Origin: Bryum argenteum
Lineage: Eukaryota; Streptophyta; Bryopsida; Bryales; Bryaceae
Assembly: GCA_037043015.1 (NCBI GenBank)
Contig: CM073328.1
Coordinates: 2,095,409-2,159,408 of the forward strand
Direction: 5' to 3'
DNA length: 64,000 nucleotides
Shown: piece after piece, positions 1 to 64,000 of the stretch
How positions within the stretch are numbered: position 1 is the first letter of the stretch
Layout of the letters: each line of letters opens with the position of its first letter
Translations under genes and position numbers: made by a program
The notes under the pieces: generated by a model
Seen by the model: the letters and a program-made list of their open reading frames with translations, nothing else
The model's database searches: none
What the model was told of the DNA's origin: nothing

Positions 1-2
1 GA

Positions 3-3000
3 CTAATCTAAGATTTTAGGATGAGCTCCTAGTAGCGGTTGACTAAAGCCTTTCTCCATCTTGGGATAACGGTCCGTATTAACTTGTGTTGCAATAGCAT
101 CTATTCTACCTTTCTGTACAGCTGAATGTCCTTGCTTAGAAAGCCCCATATGCTGCCACAAAAAATTCTAAATATTAGAAAATAGTCATAAAGAGTATGT
201 ATACCGAAACTAAGAGATTCATACCTAGTCACAATAGCAAAGATCACAACTCCATTATGAACACTATTAACTTGAGTATATGATTCAAAACAAGAGTGCC
301 TTGTCAGAATGTAGGAACAACTTATCATGCGTATATACCCAACACGAAGAAAATCCATAATTTACTTGCAAGATGCTCAAATGATGCATGCCAAAATGCA
401 TCAAACATCAATTCTTAAAACTTTAACTATCCAGCTTTAGAGAAAAATGGTCGGTGCACTAGAAGATAAATTTGTTTCAATGCTTTGAAGTCTTTCAGAT
501 CTGCATAAAAGAATAGAGCTTAGTAGGAGGAAACTCACAATGTTTGGGACTGAGGCACGGCGACCCACTGAGCCACTTCTAGCCATTTGTGCGGCTGCTA
601 CAGCAACAACTCGGATCCTAGAAATCCACAACAAGAAATAAGTTGATTAGTATGGAAGGGATCAAATTCAAGATAATAAAACTAGCTAGAAATGGTTATT
701 TTCACAAGATTTTCATTATACTTTGATCATGCATGAGCTCTAGTGCTCTACTACATAAAGTAGTGAATCAAGAACCAAAATAAACGCCAATCCCTAAGAA
801 TAAAGATTAAGAGTTCTTTTTAAAACCCTCTTGAATCACAATAACCTATGATGATAATGATGAGAAACTTGGATATTACAAACCAACTTTTTGCACGTAG
901 GTCCTTATTGCCTCCTTTCAATGATAGATTCAGGAGTTCCAAAACAACCATACTATTGAATACACATCAAATTTGACAATGCATGTTTTGCTAAAATCTC
1001 AATTTATAGATGATCCAAAAAATAATCTCACCTCTTATGCACATCTATGTACTCATCCGTCTCATCCACAATCTCCTCCTGTAAGACCATAACCAACATA
1101 ATAAGCAATCCAAAGTCTTATGCAAGGTACTTGAAAGCACATTTGTTACAGTAAAAGCAGCTTCCTAGGGAGGTGGGGCACCTGCAGAAGCTCTTCCATG
1201 ACATCCTCCATGGTGATGATGCCAATGACATCCCCATTCTCGATGTCATTCTTAGCATCACTTTCCATCTCCACTTTCCACTGATCGTAATCGAAGTCGA
1301 TGAGTCCACCGTTCTGATGTGGTTTCTCATCGCCTTTCTCAACATCCGATTCAGCCACTTGGTACTCCTTCACGCCTTTCCTGTCCTCGTGAGTGCCACT
1401 ACCACGACGAGTGTGCTTTCTCTTCTTGTTCTTCACCGCCACCACTGCAGCCATGTGGCTACTCCCTTTCTGAAACTCGTTCATTATGTCGTAGAGCGGC
1501 ATGTCCTCCGGTACCCTGCAAGTCTCCAGCCCCGCTTATCATCCACCTTTGCTAGATTCCAATGAACTAGCTTATAATCTCAAGATAGAATCAAGGATAT
1601 CAGGATTTGATAGATGATAGTAATATCAATCGGACGTAATGGACATGTTTTGAGAGGGTTACCTGGGCATTCTTCTGATGGATACAGCGCTGATAGGGGT
1701 ATTATCTTCAGCACGGACCATCAACAAATTCTTCACCTGCGCATGTTGTGGGAACGGTAGACAAATTGAGTGAGAACATTCAAAACTTATGACTGAAAAT
1801 CGATTCTAAACTTGCCCTTGTTCAAACTCCCAAAGCTACTGGGCGTAAACACTAGACAATAAGGATAAGTTGAAGGAAAATAGGTAGTAGAAACTTACCA
1901 GTAATAAGCCCACAATGTTTTTTGGGCTGTGATTATATACAGGAACACGACTGTGTCCTCGTGCCATGATTTTACCTAGCGTGTCCCTGTGAGCAGACCC
2001 TAGTAAGTGCTTTGAGCGAAGACATCATAGCATGACTTGTAGAGTGTGTTCCGAAGTTCCTCACCAGTCTAACTTGGAGTCAATGTGCAGCGAAAATGTG
2101 GACTCAATTGGAGTCATAGCCTCTGCTGCAGTCTGAGCAAGTAATACTCATTTCAGAATGTGTACAAAGAACGTATCTTGTTGCAAGAGATGAGAAATAC
2201 TCATTCAATTTATACCTTCTCGGTTAAGTCTAAAGCTCCAGCGATGATTGTCGTCTCGTCATGGGTCAGGTACCCTCCAGACTTCCATCCAAGCAACCAT
2301 GTTAAACTTTTCAGCTAGAAAAAATAAAATGAAAGATGTTTTGGAAAGACATAGTCGATGCATACGGTTCCGAGATCCTACCCAACTTTTAAACTGACTA
2401 GAAAATCATACCTCTTTTCCATGGATCGAGACAAGAGCCTTGAGCTGTGCACGCCGAAAGAAGGCTGAATCATCATGCCCTAGCAGACAGTCTAGCAACT
2501 GCAAAGACCAGCACAGTGTGAGCTCGAAGAGCCTACATTCTGGATATTGTGAGCGTAATGATACATCTCACTCACAAAAAGAATACCAACATCATACTCT
2601 ATAAAAGTGCGTACCACTCCAGTAGGGTAAGCAATCGGCCAGCATAGAAACATCAAGATATCCACCAACCAAACCATGTTTGCTCCCACAGCTAGCCCAT
2701 ATCGAGAGCATATGGCTTGGGGTATCACCTGATCGAACAAACAACGAAACTAGTCAATTCAACTCTGATAAATTCTATAATAGAAAATGAATTACCACGA
2801 CTTCAATGATACCTAAAGACACTACCTTTTCTAACTCGAGATTAAGGTTGAGATTAAGCACTCTCACTCTACAAGGAGCTAAAGACATCTGCCATTGTTG
2901 TTCGATTACAGTCCACTGGATTCGACCCAATCGAAGGAATATCAACCCCAGAATCTTGTCTTGTCGACACAAATTTCCAAGAGAGTACAAAGTTCATCAT

Positions 3001-3730
3001 GGTCTATAGTAGACACAATTATTACCTCACCAAATGCAAGTACAAAGGTGACGGAAAGCATGACAGCCAGCCACTCGTTGAACATCTTGTCTAGGAAAAT
3101 CGGAAGAGTCTGCACAATCAAGAACCCAACACAACATATCGTTCACGATCCTTGTATAAAAAAAACACAAAAAACGATTGAGAATTCACGAGATTATGAA
3201 TGTGACCTAGGAAGCCAGAAGCTCACAATACTCTTCGAGGATACAGTTCTTTTTCACTTGTAATTTCTAACTATTCGAATACCAAGAGAGGACATTGCGT
3301 ACCTCCATTGCTGCGCTATTGGAGAGAAGGAGTGTGACTAAGAGTTGGTGCTGCTTCGCCACAACTGGTGTAATGGCAGCTGTTTGCACACAATATAGCA
3401 AAACGCCAAAAGCGAAAAGCTTCACCATCGGTACATTCTCTCAACCATTAATTCATCAGAAGCCAAGCCAGAACAAGGCCAGAAAATGTTACCAGCTCGT
3501 TTTTTCTCAACATCGGTACCGCTTCTTTGCAGAACCTCCAAGTCCATCAAACTGAGTGACATGAGGCCAAGTGTTAACCCCGACATGATACCTGCAAACA
3601 GCACCAATAAAATCGAGATGCTACAGTAGATCCACCACTTAGCGGTACCGATCTCCACGTCGGGATTCCCATTGCCTAGTGCGAAATTCGCTACTGCTGT
3701 CGATATCACCAGCATTGTGAGCTTCTGCAT
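3..3730 (-). CDS. DUF21 and CBS-pair domain membrane protein (CNNM/CorC-like)
   Basis: Thirteen coding exons: 3730-3493, 3379-3303, 3109-3026, 2728-2615, 2498-2412, 2281-2216, 2132-2065, 1986-1899, 1736-1663, 1515-1182, 1078-1032, 617-539, 152-3 (TAG at 5-3). They give 501 aa, the usual length for plant DUF21 proteins of the Arabidopsis CBSDUF type. Residues about 30-200 form the DUF21 membrane region; the signature LFAGIMSGLTLGLMSL lies in exon 1 and GEVIPQAICSRYGLAVGAN spans exons 3-4. A CBS pair follows at about 225-420, with GHSRVPVY in the first half and GDVIGIITMEDVMEELLQ in the second. A Lys/Glu-rich linker (about 325-385) interrupts the second half. The family is related to CNNM/CorC magnesium or divalent-cation transport proteins; the plant substrate is not established and its membrane is unclear. 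The first ATG is followed directly by a hydrophobic segment. The exon 6 acceptor (GGATGGAAG) is weak and leaves KESGGYLTHDE slightly shorter than relatives. Family assignment is certain; the exon 6 edge is less so. Confidence 0.95.
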
Positions 3731-6700
3731 GATGACAAAACCCTCCTAAAACCCTCACAACTCGTCCATGGTACTAGAAGAATTCGAGCAACGATTCATC
3801 GCTGAATTGAGTAAATCAACTACTAGCTAATAGAAACAGTTTCAAGCTAGAAACTCTAGAAAGAAACCACTCGCTTGAGTAAGCGAGCGATGAAAGCACT
3901 GAATCTCTCATGCTCAGAATTGGAGTGGTGCTAGAATAGATTCACTTGGTGGACCAGAAATAGGACAACTGCCAAGGTTGCGACACATTTATGGAATTTG
4001 TTGCTTCTCTGCGCAATCAAGGAGAGAGCCTGGAGTGCGAAAGAGTTCTGGGAGGAGGGAGCAGGAAAGCTCCGGCTCTGCTAGAGGAATCGGAGTGGAT
4101 GAACGCTTTTTTTTTTTTTTTGAAACACGCTTTTCCGTTGATGTGTCCTTCTCTGTTACTTCGAACACATGTGGAGTACGGGATTGTGTCAGGTTTTTGT
4201 GAAGGGGCTTGCACTTTGTGTAAGAATATGGTGCTCAGTAGAGGTATCCGTAAAGAACCCTAAAACTGCACTTTCTACCTTTGGTTTGCAAATGAAAAAT
4301 GTTCACATATATATGATTCCATTCAATTTCTAAGTGATTTTTAACATTTTACTTTCTATCTTAATTTTGAATTTATAATATATACGTGAAGTTAATAGTG
4401 TAAGATGTTCTTATTTACATATCATTTACTTAATTTTAGTTTTTTTTAGGATTCACTTATACTTAAAGCAATAATATTAGTAATACTCTTCAAATTCTTG
4501 TTCTCAAGAGAGTAATAAACTTGTCCATGTAATTTTCCCCCTCATACGATCTTAAAAACCTAAAGAAATTAATGCTTGATTCTTCACATAGAGGTATGCT
4601 TGAAGTTCAACTACAGAGGCCGATCTTTGACAATAAAATAGGCATGTGAAGAATTATTGGATTGGGAGTTGAAACGCCTAGATCATCTGTTGATACCTCA
4701 TCTAATGATACCTCCTCTCCATACTCAAAAAATCAAAACTTGAAAAAAAGTAAGACCTCAAATTTTGACGACTTTTTGAATTTTTTGCAATTTAATTAAG
4801 TTTTAGCTGATCTTAGAGGATAAATGAGCATATAAAGCAGTATAGGGCAAATTTCAAATAGTGTTCTCTCCTTGACCATGAGAATCTTCTATTTAAGTAT
4901 GAGGAATCATGAAACACAAAAGAATTTCTCGAAAAGGTATGGAAAAACACTACAAGCCGCAAAAAGCAAGCTGAATGTAGAAAACTAGACTCTCACCAAA
5001 CCCTAAACGAACACAATGTGGCCTCAGTCGACTTTAGGGGTGAAACACCTCCAAGGAGCTAGGGGCAATTTTATTACTTATCAGTACAGTTACTCATGGG
5101 GAGCATTAGAAAGTTAGCAGAAGAACTGACACATCATGGAAAACGTGAGGCAGTCGATAATTCGGCCAGCTGGACCCATACTACCATTCATCTACAGTAA
5201 CTAGTACCCACATCAATCAAATAATTTTGCAGTGAACCAGTCCTGCTTGGATTCTGTGAAATTGAGTGAGGGCTATGTTTCTGCCACAATTTCATCACAA
5301 CACTACTGAACCAATGGATGACTTCTCATCCTCCCTGCTTTCTGTCCATTTCAGTTTACTAAATAGTGTTCTTGACTGTAAAGGCCGACTGGCATTTGGA
5401 GGTATGTGTAGGAAAAAAATTGGTCTTGAAAACAGTTAGGAAAGTAAGGGCTCACATGGAGTTTCAAAGGTTGGCTATTTGTGGATTTAGTGATCTGCAG
5501 TATGTAGCATTTTGTAACATGACTATTTATGAAATGTTAACCCGTACACTTCCTTGTGTTTTTGGGAGCTTGAAATCTAAAAACTACAATTTTGAACCTC
5601 TATGGATTTCCAGGGGTAAATGTCAATTATTTTTACTATGTGTTGACTTCCAAGCATAAGATCTTGTACTTAACTCTATTTTTAGGTACTATTCTAAAAA
5701 TTGACCGTTGGATGTTTATCATTTGTGAGATCATAATGATTAAAGTTGCAGTAGAAGTTTTTTTGGGCATTGCACAAGATGTGTGTTCTCAATGATGCAA
5801 AGGGTAAGTTGATGATTGTTACCCCAGACACTTTGCTCATATATTTTTCACGAAGGCAACTAAGTTGAATATGCGCAAGCAAAAAGTTAGGGTTACCCCA
5901 TTTTCTTTAGGCAAAAACTAAAATTGTTTCTCACAAGGAGGTCAAAATGTGCAAATTTGACAAACTAAATACTGCGGAATGAATTTGACTCTGAAAAAAA
6001 GTGAACGGTTGTTTGGGTGCCTTTATGAATTTGTGATTTTTGAGTGATTTGTTTTTAAGAAATTATGAAATCTCAATTTTTGATAAATTTTGAAAGAAAT
6101 GATTCAAAATTAGTAAAAACTATGGAGATTGTTTTTGTAATTTTGGAGGCTACCCTTGTAGAACCCAGTAAAGTTTTCGACTTGGATCACTTTGAAATAT
6201 GAGTAGCGACTTGGTTATGAGCATCTTTGCAAATACAAAATAATCTAAAAAAAACTAAATCTAAGTTGCCCCATCTCTGATCGCATCCCAATAATTGCCC
6301 TACAAGATTCAAAAATTGTAATGTGACTTTGCAATTTGTTGCACACACACCTTGTACTATAGGGGGAATCCAATAAAAATCTCAGTCAAAAATATCAACT
6401 TTAACTCAAAACTTGCCCGTATTTGCAAAAGACCAATTTGGTTTTTAACCCCTAAACGCCCAAGGGGGGGTAAAGCTCCTAACAATTGGTAATAATGCTG
6501 ATTTTTTCAAAACTACGTAAAAACAAATAAAAGATGAAAATGGAAAATCCAACCGTAGGATCTTCTTTGGAGCATGGCAATTAGTTTGACCTCCAAGTTG
6601 CATGCCATTTGGAGGTATGGATTTCAAGATCCATGCAAAAAAGGGGTGAAGATCACACCACCAAAACTTTCATGAAAAATCTCTTTCGCCCACTCTCACA

Positions 6701-7083
6701 AATTGAGGATCAAGGTTTTTACTATTTATCCAAGGAGGGAGTAGAGTAAACCCACCGAGGAGTTGAGCAAAAAAAACGGCGGATGAAAAATCGACGGGAT
6801 GAAAGCGGGGTTGTGCACCAAAGACGGAGCCTCACATCCAAAATGTCGAAAAACGACACTGTGGGCGCTTAAGGGTTAAGTATAGTTAGGGATCAAGTGC
6901 TCAATTATCTCGAGATCCACGTCTTCTACACTTGGACTGGACTTGCCCAAATTGATATATGGGTAATAAGGAGAAGTATTCCTTATCACATACCTCTATG
7001 ATAAACAAGCGGAAATTCTCTTTTGTACCGCAGATATGGAGGTAGCTATCATGTTATTTGAAGTAGAGAGATCACTTGTTTTT

Positions 7084-7146
7084 ATTAAGAATGTGGAGAT
7101 TTTTTATTAAGAATGTGGAGATTTTTTATTAAGATTGTGGAGAGAG
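7084..7146. repeat. 22-bp direct repeat, nearly three copies
   Basis: The unit attaagaatgtggagatttt (plus two further T) begins at 7084, 7106 and 7128; the third copy is partial and has one change. It is local slippage-type duplication in AT-rich DNA. Confidence 0.9.
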
Positions 7147-8035
7147 GAGATAATTCTTGTAACACTCTTTCACTTGTTGGGTCATTCATTGGAATTACAC
7201 GAAATTTGGAACATTGTTTATTTATAACCATAAACAATTTTACCAGTGGATAACTTAAAATAGAATTTTTGAAGATAGAATCATATAACAATCATAGTTG
7301 AGCTTTAGAATGAGGTGGGCACCAACTCCAATTGTACATCACAAGGAAATAGAAAATAATAAAAATAAAATATAGATGGTATACTAGATGTAAAATTTGA
7401 AAAGTTGATGTAATATCTAGAACCATATATTCGTAAAAATATAAAATTTATATTTTATTCTCCCTATATTACTTGATAGGATTTTAAAATTTTACCTCGT
7501 AAGAATTATATGGACCGTATGTTTGGTCACACCATTCTAAAATAAAATTTCTAAGCGTCCCTGTAGGAGTAGGTGAAAAGCGCACTCTTACTCAGGACTC
7601 AAAATTGGCTTGAAGTTCTTCCTGTTAACATAGAGTGAGAGGTAATGGTCTAATCCCGAAAGGGGTGAGTAGTCTTGCACCAAGGTCTTTCTGTCTGGTG
7701 GGCTTTAGGTCGTTGGCTTGACGAACAGACACTCTAATCACGCCGGTCCTAAAAAAGGATTGGAGTTTTAATCTATCTATCTCTGAGAGGTAATGTGCGA
7801 TAATCTCACATTGTACTTACACTAGTAGGACCCGTGCTGTTGAGCACGTTCAACTTGGATTGCCTAAAGCTATAAAACATTCATAAACTTCAAATAAGTT
7901 GATACAGAAAATATTAAAAAATACATATCGAATTTATATATTTAGAATAATAAAATATACATCAATGGTCTCAAACATGGTCTCTATTTTATTTTACGAT
8001 AACATTCCATTGGATCATTCCTCAAAATGGGTATT

Positions 8036-8085
8036 GACCGTTGGAATCCACCGCAACGATGACCGTTGGAATCCACCGCAACGAT
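8036..8085. repeat. 25-bp perfect tandem duplication upstream of the DUF819 gene
   Basis: The block beginning gaccgttggaatccaccgca occurs at 8036-8060 and again, immediately adjacent and identical, at 8061-8085. It lies about 340 bp upstream of the DUF819 start codon, so it could fall in the promoter; no function is inferred. Confidence 0.95.
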
Positions 8086-8421
8086 TGACGGTTGACCGCA
8101 AGTCTCCACGACGGATTCCAGCGCGGAACCGTCGTGTGAGACAAAGCCTCCTGTATTGTAATATAGATTGTACTGGTATTCACAGTAAAAGACTCGAAAT
8201 GGGCACAAGCTGGCTACATTCTGCTTTCGAGAATTCTGTTCTACAGGTGTAAGCAAACGCTGCGTGCGTGGGGCGAGCGTGCAACATGCGTGCGCAATCA
8301 ATCGATTGACCATACTCATCCCCATCCATCGTCCACCATCTTTCTCGCATTACATTTCAAGTGATCGCCCAATTGCCGTTTTTCAGGACTTGCCGGTCGA
8401 TCACCATCGATTGTGAGCACC

Positions 8422-11400
8422 ATGACTGCCACAGCGCTCCTTCAGCGGAGCACGCTTTACAATCCAGTGACTCGCTGCAATGTCATCCCGCGACTCTCGA
8501 TCAATTCGACGACACACACATCGTCCAAGATTCGGTTGCCTTCTCTGCAGCTGGGTTCACCAGCGCCCTGGAGAACAACCACCCCACTCTTGAAGCCGCG
8601 CAAGAAGACGGAGATCTGTGCCTCCTTGACCACCCCATTGATCGCTGCCACTGATACTTGGGGCACTTGGACTGTGCTGCTTGCTGCCGGTGCTTTCGGA
8701 CTCTGGTGAGTTCTGCTGCATCAATTTGGTGTTCATGGCTATGGCAGGAATCGCTCTCAATCAACAACAGCATGAATGTTGCACCAAATTAGTGTCCATC
8801 TATATCAGTATTCCTTCTGAGTCAGCAAAAGCATGAATTATGCAAGATCCTTTCAGTGAATCCTCGTGATATCTGCGTTACACCTGCCACTCAAATGAAT
8901 CAAAGCTAGATGTCTGACCCTAACCCTAAATCAAGAATGCTAAGTCCCCTTCCTCCTGCAAATGTGGTAAATCCTCATCGAATGCGTTAATTTTTAGTTT
9001 AGAGCGACTACGAATTCATCGAATTCGTTGTGGCGTGAAAGTTCTAAGCAGCTGTGCACCTCCTTTCCTCACAAGATAAAATCAACTGTGTCACACAGCA
9101 ATTTAGGTTCAATCATGTCCGAGGCGGTGAAAATTGGAGAGGTTCAACCAATAAGAAGGTCTAAATGGATGATCACCGAGTAATTACTGCAGTACGATAA
9201 TGTCCTCAATTGTGCATTAGACTGGAGCTTACTGGAAGCACGTTGATTTATCAAATCACAGCAGCCGGATCAAACTGTAGCGAATATAGGGGTCGTGTAG
9301 ATGCAGTTTTGGTATTGACATATGCTGCATGTGAAGGTCAGAGAAGACGCAATGGGGGAGCGCGCTGAGTGGAGCACTAGTGAGTACACTAGTGGGGTTG
9401 GCAGCAAGCAACATGGGCCTGATAGCAGCCGATTCACCAACGTACTCCATCGTGAACAGATTTCTGCTACCTCTAGCCGTCCCGCTCCTCCTGTTTGCAG
9501 CTGACATGCGACGAGTGTTGGCCTCCACTGGCCGTCTCCTCTCCGTCTTTTGCATCGGATCAGGTACCATTACTCACCTCAGATCCAACGCAACGTACTC
9601 ACTTTAGATTCGGTGTGAAAGAGTGTGCATCTTGTGTTGCAGGCAGTCGCTGATGCTGGTGGTAATTCCATGGATTGGCAGTGGCTACGATTTTGGGTAC
9701 GCTGGCAGCCATGATGGTGGTGCCATTGAAATCCTTGGGTACTGATGGTTGGAAAATTGCTGCTGCATTGATGGCTCGCCACATTGGAGGAGGTCTGATA
9801 CTCGATCTTTTGGTATTAGAATGTTTTTGAAGTGGCTCTTGCTCGTGAGGTGTTTCGTCTTGACAATTTGTCGTGGGCTTGCAGCTGTGAATTATGTGGC
9901 TGTGACGGAAGCTTTAGCAGCGTCTCCATCTATAGTAGCAGCTGGTCTTGCAGCAGACAATCTCATCTGCGCCATCTACTTCACCACCCTCTTTGCCTTG
10001 GCGTCCTCCATTCCTGCGGATTCTTCGTCATCTACAGGTGCGCTTCATAATTCATGTTCTAATACCAATAAAAAGTACAGCACATCTGGCTTTCTAAGAA
10101 TTTAGCATTTCAGATTGATGCATTACGAGCACTTTGCACTCATTTTGATGATCTATCGTCAAGTGTGTTAATGTTTTGTACGTTTTTGTCATTTTTCTGA
10201 GGTATGCTCGTCATTTAACCATGAGTCTTGCATGATTCAGGGGCAAATGAGGGACCTGGTGAAGGGAGGGGGACGGTACAAGTGCTGGAAGGTTCGATTG
10301 CAATTGCCTTGTCTGCCACGGTGTGCGCATCAGGAGTGGCGATGGCGAAGTACTTGGGCTTCCAAGGAGGAAGCATTACATGCATCACTGCCATTGTCGT
10401 CGTGTTAGCTACCATGTTCCCGTCCTGGATTGGCTCCCTTGCTCCCTCTGGAGAAGGTATAGCGGCTATTCTTATGCAGGTATGTATGCCCTCTGTCAAT
10501 TTTCAAGCTTTCTGGAGCTATCATATCAATTGTAAGGAGGTCCAGCATGTCTAGCTTACTAGAACCCTGCTAGTGAGGTTCAAGTGGCCACTGTCATTGT
10601 TGTGTGAAAGGCCTCAGCGAAGAATCATTGGATCATGAGGTAGTATTATTATAAAAGAACTGTGTATTGATGGGACTTACAGTTAATCCACCCCGAGAGT
10701 TACTGAGAGCTAATGAGCATGGCATGAGTTCATTTGGGTGTAGGTGATGAGAGTCTATTACGACTTAACTGTGAGTTTGAGAGGGTATAAGAAGCACAAT
10801 ATTGCCTTTGGCTTATTGTGAGTTTGAGTCTCAAGTAAACACAAAAGGTTACTTATCTAACATGGGCGAGTGAGAGTTTACCTCTACATTGCGACCGAAG
10901 CATTGTGACCAAAGCACAGGATCATCGTGATAAAAAACATACGATCATTGTGACTTTTACATAGGGTCTTCATGACCAAAATGTAGGATCAGTCTTACCA
11001 AGACAAAATCAAATCCTTGCGTCTAATAGCTTCCTTTGTACCTAAGAAAATTACAGTCATCACCTCTTGTAGAAAAGGTATAGGGGATATGAAGAGAACT
11101 TAGTGTATGTTGTCAAGGATGTCTAAATGATAGTCTACGGCATTCACGAAGGCATTTTGTAAGACTGTCAAAACGGTTCTTTGGTATGGGTTGTCTACAA
11201 AGCACTTGTCAAACAATTAATATGAGCGCTTTTGATAGGATACTTCCTCACTTGTATTAATGGGATTCATCAACAAGCTTTGGGACGTGCGGTGGTGCAG
11301 ATCTTTTTCGCCACAGTGGGTGCGAATGGAAGCGTACGCAACGTGATCAAGACAGCGCCGTCGTTGTTCTTCTTCAGCTTGGTTCAAATTGCGGTGCATC

Positions 11401-11624
11401 TGGGAATCATAATTGGGGTGGGGAGGCTGTTCAAGTTCGAGATGCGTGAGATATTGCTGGCATCCAATGCAAATGTGGGTGGCCCAACAACAGCAGGTGG
11501 TATGGCCACTGCCAAAGGATGGAGGACTTTGCTGGTCCCTTCTATTCTTGTTGGCATTTTTGGTATTGCCATTGCAACATTCTTGGGAATCGGTATTGGT
11601 CTCTCAGTATTGAGTAAGATGTGA
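8422..11624 (+). CDS. DUF819 family integral membrane protein, probably plastid-targeted
   Basis: Six exons: 8422-8705, 9337-9563, 9682-9792, 9885-10037, 10241-10479, 11301-11624 (TGA). Junctions are in phase and give 445 aa. Residues 1-70 are rich in Ser, Thr, Arg and Pro with almost no acidic residues, as expected for a chloroplast transit peptide. The rest is a polytopic membrane protein matching plant DUF819 proteins (Arabidopsis At5g24000/At5g52540 type) in blocks such as WGTWTVLLAAGAFGLW, LVGLAASNMGLI, WKIAAALMARHIGG, AAGLAADNLICAIYFTTLFAL and LLASNANVGGPTTAGGMATAK. Bacteria carry homologous membrane proteins; the transported substrate or activity is unknown. The ATG is used because the next in-frame upstream codon candidate is only a GTG. 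The last intron (10480-11300) is 821 nt and AT-richer than the others. Family identity is firm, targeting is inferred. Confidence 0.93.
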
Positions 11625-14600
11625 GAAACTATCGTTGGGCCTTCACCTGCTCTCCATTCAAGGCGCGGTTGGATTCGAAAGAAGGTTCGTTTTAGAAATC
11701 TTTTGTACAGTAGGTGGAGTTATTGGAGATTGATCCATTCTGGAAGTTAATAAACATCTGCTTTGTGTTCGATTGGCGGTATCCATGAAAGCGGGCCTTG
11801 ATCCTGGTTTTTCGACTTTTATACATGGAAGTAAAAGGATATGTCCTTGCCCTTGAGGTGCACAAAGGCAAGGATGTAATTTGTTGTTAAGTGTGCAGGA
11901 CACCTCAACATGCTCGTGTAATGGTGCATTCCTTTTTCTGCTGTGCGTGAAATGTTGAAATTTGACATCTTAGACGAACTTTGAGGAACCGATGTTTCTT
12001 CTTAATTCGATGTTGATGTTTGTATTGGATGATATTTGTTACATTGAATCCCAACTCGAGTTTACTATTTGTGATTAAAGTCTTAATTCATCCCAAGATA
12101 TAAATTTATTGCATGTAGTATTGTGTTACGAGCTTCTTTCATTTTAACGTTTTGAAACAGGAGCCATTATTGAATAATGCAAGTTGATTTTTTGAGTTAA
12201 ATCAAATTTTTGTGAATCATTCTTAGACTTATGATCTTTGGATGAAGTCTGAACTTTTTAGTTGGAAGATTTTGATTGGAACATTATTGGTATGGAATTT
12301 GCAATTATGTATCTTAGTATTGAAAACTAGAAAGACACAAAGATTTTGAGGAACATCCATCGTTGAATGTCAATGTTATGTCTGGGGTTGAATTTCAACT
12401 TGAATTTTAGTACATGGGTTAAATCCTAGCTCAAATTAAGATGTTGTGAAGATAAGGCATGCTTATAGTGCAAGGGGTTTAGTTTTGAACTCTTATTTGT
12501 TGTCAAAATTTGGGGCAATTTTCACCGTTGCAAGACATTTTAACCAAGAAAATTCTAAGGTTATTTCATTCCTTACGAGGGTAGTCTGAAAGGGAGTTGA
12601 TTTTTTTCTATTTGAAAATTGTTTGACTCCAACAGGTTTGCTCGTAACAATTTCATCTAAAGTGAGAATGATAAAATTCTAGAATTGTTAATGAGTATGA
12701 ATACATCACAATCTCACAACCTATGCATGCTCAAGACTCTAGATTCCATTCGCATCATTTACAATAAGTAAATTACAGGATTGTATGATAAAGAAATGAT
12801 ATATAGCTTTTTTTTAAAGGAATGATATTTCCAAGCTATAATCAAAGGGGACTTTTAGGAGTTAACAAAATGTTGACTTTTGCTCTCTCCACACCACATC
12901 TATGTAATACATTTTGAATTTAAAGCATGCATTTAAGTGAAAACACTTTTGGTCTTAGAGCTTTTAAACATGGAGCATGGTTAAGCATTGCAAGCAAATT
13001 CCGTGAGATCAAAATCAAATTTTTATGAATTTTCTGCACATAAGTGTGATCTTAGAAAAAAATTCAACAATTTTCTAGTTGAAAGATTTTCTACCAAAAA
13101 CATTTTGGTATTGGATTTACAATAATGTTTCAAAATCGACTATTTTTGAAAAATTATCGTCCTCATTGTCATTTGAGGTGCTAAAAGCACTAAATATGTA
13201 AAGGCTCCTATATAGCCTAGCCAACCTAATCTAATGCCTGCATAGTCTGAAGCTTTAAATACTAAAACTAACATTACTATACCAAAAATCAAATCAGTGC
13301 TCTAGCCTAAATTTTAGTATTTCACGTATATGTGCTTATGGTGACTGTACTCCTACTTGGATGGACATGTACCTGAAACTTGATAAAAACTAAGCGGTGC
13401 AAGAATGTAGAAATCAAGATACCTCATATATCATAATACAAAGGCCAAAATCAAAGGTAAATGAAAATTAATAACGCCTAGCTACCATAATTGATGTTAA
13501 AATAAACATGTGTATGTACCACACCACTGATAGTATCATTTTGTCACACCAAAAGACTTTACATATGGAGCATATGGTATTGATGCAAAGCACGCTCACC
13601 CATACGTACTCCAGTAAACATTTGATGGAGCATATTATTGCATAGTCAGTGTTCCTTTCAATAGTACATCTGTGCTAGGCTTAGTGTATAGAATTTTACA
13701 ACCGCGACATTGCAAGATGCAATCATTAGTAAGAAAATTGTCCATAAAGGAATAACTCATCCTAAATAACTAAATTCACAAATAACTTATCTTCATGGTT
13801 AAAAGGACTCTACCGGAATAAATAATGGTATTTGAAGGACAATATTATATATGTGTTTCATTTGCATTCTTTCTGTCAAATTCAAAATCGTGTCATTCTT
13901 TCCGTCATTGTGAATAACCCATGGATATTATGTTATTTATTTGAATTTATGTCATTTATAGACAGTTTTTCTACTAGTGAATAAAGTCGTTTGGTCACGA
14001 CTCTCTTTTGCAATTAATATATCTTGGCTTCCTTAAAAATGAATGTAGCTAGTTCAGGAATTACAAGAAATGCTCACAACTTTGATCTATACACAGCTTC
14101 TGAACCCTTATGATCTATATGGATTTAAAAATTCTGGTGTCCACTGTAAGAGCCCTGATGCTTGAATGCCAACATGCAAATTTTCCTGCCTTGCAATCCA
14201 TAGAGAAAAACCGCAAACACGCTTATGCTTTGAATTTGTCAGACTTTAAGGCAACGGCTATAATACATGGCGAGAGTGCATGCTTCCCTTTTTGGCTATA
14301 GTGTCCTGAGAGAGCGGATTGTGTTGTATACCATTAAACTGTCCGGACATAACGACCTCAGAGAGAAACTGGGAGAATTTAACAAATATTTTTTGTGCTA
14401 GAATTCAAAAAAATCTAGTGACGACAACATAAGTGCAAAGATAAGCTAGAGGTTGGAATAATAGTGATGGCGCTATGCTGAACTTGATCAGCATTCTACT
14501 TTTGAAACGGACCTCGGAGCTCAATTTGTATGTGAAAGTAGTGAAGGCGAGAAAGAAGTGGTTGTTGGCAACATTGTTTGAATTTTTCCGCTCATTTACA

Positions 14601-14682
14601 TGTACCGGATGCAATATTCTTTATTTAATAATTAAACAAACATGAAAAATATAATAATATACTTTAATGTCATTAGATGCAC
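11625..14682. other. 3' flank of the DUF819 gene and AT-rich intergenic DNA
   Basis: The first few hundred bases should contain the DUF819 3' UTR. Beyond about 12000 the DNA is AT-rich, with no coding region, RNA gene or recognisable element that I can support. Confidence 0.6.
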
Positions 14683-15375
14683 AATTAAAACAGGCACTCC
14701 GTGTCATTATGTACAGATGTCACTTTTAGTGCCATTTTTTAATAATGAACGTGAAAGTGAACTATGTCATGTACATACGTTTTTTCTACAAGAAATTTTA
14801 CTTTTCTAATATTCATAAAGTTCTCATGAGACAATAGAAGTTTTAAAATTATTTTACTTCCTCTCTTATCTATTTCCCATTTATTGTTCAAAGTTTCGTA
14901 TATTTTCAAGTAAATTACTAGACCATTTGAAGGTTTACAATAGCTGAAGTCTAAGGAATTCTTTGCAAAAAATTTAATTAGATTCATTAAAAAATTACAA
15001 GAATGTATGCTCGACATGTAAGAAGAAGATCAATATGTTTTTCACCAATGAAAACTATGACATGCTAATGTTGCGCGATCGTGCACCTCCTTAACTTTAT
15101 GGTAATTATGATGATCATGTTGATGATGATGAATCTTTCTGTAAAAATCTGCTTTGATTAGGGATGGAACATTACATTGAATACAATAATAATCTCGTGA
15201 GGAAGCTCCAACACCACTCAACAATACCATTGTAGAACTTGTAGGTTTTGTTTCGAGCAACTTCCATTCGATTTGCGCCATTGTTAACCATGAAAGAAAA
15301 CACTGGTAAGAATTGGCAATAAAAGAGAGAGCCGTAGTGATTTATCCGTAATGACATAGAGTGCATGTTTTAATT
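14683..15375. mobile_element. Candidate non-autonomous DNA element bounded by long inverted repeats
   Basis: The left end (14683-14723) and the right end (15335-15375) are imperfect inverted repeats of about 40 bp: both read AATTAAAACA, then GGCACTCCGTGTCATTA or TGCACTCTATGTCATTA, when read inward. A third copy of the same terminus is present in plus orientation at about 15526-15603 (GCACTCTATGTCATTATGGA, followed by the CACTTTGAGTGCCATTTT word also seen at 14720). The interior has no transposase-like frame. Clear target-site duplications were not found, so the boundaries are approximate. Confidence 0.55.
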
Positions 15376-15603
15376 ATACTTTTATTGGCATCAAAATAAA
15401 TGATTATATTTTTCAAATTTTCTTGAATTTTTTTGGGTTGTAATAAGCATACTACTATTAGACTAGTGAAAATTTGAGGAAAAGTGACAAGTAGTCTATT
15501 TTCATGTCTTTAAATACACAAATATAACATGCACTCTATGTCATTATGGACAAGTCATTACAACCGTCACTTTGAGTGCCATTTTCTACGAGTGAAAGTG
15601 ACA

Positions 15604-16590
<987 letters not shown>

Positions 16591-16860
16591 GATCTCATTC
16601 TTAGGAAAATTGAAATTATAATGTTGACCATACGTCCAATTCAGATTATTGAGTTAACTAATGACTAAAGCACAAAGCACATATTCTCATGATCGAAGTA
16701 GGCCTTCAGATACATATACTCATGACACCTACATCTTCGATACCAATTCAAACATTCTTGTCACCTACCCTTAGCTTTGTGAAGCAATTGCTTTACAACT
16801 TTACCCTTACAAGTTTCTGAAAGTGGCTTGAGACTCCAATTTTGAAATCTAGCACCCAGC

Positions 16861-17700
16861 AGCCATTGATGAAGCTCAGTTTTCAACTACAAAAATCGAG
16901 AAGAAGGAACAGGACCTTCTCTTATAACAAACGCACCAAATAATACGGAGTAAATGAATTGGGATGTTCAGCAAAAAACTTACCTAGACTCGACCGCTAG
17001 ACCACCAACAGACAGACGATCGACGCCGAGGGGACTCGAATCAGGGACCTGCCGACACAGTCGGCAACAACCAGTGCATTAGGCCGGTGCATCCTTACGG
17101 CAAACGCGCACTGACCACCACGGAACTTTTCTTCTATTTATAATGCTCGTGATCGTAAACTAGCGATCGCACGTAGTGTTCCTTTACCGCCATTGCCTTA
17201 CTGTCGATCGAAAGACGCCGCACTGAATTATTGTGTCAACACACCATAGAACGTTTCACTCCTGCAACAAGCGATGAATCCTCAGAGTCGTGGACCACCC
17301 GATATGATTAGAACCGAGGCTGCCTACTGCATCTGCATAGAATCCACATTATAATCAAGTCATTGTAGGTAAACTTTGAAGTCAGGTGGTTGATAATTTC
17401 TTACAGCCGATGATTGCTTGACCCTCTAACTTGGGGTCAGTGAGAGTCCTCGCTCATGCACTCCGATTACTGTAGCTGGGTTGACCTCCTCGTTTGAAGA
17501 AAGCGAAATATTCTCAGAGAGCACAATCCATCAAGCTCGTCCATGATCTGTGCGAAGTAGAATCACTTCCAAGACTCCATCCTGGTAGGAGCAGAGCAAC
17601 GGCATGACACTTTCGACTTCATCTTCGCGGGAGCAGAGCCACTACATGAGAAGAGAGTCGCTTATGACTTGAGAAGCCCAGTCACTCAAGTATCGTGGAC
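16861..17700 (-). repeat. Tandem duplication, left copy (contains SINE-like repeat)
   Basis: This block is repeated in diverged form at 18410-19240. Shared landmarks in the same order include the tRNA-like segment, caacacacca...gtttca, cagag-cgtgg, gatgatttctta/gataatttctta, gctcatgca-tc-gattact and cttcgact-catctt. The tRNA-like part reads on the minus strand. No protein frame is conserved between the two copies, which suggests a non-coding or transposon-derived unit. Confidence 0.7.
16893..17130 (-). mobile_element. tRNA-derived SINE-like repeat, copy 1
   Basis: Read on the minus strand, a head of about 120 bp has an A-box-like word (TAATGCACTGG), a perfect GCCGAC-TGT-GTCGGC hairpin in the anticodon-arm position (17051-17065) and a B-box-like TGATTCGAGTC (17033-17043). 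This order and spacing are those of a tRNA-related pol III promoter. It is not an intact tRNA: no acceptor stem pairs. A shared non-tRNA body continues to about 16893, with the word GGTCTAGCGGTCGAGTCTAG also found in copy 2. Confidence 0.65.
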
Positions 17701-18409
17701 GGATTAGATGTTGCTTTGCAGTCTCGATTACAACAACATAAGAAAATACAGTAGATATAAGTCTGGGTTGTCACCCCATAGGTTCGGCCGTTTGTCTTCT
17801 CTTTTTATTCAAAAATATAGTAAATTCTCATCAAGTGGAGTGAGGAACAATACGTGCAATAGGTCATCCGCATGTGTGACCCTCATTATTTCTCTTCCTC
17901 TGAGGAAAGGAGTTCATAAATCAGAAAAAGGAGCTAGCAGCTCGCTTGTGATTCATAAGCAGTTCAAATGAGATAAGAAATGATGAGAGTCATTCATGCG
18001 ATTGACCCTATTATTATTCCTCAATCCACATAATACGAAGCTACAGTAGTTTGCGGGTGAACCCGGCACCAATCCAACCTTTTGATGCGTGCGGTGTCGT
18101 ACTAACAGCGAAGTTAACCCATAGCATTGATCATGTCGACTTGACTCCGGAATCTTTCACTTCGAAAGGCACAGGTCGCTCAGATCGGAGCTGGAGGAAC
18201 CTACAAAACCAAATTGAAGTAGTGACTGTAAGAGTGCAATTGTCAGAGGCACGTCTCATTGCCACCTCCAATTGACAAGAACGATCTCAACTATCAGTAA
18301 CAATAGCCATATTCAGTTGGCTGGTTCTTTTTACAGCTTACAGGTGAACATGGCATCGAAGCTTTATATCTTTTCCTTCCTCTGCTGTGATATCGTATGA
18401 TATACAATC
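17701..18409. other. Spacer between the two copies of the tandem duplication
   Basis: No conserved coding frame or known RNA was recognised. Composition is more balanced than in the AT-rich blocks to the left. Confidence 0.5.
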
Positions 18410-19240
18410 AACTACACAGTGTAAATCGAGAAGGAGCAATTGGTCACAGGAGCTTCTTTAATAACAAATGCACCAGAAAATTTCGTTGGGAAACCCAGCA
18501 AAACCCTAACCTAGACTCGACCGCTAGACAACCACGGACGCGACCAGACCGACTACCGACAGACGACGACGACGACGGGACTCGACCCCTGACCACTGTC
18601 CTGCCGACACAGTCGGCGACAACCGGTGCGTTAGGCCGGTGCATGCCTAACGGCAACGCGTACTGACCATCATGGAACTTTAGTTGTATATAAATAGAAT
18701 ATAGCGATTTTCTACTGTCGTCGCAACACACCACCAAGTGTTTCATTGCTGAATTCGCAGAGCCGTGGTACTTGGTCCTGACGGCCAGCTGGGTATGGAA
18801 CTCAATGTACAGTATTCAAAACGAATCCATTCTAGTGCAACTATATTGAACCACGCCAGACAGTGGAGATTATTGAATCAATCGAACATACTTCCAGTAG
18901 GTGAATTTTGATGATTTCTTACCGAAAGTCTAGCTTGTGGTTGAAGTCCAAGCTCATGCAATCTGATTACTATGACTGAGAGGAGCGCTAAAGTATCCGC
19001 CCCCTCTGAGAGCAGCTTTCACCAGTTGCGCAGTTGATAAGTGCGAGATCAACACTCCAAGACCTGATCAATAACAATAGAATCATTTCCTGATTGGACG
19101 TGCTGATGCTGCACCTAGAAGGCTAGAAGCACTTCGACTCCATCTTGTTGAGAGCAAAGCGACTCACCACGGAGCACCGGCTGATTCTAAACTGATCGAC
19201 GCTGGGGAGTCGCTAAGCCCAGCCACGCCAGTAGTTTCCA
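18410..19240 (-). repeat. Tandem duplication, right copy (contains SINE-like repeat)
   Basis: Second, diverged copy of the 16861-17700 block, same orientation, about 1.5 kb downstream. The two copies align through the SINE-like part and onward to the cttcgactccatcttg word near 19135 and the gtcgctaagcccag word near 19208, with small indels throughout. Confidence 0.7.
18425..18675 (-). mobile_element. tRNA-derived SINE-like repeat, copy 2
   Basis: Best-preserved long copy. On the minus strand it shows a 7-bp stem GTTAGGC/GCCTAAC (arms 18645-18651 and 18630-18636) with an 8-nt loop, the GCCGAC-TGT-GTCGGC hairpin (18603-18617), and a B-box-like GGGGTCGAGTCCC (about 18577-18589). A non-tRNA body follows, ending near the GCTCCT word at about 18445. 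The tRNA of origin cannot be identified from the anticodon region. Confidence 0.65.
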
Positions 19241-22200
19241 CGTTACTGTCCTAGACATGACGAAGGAGATCAGGCGTTTCTCATCTTGAGGTGTCAGGAC
19301 AAAAACAAGGCTTTGTTGTCACCTTTCAGGGGTTGGCCCCATGCTCCTCCAATCCCTCGATTGAGTGTGCGTGGAACTTTCTTGCGATGAGATCGATGCA
19401 CGTGGTCGTTGCCTCATACTCGTAACCTTGACGCGGCCAGCCGGCCGTACCTGAAGTTGAACAAAAAAATAAAGGTGCATAAGTTAGGAAGGCTTTAATC
19501 AACAAATCCTCGCAAGGCCTTGAGAGCAGATTGAAGGAACACTCTTGAGGACTGTAATAAAATAGAATATTTGATAGTTTGGGTTAAAGCAGCACTTAGT
19601 ATTAGGTGCTCTCGAGTTCTAACCGTGTAACCTTGATAATGCCATCCTTGTTAATAAAACACCTTGATATTGTCACCGAAATTTTACATCGAAATTACGA
19701 GTTCCACATATATATATTTTTATTTATAATATCACATATTGCACAAATCTTCAAAATGTGACATTATCAAATATGTCGCACCTTGTTACATCATCAACGG
19801 ATGTGTGATATTATCTAGGTTAGACTGTATGGTCAGTTCTGTAAAGACTCCGTACTCCTGATCAACTTCACAAAAAATCAATAGTTGGCATATTAGTATA
19901 CTCGAACTTAAAGATGTGAGAGATTCTAAACTATCGTCATAACAAGCACATCTAGAGGAATGCCCAGACCCACAGAGACCATCGGTCCACGAAAGCCTGA
20001 ACGTTTGCTGAGGAGGTACTCTGATATCAAGATTATGCTTAAATAGTTTCAGATTGAGGTTCTATGACTGTACTTTATCAAAGAAGTAACGAATTCCAGC
20101 AGTCACGATACCGGCTTCGTAACAACATTTTTTGAAAAAGCCTCTGAATATCCTGCTTATTAGAACAGCCATGCTATTAACGACCATACGATATCAAAAG
20201 GCAGGTCATCGAGGTCAATACATGACAAGCTTTTGCTGTGGAGTACCTCTCGTTCATATCCTAGGGAAAATTGTGCAGAGACATATCCGCATGAACATCC
20301 GTGTCGAACATCAGGAATATCTGACAGTTGAATACGAAACAACAGATTGAATACAATAAGCAAGTCAGAAGGTCAATTTCCATGATCGTATTTCTGATAT
20401 ATTTCATTCAACTCACCTGGGCTTGGAAAATTCAGCATCCAGGACAGGAATTGAGTCGATCGTGCCATCACTTTCCTTCGTCTAGATTAGGTAGACAAGT
20501 CTCCAAGCGGCAATCGTATCACCTCCTTACGGCAACACTGTCAACGTCCGGTTCTCAACCCTTGCTGTAACCACACGCCTTGTTCTACGACATCCTGCAA
20601 CACTCGCTATCACAATCTTAGCATTCCAGGTTCCCGTAGTACATCTGCATGCAATTACTAAGGTCAACTTGGCGATGATACTTACTTTACTATGACCACG
20701 GTTGCACTGGTCGAATTCGTGATCTACAGCTCCAGATCTGTGGACGAAAGGCCGAAAGCTTTAGTGATTACAAGCCTGAGGTTGGCCACCCCCAATTTTC
20801 GGAGCCCCAAGTTGATCTCCGGCAATCAGAAAACAAGAACTGGAGGCAATAAGAAGGCGTGATAGAATCGTACACATACTAACCTTTATTTGCTGAAGTG
20901 TACACGACCAAATTGACTCCCAAAAATGAGCCAATCTCGAGATCTATATTTTCTTCGTTCGAAATGGTTCTTTGTTTTCTCAAGCCAAAAAAATCCCGCG
21001 TCAAGCTCGACATGGTCCAATTTTTCAGCAGTACTCCCGTTTCTCGAAAGCGCCGGAGCTCACCATCACCACAGCGTCAATAATGAAACAGAATCCGCAG
21101 TACCGAGTGATAACAAGATCCACTTTTGAAGATGTGTACCTCTCTTTTTACAGGTACTAGCAACTAACAAGTTCTGGTCAAGTTGCCTCTAGAAAATTTA
21201 GTAGCCACCACAAATCCATCCCCATCCTGTTCGTACTGTAACAGGTTTTAAGTTGAAAGGTCTTCGAAAAGAACAACTGCTTAGTACTAAAAGCTCCATG
21301 AAGACGTACAAACAGAACGTGTCAGCCTCAAAGCCAGACAAAATTCATGACTCCGGCAGCAGTGGTGCAGTGGAGTCGCAGCTTTGTATCGAATCGGGAG
21401 TGTAATGTCAATAACAAATTGTACCTCCAAATTCGTCTCCACCGCCGAGTTGAAGCAATGATTGGTGATGGAGCTTAATGCCAGTTGCTGGGAAAAGCTC
21501 ACCAATCTAACAGTCAAAAAGATCGCGCACTAATATTAGTATGCTCAGATATAAGCTTCATAATTACAGTATCTTTTATCTTTCTGTCACCAGATGCACT
21601 CTGTACGTAGCTAGATACAGACGAACTCGAACAAATGATTCGTCCACCTGACAGGGCTACACTGCTGCATGAGGACTACTGCCATCTCTTTGAATTGAAA
21701 AAAGTGAGCATCACAACGAAGGCAGCAATAAAAGCAGCCAAGCTGCGAAGGACCAACAACTTAAACTCAAACTCGAAAACCATGTCGCTTCAACGACCTT
21801 CTCTTGATTAATGCGCACGTGGCTTTGAGACTTGTGTGTACAGTGACGCTCTTTTGAATTAAAACTCATCTACAGTCCTACTCACTACATTGATATTGCT
21901 GCCCTACCTTCCGACTAGATCGAAGAAACTGATCGCAGTGCTAATATATTTGTGGAAGATATGGACGAGGACCAGGAGCTACGGAGTTGACGATCTTGTT
22001 GAGGTATCCGGACAGTGCTTGACATGATTGATTCGCGTCTGCAACCAACTCGAAGCCGTTGACAGCATGCACTCTCGGGACGGATCCGATTTATTCCATA
22101 GATCTTGCTCCTTCTGATGAAAATGAATGCTGGTCAGCTGTGAAGTTGTACGGATTGCACATTAGAAGAGCTCATTCAACCACAACTGTCACTTAACCGT

Positions 22201-22335
22201 TTGATTGCACCAGCAGCAAGTGCGGCAATTACAAGAGTCAGTTGCGTCTGTGATCGAAGAAATTTTCCTTGTGCTGCTTCTTTGAGGACTCAGCTGTGGT
22301 AAGAAAAGCTTGTCGTCCGACCGCCGATTTAGGAC
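19241..22335. other. Protein-poor region downstream of MIR529 cluster A
   Basis: Balanced base composition without a supportable protein-coding gene. It lies 3' of the minus-strand MIR529 hairpins, so part of it may be the 3' portion of their primary transcript. A degenerate repeat with recurring tgtgacattatc-like words is seen at about 19730-19830. Confidence 0.45.
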
Positions 22336-22455
22336 ACATCCAAGCAGGTACTAGAAGAGAGAGAGACAGCCCAGTCCACCATAGACTACCGATACTAGTG
22401 GTGAACCGAAGCGGCTTGGGCTGTGCTCTCTCTCTTCAAGTCCCGGCTTGGATGT
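22336..22455 (-). ncRNA. MIR529: MIR529 precursor, cluster A, second hairpin
   Basis: A 120-nt stem-loop with arms starting ACATCCAAGC and ending GCTTGGATGT. On the minus strand the 5' arm carries the 21-nt mature miR529 at 22438-22418 (T followed by GAAGAGAGAGAGCACAGCCC). The opposite arm has the expected star but lacks one base against it, giving a one-nt bulge. The strand was chosen because the minus-strand reading aligns arm for arm with the plus-strand hairpin at 36193-36289 (AAGC-GGGACT before the mature, TCTAGT-CCT-CTTGGATGTGT after the star), and because only that strand carries an intact mature sequence. miR529 guides cleavage of SPL (SBP-box) mRNAs. Expression is not shown by sequence. 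Confidence 0.87.
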
Positions 22456-22527
22456 AATAAAGCTGCATCCCGCATGTCCGTCGCTGAGGCAGCATGATTC
22501 TCCGCCAGCGATGGACGTCGAAGACCA

Positions 22528-22632
22528 TTACACCCACTCTGGCGTAGGAAGAGAGGGGGTACAGCCCATTCCAACTACGATTTGGTCCTTGGGCTGTACT
22601 CTCTCTCTTCTTAACCCAGCTGTGGGTGTGAA
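22528..22632 (-). ncRNA. MIR529: MIR529 precursor, cluster A, first hairpin
   Basis: A 105-nt stem-loop, TTACACCCAC at one base and GTGGGTGTGAA at the other. Read on the minus strand, mature miR529 occupies 22611-22591 on the 5' arm (A followed by GAAGAGAGAGAGTACAGCCC). The star arm holds two A:C mismatches (CCCCC replacing CTCTC). It is the paralogue of the hairpin at 36001-36095: both share the GTACAGCCC variant and the loop-side word TTGGAATGGGCTGTAC. It lies 72 nt from the second hairpin of the cluster, close enough for a single primary transcript. Confidence 0.87.
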
Positions 22633-24221
22633 CATTGTGAATCTTGCTTCGTTTCTTAGGATGACGCTGAAGCTTACGCACGATCGTGAGAGAATCTCCA
22701 ACATCAGCTCACAGAGCTCAGAGACATGAGGTTATGATAATGCAGACACCAGGATACATGGTCGCTCAACACCTGACCAATTCTTCGCAGCAAACCTGCA
22801 GGAATCGTATGCACATGATCGTCAATGGAACTTTCATACAGAAACTTCAATTAAACAAGGTACGCTCATGAATTGAATGCAAACATGATGGGGCAAGGTG
22901 ATTGGACTACTCCCTGAACATAAGGAATGCATATATATCGAAGGTCGTGAAAGATAGAAGACCGGCTTCTACCTTCGATTGTTCCGATACCTGAAGACTT
23001 GATCGAAAGTCCTTCATGATCGGCTGTCATGTCATGCCAATTGCCCCCTCGGTGTACTTGCGCTACGCCAGAGTTACCAAAAGCAAAGGATTGAAAGCAG
23101 CGCAGCTTGTGCCAAGACCAAAGGAAACTGAGAATCTGCTCAGACTTGAAGCAAGATAACCGTACACAATCATGGAGAAAAGTCCGTACATCTCAACGCC
23201 CGGGTTCCTCGTTCCGGGAGCGATCGATTCAGAAGCTTGCTTGCGATTTTGCAAACGCACCCAGAAGGGGACAAAGCCGAAGCTTTATTTTCCTCCATCA
23301 TAACATACCATTGATTCAGCATGGCCTCGCAAGTGGGTGGAGTTTCAAAAGCACCAGAGTAATTTAGGACAGACTGTACTCAAAAATGCAGTTTGGAGAA
23401 AAGTCAGTACATCTCAAGCGCGCAGCATCCACGTTTCAAGAAACGATCGTTTCAGAAGTTTAACTTGAGATGCTCCACACGCACCCACATGACGCGTACA
23501 AGGAGAGGACAAAACCGAACGTTGATTTTCTTCCATCGTCCCACATCACCAGTTCAGCATGGAATTTCGAAACGGCCGACCGGCTGCCGAAAGTAAGCCT
23601 GACGCGCCGCAGCAACGGCCCCAGCATCTTCATCCTGGGTTGCACTTGCGTAGACCATGAGGCTGAAAACCAGCTCCAAAAACCGCGTCCCTTCAGAAAC
23701 GTCACGATGGCGGAAGCAGTCAGAGTTCAGTGGGCAGAGGCTTCTGTTCTGAAGAAGAAACGGGGGATTTATCGTCCTCTTCCATTGACAGGACGACGAA
23801 GGAGCCCGGAAAGACGGCCAATCTGTGGAAAGAAGGGCAGTCGTTTTCTTCTGCGGGCAGGGAACCGAAACATTCCAATGTTGGAAAGTTCCCTTTGACT
23901 TGCAACATTATCAACAGCTGAGTACTGTACAGTGGGGTACAGAAATAATTCGAACTGAATTTGTAGGCAGTTTTTGAAAAAACTTCGAAATGTGCCTACA
24001 TACTCAAAAATGATCGGAATTGCAATCCGTAAAGGGTGTTGGAACCACGTTAGAGTGTTTTACACTATCATGGCAAAAAATTGCTTCTTTTTTGTGCAAT
24101 TGTTCAAAGAACTAAAACTCTACATGTTCCATCCACAATTGACCATTGTCGCTTTGTGCTTCAATTACAATGTTCATTTTCACTTGCAAAATTGATATGA
24201 GTGCCATAAGTTGTTCTGCAG
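22633..24221. other. Upstream region of MIR529 cluster A
   Basis: On the minus strand this is the 5' side of cluster A, where its primary transcript and promoter should lie. A TATA-like gatatatatgc (minus) occurs near 22930-22940 but cannot be confirmed as a promoter. A diverged tandem duplication (23171-23330 and 23391-23570) lies here. Open frames in this stretch are unlike any protein family I recognise. Confidence 0.4.
23171..23570. repeat. Diverged tandem duplication of about 220 bp
   Basis: Blocks starting at about 23171 and 23391 share, in order, ggagaaaagtc-gtacatctcaa, gatcg-ttcagaag, acgcaccca, ggacaaa-ccgaa, attttc-tccatc and ttcagcatgg. Identity is moderate, with small indels, so the duplication is old. 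Confidence 0.75.
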
Positions 24222-24299
24222 ATGAGCGTGTACTGTTACTACTGCAGAGTATGCTTGCCGCGCCTCCAGTTACTTGCCGCGCCTACAGTACACGCTCAT
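24222..24299. repeat. Short hairpin with perfect 15-bp arms
   Basis: ATGAGCGTGTACTGT at 24222-24236 is exactly complementary to ACAGTACACGCTCAT at 24285-24299, with a 48-nt loop. Inside the loop the word cttgccgcgcct occurs twice. It could be a small fold-back element or a structured RNA; no microRNA family is recognised. Confidence 0.8.
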
Positions 24300-25475
24300 G
24301 GAAACTGTTGGCGAACGGTGATGCTCAAGCCACAGCCTACCCCTGTACACGTACCAGCCAAACTGTAGGAGTACAATAAGTTAAAAACGCTTGGTTTTGG
24401 TGTTAAAGTAGAAGGCGTTTCCTCAGACCGCGCATCAGGCGCACAAAAGAGCCGGCAAAGTTTGCTGTAGAAAACTTGATCATTTGTTCAGAGGCTACAC
24501 TTGATGAGCGGATTGTAGCCCACATCCACTGGATCGTCATCCATCGCACACAAGCATTGAGGGAAGTCTTCTGCTCTGACTGGGTTTCAGTTCTTGTCGT
24601 TTGCCGGCCGTAAGTTGCTGTGCACGCTCCTGGCATGGGCCGGCGTCAATTTCATGCTATGATTCTTTCTCTACTCCCGTAGCTGCGATCGATCCCGGGC
24701 CAAGCCAGGGAGACGTGCTTGCATGATAGCATCGCTGGCTGCACGCCCCTTTCATTGTACCCCTTTCAGCTTGGTTCGTGAGCAGTGGAGAATGTACTGG
24801 ATTGTATGCGCCACTCTCCTAGTGGCCCCATTTCATTTTTCTGTTATTAATCTCCTTAATGGCCACCATCTTTGGAGAATGTTTCACTTGTTTATTTGAA
24901 GGAGACCGCTTACATGTGTTGACTTCATTGCCTGCGCCTATGCGCACGAGAAATTAGTAGGCGCTCATGGACGCCAACACGGCAGAATTAAATACCATAA
25001 TGTACTAACTACTTGGGATTTCGTACCTGCTGACAGGTCACTTCATAAGCGCAGTTCAGGCAAAAAGGCAAAAAACTATAGAGGTGGCACCTTCTCATTG
25101 ACCGAGGGAACTGTGGTTATTTCCTATGCATCCACTTTGTTGGCATTATGGACCTCAACAATTTGCACTGTTGATCTTGAAAATCAACGGTCTTCATTTG
25201 TTGTTTTGAAAGAAGGAAGGGGGAGGGGTTTTTATACCGTGTTATTTTTTCACGGGCAATTAGTAAGGGGTAAATGACTCTTTTTCAAAAAAAAAAAATG
25301 GGACGATGACGATTGAGTTATTCCCAAGTTTATGCAATTTTTTGAATTTTTTTTGGAGAGTAAATGAACTTTTTTTGGATTTTTGAACTTTTTTTTTAAC
25401 ATGCGGGGAGGGATAAATTAGTTTTTCTTAAAAGTTTTGAATTGCGGTTATGCTAGGCAGCTAGGGAACTTAAAA

Positions 25476-25576
25476 GGAGCCCCAGGTTATGGAAAATATC
25501 CACTTGGGCACCTCCCTCGCCGCTCCCCCAGCTAGGAAGGATGCCCCACTGGTTATTTTCCATAACCAGTGGCTCC
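25476..25576. mobile_element. 101-bp fold-back element (MITE-like)
   Basis: Two arms of about 35 bp face each other: GGAGCCCCAGGTTATGGAAA at the left and, read from the right end inward, GGAGCCACTGGTTATGGAAA, each continuing to a GGGCA word. About 30 bp separates them. It is too small to encode anything. No convincing target duplication is visible. Confidence 0.7.
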
Positions 25577-28500
25577 TTGTGCGTTACGTAGTCAACATCA
25601 TGTTTTACTTTCTATTGTCTATAACAGAGGGGTATCCTAAACTTGAAATTTCGTGAAGAGCTATGATGAGTCATAAATTTATGTATATACCACATCAAAA
25701 ATTGTAAAGTACCACATACTTGATTAGAATTGATTGTCACTTCAAATTAATAAAGTCTTATTTTATAATTGTTAATCATAAAGTCATTATATTTGAGTTA
25801 CATCAAAGACTTCAAAGATATATGTGCTTAATAGTACTTTAGGATGATTTAAATTTAAGGAGTGAACTCTTGTTTCATGGCTTTTTTGATATATTTAATC
25901 ATGATTATAAATGTCACTCAACAAAATATCCTTTATACTAACCGAAGAACAAGCATATCTATGAGCAAAGTCAAAAATAAGCACAATGAATGTACATAGG
26001 TGTTGCAATACAAGAAATATATGGAAACTACGACAACAAGTCAACAACTTTGTATGAAGCAAGCACTCCATCAGGATTGACCTTTGTTCAAATACTTTTG
26101 TGCAAAAATCAAAATGAATATTATTGCCTCATATATTTTAAAACCCTTGATGTTAGAATTTGTTCATGAAGACTAACTTTAGTCATAATTGTGATTAAAT
26201 TACACTTATCTCAAACTAGTTGCTTTGAACAAAGCTAGTCGTTTTCACTTGTTTTTCTATGTAGTGCTATTCACCCCGAAACAACCATGGTGTTTTAGAA
26301 ACTCCAAAATATCGGAACTGCAATATTTTACCACCTTGTTAAATTTTGAGCAACTTACAATGTTTTGGAACTTTCAACCGTATGACTTTAAAGATAAGTA
26401 CAACCAAAGGTTGTGGTAAACCTTTATATCTTCACCATTTGGGAGATCGTAACGTTCAAAGTCCATGTTCCTCTTTTATTGGCCAACTTTGCTCTTGCTT
26501 TAATTTGTAAGTTTAGAAGGTTGTTGTTGTGAAATTGGTATGGGTTTCAAATTGGGTCACTATAAATTTTGAGTTGGAATTTGGTAATGAACATGCTTTT
26601 CTAAATTTAAAGTGCCCTACTTGGTGTTGAAAACAAAAAAATGCTCCTCAAGCCTCAAAAATGTATATCCAATATTTTTATGAATTTAATGATTTGAGGT
26701 AACTTTGAAATAGAGGTTAAAAACTTTCTAGTTATATCTTTACTGCAATATGTTTCGTTGTTAGTAACATTCCTATTTTAGTAAAAATGATGAAAATTAA
26801 GTATCGAGTGGATAGGTTTGGTTGTAGTAGACAAGCGGTGTAAGTTACTATTGTACCCTAGTGAAATTCATCTAAACTCTATATTGTTCCAACCTATTCT
26901 GCCAAAAAACACATTAATAATTACAGTGTCATATATGTAAATGAAAATAAACAATTAATATATTAACCTCTAAAGAACCAAAAGTGGTTTTTAGAAATTT
27001 GGGTAGCTTAGAAGAAGAAGTTAAAAATAATATTTTTGCCTAAGGTTTTTTTGCAGGGTGCTCCCTAATTCCCTATACGACAAGGTGTATGTGCAAGAAT
27101 TTGCAAAGTCAAATTCTGTATTAAGAATTCTATAACACAAAATTATTTTTTAAGCCCAGATAGAGCAGTAACATAAGAACTAAAAAGATAAGAAATTATT
27201 GTTTTTATAAAGTACTTGAGCAGTCGTAAGTTTTTGACTACACGACTACTCGAGTATTCACAAATTCAAATTTAATCTCTTCTAAATTTTTTGAGGTCAA
27301 TCTTAAAAATTTACAAGAGCGAGCTTCAAAGTTTCGCAAAAAAAAAAATTGTTTCAACTTTGAACGTTTTCATCTCACATACAGTAGTGATCCAAGAGTT
27401 GAAATCTGACATGATGTTTGTACTCGTACTTACTTTGAAGAAATTACAGTTAGATATATATCATAGACAGAAGATTATGTTTTTTGGGTTAGATTCCAAA
27501 TTGGATCTAGTTTATGTGATACATACTTTAAATCCATGCAAGATGTGAGAAATACATGGTGTGAGTTTTAGTGCATGGAATCTAGTTTCAAAGTCTTTTC
27601 TTTGTAGAATTTTAGGCAGTTTTCAACATTATAAACTCAATACTTTTGGAAATATTTTTTTCTAATGGTTTATTTCTTTGTACAAGGGTATTATTGAGAT
27701 GAAGGTAAACAACTTAATAGTTGGTGATTCTTTATTGCAATAACCTTATTGGTAAACTTTCACTCTGCAGTGAAAATGATGAAATTTTGTGATTTTCATT
27801 GCATACTAATAGTTTGTGTTGTTGCAAATCTATGAGGCTTCTTGATTCAAGAATTGGCCCATGTGAACAACAATAAGCAATTCTACAAAATAGTACAATT
27901 AAAATCTCAATGAATTCTCTTTATTCTCATCTATTATTATTTTTTGAAAATGTGTTTTTTTGACTAGAAACACACTTGGACATTCAAGGATTAAAGCAAT
28001 TAGAAGAAAATCAAAGTTTATTATTAGCTATAAAATTTTAGTGCATTTTGAGTCAAAAAATTTATTCTTGTATCTTTTAACCAAATCAAGAAGTGAAAGA
28101 AAATATAGAAGAAATATTTACAAATAAATAATCATTTATCTCAAAGCTTTTCAATCACGTTCAAACTTTGGCATGTTTTCATATAAAGCGTCGATATTGA
28201 TTTTAGTCAACCCATAATATAATAGTTGGTAACTTGGTATTGTATTAGTTGAAAAAACTTTCAAATAAAAAATCTTAAATGCTACAACAATACATGGATT
28301 TTGACTTGTATACTTTATAGATCTTTTTGAACTAGTATAATGTATTCCGAAATTTACATTCACATACTTTACGCAAGATGGGAGCCGATGACAAAATTGT
28401 CAAATCTCACTTTATACAAGCTTGAATGAAGTAAATAAACTGAGTAAGACATTATGGGTGATCCAACCATCTACATCTTACAAGAATTTACATAAAGCAC

Positions 28501-29699
28501 TATTCTTGAGTTTTCTTTGCACCCCATCTCAGCATTACTATTAGAAAGTGTAACAATTTCTTTTGACACTGATATCCTTATCCAAACAGCTTGGTAAAAT
28601 TTTTGGTAGAACTCGTGTTCTATGGTGCATGTTTGTTCCACTTGCTAACCACAACGTTCCAAGTTCAAGAAGTCTTCACAAAATCTCAGTCAGCAAAGCA
28701 GACAGGACCAACAAATGGTGTGTAAGCATTCTGTTATTTATAGCATGCTCCGATGGTTGATTTCCACCGCAAGCTGAGAAAAGTCAACTAATTAGATCAA
28801 ACATTCCCAAAAGGCTCAGTGTAAAACGGGACTAAAAATGGTGTTGAAAAGTAGCCCAACTGGCGCCTGAGGTTTCTAATTTTACAAGCGAAGCCGGCAC
28901 CTACGGTAGAGGTAGTGGCGCATACTATACGGTTCAAAGTAATATTGTAGAGCTCACATCTACCTGGAAGCTCGATCGAGGTCCCCGCTCACAGCAGCAG
29001 CCAGCATTGATATCATGCAGGCACGTCTGCATACTCCCCAGCTCTCAGCTAAATTTAGCGCTATAAGCAGCTAGCTAGCTCGTCACCGGCCACACAAGCG
29101 ATGAAAAACATTGTGTGTACAGTAGAAGATGAGCCAGGGCAGAGTGAGGATAATCTTCAGTGAGAGTGTTCGCGGAAGCAATGAAAGCATCTTCAATCGT
29201 GAGATAGAACACTTTCGCACGGTTTTGGGTTCTGAGGGAGTTAGTAACAAGGAGGAGGAACTGACGCGGCATGGGTGCGCTTTGCGCGACATCGATGAGT
29301 CGCCCATGCCTTGAGCATGCGAGGCAATTTACAGAAGCAACGACAAGAACGGAAACCCAGATGAAAGCAGGCCAAAAGACTTGCCTGATTTCGTGCAACG
29401 GATGAGGATCTAGTGGATGTCATTCATGGCGCTGCCATAAGCGACTCCTGAAGAGTAGCGCTGCCATGACCAGGGCGACAGATCCAATCACTCCGCCTGC
29501 AAATATTCAATAGCAGCAAACTTTGCCGGCACTTTTGATCGCCTGATGTGGAGGCGTTAAGCTCGGAAGAAAGGAACTCCTGCACCAGAAGCATCCAGGC
29601 TAGTCTTTTGATCGATAATTCCGAGGCCTCGACTGCACTGGTACTCCCTCTCCAGTGCCAGGTTTTACAATTATATTAGTCTACTGTTGTTTATTTTCC

Positions 29700-29781
29700 T
29701 TGATGTGGAAGTAAAATGCTGGACAGCCAACCAAGGAAGGTTGATGTGGAAGTAAAATGCTGGACAGCCAGGCAAGGAAGG
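29700..29781. repeat. 41-bp tandem duplication
   Basis: The unit beginning ttgatgtggaagtaaaatgc spans 29700-29740 and is repeated at 29741-29781 with two changes near its end. Confidence 0.95.
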
Positions 29782-30946
29782 CGACTTACTTGGGCGAGAA
29801 GTTCAAAAGCCTAGACTGTGTAACAAGAAGCAACTTTTTGTCATGTCAGCGGCAGACAACCCTACATACCTGAAGTTACAGCACCTGACTTTAGTCATGG
29901 CTAGTAAAATGGTGAAAATGGAAGGAAGTCCAAGGATTAGTTAGATATTCTGAGGATGAAATTCAAGTGACTGTTTACTTGTGGTCGGTTTGCACCTGGA
30001 GGTGGAGGTAGGTGTTGGAAAAACACTTACCCTAACTATCTAGGTCTCGATTCCGGTAAGAAGTCTACTTCAGGCACTACATGTAGAGGAACTGTGAGCA
30101 AATTCTATTCTGTTTACTGTATCTTCCAGATGACCAATTTGGAAAATTATACATGATGATAGGAACATCGCTTCAAATACTGAGCTTTCTTAATTGTGCA
30201 CAACGTTCATTTGAGAATATAATTGATCATACCGGTAATTACAAATTTTGCATTTCAAATCCATGATCGTAGAAATACAACATTTGACTCGGATAAACTA
30301 ATGAATGTTTTGTTTGTTGGGCGAATGGCAGTTTTTGAACCTTCATTTCCAATCTGAAACCTTGAAATACTCACCATCTGATTTTAAACCGGTCACCCAT
30401 GTAATCACAAAACACCATGATACTGCTCCTAGTGGAAAGTGTGGCTGAATTTCCTCCATGCTACTACAGTAGTGGAAAGTACCCACCAAACTACCCACAC
30501 TTTTCACTAAGAATGTCTCGTTCCATTAAACTTGATAAAATGAGAAATTAAGAGTAGTGGAAATGTCCGCTACTGTGTGGTGTATATCTTCTTCACCACT
30601 CGATTAGAAGTAACTAAAACCCCAGTTATGTTAAACTGTTGAAAGTGATAATCAGCAAAAACGGCGGGTTTAAAGTTTTCCAAAAACATGCAAGAACGAA
30701 GAATTTGGGTCATTCATAGCCAACAGCTTCAATCACTGGCTTCAATGTTTTCAAGACAACCATCTTGAAAGGTGATGATAAATCATGAAGGTGGTGAGAT
30801 TAAGAAAACATTGTTAACCCGTAAAGTGAAAAGCCTTAAAAATTGCCAAAAACCTTCAATTTGCCCTCTTTTAGAGCAATGTGAAAATTTTCAACTTTTG
30901 GCTGCTTTTCAAGTATATAACCATAAGATCTTGTACCTAACTAGTT

Positions 30947-31048
30947 CATGTTCCTTACCATTTGCAAGATCGTAATGTTTAAAGTTGAAAAACAAGTCAT
31001 GTTCCTTACCATTTGCAACATCGTAATGTTTAAAGTTGAAAAACAAGT
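30947..31048. repeat. 51-bp tandem duplication
   Basis: The unit beginning catgttccttaccatttgca spans 30947-30997 and is repeated at 30998-31048 with a single clear change (aagatcg versus aacatcg). It belongs to the dispersed repeat also seen near 5650 and 26430. Confidence 0.95.
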
Positions 31049-31399
31049 TTTTAAAGCTTATTTTGTCTATTAGGGACAACAGTTTTTTGGAGGGTCAAAA
31101 CTATTTTTTAGATTTTATTTACATTAAGACTCTTTGATTCTTGTCACTACTTGAGTTGGGAGTATCTTAAAAAAATTTGGAATTTTCAAGGCATTTAGGT
31201 GTACAAAAAGTGAATTCTAAGTGAAGGAGGTAAGAAAAAACACAAATACAATTCAATTTTTGATTCCAAAATTGCTATACGAATTAATAAAACCACCACC
31301 ATCCTGGGCTGCGCATGTTGCGTTATCCTCATATAGGACTGTTGAATTTATAGGAGTGTTGAGGTGTGTACTCGTTATTAGTAATCTGTGGAGATTGCA

Positions 31400-33110
31400 A
31401 AGCTAGACAGCTTCTTGCGTAGTCTCATGAAAAGAGTGCAAATATCTGAGGGATATGTTTGATAGTACGCCAATCAGAAAGATGAATAATCTAAAAACGA
31501 AGGCAATGAGGAGTCTTTCCCAACAACTTCATATCGAAGCAAGCGGTTAGTAAACTAACAACCTTCTTGCATGCTATTGGGGTACCCACTAGATTTATGT
31601 CATCAACATAAAGGACGACTATGGCAAAATTAGGAGACTCTCTAAGGATGAAAATACTAGATAAACTTTGATAATATTGAAACTTATGGTGAAGCAAGAA
31701 AGAACATGAATGAGAGTACCACATTTGTTCACATTGTTTCTAGCCATATAAGACACGTTGAAAATTCACACTCAAATAGGAATTAGATGTGTATGCTATG
31801 ATAGTTTGAGAGAGAAAATCAGGAGGGAGTTTTATATAAAGTTCACTATCTAATTGACTATATAAGTAGGTTGTGATACAACATCAAGTGATTGTGTTTC
31901 AAACATGTATAATTGGACTACCATCCCTACTTCCCTAGAGATATCGAAAGAGATTGGCTCATAAGTCATAACTTGAATTTTTTTAATGAAAAGCCTCAAC
32001 CTGCCTATGTTTAGAATGTTCAAATAGGAAATTATAGGTTATAAAATTAGGAAATTATAGGTTAAAAAAATTCTAGTAACTTTACAATAGTCTTTAAAAT
32101 CATGACTTAAATTTTTGTGCATTGTCCATGCGCAAGAATTTCACTCGGTATTCTAGATAGTTGGTTCTGAACTCTATTAGGAGTGCTACATTTTTAGAGA
32201 GAAGATTGATGGAACCACAAACATTCCTTCAAAGCCTGTAGAGTGGTGAAGGGAGCATTTGCGGAAGTTTTCACTGTGAAGGTCTAATGATAAGTTTTCC
32301 TTCAGCAAAGGCCTTGCACACTTCAAGCTTATATGCATCACTAAGACAGAGCTCGCGACCTATTAGAACATGTATCATCTGTCTGAACATGGTCACTCTT
32401 GCGTGACCCATCCTCAAGTACTAAAGTTTAACCTTGTTGAGACTATAGCGATTGAATATGTTGAATGGTCTTGATGACTTGTATTTAGACAAGAGATTGG
32501 AATCTCATAAAAACAATTAGCTTTGCAGCTTGTTATAGTAAGCACTTGTCTTCTTAAATGAGGTTTACAATCTCCTCATCGTCCTTGATCGATTAAAGTC
32601 AGGGCGTGATTTCCATGTGCCCCTCGAGATCCCAAAAGGTGATGAGACTTTGGTGTGAACGTGGTATTGGAGCATGTGAGGATGACGCCTCCGAAGAGCT
32701 TCACTCTTACTCGGCCCTCACAAAATGTCATCTTTTATTTTTCGGTGACTCTACTAAGCTCACAAGTATACCATGCTTCTAAATCAAGTCTCAAAAAGTC
32801 AAAGTAGCGTACATCACCCATGATTGTGTGAGTTGATCTACTATCCAACAAAGCCATGTCTCTATCAGACATTTCCAACTGGATGTAAGTGCTCAAAGAC
32901 TCCACAATATAGTTTTTAAGGTCAGTACTTAAGAGGTGAGGCATCTAAGAAGTGTTACTTTCTTTGACAACTTTCAATAGCTCATGGAGTTTTTATACAA
33001 CTTCTCCATATGTGCTTCGGCTCGGCACTCTAAATCTTCTGTCTAACTTTGGCACATGAAGCACACGGAAGTGTCTAACTTGGATTGTAAAGCCAATATG
33101 TGTCAAACAT
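31400..33110 (-). mobile_element. Decayed Ty1/copia retrotransposon fragment (gag to reverse transcriptase)
   Basis: Read on the minus strand, pieces of a copia polyprotein occur in the right order. They are a zinc-knuckle/linker remnant (about 33045-32980), a protease-like LLDSRSTHTI (near 32850-32825), an integrase piece with RTNYLEYRVKFLRMDNAQKF (about 32180-32115), and reverse transcriptase from LDSELYIKLPPDFLSQ (about 31850) through LYG-KQ-EQMWYS to the catalytic FAIVVLYVDDINLVGTP (about 31630-31575) and FDMKLLGKT. Stop codons, frameshifts and missing stretches (most of integrase, and RNase H) show that it is dead. No flanking LTR pair was identified. Confidence 0.85.
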
Positions 33111-34900
33111 ACACCAGAAGAGCGAGAGTCTGAGTTAATTAGAAGGCTTATTGAGTTGATGTTTGGTCCACTGTAAGAGACCGTTTGATTCGTTCATTAC
33201 AGCTCCAATCATTGCCCCTTCTTGTTGGTATTTCCGCTGCGTTGGTTTTCGGGGCAGTTTCGCTAAAGTCGTTATTCTTTGGCACCAGCTAATGTTGTTG
33301 TTCACAGAGTAATAGAAACTATCTGCGATTGCTTCAAGTTTTTAGATTCATAGTCTGATACATTTATGCTAGCAATGCAAATAGAGTGGGGAAAGTTGAC
33401 AAAGTCTTGTCAATTATCTCCTCAGTCCTCAATGATCAATATGTTTTCTCCACCTATAGGACAAATCTAAACAGTTTTCCGTCTCCAGTTTCCTGTCACC
33501 AGTTAAAAAACTCTTAAAACGACCTAAACAACAATTTTGTAATATTGAGACAAATTTTCCAAGTCTTTTTTTAATTTTACGGAATTTTTTACTCTCGAAG
33601 CGAGAATGTTTGTTGATTGCCATCGAAACTTTCCCCCAATGAATCGTGAACAACTCGCATAAACATTGTCCAAGTTGAGTACTGAATCCAGCCACTAATT
33701 GCTAATGAACCGGGGTTGAGTGAAGAATCCCTTCAGATGGTTTTTGCACCAAGAATGTCGAGGAGGTCTGGAGCCTCGAGCATGAAAGTTGTGAAATTCT
33801 CAATATGTGTAGAAAGCCTCTTTTTAATAAATCTATATTTAAGGCAATGGTTTGTTGTGTCTAGTTCCATTTGTTTTATATCAATATGAACGGGGTCGGC
33901 TAGTTGAATTGCGGTGCGTGAGGTTTCGTTCAAGGTGGGTAATATTTGTGATGTAGACAACGATTGGATCACCGGTCGGACTTGCAGACCTCGAGAAAAT
34001 AAATTTCAAAGTATTTTTGGCCCCATAAAATATCAGAATTATTAATATAATCTAATCTTAGTTAAAAGAGTAGAAAAACAATTCCAACCCAACCGCAAAG
34101 AGCGTTTAGAGTCTTAGAAGACTTACTAAAAAGGTGGACCTCCAAAACCCATCTTCTTAGATGATAGTAGGGACGCAGATGGTAACAAGAACGGGTACAA
34201 CAACAAGGACGAGGATATAGATGGCTATGAATGTTTAGATGAGTGTGGCAACGCTGCCTAAGCGAGCTAGTTGACCATGAAAAGAAGTTTTGAATGACGG
34301 TGGGACCTTCCTAGGGCAAGGATACCTCTGGAAAACTTGAATGTCCTTCCGCATGTCAACATTCGATTGTGAACCTTTTTACAAGTGATGGAAAGGGACC
34401 TTCTACCCTTATACTATTGTTTGTTTAAACATGTCTATTGGTTCTAATTTTCTTACTCCCACCACATACCCTGAAAGAGGTTCCACTGTTGACAGACGCC
34501 AGCGTTTTATGCTTCTTAGAAACGAGCAGGCCAGGCTATTTGTAGCACATACTACCTAGCATGGATAAAAGTGACAGATGGCTGCATGCAGCTTCGTCCA
34601 GGGCTTTCACGAGCAGATCGTCCCAGAAACAGTAGGCATGGCAAAGGCGTCATGTTTTCCATTTCAAGTGCTAGTTGCAAATGGAGGCGCGGAAGGCGTT
34701 TCCACCAGATTGCATGAGTCCAGCCAGCCATGAGCCATCCAGCTATCTCTTGTCCATCACGGCCATCTTCGGATCGGAGGCTGCATAGTCCACGGCTGCG
34801 GCCCTTTACATGGGCGCGAAACAACGGGAAGACAGACGTGACCGGCGGCACCAACCGGCGGTGAAAAGGCTCGTGGTACGGTGACGGCAGCCCGCTGCCG
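33111..34900. other. Region between the copia remnant and the cluster B promoter
   Basis: Minus-strand frames at 33429-33695 and 33733-33972 may be eroded gag-side sequence of the copia element but match nothing I recognise. From about 34500 base composition becomes more GC-rich, as expected for a promoter-proximal region. Confidence 0.4.
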
Positions 34901-34907
34901 TATATAA
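34901..34907 (+). promoter_or_regulatory. TATA box, candidate promoter of MIR529 cluster B
   Basis: TATATAA sits in a GC-rich setting (cagcccgctgccg before it), followed about 30 bp later by a pyrimidine-rich leader (tttctttctcccttctttc). This is a classical plant pol II core promoter layout. The nearest downstream plus-strand feature is the MIR529 pair 1.1 kb away; no protein-coding gene intervenes. The link to MIR529 is inferred from position. Confidence 0.5.
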
Positions 34908-34934
34908 CAGGGTGCCCGTCCTTGAAAGATATCA

Positions 34935-36000
34935 GTTTTCTTTCTCCCTTCTTTCAGCCTCCCTCCCTACCCTGCCGTCCTGGTGAAGAAGAAGAGCTGG
35001 GATGAGGAATCTGCCTTCTCCATTTCTTGCTCTTTGCACTTGTCCTTCTCTGACAACCCTGGCCCCCAGCACTCTCTGACTGCTCGCTATCTTCATCCCT
35101 CTGCTGCAGCTGCTCGCGCCACCATCGGTACATCCTTGGAGTAAGACGGTTTTTTTTAAAGCTAATTTTCGTTGTCATGGTCAAAGTGCTGCTTCAGGTT
35201 AAGATGCCGTTGCTGCTGCGACGGATCATGCCTGCTTTCGGTAGGTTTCAACAGCGCCATCATGAAATGGGAGTGTGACGAAGGAAGTATCGGACTTCCC
35301 CTTTTCTCGCAACTGTTTTCATCCTCTTCTACGCGTTGAGGACGTAATCTCGTGATTTGTGTGCGAACATGGAACCATTCGTGCACGCTCAAAAGGTTAC
35401 ATATCCGGCAGACGGGGTTGCTTAAAGTGTACTGAGGTTCGTGTTAACTGCGTTTTGAAGTTTCATGAGGTGTGTACTGCTTTACTTGCCCAGGTGAGCA
35501 ACATATGTTAGTGCTAATTATGAGCCAGTTTTGGCCGTCACGCCTGTTGATCTGTCAGTGTGTAAAGCGCTACCTGTTCCGCGTTTCTCAAGGTCTCACT
35601 CCTTTACTCGTAATGGCGTACGAAATGGGTGACAACATGATCTTACAGGCCGACAGCCGTTATAGAAAGTTGTTTACACAAGGCTGATCATCCTCTTGAA
35701 ATCCTCCTCGAGTTTTGCACAATCGCAAGTACCAAGATTTCTACTTTTCACAGACTTCGATGCTGGGTTTGACCAGCTGCTGGCTTGTACCGCTGCAGTA
35801 GTCGATTTGTTGAGGACCTACCTGAGCCTGTACAAATGGAAATGCTTCTCTCGAAGTCCCGAAATGCGGCGCTTTCGTTTCGATAAGTACCACCAAACCA
35901 TTTGTAACTTTTCTCACTGTGATGTGTGCGGTGCAGGCGCACACTGGAAACGATTTCGAAGGGCTCTGGAGCTATCAATCATGATGTGGTTTAATTTCTC
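34935..36000 (+). other. Probable 5' portion of the MIR529 cluster B primary transcript
   Basis: Balanced composition with no conserved protein frame. The short open frames here differ from any known family. If the TATA box at 34901 is used, transcription would begin near 34932 and cross this interval into the two hairpins; splice sites cannot be decided from sequence. Confidence 0.4.
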
Positions 36001-36095
36001 ACTTACGCTGGGGTCAGAAGAGAGAGAGTACAGCCCACTTGCCAATCCAAGTTGGAATGGGCTGTACTCTCTCTCCTCTTATGCCGGCGTAGGTG
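36001..36095 (+). ncRNA. MIR529: MIR529 precursor, cluster B, first hairpin
   Basis: Stem-loop with mature miR529 on the 5' arm at 36016-36036 (A followed by GAAGAGAGAGAGTACAGCCC). The star is at about 36058-36079 (TGGGCTGTACTCTCTCTCCT), pairing almost perfectly across a loop of about 20 nt. The lower stem pairs ACTTACGCTGGGG with the GCCGGCGTAGGT side. The mature form is identical to that of the cluster A hairpin at 22528-22632, and the loop-proximal TTGGAATGGGCTGTAC word is shared, so the two are paralogues. The predicted role is repression of SPL mRNAs. Confidence 0.88.
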
Positions 36096-36192
36096 TTTCA
36101 CGCTCCGAAGCCCCGCAAGCCTGCTGAATGTTTATCAACGGCGAGAAAGTATCCTGCTGTCATCGACCCACATGCGTGAAGGACCTTTACTG

Positions 36193-36289
36193 CATGCAAG
36201 CTGGGACTCGAAGAGAGAGAGCACAGCCCAAGCTGCCTCGCCATGAGAGATTGGGCTGAGCTCTCTCTCTTCTAGTGCCTACTTGGATG
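36193..36289 (+). ncRNA. MIR529: MIR529 precursor, cluster B, second hairpin
   Basis: Mature miR529 lies on the 5' arm at 36209-36229 (C followed by GAAGAGAGAGAGCACAGCCC). The star side at about 36251-36272 reads TTGGGCTGAGCTCTCTCTCT, one mismatch from perfect pairing. The lower stem pairs CATGCAAGCTGGGACT with the AGTGCCTACTTGGATG side. It begins about 98 nt after the first hairpin of the cluster, consistent with one dicistronic precursor. Its paralogue is the minus-strand hairpin at 22336-22455. Confidence 0.88.
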
Positions 36290-39200
36290 TGTCACCTCAC
36301 GTTCATTACGACCACGCACGATAAGGCAAACGTCTCCCACAGAAGTGGTATCGTCTTTATTGGTTAAGATGAACTAGCTAGAAAGTTTTCCATCACTTTT
36401 GAAGTTTCCATTGGCTTGTTCACTTCCACCAGCAGGCGAATAACCTGAACAACATAACTGGGTGAAATGTCGTAATTTACGTTGATCATGTTGGTTTTAA
36501 CTCACCCTTGTTCCATGTCTATTTTTTCATTCTATCGATCGTTCGAATCGAGGACAGACGCTCAAATCATCGAGGCAGCAATCGATCTCGCAAGCTAGAT
36601 GATTGTTGCAACACGATTTTGTGTTTTCTGATTTGGTTGCTGTGGCGGTACACAAGCAGACTAAGGACATTATTGGGTGCATGCGTTCAGCGCGCGAGTT
36701 AACTCTAGTCACGCCTAGTTATTTGACTAGTAGAGTAACGGCCTTCAGCGTTGTATTCGATACCTGGTTTCAACTTGCCTGGTACCCTCTGGCGGCGATT
36801 GAGAAGTGCCCCAGCTACATTTTGACGTACGAAGGACATTGCAATTAGTTGTTTTAAGTTCTATGTACCGTAGTTCATCTTTGTAAATGGAGCAGGAGCT
36901 TGACAAGGTGATCGTCGCCTGCATGGAAGACCATGACGAGGAGCGTGTTCCGATCTTTCTGACATCTCGTGCACGTCAATGTTCGAAGAACATTGGCTTA
37001 GCAACTGCATGTTGTGAGGATGAGTATGTTGACATTGTTTTACAGTGGCTGTCTCTGAAGTCATGTGCCTCGATTGTGAATTAATGATGCTGAGTTCTGC
37101 CTGGTTGTACACCGAGTAAACCATTTAGTAAATGGCAAGACGTCGGTGACTTGTGATCGGAGCTCAGTAATGTTGAGTGTTCTGCTTTACTGTGCAACTC
37201 GCTTGTTGCCTACGACTGAAGCATGGAGTTTGTGCAGACAGTTTACTAACTGATATGGTAGAGTAGGTGCGCCGCTGCTTTGCATGCTCAATCATGGACT
37301 TGCGTGCGCCACTAGAACAGGTCCTTTTGAATTTCGCGGCACTATCCTTTGGCACTTGTCTCTGATCAGAAGTGTCGCAGTAATGAGAAGTAAAGTGGAG
37401 TCATATTTACAATCATGCATATTTACAATCATGCATACTACGCTTGACGTACATACAGGATTGGTGGTTGTAACTCTTTAGTTAGACGTTCACAGCAAAT
37501 TTGCTACAGCTCTTTTACTGAATAGAGATGCGGTTTGTCGCACTAGTTGTTTCTGTCGATCATTTGGTCTACTGTTGCCATTACATAAAGTACACCATCA
37601 TGCGGTGTGTTTTGGCGCAGCATAATTACTTCTGATCGGAAGTGCGGAGGATAGGCAAGAGCTGATTTTGGTGAGGTGACATGCGGTTTTTCAATCGATA
37701 GCCATGCACGTCATTTTTTTGTCAGTAATTTCAAGCTGTAAAACAGGGTTTAGTGTAAAATGCGGGGACTGATATTTTGACATATTCAAGCGTGTACCTA
37801 GGGAGAGGTATTGGGTGATCATGTGAATGGCGGAATTAGGAGTTCAGGGTAGGAGATATTTTCTTCCGAAATTACTAGAAACATGCGAATATGGCTCATA
37901 TGGGACTGGAAAGGCCGAGGGTACACTGACGTTCTCAAGGGAGGTGATACCACAAAATGTGGTGGCTATAGTACATGTGATACAGATTCTGGCATGGTGA
38001 AGTAGACTTGGAATTATACCCATCTTAAGGGAACAGGCTATCCAGTGGTTAAGCATGAAGTGACGTACAGTAAACGATTCGTAGAGTCGCACGCGCAAGT
38101 GCGCCATGGGGGAAAGAATCTTCTCTTCAATTATTCGATTCGATCTTTCCCGATTCAACTGCACATCCTTTTACCGTTTACTTTTCCTTTCTTTTTTAAT
38201 CAAACAATGCATTGTATCTACACTCTACTTTTTCGCTCACTCGAATTCATCTGCTTTTCGCCGCGCGACACTCTGGATTATTCAGTGATATCCATGAAAT
38301 TGGGGTTTAGTTACAAGTTCTTTGCCACGTAATAGTAAAAATGGGAATTGTATGCTACTAGTGGGACGTAATATACAGCAGACTTGAGTGTCTGCATTCT
38401 TAAAACAACGAGTTTGGAAGAACTGAGATTGTTCCGAAAGCGATGAACAACGTCAGAGTAACTTAGCAGAAGTAAAAGAGCTAGATTTCAAACCGAATGA
38501 GAGCGATTCAGTTGCGGTTTATCTGACCACTTGGTGACAATCAAATTGATTTACTGATCCTCTAAATCATGTAAAGTGTTGCTTTGCAGCTTTAAAGGAA
38601 GCCTTCAGAATGATTGGGGGCCAGAATAGATCTCTGGTACCGCTTCGGATCCTGTGCCTCTGCGTTAATGGAGATATGTCACGCACTACTGCGGAGAATA
38701 GACGTGCATGAAGAAGACATGCTAGTGTGGTGGCGTACTCGACTCTGACGTTGTCACTTCTGGGCCCACCTACTCAGGTGCCACTTGGCCGTAGTGTTGT
38801 TCATAGGAATTCTGAACTTCGCTGTATGGTACTTTCCATCCTGCAATTTGCGTCTTTACCAGTCTTAGTTGTTTTGAGCATGTTGAAAAGTTCTGCGCTT
38901 TGAATCATATCCAACTAAGAATCAAAGTATATTCATCTCAACTACCGGTAATGTCCAAGCAGCTATTGTCATGCTGATATACCTCTGTACAATCTTCACC
39001 AGGATATCAACGGGCGTTTTACAGTCAAGAGCTTGTCAATATCGTACCTCGATGACTCGTTGTCTGGTTACGTGTTTATTCGTTCGGTCGTTTATGGACT
39101 GGCTATTCTATTAAGCTGCATAGTCAGTGGATGTTCCTTTAGAATGTTGTTGCTAACCCGACATCACGTGCAGGAATTTGGTACTTCATCGTTTGATATA

Positions 39201-40224
39201 CGAGTAATTAATCTTTCTTCTTATTCTTACATATCACAGTACCTGCCCAGGCTTTTGCAGAATGATGGTCTCCACAGTGCTTGTTGTAGTGATATAATTC
39301 ATCATATCTCTTTCTTTTTTAAGAATATGAACTATTTTTTTTCCTGAAGCTGATAAGTTGCATGGAGACTGTACATGGATGATCGTATTTGGTTCGTCAC
39401 GACTTAGCTCTAGAGCACCTAACACTTAGTGGTTCTTTTTTTAGTAAATTTCGAAGTAATCCATTAGTTCTTTTGAGTAGACGTAGTTCTCGATTGTGTC
39501 CCTCTTATATACTCTACTTAATTTGACGAGGCCGTGCTGTATATAGGCCTTCCTGATTCATGCAACTTCATTATGTTGACTGTTAACCTTCAGGTTCCGC
39601 GGGCTGCGTCAAGGTAACGCCCACTTGTATCGATTTCACCTCAAGAGAGTCTTGCGATCACTCAGTTGAGCTTCTTTTATAAAAAAAGCTGCATCCATCA
39701 ATGATCATATATATCATTGCAAATGTTCATGGCACAGGATGGACTAGCTCAAAGCCTTGCTTACAAGTAAGCTGAAAAAGAATTGACCAACTGAATGTGG
39801 CTGTCGTAACAAAGTGATAAGATCGTGCTTGTAAAGTAGAAATGCGACTGCTTATGACAATTGCACTCATACGGTCAGTAGTTCAGTGTGGTATTGCAGG
39901 GTTTTTCAACGAGGTGCGTCTTCCCGCGTCGATCCGGAGTCGAACTGTCGAAGTACACATGGTGTGAGAGTTTAATTTCGAGTTGTTTAACACGACAAAT
40001 ATCGAAAAGGTTGACTCGGGGCAACTTCAAAAGATGTCCTCGTTTCATTATATGTGGAATGATGGAGAGATGATGAATCAGTTATTCGCATGAATGATCC
40101 TCATTAAATCCTTTCCCGTATAGTATAATTTATAAATCACAAGACATCCATTTTTTGTAATTTATGAATTCGTCTATGTAGAATATGTCAAATAATGAGC
40201 GTTACACATGCGAATGACTGAGGA

Positions 40225-40226
<2 letters not shown>
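36290..40226. other. Region downstream of MIR529 cluster B
   Basis: Balanced composition, no supportable protein-coding gene. Its 5' part probably belongs to the 3' end of the MIR529 primary transcript. A 17-bp duplication (catatttacaatcatgc) occurs near 37417-37434. Nothing else is recognised. Confidence 0.45.

Positions 40227-40315
<89 letters not shown>
40227..40315. repeat. (AT)n microsatellite, about 89 bp
   Basis: A perfect alternating AT tract, the second long one in the window. Confidence 0.99.
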
Positions 40316-40317
<2 letters not shown>

Positions 40318-40991
40318 CTCTCACTTCATTTGATAAAAAGTTTCAAAATTTAAGATGGTCAATTTTAAGAAGGCGACTCATCAGCAGTTATATCTGCATT
40401 CTTATAAAACTCTGAAAAAGAAAGATATAATCCGGTCGTGATATCAACACCGAAAGCGCTTGCGTGGCCCTCGTGACTCTTTCCATGAGTCTCGTTTTAT
40501 GGAGTGCTCAGGCAATAAGATGCTTTGCTCCCACTAAGAAGTGACTCCAGTCCTTATCGATTATCGATAAGCTCGATCGAGTGTGCAATTATTGGAATGC
40601 GCTTTCAAAGGAGGATACTTCGCATTCCTTGACTCATAACTAGGTTGCATAAGCTTGGACTTCAACCCCAAGTTAGAGTGTCGGCAATCATTTGGCTGTA
40701 CGAGATCATCAACCACCTGTTTTCAAACTTTATATACAGTGGCAAGCTTCTGTATATATCTGTGACTAGATACAATCTATGCAGTTCCAGTTGGCTGCCT
40801 CATTGCATGCTGTACATTGAAGATCGTATCAGCCCTAAGAATTCGATTACTTCTTGCAGCACTTAAAACATACCATGGGTGCCAGACTCAACAATGAAGT
40901 GCGGGTGCGGCGGCTATCTATCTACAACAAGGCAAAAACGACAGTACATCGTGCGATCATGAGTTTACGACCACGATCATTGTGAATAGAT
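40316..40991. other. Intergenic DNA left of the third SINE-like copy
   Basis: No gene or element recognised. Confidence 0.5.
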
Positions 40992-41108
40992 TTAAAGTTC
41001 TCGAGAGGACAGTACGCGTTGCCGTAAAGCATGCACCGGTTGTAGCCGACTGTGTCGGCATGTCTGTGGTTCGAGTCCCGTCGTCATCGGTCTGTTGGTG
41101 GTCTGCTT
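40992..41108 (+). mobile_element. tRNA-derived SINE-like repeat, copy 3 (head only)
   Basis: Plus-strand copy of the SINE-like head: AGTACGCGTTGCCGT, then the GCCGAC-TGT-GTCGGC hairpin at 41045-41059, then GGTTCGAGTCC at 41069-41079, which fits the tRNA B-box consensus GGTTCGANTCC exactly. Homology to the other two copies stops near the TTGGTGGTCT word, so the body is truncated or replaced by the adjacent inverted-repeat element. Confidence 0.65.
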
Positions 41109-41137
41109 AGGGGGATCCTCACGGGCGGCAGTTGCTA

Positions 41138-41388
41138 CGTTTACACTCCCTGCTGCGCCTGCTGGCGCAGCCCAAATCTGGTTTAAGTTAAGCAAGCGGT
41201 TTTCGCGCCCAGCAAATAGCCCAGCAGGCCGGAACAGCCATCTTCAACCAGCAGGCACAGCAGGAAGCCTATTTTTACACCATTTTTCCGCAAGGATTGA
41301 ATCTCATTGGTCAGCAGGTTCAGCAGGATGTGGGAACGGAATTGAGCTGGTGGCTGCCTGCCGAAACTCCTGGCCGGCAGTGTAAACG
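41138..41388. mobile_element. 251-bp element with CGTTTACACT terminal inverted repeats
   Basis: The left end CGTTTACACTCCCTGC and the right end (reverse complement CGTTTACACTGCCGGC) share ten perfect terminal bases and more imperfectly. The interior is GC-rich, with repeated CAGCAG/GCAGG words and a small hairpin CTGCGCC-TGCT-GGCGCAG near the left end. It contains no transposase. It is a MITE candidate; target duplications are not obvious. Confidence 0.55.
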
Positions 41389-41403
41389 CTGTAAGTGGCA
41401 ATG

Positions 41404-41778
41404 GAGTCTACAGCCAGTCAGCCACCTTCCTCCAACGTGGCACATTGTGTAATTTTTTTTTTATTTTCCTTGATTTTCTCCACATTGTGTGGACTTCCAA
41501 CCCACTTCCATGCACTATGGCCGGTAGTGGAGTGGTAGCATTAATTGTGCCAACTCATTGCCATGTAGATCCCAAAGCAACATCCAAAGCCAATTCCAAA
41601 GCTACGAGGTGATTCCATGTCATCCTTGCCACTCTCCCTACTTCCTCTCATGTGGCAACCACTTGCAAACTTGAACCAATGCAATTGTGCCAACTCACTG
41701 CCTTTCCTTTCGTGTGGTTTGCCCCGTTAGGTGTGGTTTGCCCCGTTAGGTCGGTCGAGTCTACAGCCAGTCAGCCAC
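41404..41778. repeat. 22-bp direct repeats flanking a 330-bp insert
   Basis: The word starting gagtctacagccagtcagcc is found at 41404-41425 and again at 41757-41778. Between them are a doubled 19-bp unit (gtgtggtttgccccgttag at 41712 and 41731) and two copies of attgtgccaactca. This could be a duplication-flanked insertion or a relic of unequal exchange. Confidence 0.8.
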
Positions 41779-43180
41779 TGTCAAAATTGATCAAACATTA
41801 GATAATGACAAGTTTAGTTGTCACAAAGTGTAATTCGGCAAGTAGCTTGCTCTAGTTTAAAGGCTAGTCACCTATTATTTTTAGCTAAGATACTCAATAA
41901 CATAATTGTGTAGATGGCAATGGGTTTCTGTGGACAGATGGATGGCTAGTGATCATCTCTCTCAATTGACCACTTTTGAGAATTCATGAAATGCAAACTC
42001 GTGAAATGATATGCACAGATTTGTGAGAGATCATCCACTAGTACTCATAAAACTTTGAATCTTCTAGTCTTTGATAGTTGTGTACACAATTATTGTTTTT
42101 GTATAGGCCTTCAACTTTAGTGTTTCAAGATGCCTAAAGCATTCTCGACAGAATCAAGATAACATAGTTATGATGATCGAGAGAGGATATTTTCACAAGA
42201 AGATAGCAAATACTTTGCATATAAGTATAGGAAGTGTTCATAGTCTTTGTGAAGTACATGTTTCACATGTATCCTGCTTATGTGGAAGTAGAGCTCGAAG
42301 TTGAATAGAGCACAGGAACAAAGGTGTTCGTTAACAATGGCGAGGGAAAGAGTGAGTACTTGTGCAGATTTAGCAAAGTCTTAGTAACAAGTGTGGAAGT
42401 GAAAGTGAGCTCTCATACTATCAAACATGCACTTCATAGAGTTGGTTTACGTTCGCAAACAATGGTCAAAAAAACCACGTCTTTCTCTCAAAAATGTTAA
42501 AGGATGAAATCTGGACCATAGAGGATTGGAGTCGAGTAATTTTCTCAGGTGAGTGTAAAATCAACCACTTCAACTCACATGGAAGGGTTTGGTGTTAGAG
42601 AGGAGAGTCGATGTTACTTTCGGAACAAACAATCGGTTAAACAGTGAAATATGGAGGTTGGAGGATTATGGTTTTGAGGTGTATGTGCATGCATGAACGT
42701 GGATTGATATGCAAAGTAGAAGGTGCATTAATCAGATTTGTTATTGCGACATTTTTAGAGGAAAATGTCCACAGAAAGCAACCACTGGAACCCAACCCTA
42801 GAAGAATCACTTCGTTTGGAGCCGCTAAACTATACCTAAAACATGGCCTACAAGCGTAGAATCCTTGATTGTTTTTGTGTCCCCTTTTACTGTAGTGAGA
42901 ATGTGCACTGTTGAAGCATTTATGTAGGCATCGCAACGCCCCAGGGGCGTACTAGTAAAGAACTCAAAAGATAATGGATCAAAGCATAAGATTTAGAAGT
43001 AAGTTGACTTGTTCAAATTCTATGATTTAACTTTTGTACTAATAACCTTGAGCACTCGTTTATCAAGTTTATTGTACTGTACATAATCAAGTTTCATACT
43101 AATAAAGTCCATATATGTTCTAAATAATTTATACGAAGGAACATAGTCTCTCAAGTATATAGACTCTCAAGGCTCTCAAG
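41779..43180. other. Intergenic DNA
   Basis: AT-rich to balanced sequence with no supportable gene. Confidence 0.5.
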
Positions 43181-43372
43181 TTCTATAACAATAAGGTCTT
43201 TAAGTTCTATAACAATAAGGTCTTTAAGTTCTATAACAATAAGGTCTTTAAGTTCTATAACAATAAGGTCTTTAAGTTCTATAACAATAAGGTCTTTAAG
43301 TTCTATAACAATAAGGTCTTTAAGTTCTATAACAATAAGGTCTTTAAGTTCTATAACAATAAGGTCTTTAAG
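43181..43372. repeat. Tandem array, eight copies of a 24-bp unit
   Basis: The unit ttctataacaataaggtctt plus taag repeats at 43181, 43205, 43229, 43253, 43277, 43301, 43325 and 43349 with no visible change. Perfect homogeneity indicates recent expansion. The unit length is a multiple of three, but every reading frame is unlike a protein repeat and lies in no gene. Confidence 0.97.
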
Positions 43373-46300
43373 TTTTGTGTAGTAAAATTTACAAAAGTCT
43401 ACCTTTACAAGAAATTAAATTGTATAACAATAGTAACTCCTACAAGTTGAAGAAGCTATATAAGCAATTGTTGACTATTTTAGGTTATAGCGACCAACCA
43501 AAAACACCATGTTTATTTCGTGAAATGTATTTTGAAAGAACATCGAAAGAGAAGTTAAGTACATTAAGCACTTTACAAATTTGGATGAGAAAATTATAAG
43601 AGATTAAGTAATTTACAAAGTTGGAGTATATCAATTATGTCAGTATCAAGTTCTATACTATCAACTCTCTTTACCACTACCAAATCCTATGTTATCAAGG
43701 TTGTGTCACTCTAAAGTACTCGAGTTTTTATACTATGGTACGGGAACTTCCCTTTGTTTCAAATTATCCATACCTAACAAGTTTAATAGTTTTTGAATAT
43801 CATGACAATAATATCTGCACTTTCCAAAGAAAGCATTGATTGTAGGTTAACCCCTGAATATGAGGGAGACCCGAATCGGGTTGATGTGACTTTTTAATAG
43901 CCTCTGACATACTAATTTTTAGATCGCATGAAGTTAAAACCTTTCACTCGTAGTAGAATTTTTTCCGAATATTCATCTCAAGCTTCAAAATTTCTTATAC
44001 TTTAGGAGATATTCGCAATCAAAGTTTAAAAACACTATTCAAAATTTGCCTAAATTGCCCCAAATGCAATTTATGCTCATTTATTCTCAAATTCTACCCA
44101 AATTGATAAAAACGTAGAAACTTCAAAAATTCACCAAAAATTGAGATGTACTATTTTCCAATTTTGTTATTTTGGAACATGTAGAAATGATAGTAAGGTA
44201 TGATCTCACCATTCAGATTTTTGATCCCATAAATTTTTACTTGCCTTTAAAAGTATTGTTGAATATCAGCATACCTCCATGTGCATAATCAATCATTTTT
44301 ATAGGTTCCATAGGTTGTATGAGGGTAAAAATTGCATAGACATGTTCCTTACTCACTTAGGAACAAGAATGTGAAGAGCCTTATACCAAAAATTCTACCA
44401 GAATAGTATTTTGGCTCCCAGAACATTGATTTGCCATTCTACAACATGAAAAAAAAAAAAAAAAAAAAAAAAAAAATAAAATAAAAATCAATCTTGGAAT
44501 TTGAATCTAAGATTCAATACACAAGTACATGTACAGTACCCGGCAAGAGAGATATGGACAACTTGCAGAATGCCAAAAACAAGGTGAACTTCATGTGTAT
44601 GCCAAAAATTATGTTTCTCATAAAATTGCACGGGGCTCGAGGAGCAAATACATATAGGTGTTGTTTCCAAGTAGCAAAGGTTAAAGTAATTTAATTGAAT
44701 GAGTAACAACATTTCAAATTTTGGAGTCTTTACACGGCCCTGGTTCGAAATGCATGTGTCCATATCTCTCTTGCTGAGTACTGTACAAGTTAGGTACTAG
44801 ATCCTACGGATACATATTCCAAAACTTGTAAGAATACAAAAATTTGCATCTTCCATCACAATGGGGCAATTTTGCGGGTGTGTGGTTGTTCTGAGGCAGC
44901 TTGCTTTTAGGGGTTTAGAAAGTATGTCCCTAACAAGTATCCCTACTTTTCATTATTTTTAGTAACAAGTATCCCTACTTTTCATTATTTTTAGTCTTGT
45001 GCACAGTTTTGCTTGCATCTCAGCTTGAATGAAGACTTTCTATCAATTTTCCTGACTTTCCATCAGTTTTCCTGACTTTCCATCAGTTTTCCTTAAAATA
45101 ATCGGCCCTTAAAAGATTCTCTTTCACACGATCGATCATCATACACACATGACATAGATTTTCAATAAATGAAGAAATTTGCAACCGCTTAAAGTTTCAT
45201 GACATCACTTACAGAAAGAAGTCATGCTACATTCATAAAAGTTCGTTTGAAGTTCGTTAACCCTGGAACGTCGAAGCGGCCATTTTATGTCCGATGAACA
45301 GAACATTTCTCACTGTAACCTATTATTGCGGGATGAATTTCATTCATGATTTTTGTAATTGGATTTATGAATGATAATAGCATATCATGGAATTCATTTG
45401 AGGTCATTTAAGGTATTTCCTAAGATCACATGTGGTATGAAAGTTGAAAGAATGGTTAAAAACAAATCACCACACAGTGCATTTCTGCAACTTTTTCCTA
45501 CTTTTATTAAGTCTCAAATTTAGGCAACTAAATGATCTCTTTTGAGTTCAAGCTCAATTCATAAAATGAATCTTACCAAGTCTTGTTTCTACTCCAAGTT
45601 AGAATTTCAAGAAATTCCTAATATCTAGTGATTTACTGACACCTTAAGTTTACATGCCTATAGGGTCTCTTTCTCAATTTTCAAATATAGCATGACACGA
45701 AACCAAGGATTACACCATGCTATTCTTCACTACAATGTCCCCTTATTCTAAAAATTTCAGATTTTTTGAAAGTGATTTGTATTTGATATGAATTATTTTT
45801 GGTTTTTCTTTGAAAATTCACTTGAATTTCAAATCTTCCCAAAAAAATCTGAAATTTTTACAGCATATGAAAAGCATGTGATTACATGTACGAAAAATAA
45901 AATAAAATATTTTACTTTCAGGTAAAGTGGCGAAATGGAGGATTCAGAGTAAGGCATATCAAAGTTCAGGCCACGGTTATGGGCTCCGACGTTCTAGGGT
46001 TAAAAGCACGTTGAGAGTCACGTGTGCTTCGCAAGTTTGTCTGTACACGTGATAGACTATCGCCAATTCTTCTTTTCCACCCTTATTGCTCTAATAGCCA
46101 CTTTAGAAGGAACTTCTTATCCCCACTAGCTTCTAAATTAAGTGCATCTGACTTTTTGATTTCATGTGTTAACAACTGGTGGTCAACAACTGGTGGTCAA
46201 CAAAATTAATTTCCAAATCTACATCATCTCTCAGGACAATTCTTGTTTTGTTGCTACAACAAAAAGCTTCCACTTGAAGTTAAACAATCTGTAGGGCAAA

Positions 46301-46760
46301 TTGCAAGGATTTCAGTATGGACAGTCGACAATCAACTCAAATTTTATGATAACTTACACTGCATGACAAGAGCCTGATAGTTTTAGAGCCCAGCTTCAGA
46401 TGAGTTTCCCAGAGAAAGACCCAAGCTTTATATGAATTCTCCAGAGAAGAACCGCCGAAGTCAGAAGTGACTTGTGGGTGTAGCGGCAATAAAATTCACC
46501 AAGATGCTCTGAAACATCATTCTAAACTGCAGTTCACTCTACCTAGAGCCTGCTATGACGAATCAGCCATCGATATACAGCAGGCACCCACTTATCCGAG
46601 ACAGAGCTTTGACTTACCTATGGAACATGATGGTACTCTACACTAGTCAAAAGGCAGATTTAGCCCAGGATAGATGAATTACTGCCACTGGAAAAAAAAA
46701 TGGAGGACCCTGGACAGATAGCTACAGTACATGGAAATTTGACAAAGAAGAAGCTCTTCA
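43373..46760. other. AT-rich intergenic DNA left of the M50B-like gene
   Basis: No coding gene. It holds a 28-base A run at 44449-44476 followed by taaaataaaataaaaa (a possible retroposon tail), a 32-bp tandem duplication at 44931-44994 (unit starting taacaagtatccctactttt), and a 20-bp triplicate tttccatcagttttcctgac-like unit at about 45037-45095. The last few hundred bases should include the 3' UTR of the M50B-like gene. Confidence 0.6.
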
Positions 46761-49700
46761 CTAAGAAGACAAGCTCACAAGCCCAAGGTATACTGCAGCA
46801 GCAAGGAAGATGACAGAGATGAATCCCCTGCACATATACAACCGAAGGCTTACATCATAAGCTGACGAGCTACATACAATAGATGAAGTTTTATAACAAA
46901 AAAGCAACAAGCAGTTTCTAATGCACAGAATTACTGATACATATAGAAACAAGTGACGAGGAAAGACGTAGCAATTATAGTATGCGTTGAAGCTGTTCAC
47001 TGACCATACTACACCCCACATAACGCCATTGCATGGGCAAGGGCAGATTTGTGCGAACTTCTCTGCATCACTTGAATTAACTCGTCTTGAGATAAGATCA
47101 TCATAAATATCTGAGTCATGAACAAGCCCACAGCTTTAAGAATCTACAAAGTATGATACTGTCTACGAACTTCACGTATCAGTATAAACACGAGCCAGCA
47201 TCACAAAAAACTCAGTGGATTCTCAAAAGTGGTCTTACCATAGATAGAAAACAGACAGTTCATAACACCTGCAACGAACAAGCATGAATGTTAGTGAATC
47301 TGTAGTGTCCATCGCCGCCAAGTGAAATAGACATGACCGGAAGGGACAATTTGATCTACATAAAAGATGAAGATCAGAAAAAACAAAAAACAGAATCGGA
47401 CACGTTCCAACTGCAGCATACAGATAACAGTTTGCTAACAGGAAGTACATCACCCTCAGAATGCTTAGACATGTAGGGTCGTTGATGCCAAATTTTGCAT
47501 TCTTGGATGATTAAATTGGCGGTTACAATTTGTGAACCATTACGCAAGTCTCAAAGGAATATGAAGTCAACATACCCATGAATAGTATCACATAGCGGAG
47601 GATTTTGACGACGGTAAGCTCTTCTAGGACCCAGATCAATATCAAGAATGCCAAAAACCCTGCAAAGAACTGATCCATAAGTCCGACGTACTAGAGAACG
47701 AAATTGAGAACCAGGAATGGAAACAAAGGAGTGCGCCCACGATAAACCTGAACTGATATTATTCAAAATCCTAGAGCAAACTGATAGGAGCCAGAAAGTA
47801 AGAGCAGAAATAGTGTCAATATTTGGGAATGCAAGCAGGAAGAGAAGTGGCACTCACCAAGGCATAAGAATCGAAGGAACCACTGATATCAGAGTCACCC
47901 AATCACAACAGTCGAATATTGTCAGAGATATTGCTCACATAATTACAATGTCGGAGATACAGCCCAGGTACACGAAGAATTTTCAGCAGGAACATACTCA
48001 AAGAAGACACAAAAAAGGATCCTTATGCACGTAGGCATCATGAGCGGGGACAACCCTGACAATTACCAGCAGAATTATAAATTGACAAGCCAGGCGTAGG
48101 GCGATGAACTTACGTTCTTTGCAACCACCAACACAACAACAAGGGCAGCAATGAGCAGGCCAGCTGCGATGCGGAGTGTCAAACCATTCGTAGAAGCAAC
48201 TATCAACACCATTCCCCAGAACGAGGATCCAAGATCTGTGCCCATACAGAAAAATCCGAGAAATTTTACAACCCTGTCAAGTATCGATTCAAGATCGATT
48301 GGCAATCCCCTGAACGTGGGCGAAACGGTGATCCCACGAAATATACTCTACTCCTATATTGTTTGAACTAGCAATAGTCTGAAAAAACATATTATTATGC
48401 ACTATGTCTCCCTCTTCAACGAATTAACGAATTAACGAATCAACGGAGATCAACGAATTCAGCTAGACATCCGCAAACGCTGCAACCTAGACAAGCACTC
48501 GACACGTCTACTAGTCTTGTAAACAGAGGCACTTGCCAATGCGTTCATTCTCTATCAAGATCATGATAAGGAATATTTGACAGGCTCATGTGAGATCCAG
48601 CGGTTAGAAGAAGAAACGTAAAATGGCTTGAAAACGTACAGCCAGCTGGTAAAATGAACCATTGCTTGCCACCTCTTGTGTGTGTAACACCACCTTCGTT
48701 GACATTGACTTCCATGCCTTCAACCTGCCCGTGCCAGACCCCTCTACATATCAGGATTGCAATTGCCTCTACAACTTCCTAGTACAAAATATTCAGTCAA
48801 GGAGCCTACCAGTTACAAAGAAACCATTCCTCGGGGGCCTATTAACTTCGCAAAATCAATGTACACGATACATTGTTCATAAAGTTACAGCAGATGCTAA
48901 AGGCGTATGGAGTTGACACATGATGAATCTCCGAAGCAGGTAAGAAAGGACCATACAAGCACTAAGACCAATAAAGGCTGTGGAACCACCTGAAGGTAAG
49001 AGTCCATTACATACCTTACCACATGTGAGCTTACATGCCGTGGCATGACTTGCCTCATGAAGAAAAACCGTGATGAGTTTGAAGGGAAGAAGCACCGGTG
49101 TCCTCCACAACTACAAAATGACAAGATTAATGTGATTCTCCACGAACAAGAATGAGTAGATGTAATAAAGAGCTTCCAACCCTTCATTGAAGAAATGAAT
49201 GTGAACATAACTTCTAAAAATTCAAAAGTTGCTACTGTAAGTCTCCACTACAGAATGTCGGACTTAGTAGATCTGAATTATATAAATCTGACAAATTAAT
49301 CTGAACCCTTCATACTGGTATAGCTCCAGTTACATTGTCTCAGGCTCAGACCATCGAAGATATCGGGTCTAGAGTTTTCAAAACTCCCCAGACCGTCAAA
49401 GCAACGAATCATTTCTTTTAAAGAAAAGAGTCGCCTATGTCAACTCAATGTGCTGACATTCGATTAAAATACTTATGCTACCAAATGGTCCAAGATAGAA
49501 AAACCACTACAAATATGCAGCCACCTGCATAAAGGAATAAATCCTGTATTTCAGATTCTTCTAATTTAACCTTCAAAGGTCGCATATGATCAGAGGAACG
49601 AAATTACTCTCAAATATCCGAACTTCAAGGAAATGATTAACGACCTTATCGAAAGTGTACCCATCGATAGGATAGAGCGGCGGATGTCAACAATTCTTTG

Positions 49701-50004
49701 AGGTCCAGATATGGTAAAAGAAAATCAGTAACCGGGAATATGATTTCCACAAGAGTACCTAGTCAGGTAGCTCTGCTAACCGGAGAAGTTATGGAACCAA
49801 AGCTCCTATCTAGCAAGAGCCCAGGCTGCTAAGACCCGTCTTACGATAGTACGATGTAATTGAATATTTTAGACTTATATGAATCCCCACTTGAGTATAG
49901 AGAAATGGACTTACTGCGAGGATGATGAAGCAGAACGCGCCGATGGTTGCAATAAATAAAATTTGTGTTCTTTTCCATTCATTCGTTAACTGCCAGTCCG
50001 CCAT
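46761..50004 (-). CDS. Peptidase M50B-like integral membrane protein
   Basis: Nine coding exons: 50004-49915, 49110-49015, 48724-48640, 48235-48114, 47882-47858, 47659-47576, 47268-47239, 47110-47005, 46827-46761. All junctions are GT-AG and in phase, giving 234 aa, the length of the plant M50B-like family (Arabidopsis At1g67060 type). Residues 48-52 are HEASH, fitting the zinc metalloprotease HExxH motif, inside LLPFKLITVFLHEASHA. GSSFWGMVLIVASTN, FLILIWVLEELTVVKILRYV and VIFLAAAVYLGLVSL are hydrophobic membrane segments. DIYDDLISRRVNSSDAEKFA and a CPCPC motif are family hallmarks. The second zinc-ligand motif of classical M50 proteases is not obvious, so activity is unproven. Exons of 25 and 30 nt (WFLRFLCL; GVMNCLFSIY) are supported by family alignment. 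The ATG at 50004 starts MADWQLTNEW, like relatives. Confidence 0.93.
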
Positions 50005-53000
50005 TTTGATCAAGCCAGAAGACGATCACAAGTAGCTTTCCTCTTGTCACAGAGGAAAAATTGCAACCTGGACCGTTCCCAAATGCACAATATTCTGTTC
50101 GCAAGTCTTCTTCTCTATGAGACGAAAGACTTCCTCCCGCCTGGAACGTTGCAACAGACTAATGACCGATTCAGCTCCTCCTTCCTCTCTGCGAGAAATT
50201 CACTGCAAACACACGATACGTAAGCAGAACGAAAATGCTCGACCTAACAAGAACCTCGAACCAGATAAAAGGCAATTCGATTTTCTCTTCAACAAGACTG
50301 CGTCACACTGAACGCATTCCCCTTAATCCAACTCCCTTCACCAACTTCAAACCTAGAAAACAAGCAATCAGGAATGAAGCTCTCCCTCTAACACGAACGC
50401 ACACTAGCCAAGCAAACTATCAAAAATGCAGAATGAAGCACAACCAAAAAAAAACCTCCGCTACAAAATCCGAACGTCTCTAGATGTCAATCAAAATGCC
50501 ACAACATCGATCTCACTCCGGACCGAAATCTCAAACCTAGAACAAATCTATCTACTAGAGATACTAAAACAAATGCAAGATGAAGCACTTCCAGAAAAAG
50601 CAGAATACAGACAGTCTCGACCTGGGACGCGATTCCGCCAAATAAAGTCTAGGCTAAAGTCGGTGTGGTCCAGGGGCGGGAGATCCAAGAGCAGGGGCGT
50701 GCATACCGACAGAAGGAAATGTGAGCGTACCGGTGGCGATGGAAGGCGGAACACGGGAAACAGGAGTGAAACGCGTCCGTCCCCTTCCCTTCCCGTTTTG
50801 AAAACAACGTTAGTTCTTGTTCGTCAGCTGTTCTTCTGGCTGGCTGGCTGACTGGCTGGCTATGGCTGCTTGACGTCGGGGCTCCTCTGCAATGATCGTC
50901 AAAACGCGCGGGCTGGGCGGGGTTAGCGGGTTCGTAAGTTACTTCCGTGCGCACGATTTTCATCCACTTTCATTTCCTTTCATAGATTTTCAAATTTGTG
51001 AATACGTACTCCTATCTTATATTTAAACATTCATGAGTTGAGGGTTTTGAAGAATTGTTGGTTATGTATAGGGCAATCCCCTATGACGAGGGTAGTATGT
51101 AAAAGAATTCCCTGACGAGGAGGGTGTAGCCCTATGAGAAGGGAGATTATTTTACATGTTGCCCGAGGAAGCGGGGATTGGCCGGCGTAAGCCTCCGTAT
51201 AAAAAAAGAAAAATTTTGTTTCTTTATGCCTATCGCTTTCTCGCGACGGCTCCTGTAACAACTCCCATAAATGGACGGCGCACTATTTCATTCCACTCGT
51301 ATTAGGCATTGTCTATTATATTCCACTCATACTCCGGAATGTCTTAAACAGCGACTCCTTTCCTCTGTAAATGCATGTGTAGTGAAAGGAATTTCAAATG
51401 GAAATGCGTGAGCTCTGACAAAAGACAACCGGAATTGAAACATATGATAAGGAAAAAGATGCCAAATGGATGATAAAGAATCCAATTGTATGGATGGACG
51501 GAATCCCCGTACTCCTAGGTCCCGCGGGGACTCCCTTGTAACAAGGAGATTACACGTCATAATCAGTCCTCAAAATCAAGGGTCTTTTTGTTGCGGGTGT
51601 TTACGTGGTTTTCTAACAAGTGATAATTTTCCTTACTATCCATCTTATATATGTTATCATGTATATCAACAAAGTCTATAGGGTTTGATCAAAACTTGCA
51701 CATCACTAAGAAGAATGATATAAGGGATGGACACTCCAAATCATATACAGTGATCAACGTAGCATTGTACTTGAGGCTTTGGCAAGGGTTTGTACACCTT
51801 GCTAGGTTGTGTGGAGGCCCTTGCCATGAGCTAAATATGTGTAGACTCAAATCTCGTGGAATAAATATTTTTAAACATCTTCGTTCTTGAGATAATATAT
51901 GTCTATATAGTTCATAGAAGCATATCTGTTGAGGGTGAAGGTGGAAGTCTTCACTTTCCCTTCAATAGAATCGATATTTATAAAAGTGTTTTAAACTTTC
52001 TAAGCCTTGAGTACAAGAGCTAATTAAGTCAACATGATTTTCAAGTATATTATTGAGTTTTTGGGGTTCTAAAATAGAGTCTTATGGAGTAACAATTAAT
52101 AGCAGCGAAATCAGATAGCAAACCAAATTTAGTTGCTATCCAAGCAATAGATATGTCCATCATGAATTCTTGCAACTAAGGAAAAAAGTCATAGCTATTA
52201 TTTAGATTTAGAATAATCTATTGTTTTCTAAATGAAAAAAGTAATTGAGGCGTACATTTCTTATTCAAAAGTTTGAATGAAATCAAAGAGGAGCATGACT
52301 CAAATCCTTAAAATAAAACATCATCAAGCATTTAGAGTAAGTGTCTATCGGTTGTGGTTAATTGATTTATGTTCCCATGTCAAAAGTCAACTACATTTGT
52401 ACTTCAAAGGTACAGAAGTAGCTTCTAAGAGGATTTTACATGTTTTCTTAGTAAGGGAATTTAATCAAAATTTTGAAAAACCAAACAACACAACCACTAT
52501 AAAAATAAATGTCAAAGAATCCCTAAAATTCTATGGAGGCTGTTGAGATTAATTCTGGTGTACAACGTCTTTGATTAATCACTAATACCACCCAACCAAC
52601 ATGTTACATATTGTGTGAAACCAACATTCAGGTAACTTGTACACTTTGGAGGAATTTGAAGCTTCTAATCTCTTAAATGCGAGCCAAAAAAATTTAGAAG
52701 CAAAAAAATTTGATTTTTTTTTTTGGCAGGGTACGATTTTTCTCAAACGTTCTCAAGTATGAACATGGCTTTTGCACAACCAAACTTCTTTTCATTTAAT
52801 TGTGACCTTTCATATTAAAGTTCAAGTCTTGGTCGCTTCAACAATCCATCATGCATTGTAGTGTCCAAATACTCTTGCTTTATAAATACATCTACAATCA
52901 ATACGTGTCAATTAAATTATGAGACATGCAATCAATTTGTACCTTATATCAATTTTATTATCCATTAGTTGAGCTAAAATTTTCTTAACAACCGGAAGGC

Positions 53001-53459
53001 ACTTGTTTTCAGCCTTGAGTTTTGAAAACCATCCGTACTCAATGTCCAAAACCAAATGGTCAAACCTTTTGATCTTGCCTCATAAATTCACTTTAAGTTT
53101 GTACAACAAAAGTTTAAAAGGTCTCTAAGTAACTCAAAAGAGCTTGGGGGGTTATAGACCTTTCAATTCAGGGGGTTAACTGATATTTGACTTTCCCTTT
53201 TGAGTTTACTTTTCGACTCATCCATGGTCTCTCAGAAATTTTTAAAAGGTTAACCGGGCCTATACAGTCTTTTTTAAATCGTCGCCGGATATAAACCGAG
53301 GGTCAGTACCGGGCTTCAATCCGGGCGTCAGTACACAGCCCTAACAGAGGCCTTTTAGCTTGGCACGACGATTTAGGGTTTCTCTTTCGCGCTTGCTCGC
53401 TATCTCTTGCCCCCTCGCGCGAGCTCCATCGCCGTCGCCATCGCAGCAAGCGAGCGACC
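50005..53459. other. Divergent intergenic region between the M50B-like gene and RPS10
   Basis: The first 900 bases are GC-balanced and should contain the M50B-like promoter and 5' UTR, including a GGCT microsatellite at about 50836-50861. From 51000 to 53200 the DNA becomes AT-rich and repeat-like without a supportable gene. The last 200 bases contain the RPS10 promoter, with TATAAA at 53290-53295 and a doubled cgggc/gtcagtac word at about 53302-53334. Confidence 0.55.
53371..53382 (+). promoter_or_regulatory. Telo-box in the RPS10 leader
   Basis: ATTTAGGGTTTC contains the AGGGTTT telo-box that is typical of plant ribosomal protein genes, followed by a pyrimidine stretch (tctctttcgc). It lies about 80 bp upstream of the start codon, probably in or just before the 5' UTR. 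Two more tttagggttt words lie in the first intron, near 53717 and 53788. Confidence 0.7.
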
Positions 53460-54644
53460 ATGTTGATTCCCAAGAAGAACCGCGTGGAGGTCTACAAGTA
53501 CCTTTTCAAGGAGGGCGTCCTGTACGCCAAGAAGGATTACAATGCCCCCAAGCACCCCGAGATCGATGTGCCCAACCTCCAGGTTATCAAGCTCATGCAG
53601 AGTTTCAAGTCCAAGGAGTACGTCAAGGAGAACTTCGCCTGGCGCCACTACTACTGGTGAGTTTTCTTATTCGCACATCTTGCCGTGAGAAATCTGCACT
53701 CTGGAAACATGTGTCAGGTTTAGGGTTTTCGATAGCTCTCTTGGCATTGGCGCTGTAATCCTTGATTTTGTCGTGAAGCTTTTTGTTTAGGGTTTACGCG
53801 CGAAGTCTGAGATAGTTCAGCGGTCGATTATCTATCACTTTTCGGAGTTGAAACCCTGCATTGTTATGTTCTTTGGGACAATTCGCTAGGTGTTGTGAAA
53901 TCGTAGTCATGTTCGTCTGCTCTCTAGCATTTTCTTCGTTCACATCTGTACTTCTGTTCTACCTATCTCCTTGAAGAGTGGCGGTTTTTGTCATCGAATG
54001 TATTTGTGTTGTAATTGCTGCTCCGAATCACGATCAATGAGGACTGCTACAGTCGAGAGATATTTCAGGGATTTTGGAGTGGAACTGCTCTATGGTGAAT
54101 TTTTCCAATAATACGTGATATACATCCGAGTCAATTTACATAACCGGATATGAACTAATCAGACTGCGTCATATATTTCTCAATAAAGAGGGTGCAACTC
54201 GTAGATCGCGTTACCACTTCGTGTTTTTGAAGGAGGAGGGGTTCCTGATTGGAAGATTCGATGTTCATATAGTATTGTTGGGTGTGGTCATTCAGGTACT
54301 TGACAAACGATGGAATCGAGCACCTGAGGACGTACTTGAACTTGCCATCAGAGATTGTGCCGGCGACGTTGAAGAAGTCCGCACGTCCCCCAAGCAGGCC
54401 CATGGGAGGTCCAGGAGGAGACAGACCTCCTCGTGGTCCACCCAGGGACGGAGACAGGCCCCGATTCGGTGACCGGGAAGGGTACAGAAGCAGCGGTGGC
54501 CGTGGAGGAGAAGGCGGCTTCGGAGGAGACAAGGGCGGAGCGCCTGGAGAGTACAGACCCGAGTTTCGGGGTGGACGCGGTGGGTTCGGCCGTGGAGGCG
54601 GAGGCTTCTCTGGCGGAGCCCCTGGTGCTCCCAACGCCGAGTAG
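53460..54644 (+). CDS. RPS10: Cytosolic 40S ribosomal protein S10 (eS10)
   Basis: Two exons, 53460-53656 and 54296-54644, joined within a Trp codon (TG/G) to give 181 aa. The N-terminal S10/plectin domain (about residues 3-95) begins [20 protein letters not shown] and continues through [27 protein letters not shown] and [17 protein letters not shown]. The C-terminal third is rich in Gly, Arg and Pro (RGG-type, about 115-175) and ends GAPGAPNAE, as in plant eS10. eS10 sits on the head of the small ribosomal subunit near the mRNA entry side. The start codon is clear from homology. Codon use is markedly GC-rich at third positions, as expected for a highly expressed gene. The 639-bp intron sits at the conserved HYYW/YLTNDG position. 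Confidence 0.97.
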
Positions 54645-55720
54645 GCTGTTGCACTTTTGGAACTCCCTGTTTTTCTTCTTTAGGAGCTTGAAAAATTGCG
54701 GGTACTCAGTGGAACTGAGAAGCCATGTTATGTCACATTTGCTGAGATTTTATTATGAAAATACACACCTTCCTGGTTCACAGTTTTGATCACTGCCGAG
54801 CTGAGGTCGAAGACATTTGCCATGGCGTTTCTCTGTTGATACTTATTATGATAATCAGGGAAGTTCCTTCTGTTCGTACTATTGTTTGTGACTCCGTCGA
54901 AATTTGCCAAGTCACACGTAGCTGCGAGGAGGGTATGCTGTGCATTTCTCGGCAGGTGTTCAGCTTGATCATCAGGGAAACTGCTTGTATGATGCTCATG
55001 GTACAGGGTATGTGCATACTGAGATCTGCTGTTTTGTTGGAGTTTAAACTGCAAGAACTACGTCAAATTCACGGGGGGCTGAGGAGTAGTTATAGAGGGC
55101 TAGTTTAAGGCAGGACGTTCGCTGGGGGCTCTTTCTATCTATCTAAGGGACTGACCTTAGCCTTAATTATCATTGTGGCAGTATCACATGTGTAGAGTGT
55201 GCACCTTTTTCTATTACTCACACACCTGCAAAGAGCTGTACCTCACCCGATGTGATAACATGGCGGCCAGTAACAAATTGTACTGGATCATGTCATATTC
55301 TTCTTGGATTGTTTAAATCCGGAAAATGACAAAAGTAAGATCACATGAACAAACTTAACCGAAACGAGGTGAACTTAAAACCATGAGACCAGCATGCCCG
55401 TTCGTACTGTTCCTCGTGGAGTAAATCTCACATCCAGAAATCTAACCAGGGAACGGAATAATTCTCAAGGCTAGTGGAATCAAGATGAATCTGTTCAGCA
55501 GAAGCTAATCTTCACACTTAGAAAAATCCTCAACTGACAATGTGGTTGATGAGAAAGTCCGATCAGAGTGTTAATGCAAGAGAGACTCCACTATGAAAGT
55601 CGTGTTCCCTCGTCATCCTTGAGCACCCTCCAGTTGTTGGCAAATGAAGTTCACTTCATCAGTTCCTAAACTTCACAAGATGGGGCTCAACTACCAAACC
55701 AAAACGCAGTTTCCAAACGC
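54645..55720. other. Convergent 3' region between RPS10 and MRE11
   Basis: Contains the 3' UTRs of the two converging genes. Open frames on both strands at 54728-55108 show no family resemblance and probably reflect UTR sequence. No terminator-like structure is expected or seen. Confidence 0.6.
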
Positions 55721-58700
55721 TCAACTCCGTAGAGAACCCCAGCTGGACCGTTTCTGAAACATCACCCAGAGCGAGACTCTGTTACAACTTCTGGGATATA
55801 CTCATGAGTCAAGTGCTCAATGAAAATATCATTCTACCAGTGTTCAAAAGATAAATGCTAATATAAATTGAAGTGGGAAATCAATAGCCGACAAGACTGA
55901 GCCCAATCCGATCATGGGGAATACAACTTACGATAAGGAGAAGGGTCAAGAGAGTTACTTGAGATGATGGTGTAGGTGTGACTTTCTTTGGAGCTGGATC
56001 CTCATCGTCGTCCTCATCCTCCACATCGTCATCGATGTAAGTGTTACGTGCTCCCCTCGCGCTGGATCCAGCTCCTCGTTTAGAAGCAGCACTGGTCTTT
56101 CTTCCCCTCGGGGATGCTCTTGTTGACGTTCTCTTCTGAAAAAAGAACAATCTCTGATCAATTCGACAAATCATCGTAGGAGTAGTATCAGCCAGTCGAG
56201 CATTCTCAACTTACAATCTTTGGTGCTGGTTCCTCGTCCTCCTCGTCACTCTCATTGTCCGGTTCAGAAGCCTCGTCATTGCTCACAACTACCGTCCTTG
56301 ACGAAGCAGCAGGTCTGTGTACAAATAAAAAGGAAGCATTTTTACAATAGAGCTTCGAAATCCATGAATTTTCAAGCCCCTATTGACATGTGTGTGTGCC
56401 ACAATATGAAGAATTTTTATACGCCAAGTACCTAAGTGTCTCTACAGTCTGATATTAATTACCGTAGAAGCATCAGGGCATTCTTAGTAAAATTTAATCC
56501 TGATAAAGAAAATGACGACTATCGTATCTCAGCCGTTATCGAGCAGCTGTAACAAAGATTGATTTACTTTTAAAAAGCTAAGAATGCTGCAGAATCTGAC
56601 CGACACTCGTACAAAACTAGCATACTTCCTCCAGACACAATGCTTTTTTGAAGACCCTAGCATCAGAGACCCTCATGAATCACAAATTCTACGACTGGTT
56701 TAAGCTTGTAATGACGGTTCATTCAAGGAATCAATAAAGACGGGATTGCTTTAATATTTGAGGGCTTGGCTTATGGGTACCCTGGAGTCACTGCTTCACA
56801 TGGCATTTTATCGTCTAATTAACAGCAGATCTTCTTTGCTGCAGTTCAGAACCAATAACATACAAAAACATAACAAGCATGATTGATTCTAGCGATAAAC
56901 AGAACAAGCATATGTTCACGATCTCACCGTTTGGGAGGTCGAGGTGCTGCAATTACATTCAATGTTGTTTGAGTCAGACCTCCATGGGAACCTCGGCCTC
57001 TACCTCTTCCTCTACCTCGGCCACGGGGGGTATCAGTATCTTTCGCCGCAGGTGCTTTTCTAGCTGGTGCTTTTCTCTTAGCGGCTGCCGTAGTTGCCGC
57101 AGGAACATCGTCGTCACTGAAAGGCCTATCATCGTCGTCATCCTGTCGGCTTGTGCCCGCTCGCTTGAAGATTCAAATAGAACCAGGGTCAATACAATTG
57201 AACATATATCATCACTTTTATTTCAGCTACAAAATGACGAATCGGTTCAAGTGGAGGAAATCAGGTTACCTGAGACGTGCGCTGCTCTAAGGGATCAGTA
57301 GGAGTAGAAGATGATGCTTCTCTATACTTGGGGATGGATGCTTTCTCACGTTGCTGTAGAATCAATACAAGAAAATTGTGTGATGTCAATAATGAAGATC
57401 AGAGAGACCTGAAAATTTCAGAATCATGTAGCAGGAAGTTGTACCTGCATATGTTCGGTCACTTTCACAATCACATCGTCCTCTTGTAGTTTGTCGGACA
57501 TGACTTCCTCCACAAGCTTATTCTGCACCAACACCGTGTGATTCACCAAGCATTAGTAGGATCGAAGTGAAATAAGAGAACAACATTCAGCCATTACCGT
57601 CTAAGGATTTACCTGTGTATCGTCCAAGTTTTCTTGGAGACAGTCCGTGAACGCAGCCTTGTCATCCTTATTCACAAATTTGTGCAGTGCCATACCTAGC
57701 TCTGAAATTGGCAAAATTTCCATTTTCTGCCACATTGACACTTGGACGACATCAAAATGACTGCATTTCAGACATTTCGAACCAGGGAGGTAGTATATTC
57801 ACCATACTTAGGGCACAGCTGCAAGACCTATCATCAATTGAAACGAGGAAGTCACAGATAAAGCTAGTTGTTGAATTAATAGCCACAAAAGAGGGTGAGG
57901 GGCGCACCATGTTGGTCTCAGCCAGAAGAGCCTCGATATTTTGTTGATTCAATTCTTCAGGACGAAGCTTTTCCTCCTCTTCGACTTTACCTGCTTAAGC
58001 CCGGTCACATAAGTTTGTGAAACAGCTATATATAAGGGTCACATGCGATCATCTCCTAAGTTTGTTTTCAGTTGGTGTTAACTTTGATGTAAGTTTCAAT
58101 GTGATCCGAAGGACTGAACAATAAGCTAGACCTGGTATCGCATAAGCACCATAAAATAGGCAATAGATATCGTGTTTATTACCAAATATTTGCAGAACGA
58201 GATGACCTCTAAGACGAGACACAATATTCAGTATAGCAGAATAGTACCAGACCTTCAGCATTAGTTCGCCTTTTGGGAGCTTTTGTGAAAAGTAGAATAT
58301 CATGGGGATTAGCCACCTGTAAATCATCAATAAAGTTGAAAAGATGCAGTAGAAAGGCTGTTTGAGCAGTAATATGGCGATAAAGGAACGACAAACTAAT
58401 TGACGAACCATTACATGCACAATTCTGAGTCACCAACCTTTCCAACGAACTTCTGTCCAAACCGCTGTGGATTGATTGTTGTGAAGCCTGTGTAATCCAC
58501 CTGACAGCAAGCGGGAGCAAACACGAAATCTCAACTACAATATTAGAGCCAAAATAACAGTCTCTCGTTCCACCAGTAAACCACAACAACAGTATAATGT
58601 TGAGATCGTGCTTCACAAGTAAAAAGCCCCAGCTTCTTCAACTCAGAAAGGTTTCTTTTACCAAATTCACCGAGCAGAAATAGGTGAGAGACGGACATAA

Positions 58701-61700
58701 AGTTACTCACCCTCAAACGGACTAAGGGCAATATGGGTTCAGCGTGAACATTCTCAGCAGCAGCTTCTGCTATCAGATCTTGCACCTACATTTGAATTCA
58801 CCGTTCATGTATCATGCACGCTACACAAAGGAAACTTCATAGAAGCCAGACTTTAGCAGTTGTCATTTCTCACAGCAGTAGAAATTCGACTCACCAAGTT
58901 ACCGAGGTACTCCAGAACTGCGGATAGGTCATTAGCGTCCAGATCAACAGCTTCTTGCAGAGATACCTGACATCACATCACACCACACATGTAGAGATTG
59001 AAAATTTTCCTACTGAGCGGGGAAGTGATCCGGCTTTGTAAGATAATTGATACCATATGCAACAACTGCTGAGCAATGCCATAATCAAGAATTAAGATCT
59101 TCTAGCTGAACCACTATAGCAGCTACTCCGCACAAAAAAACAGCTCCTGTACGCTGAGGTACCCGCTTATGTATACGGAGTATTCCGACGGCAGTCCAAG
59201 ACACATATGGGGAGACCTCCTGCTACAAGCGACAAGGCGATGTCTGTACTCATCTACTCACATTCTTATACTTGAATGGTCTCACAGTTTTTAAAGGAAT
59301 CTTGGTTGGTCGATAGTGGCCACCCTGGAGCAGATACACGACAGTCAGTACCTAAGCACTTGATGAGGAGCCAATCCACAAATATTCTAATTAACATCCC
59401 CTCACATAGGGCCGAAAAAACCTGAAACTTGCACATATAAATCTTGCTGGGGAATCAACCTCTAAAAAGTATGTCAAACCACGACCACCACGTACCTTGA
59501 CTTCTAAGAGAAGAACATGCTTCGGTTTAGACTCCCCATCAATAAGCGAGGTGGCCACTGATGAACCCGGTTGTGTGATATGAAAATCCATTCCCAATAC
59601 TTCCTGCACGGTACCACAACATTCAAAACTGCTGTACAAATAAAATTGGCTACTTATCAGCAAGGAAAGGAAATGTAAACGACTGGACAATGTAAACCAA
59701 TTCTATACAAATAGCACAGACAATCTCGGTAGAACTGACATGAAACAGAAGAATACCTGTGGATCCACGAGGCACTCGTGCTCATGGCCCCAAATTACAA
59801 AATCCAAGAACTTGGCCAACATATGCTCATTGATGGCATTTTTTGGATTGGCCTTCAACCTGCATGAGAAATGAGTCACCCCACAGCAGATGTACACAAG
59901 GGCTGAGTGAAAATGCATGCTCACAAGGAAGAGGGAGCTTTCTGACCTATTCTGATGCAGAACGAAGATGTTGAACCAGTCTGAACTAGGGCAGTCTTCA
60001 GTGCTTTCAGGACGAATCCACTGCACAGCATGTGGAGTCTGCACTAAACCGATGGCAGTTACAATTAGCCAGATGCATTAAAAATAAAAAGTGAAAGCAA
60101 ATCAAACAGGCTCTTTCGTGACAAAACACCAACTGTAACTGACCTGAAACATACGATTGAGGCGCTCATCTCGAATGTTTCCGAGTCCATAAAGGGCAAC
60201 ATTGGTGGTGCCCTGGAAACAAATGTAACTGTGAGTTAATCATGATTACACAACTTTCAGTGCAACTGACACGAGATCAGGACTGCATCTTACCTTTCGC
60301 AATAAAATCGGATGCAAGGTGATATTACCTACGCCACTACCTCCAAGTGCAACTTTTCCAAAATAATTAACGAGATTGCAGGCCGCCAGAATATCGAGCG
60401 CTGCCAAATTATCCTGCAACCACAGGGGATCATAAGAACAAGTACAGCAACGGCCAGAACAAGCAGTAATGAACTACTAAAGGAAAACCAACGTCTGTGA
60501 ATTGTAAGCATTACATACCACACCAGCAGGATCATCGTGATTGCCATGGATGGAGAAGACCGGCAGCCCAACATTAAAGTTCGGATCTTCATAGTTGACG
60601 AGTCCAAATCTTGAACAACACCAACACACAAACATCAGAGTAGATCCATAACAAGGAAATCCATCTTCAAAGAGGATTATGGTGCTCTCATGAACTACCA
60701 AAGATCCCATCCACTACAACACTACATTCACGAAGATATCAATGTTGGAGTTCCATAACTGTCCTGTTAGTGACATTGACACTCATTAAATACTGCATCT
60801 AATCAACGTAGACATTATAATATGAGCAACCCTATGCAATCGTCGACGATCTTCTGAGAGGGAAGTAAAATACAAATAGTGACTATCACAGAAAATGGCA
60901 GAAATTTACTTATTCGGAAAGTTGATGGTCTGGTCGCTAACGACTTGGAATTGAATAGGTCTGTCGTTCATGCAGTATTTCCGAAGAATTTCTATAGTGC
61001 GCACGAGAGTGGAGCGCGATGGCTTGTTTTCGTGAAACAAGTCTCCTCCCAGAAGTACAAAATCCACCTGCCATTGATGCTCCAACAGTCCATCAAAGAT
61101 TCAAAATGCTTTTCACATCCAAAACTTAATGTAACAGGATTTGACCCGAACCTGACGCTGCGAGGCGATGGAGCAAATCTCTTCGAAAGAATTGAATGAG
61201 TCGTAACGGCGAACCTCATCACTTTCTAGATAACCTACATGACAATCAGTTGCCACCAGAATCCGCAGAGTGTCAATGTCGGCCGCCCTGCACACGATAA
61301 AATCTCTTAAGCACCAAGAACTAACATATACAGCACTACTACAAATCTTACCAAAAAAAAAATTTAAATAACAAACATGCCTTCTATTTAGCTGTAGCGC
61401 TCAACGAGTCACACATTTTACGCTTGTCCAAGGCTTAAATTCCTGATAAGAATTTTTCGTTCCCTTCTCCTTCAATATTCTTCTGCAGTATTCAGTGCAT
61501 GCTGCACTTAAACCCTAAACCCTTGCTGTTTCTAAACAATTCAGAGTCTAAATTGGACTTAAAATCTTCGAAGAATAATGTAATCGCTTGAAATTCAAGC
61601 CCTAAACAATCAGCTGGCTCTACCATCGAGAAGAGGTAGTGGCGGCAAAATCGACACAGAACTAATTCTGTAAATTTCGAAAAAGTGATTGATGTTGAAT

Positions 61701-61747
61701 CCAATGCATTGCAAGAATAGAGAGAGAGATTACAGAGGCACGCACAT
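55721..61747 (-). CDS. MRE11: Double-strand break repair nuclease MRE11
   Basis: Twenty-two coding exons: 61747-61734, 61287-61152, 61067-60910, 60609-60519, 60413-60294, 60212-60144, 60038-59947, 59859-59757, 59603-59496, 59324-59262, 58966-58895, 58785-58711, 58500-58438, 58316-58253, 57990-57908, 57726-57613, 57522-57445, 57353-57270, 57163-56928, 56314-56215, 56135-55959, 55753-55721. They total 710 aa (Arabidopsis MRE11: about 720). The phosphodiesterase domain shows all metal-ligand motifs: D19-H21 (TDCHVGY), D59 (GGDLFH), GNHDDP (N126-H127), H224 (VLHQNR) and WGHEHE (H252, H254). The capping/DNA-binding domain follows (about 290-470). The tail has a Gly-Arg repeat (about 575-587), acidic patches and a final WGSLRS. 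MRE11 works with RAD50 and NBS1 in break sensing, end resection and meiosis. Exon 1 (14 nt, MCVPL) is the least certain part; it fits phase and the usual short N-terminus. All other exons are well supported. Confidence 0.96.
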
Positions 61748-62612
61748 GACGACGATGATCGTGGTGAAGAGGCGAAGTTGGAACCATGCCGCAGAAGAAA
61801 CGACGACGATGAAGTCGACTTCGAGTTTGAAGGTGTTCTCATTTGCAGTGTGAATAGAACCCACAGTTTGGGGCCTTCACTGTGACGCTCCTCATTTGAA
61901 ATCTACTATGTAAGGCAGGTGCTTTGTTTTGATCCTATGCATCACCAATCCAATCAGTGCGCATGAGGTGTCATTGGAAGCGGGTATTTTCGTAGAATTG
62001 TGGAAAACAATCAGATTGCGAAACTAGTCGACAGATCCCGCGATAATGAATTTCCAAGTATTTATGGTTCGAGAAATATTGGAATTTATTTGTGCGAGCG
62101 TGGCACCGCAGCTGGACATACTAGTATACATACATAAAATCCGAATGTTATGTATATGGGTACTTATTTTAGATCTTATATATTAATGCAAAATTGGATC
62201 CAAGTGAGTGCACAGATTATTTTAGAAAATATAGACACATAAACATATTTTAGAAAATATATACACAGAGAAAAAATCGGAACTCATCAATGGTATAGCT
62301 CAATAAGTTTCAAACTATGGAGTGATTTAAAAAACAAGTTTTGACCCGTGTCCTCTGAACATGGACATCAAAAGCGTAAGATCAAAACTTATGAAAACAT
62401 TCAAAAAATCTATACCTAGGTATAAAAAGAATTATACCCTATTAAGAATCCTCCAGCTACGTATTTTTTTAATACCTATGTTTGAATTTTTTACATGTTT
62501 TTTAAAATTTTGATATGACTTTTTTGATGTCCGAGTCCAAAGGATACATGTTAGGACTTCTATATACCGATGTTCTCCAGACAAAGATTTTTAAAAAATA
62601 GTATTTAATTAA
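61748..62612. other. Upstream region of MRE11
   Basis: The first 150 bases probably contain the MRE11 5' UTR and promoter; GAA/GAC-rich triplets flank the proposed start. Further right the sequence is AT-rich, and no other gene is seen. Confidence 0.5.
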
Positions 62613-63327
62613 TTTGTGAGTAAAGTCCTTCTCGTCCTCATGGGTAAGCCCTTTATTTGGTGCTTTTCAAAAACAACCCCCTATCCTCGGTTCTCTCGTA
62701 GATGGTCCTCCTACTTTTTAAGATTTATAGGATGTCCTCCCTTCCCTTCTTCTCGGTTCCCATGCTTTGGCCCGTTCCCCGTTCCCATCAATTCTTCTCA
62801 GTTCCCACAACTTTTCTTTTTGGTTTCCGTCTTTTGTTCCCGGTTCCCATCATTTGTTTGTAGTTCCCATCATTTGTTCGTGGTTCTAAATATTTGTTAG
62901 TAGTTTCCATCCTCCTTTCGAAATTCTTATCCTTTAATTTCGAATTTCCAATTCCCCTCTAATGTTTCCTTGATCTCCCCTTCACTCTCTCTTTGCTCCC
63001 ATTTCTATGTTCCATTTTCTTTGTCCCTTTTAACTCCTTGTATTCTTATTATTGGAATCTAATAAACTCTTAATAACAATCAGAGACCATTTACAAAAAC
63101 TCTTCAAAATCTTTAAAACTCTTCATGTAGTGTATATATGACCAAATGATGATGGCCATGACCATGACCATGCATGTATTTACTTTGTGACTAAGATCCC
63201 CCTCATCCGGATGGGTGACTTCTTTATTTGGTGCTCTTCAAGAACTACCCCTTACCCTTGATTCTCTCATTGATTGTGTCCGCTTCCTTTATAAGAATTA
63301 TAGCATATCCTCCCCTCCCTTTGTCTT
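62613..63327. repeat. Two diverged direct copies of a 140-bp repeat
   Basis: 62613-62755 and 63184-63327 share, in order, tttgtga-taag, ctc-tc-ggatgggt-like text, tttatttggtgct-ttcaa, ccct-g-ttctctc and tcctcccttccctt. They lie 570 bp apart in the same orientation. The interval between is pyrimidine-rich with repeated ggttcccatc words. Probably parts of a repeat family or an LTR-like structure; no coding capacity. Confidence 0.65.
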
Positions 63328-63339
63328 TCACTGTAAGAG

Positions 63340-64000
63340 AACCATCGAATTCTGAATGTCTTAAATAAGACATCTGAAGTCAATTAGATGTCTTAAAAAT
63401 GACTTTTAGACTAAAAGTTGGGTTAGTGTCTAAGAAGACATCAAGAAGACATTTAAAATACAGGAAGATGTCTTGGAAAATATAACGTGTCAAGGTAAAC
63501 TTGGGAGGGTAAGAAGTGCGTCACGTGGAGAACACATCAGCGCCATGTGGACGGGCAGTGCTACATGGCGATGAATTTCATCATGATGTGGAGTTTTTCG
63601 TGGTCAATCAAAACGTGATGTGGCGGCGCCAAAATCAAACGTGGACCCGTGGAAAATCTGACGTGGCACCCGGGAAAATCTGACGTGGCACGCGGGAAAA
63701 TCCGACGTAGCATGTCACGTCAGCATAGTTTTGACTGCTTTTATATTGAAATATTGGTCATAAAAGACATTGGAAGACATTTGAGGATGTCTTACGAGAC
63801 ATATAAGAATGTCTAAAGAGACATTTTACAATGTCCTATGAGACATCTTACAATGTCTACGGTGATGTGTTTAGTAGTTTAAGTGCATCGTCGGAGTTTT
63901 CTATTTAGACATCGTAGTGATTACTTTTCATATTGCACAATGTCTTAGATGATGCTTTGCAAGATGTGTATAGAATGTTTTCTGTGGTCTTACAAAATGT
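63340..64000. repeat. Repeat-derived DNA with AGACAT/ATGTCT motifs and ACGT-rich tandem units
   Basis: AGACAT and its complement recur many times at 63360-63480 and 63760-64000, including a 10-bp inverted repeat TAAGACATCT/AGATGTCTTA (63366-63375 and 63386-63395). Between them is an ACGT-rich core where ggaaaatctgacgtggcacc plus cg repeats at 63651, 63673 and 63695. It probably continues beyond the window edge; no gene is seen. Confidence 0.65.

Follow-up and report, generated by a model that had tools for sequence, protein, structure and literature searches.

Two divergent MIR529 genes, probably the product of an inverted duplication of an older two-hairpin unit

The window, by which we mean the whole stretch of 64,000 nucleotides that was analysed, lies on contig C8 of a 258.8-Mb genome and carries two MIR529 genes that probably arose by inverted duplication of an older two-hairpin unit. 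The two units, A and B, are collinear and divergent, A being on the minus strand and B on the plus strand. The initial annotation had placed four MIR529 hairpins here, as two slot-matched pairs on opposite strands, and our analysis recovers the same arrangement:

22528-22630, minus strand: hairpin A1 (slot 1), predicted miR529 AGAAGAGAGAGAGUACAGCCC at 22591-22611, minus strand
22336-22455, minus strand: hairpin A2 (slot 2), predicted miR529 UGAAGAGAGAGAGCACAGCCC at 22418-22438, minus strand
36000-36095, plus strand: hairpin B1 (slot 1), predicted miR529 AGAAGAGAGAGAGUACAGCCC at 36016-36036
36193-36289, plus strand: hairpin B2 (slot 2), predicted miR529 CGAAGAGAGAGAGCACAGCCC at 36209-36229

Allowing at most three mismatches, the miR529 pattern occurs seven times in the window, as compared to an average of 0.01 matches over 100 shuffled sequences. 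On the strands listed above, all four hairpins fold strongly relative to dinucleotide shuffles (z = -8.75 for A1, -9.67 for A2, -10.52 for B1 and -8.06 for B2), and in each case none of 200 shuffles folded as well as the native sequence. Single folds and the consensus fold both place the miRNA on the 5′ arm, facing an extensively paired star arm. A third two-hairpin unit, the only further one found in the genome, is located on contig C10 (hairpins C1 and C2). The 5′-arm 20-mer GAAGAGAGAGAGYACAGCCC, corresponding to the miR529 core, is exact in all six hairpins. At its single variable site the partner base changes along with it (C-G in three hairpins, U-A in two and a gap in one). Moreover, 10 of 40 predicted pairs show at least one two-sided change, although the covariation term of the consensus fold accounts for only -0.3 of -57.65 kcal/mol.

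The miR529 identity that had been proposed is upheld by these pattern matches, by the intact core and by the Rfam comparison. Of the Rfam models, RF00908 (MIR529) gives the highest score at each of the four loci (E = 1.1e-10 to 1.5e-8, 42.3-49.5 bits over both strands; 6.1e-10 to 1.5e-8, 42.3 to 47 bits on the listed strands). These scores are all below the RF00908 gathering score of 75, and a scan of the whole window at gathering thresholds returned no match; we treat this score as a curation threshold and not as a defining trait of MIR529. The mature core ends in CCC at the four loci versus CCU in the RF00908 consensus as shown in the alignments. Among known sequences, CGAAGAGAGAGAGCACAGCCC is listed as rice miR529a (PMC4898717) and AGAAGAGAGAGAGCACAGCCC appears as miR529 of a fern, its nearest relative being ppt-miR529d (PMC5426797). 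MIR156 (RF00073) resembles these loci in its related sequence and its overlapping SPL site (PMC8541648). Its model reaches only 17.5 to 27.1 bits at the four loci, with a gathering score of 62, and none of the four has the UGACAG with which miR156 begins. Candidate miR156 sequences are present elsewhere in the same genome.

On the target side, 2 of 11 SBP-domain places have a matching in-frame site (RALSLLSSQ) within the roughly 1.5 kb scanned on each side of the SBP match. These sites, near C4:26675239 and C7:10926671, show one or two mismatches to miR529 (GCAC form starting with A) and none to the miR156 pattern. Together, the MIR529 loci, the miR156-type sequences and the SPL sites are compatible with a moss genome.

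Units outside the window were found by the mature pattern, a search that a unit with a strongly changed core would escape. Nine other near matches to this pattern, which belong to no hairpin arm and no SPL site, were rejected as MIR529 genes; local folding was applied to seven of them, and the other two lacked a locus. Of two folds computed for one of these near matches (L031), one pairs every one of the 20 bases, at -32 kcal/mol.

The two-hairpin unit is older than the inverted duplication, because the hairpins sort by slot: the tree separates A1, B1 and C1 from A2, B2 and C2 with a bootstrap of 97. Percent identity by itself fails to separate the slots (86% for A1/A2 versus 81% for A1/B1). 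The pairing of 22336 with 36193 (A2 with B2) proposed earlier is borne out by the GCAC form and the AAGC-GGGACT lower stem that both share. That of 22528 with 36001 (A1 with B1) stands on the GUAC form and the slot match, but its loop-adjacent word AGTTGGAATGGGCTGT is not specific to the pair, since it also occurs in C1. More generally, hairpin paralogy had been read as evidence of the duplication. The slot pairing holds; however, it is not unique, as, compared hairpin by hairpin, the C10 unit resembles A and B roughly as much as A resembles B. The tree, with bootstraps of only 52 and 61 for A and B as closest relatives, does not settle whether these two are the closest pair, and hairpin resemblance alone is insufficient proof of an inversion. 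When whole units are compared, the inverted alignment of A with B extends across 323 columns (69% identity, E = 1e-36), and scores are 143 bits for A/B, 88 for A/C and 105 for B/C. The spacers between the hairpins, which lie on the same strand within a unit, measure 67 nt in A, 94 nt in B and 112 nt in the C10 unit, as cut here.

The inverted duplication itself is supported, and mainly by collinear flanking blocks that go beyond the features on which it had been proposed:

23530-23713, minus strand: upstream block 1, A side; partner 35119-35287, plus strand, 63% with gaps
35119-35287, plus strand: upstream block 1, B side; partner 23530-23713, minus strand
24433-24640, minus strand: upstream block 2, A side; partner 29302-29548, plus strand, 64% with gaps
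29302-29548, plus strand: upstream block 2, B side; partner 24433-24640, minus strand
20076-20334, minus strand: downstream block 1, A side; partner 38930-39198, 68%
38930-39198, plus strand: downstream block 1, B side; partner 20076-20334, minus strand
19356-19616, minus strand: downstream block 2, A side; partner 39408-39670, 62%
39408-39670, plus strand: downstream block 2, B side; partner 19356-19616, minus strand
16999-18401, minus strand: downstream block 3, A side; partner 39704-41104, 60% over 1489 columns; marks how far out the duplication was detected
39704-41104, plus strand: downstream block 3, B side; includes a simple repeat (about 40227-40315) and, at the outer end, a dispersed repeat (about 40986-41106)

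Hence, non-coding DNA common to the A and B sides, inverted and in order, spans 16999 to 41104, and the duplication is larger than initially assumed. The sequence around the hairpins had been described as largely diverged. This is correct within 300 nt on each side, where similarity between A and B is no longer recognisable, but farther out the inverted blocks persist to both of these limits. In six flank pieces that were aligned, a codon phase is not clearly discernible. Comparing the A side with the B side in one relative orientation gives 16 matches, of which seven lie on one collinear chain (sorted by hand), two are off-diagonal and one is unexplained. In the opposite-strand comparison, two of six matches are neither self-overlap nor hairpin and count as background repeats common to both sides, one of them being 436 bp long (61%, E = 1.6e-18).

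The interior was said to consist of transposon DNA separating the clusters. Some remnants are indeed found, but a transposon or repeat is demonstrated for only part of these 13.4 kb. One such piece lies between the B-side upstream blocks 1 and 2:

31578-31739, minus strand: Copia-type reverse transcriptase fragment (RVT_2), E = 7.1e-6, 26.2 bits, Pfam cut-off 31.6

Pfam scans covered 26 entries, 25 of them distinct, namely 23 of the 111 open frames of at least 85 aa and two shorter pieces at 31.3-31.7 kb. Peptidase_M50B (1.7e-7) and CBS (2e-5) were also matched; an EGF_MSP1_1 match was weak (E = 0.0067, 16.9 bits versus a cut-off of 27) and was taken as chance, and the remaining 21 entries matched no family. 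The 153-aa frame that runs across hairpin B1 matched no Pfam family and is probably fortuitous. TATA-like words within 1.5 kb upstream occur once per unit at unlike positions and were set aside as evidence.

Could the two units have arrived independently, for instance by dispersed duplication, with an accidental opposite orientation and old repeats as shared flanks? The C10 unit indicates that such units can occur apart: a protein-level comparison with the 120 kb around it found no shared gene among the matches listed (above 45 bits, of 53), all of which fall at about 5.6-6.9, 7.8-8.2, 13.0 and 31.3-31.9 kb of the window, places that also match repeats. In addition, the resemblance of the hairpins does not separate A/B from C, and some background repeats are common to the A and B sides. 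The downstream blocks contain or adjoin dispersed repeats, and 17201-17418, within downstream block 3 on the A side, has an 87% copy on C4. Against this, the seven collinear inverted matches compare with none in a reversed-sequence control, the spacers are similar for A/B (z = 4.8), not for A/C (0.4) and only weakly for B/C (2.1), and A1 and B1 have the U-A pair at the variable site in common. The shared flank DNA was not detected within 12 kb on each side of the C10 unit, nor in 120 kb around it (blastn, among the matches listed, for the window up to about 36.2 kb; the B-side downstream blocks were covered by other comparisons). Upstream blocks 1 and 2 have no close second copy in the genome, in searches that failed to recover even the partners already known and thus exclude close copies only. 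Independent arrival is therefore very unlikely, and inverted duplication is supported because the inverted, ordered non-coding DNA flanks A and B and is undetected around the C10 unit. Compatible with this duplication, though unlikely, is a decay of some copies, most likely A1 or A2, into poorly processed precursors. A1 has two mismatches within the miRNA duplex and the longest terminal branch of the tree, and A2 a one-base deletion in the star arm; however, the mature arms of both are intact, and a few duplex mismatches are normal in plant precursors.

Strand raises a separate question. Folding of each strand had been put forward as a check, and the listed strands do fold strongly, but the reverse strands fold equally well (z = -7.53 to -11.38 for the four hairpins); strand cannot be derived from folding, as both strands fold and score alike. 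Transcription mainly from the opposite strands, or from both, with miR529-like products from near-palindromic stems, would also agree with the higher reverse-strand Rfam score at three of the four loci and with the exact GCAC-form core on the reverse strand of C1. Yet the reverse-strand 5′ arms carry about seven changes over the six hairpins by hand count, including a deletion in A2, and the listed strands none, a comparison unbiased by the pattern search since the mature pattern treats both strands alike. The listed strands are thus favoured, and the opposite reading is very improbable. Finally, a block of non-coding sequence lying 0.7 to 1.1 kb upstream of each unit can still be recognised, unlike the 300 nt next to the hairpins. 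That it is a shared control element, through which common or partitioned regulation was long kept, with antisense miR529 produced in addition from the near-palindromic stems, strikes us as distinctly unlikely.

Under the preferred inverted duplication, an older two-hairpin MIR529 unit would have been copied in inverted orientation with DNA on both sides, giving two divergently transcribed units, and transposon insertion together with numerous small indels would then have eroded their shared DNA. On the basis of what is established for plant miRNAs, each gene is expected to yield one primary transcript with two foldback precursors, each hairpin presumably being cut by a DICER-LIKE1 enzyme into a 21-nt miR529 from its 5′ arm. 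This miR529 would guide cleavage of transcripts of the SPL developmental regulators at the ALSLLS-coding site, overlapping that of miR156. Functionally, the duplication most likely raises the dosage of one miRNA; separate regulation of the two units may be possible.

In Physcomitrella patens, seven MIR529 genes are reported, among them three neighbouring pairs with a distance below 100 nt (PMC4409300, which does not show the data). The close spacing of two miR529 hairpins resembles that of the units described here; an inverted pair of such units is not described in the passages of PMC4409300 on these genes. Thus, miR529 and the two-hairpin layout were already known, and what is newly described is mainly the arrangement and its extent. 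The known mechanism of miR529, whose sites in SPL genes overlap those of miR156, is unchanged by the locus. The order of events would be a tandem hairpin pair, then copies on C8 and C10, and an inverted copy on C8. This order can be traced across moss genomes, and the non-coding blocks are candidates for promoter tests.

The initial annotation had described two MIR529 hairpin pairs on opposite strands, and direct reading of the sequence found all four hairpins in place. Unit A comprises A1 (22528-22630, slot 1) and A2 (22336-22455, slot 2) on the minus strand, and unit B comprises B1 (36000-36095, slot 1) and B2 (36193-36289, slot 2) on the plus strand. A miR529 pattern (≤3 mismatches) matched the window seven times, versus a mean of 0.01 in shuffles. 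Three of these matches are arms of these hairpins read on the reverse strand, and four are 5' arms on the assigned strands:

22591-22611, minus strand, miR529 pattern match, 5' arm of A1
22418-22438, minus strand, miR529 pattern match, 5' arm of A2
36016-36036, plus strand, miR529 pattern match, 5' arm of B1
36209-36229, plus strand, miR529 pattern match, 5' arm of B2

On these strands, the folding z-scores range from -8.06 to -10.52, and MIR529 is the best Rfam model at all four loci (E ≤1.5e-8). Its scores, 42.3-49.5 bits over both strands, fall under the gathering score of 75; hence, an Rfam scan of the window at gathering thresholds gave no entry.

An exact search of the assembly (258.8 Mb, 25 contigs; window at C8:2095409-2159408) with GAAGAGAGAGAGYACAGCCC returned seven matches, four in the window and three, including the reverse-strand arm of C1, in a further unit, hereafter unit C (hairpins C1 and C2):

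about C10:960292-960640, third two-hairpin MIR529 unit, located by exact GAAGAGAGAGAGYACAGCCC matches

A core search allowing ≤2 mismatches and W at one site gave 22 genome matches, versus 3 for the backward control. Sorted by hand, 11 fall in the six hairpins, counting both strands, 2 in SPL sites and 9 in other places.

Strand choice by folding is impossible because the reverse strands fold equally well and have higher Rfam MIR529 scores at three of the four loci. Conservation, unlike folding, can choose, and favours the strands assigned initially. There, the 20-nt 5'-arm core is intact in all six hairpins, save one C/U site that changes together with the base it pairs with; the equivalents on the reverse strand show about seven changes over the six hairpins by hand count. 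Scripted raw counts are larger because the script allows for neither the variable site nor the deletion.

Changes in reverse-strand core equivalents, by hand count (scripted raw count in brackets)
A1: 2 (3)
B1: 1 (2)
C1: 0 (0)
A2: one deletion (5)
B2: 1 (1)
C2: 2 (2)

Two slots can be told apart among the six hairpins (A1, B1, C1 and A2, B2, C2), with global alignment scores of 40-56 inside a slot and 23-37 across slots, and a bootstrap of 97% for the slot split in the hairpin tree. Percent identity from the same alignments fails to part the slots (A1/A2 86%, A1/B1 81%). The grouping by slot argues that the tandem hairpin pair existed before units A, B and C diverged. Slot resemblance alone therefore does not establish an inverted duplication for A and B. 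The branching order of the three units on hairpins has low bootstrap (52 and 61); whole-unit match scores are 143 bits for A/B, 105 for B/C and 88 for A/C.

The flanks were compared over 12 kb each way, with both units oriented to have the miRNA on the plus strand (E ≤0.01). Seven of the 16 same-strand matches, sorted by hand, lie on one collinear chain, namely the unit itself, three matches upstream, one of them only 32 bp long (E 0.005), and three downstream. The other nine are three mirror rows of shared interior, two local palindromes against themselves, one cross-slot hairpin match, two off-diagonal repeats and one unexplained match. The reversed-sequence control of this comparison gave no match. 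Opposite-strand comparison gave six rows, one of shared interior, three hairpin matches and two others, of 436 bp (61%, E 1.6e-18) and 204 bp (61%, E 6e-4). The two sides therefore have some repeats in common outside the chain. The proposed divergence around the hairpins holds for the 300 nt beside them, where A/B similarity does not exceed that of shuffles, but not farther out, where the collinear inverted chain extends from 16999 to 41104. No clear codon phase was seen in six aligned chain pieces, two of which are parts of downstream block 3 (16999-18401/39704-41104).

Genome searches with A-side upstream blocks 1 (23530-23713) and 2 (24433-24640) returned only themselves; because the known B-side partners (35119-35287 and 29302-29548) were also missed, these searches rule out close copies only. 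The downstream chain is softer evidence for inverted duplication, because dispersed repeats overlap or adjoin parts of its blocks. Around unit C, no such flank block was found within 12 kb, and a stricter search over 120 kb gave none either. Positions 17201-17418, in downstream block 3, have an 87% identical copy at C4:19111767, and their inverted partner is only about 67% identical.

Between upstream blocks 1 and 2, the B side measures 5.6 kb versus 0.7 kb on the A side, a surplus of ~4.9 kb. This stretch holds a remnant of RVT_2, matched below the curated cut-off (E 7.1e-6), which we take to be a Copia-type reverse transcriptase, and other interior pieces match repeats near unit C. Transposon DNA between the units, as initially proposed, is therefore supported for part of the interior only. 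The interior also contains a 131-bp near-palindrome (25461-25591), perhaps a small inverted-repeat transposon. Two minus-strand open frames, at 46764-47135 (Peptidase_M50B, E 1.7e-7) and 1149-1535 (CBS domain, E 2e-5), are probable exons of flanking protein genes.

The genome search for SBP domains gave 19 matched pieces, which we grouped into 11 places. Downstream of two of them, by ~1.3 kb, lies a candidate miR529 site, which departs from the miR529 site by 1 mismatch (place C4:26673944) or 2 (place C7:10925358) and fits the miR156 site pattern without mismatch; both sites encode RALSLLSSQ in one frame. At the other nine, no miR529 site with <6 mismatches was found in ~3 kb each (G-U counted as mismatch), and one of these nine places, on C5, carries a miR156-like site (2 mismatches). 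In the predicted pairing, position 14 is a G-U pair for the slot 1 U-form (A and B) but fully paired for the C-form; position 17 is mismatched in all forms, as is position 1 in those of A2 and B2.

Elsewhere, two paralogous loci around C2:27267499 and C3:1632886 (L024:1501-1524 and L025:1501-1524) have in common an exact 24-nt stretch with 3 mismatches to the miR529 site, in largely diverged surroundings, and may form a further family of miR529 targets. A 415-aa open frame overlaps a stretch at C2:20849081-20849100 (L023) that resembles the miR529 site with 3 mismatches. C2:27459594 and C3:3976302 each carry one TGACAGAAGAGAGTGAGCAC, which we take to be miR156, and are candidate MIR156 genes.

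In excerpts of earlier work, TAS6 loci of P. patens carry miR156 and miR529 sites (PMC3565333), the seven moss MIR529 genes include three pairs with <100 nt between the partners (PMC4409300, where the data are not shown), and polycistronic miRNAs make up 25% of the P. patens set, a figure credited to Axtell 2007 (PMC9291395). In the excerpts found, no inverted pair of MIR529 units is described, a weak negative because the search covered open-licence literature only; 'inverted duplication' refers there to how MIR genes arose from target genes, or occurs in a reference title.

Overall, the inverted pair of MIR529 genes of known type is real and functional-looking. New here are how far the duplication reaches, the third unit on C10 and the order of events, with the tandem pair first and the copies later.
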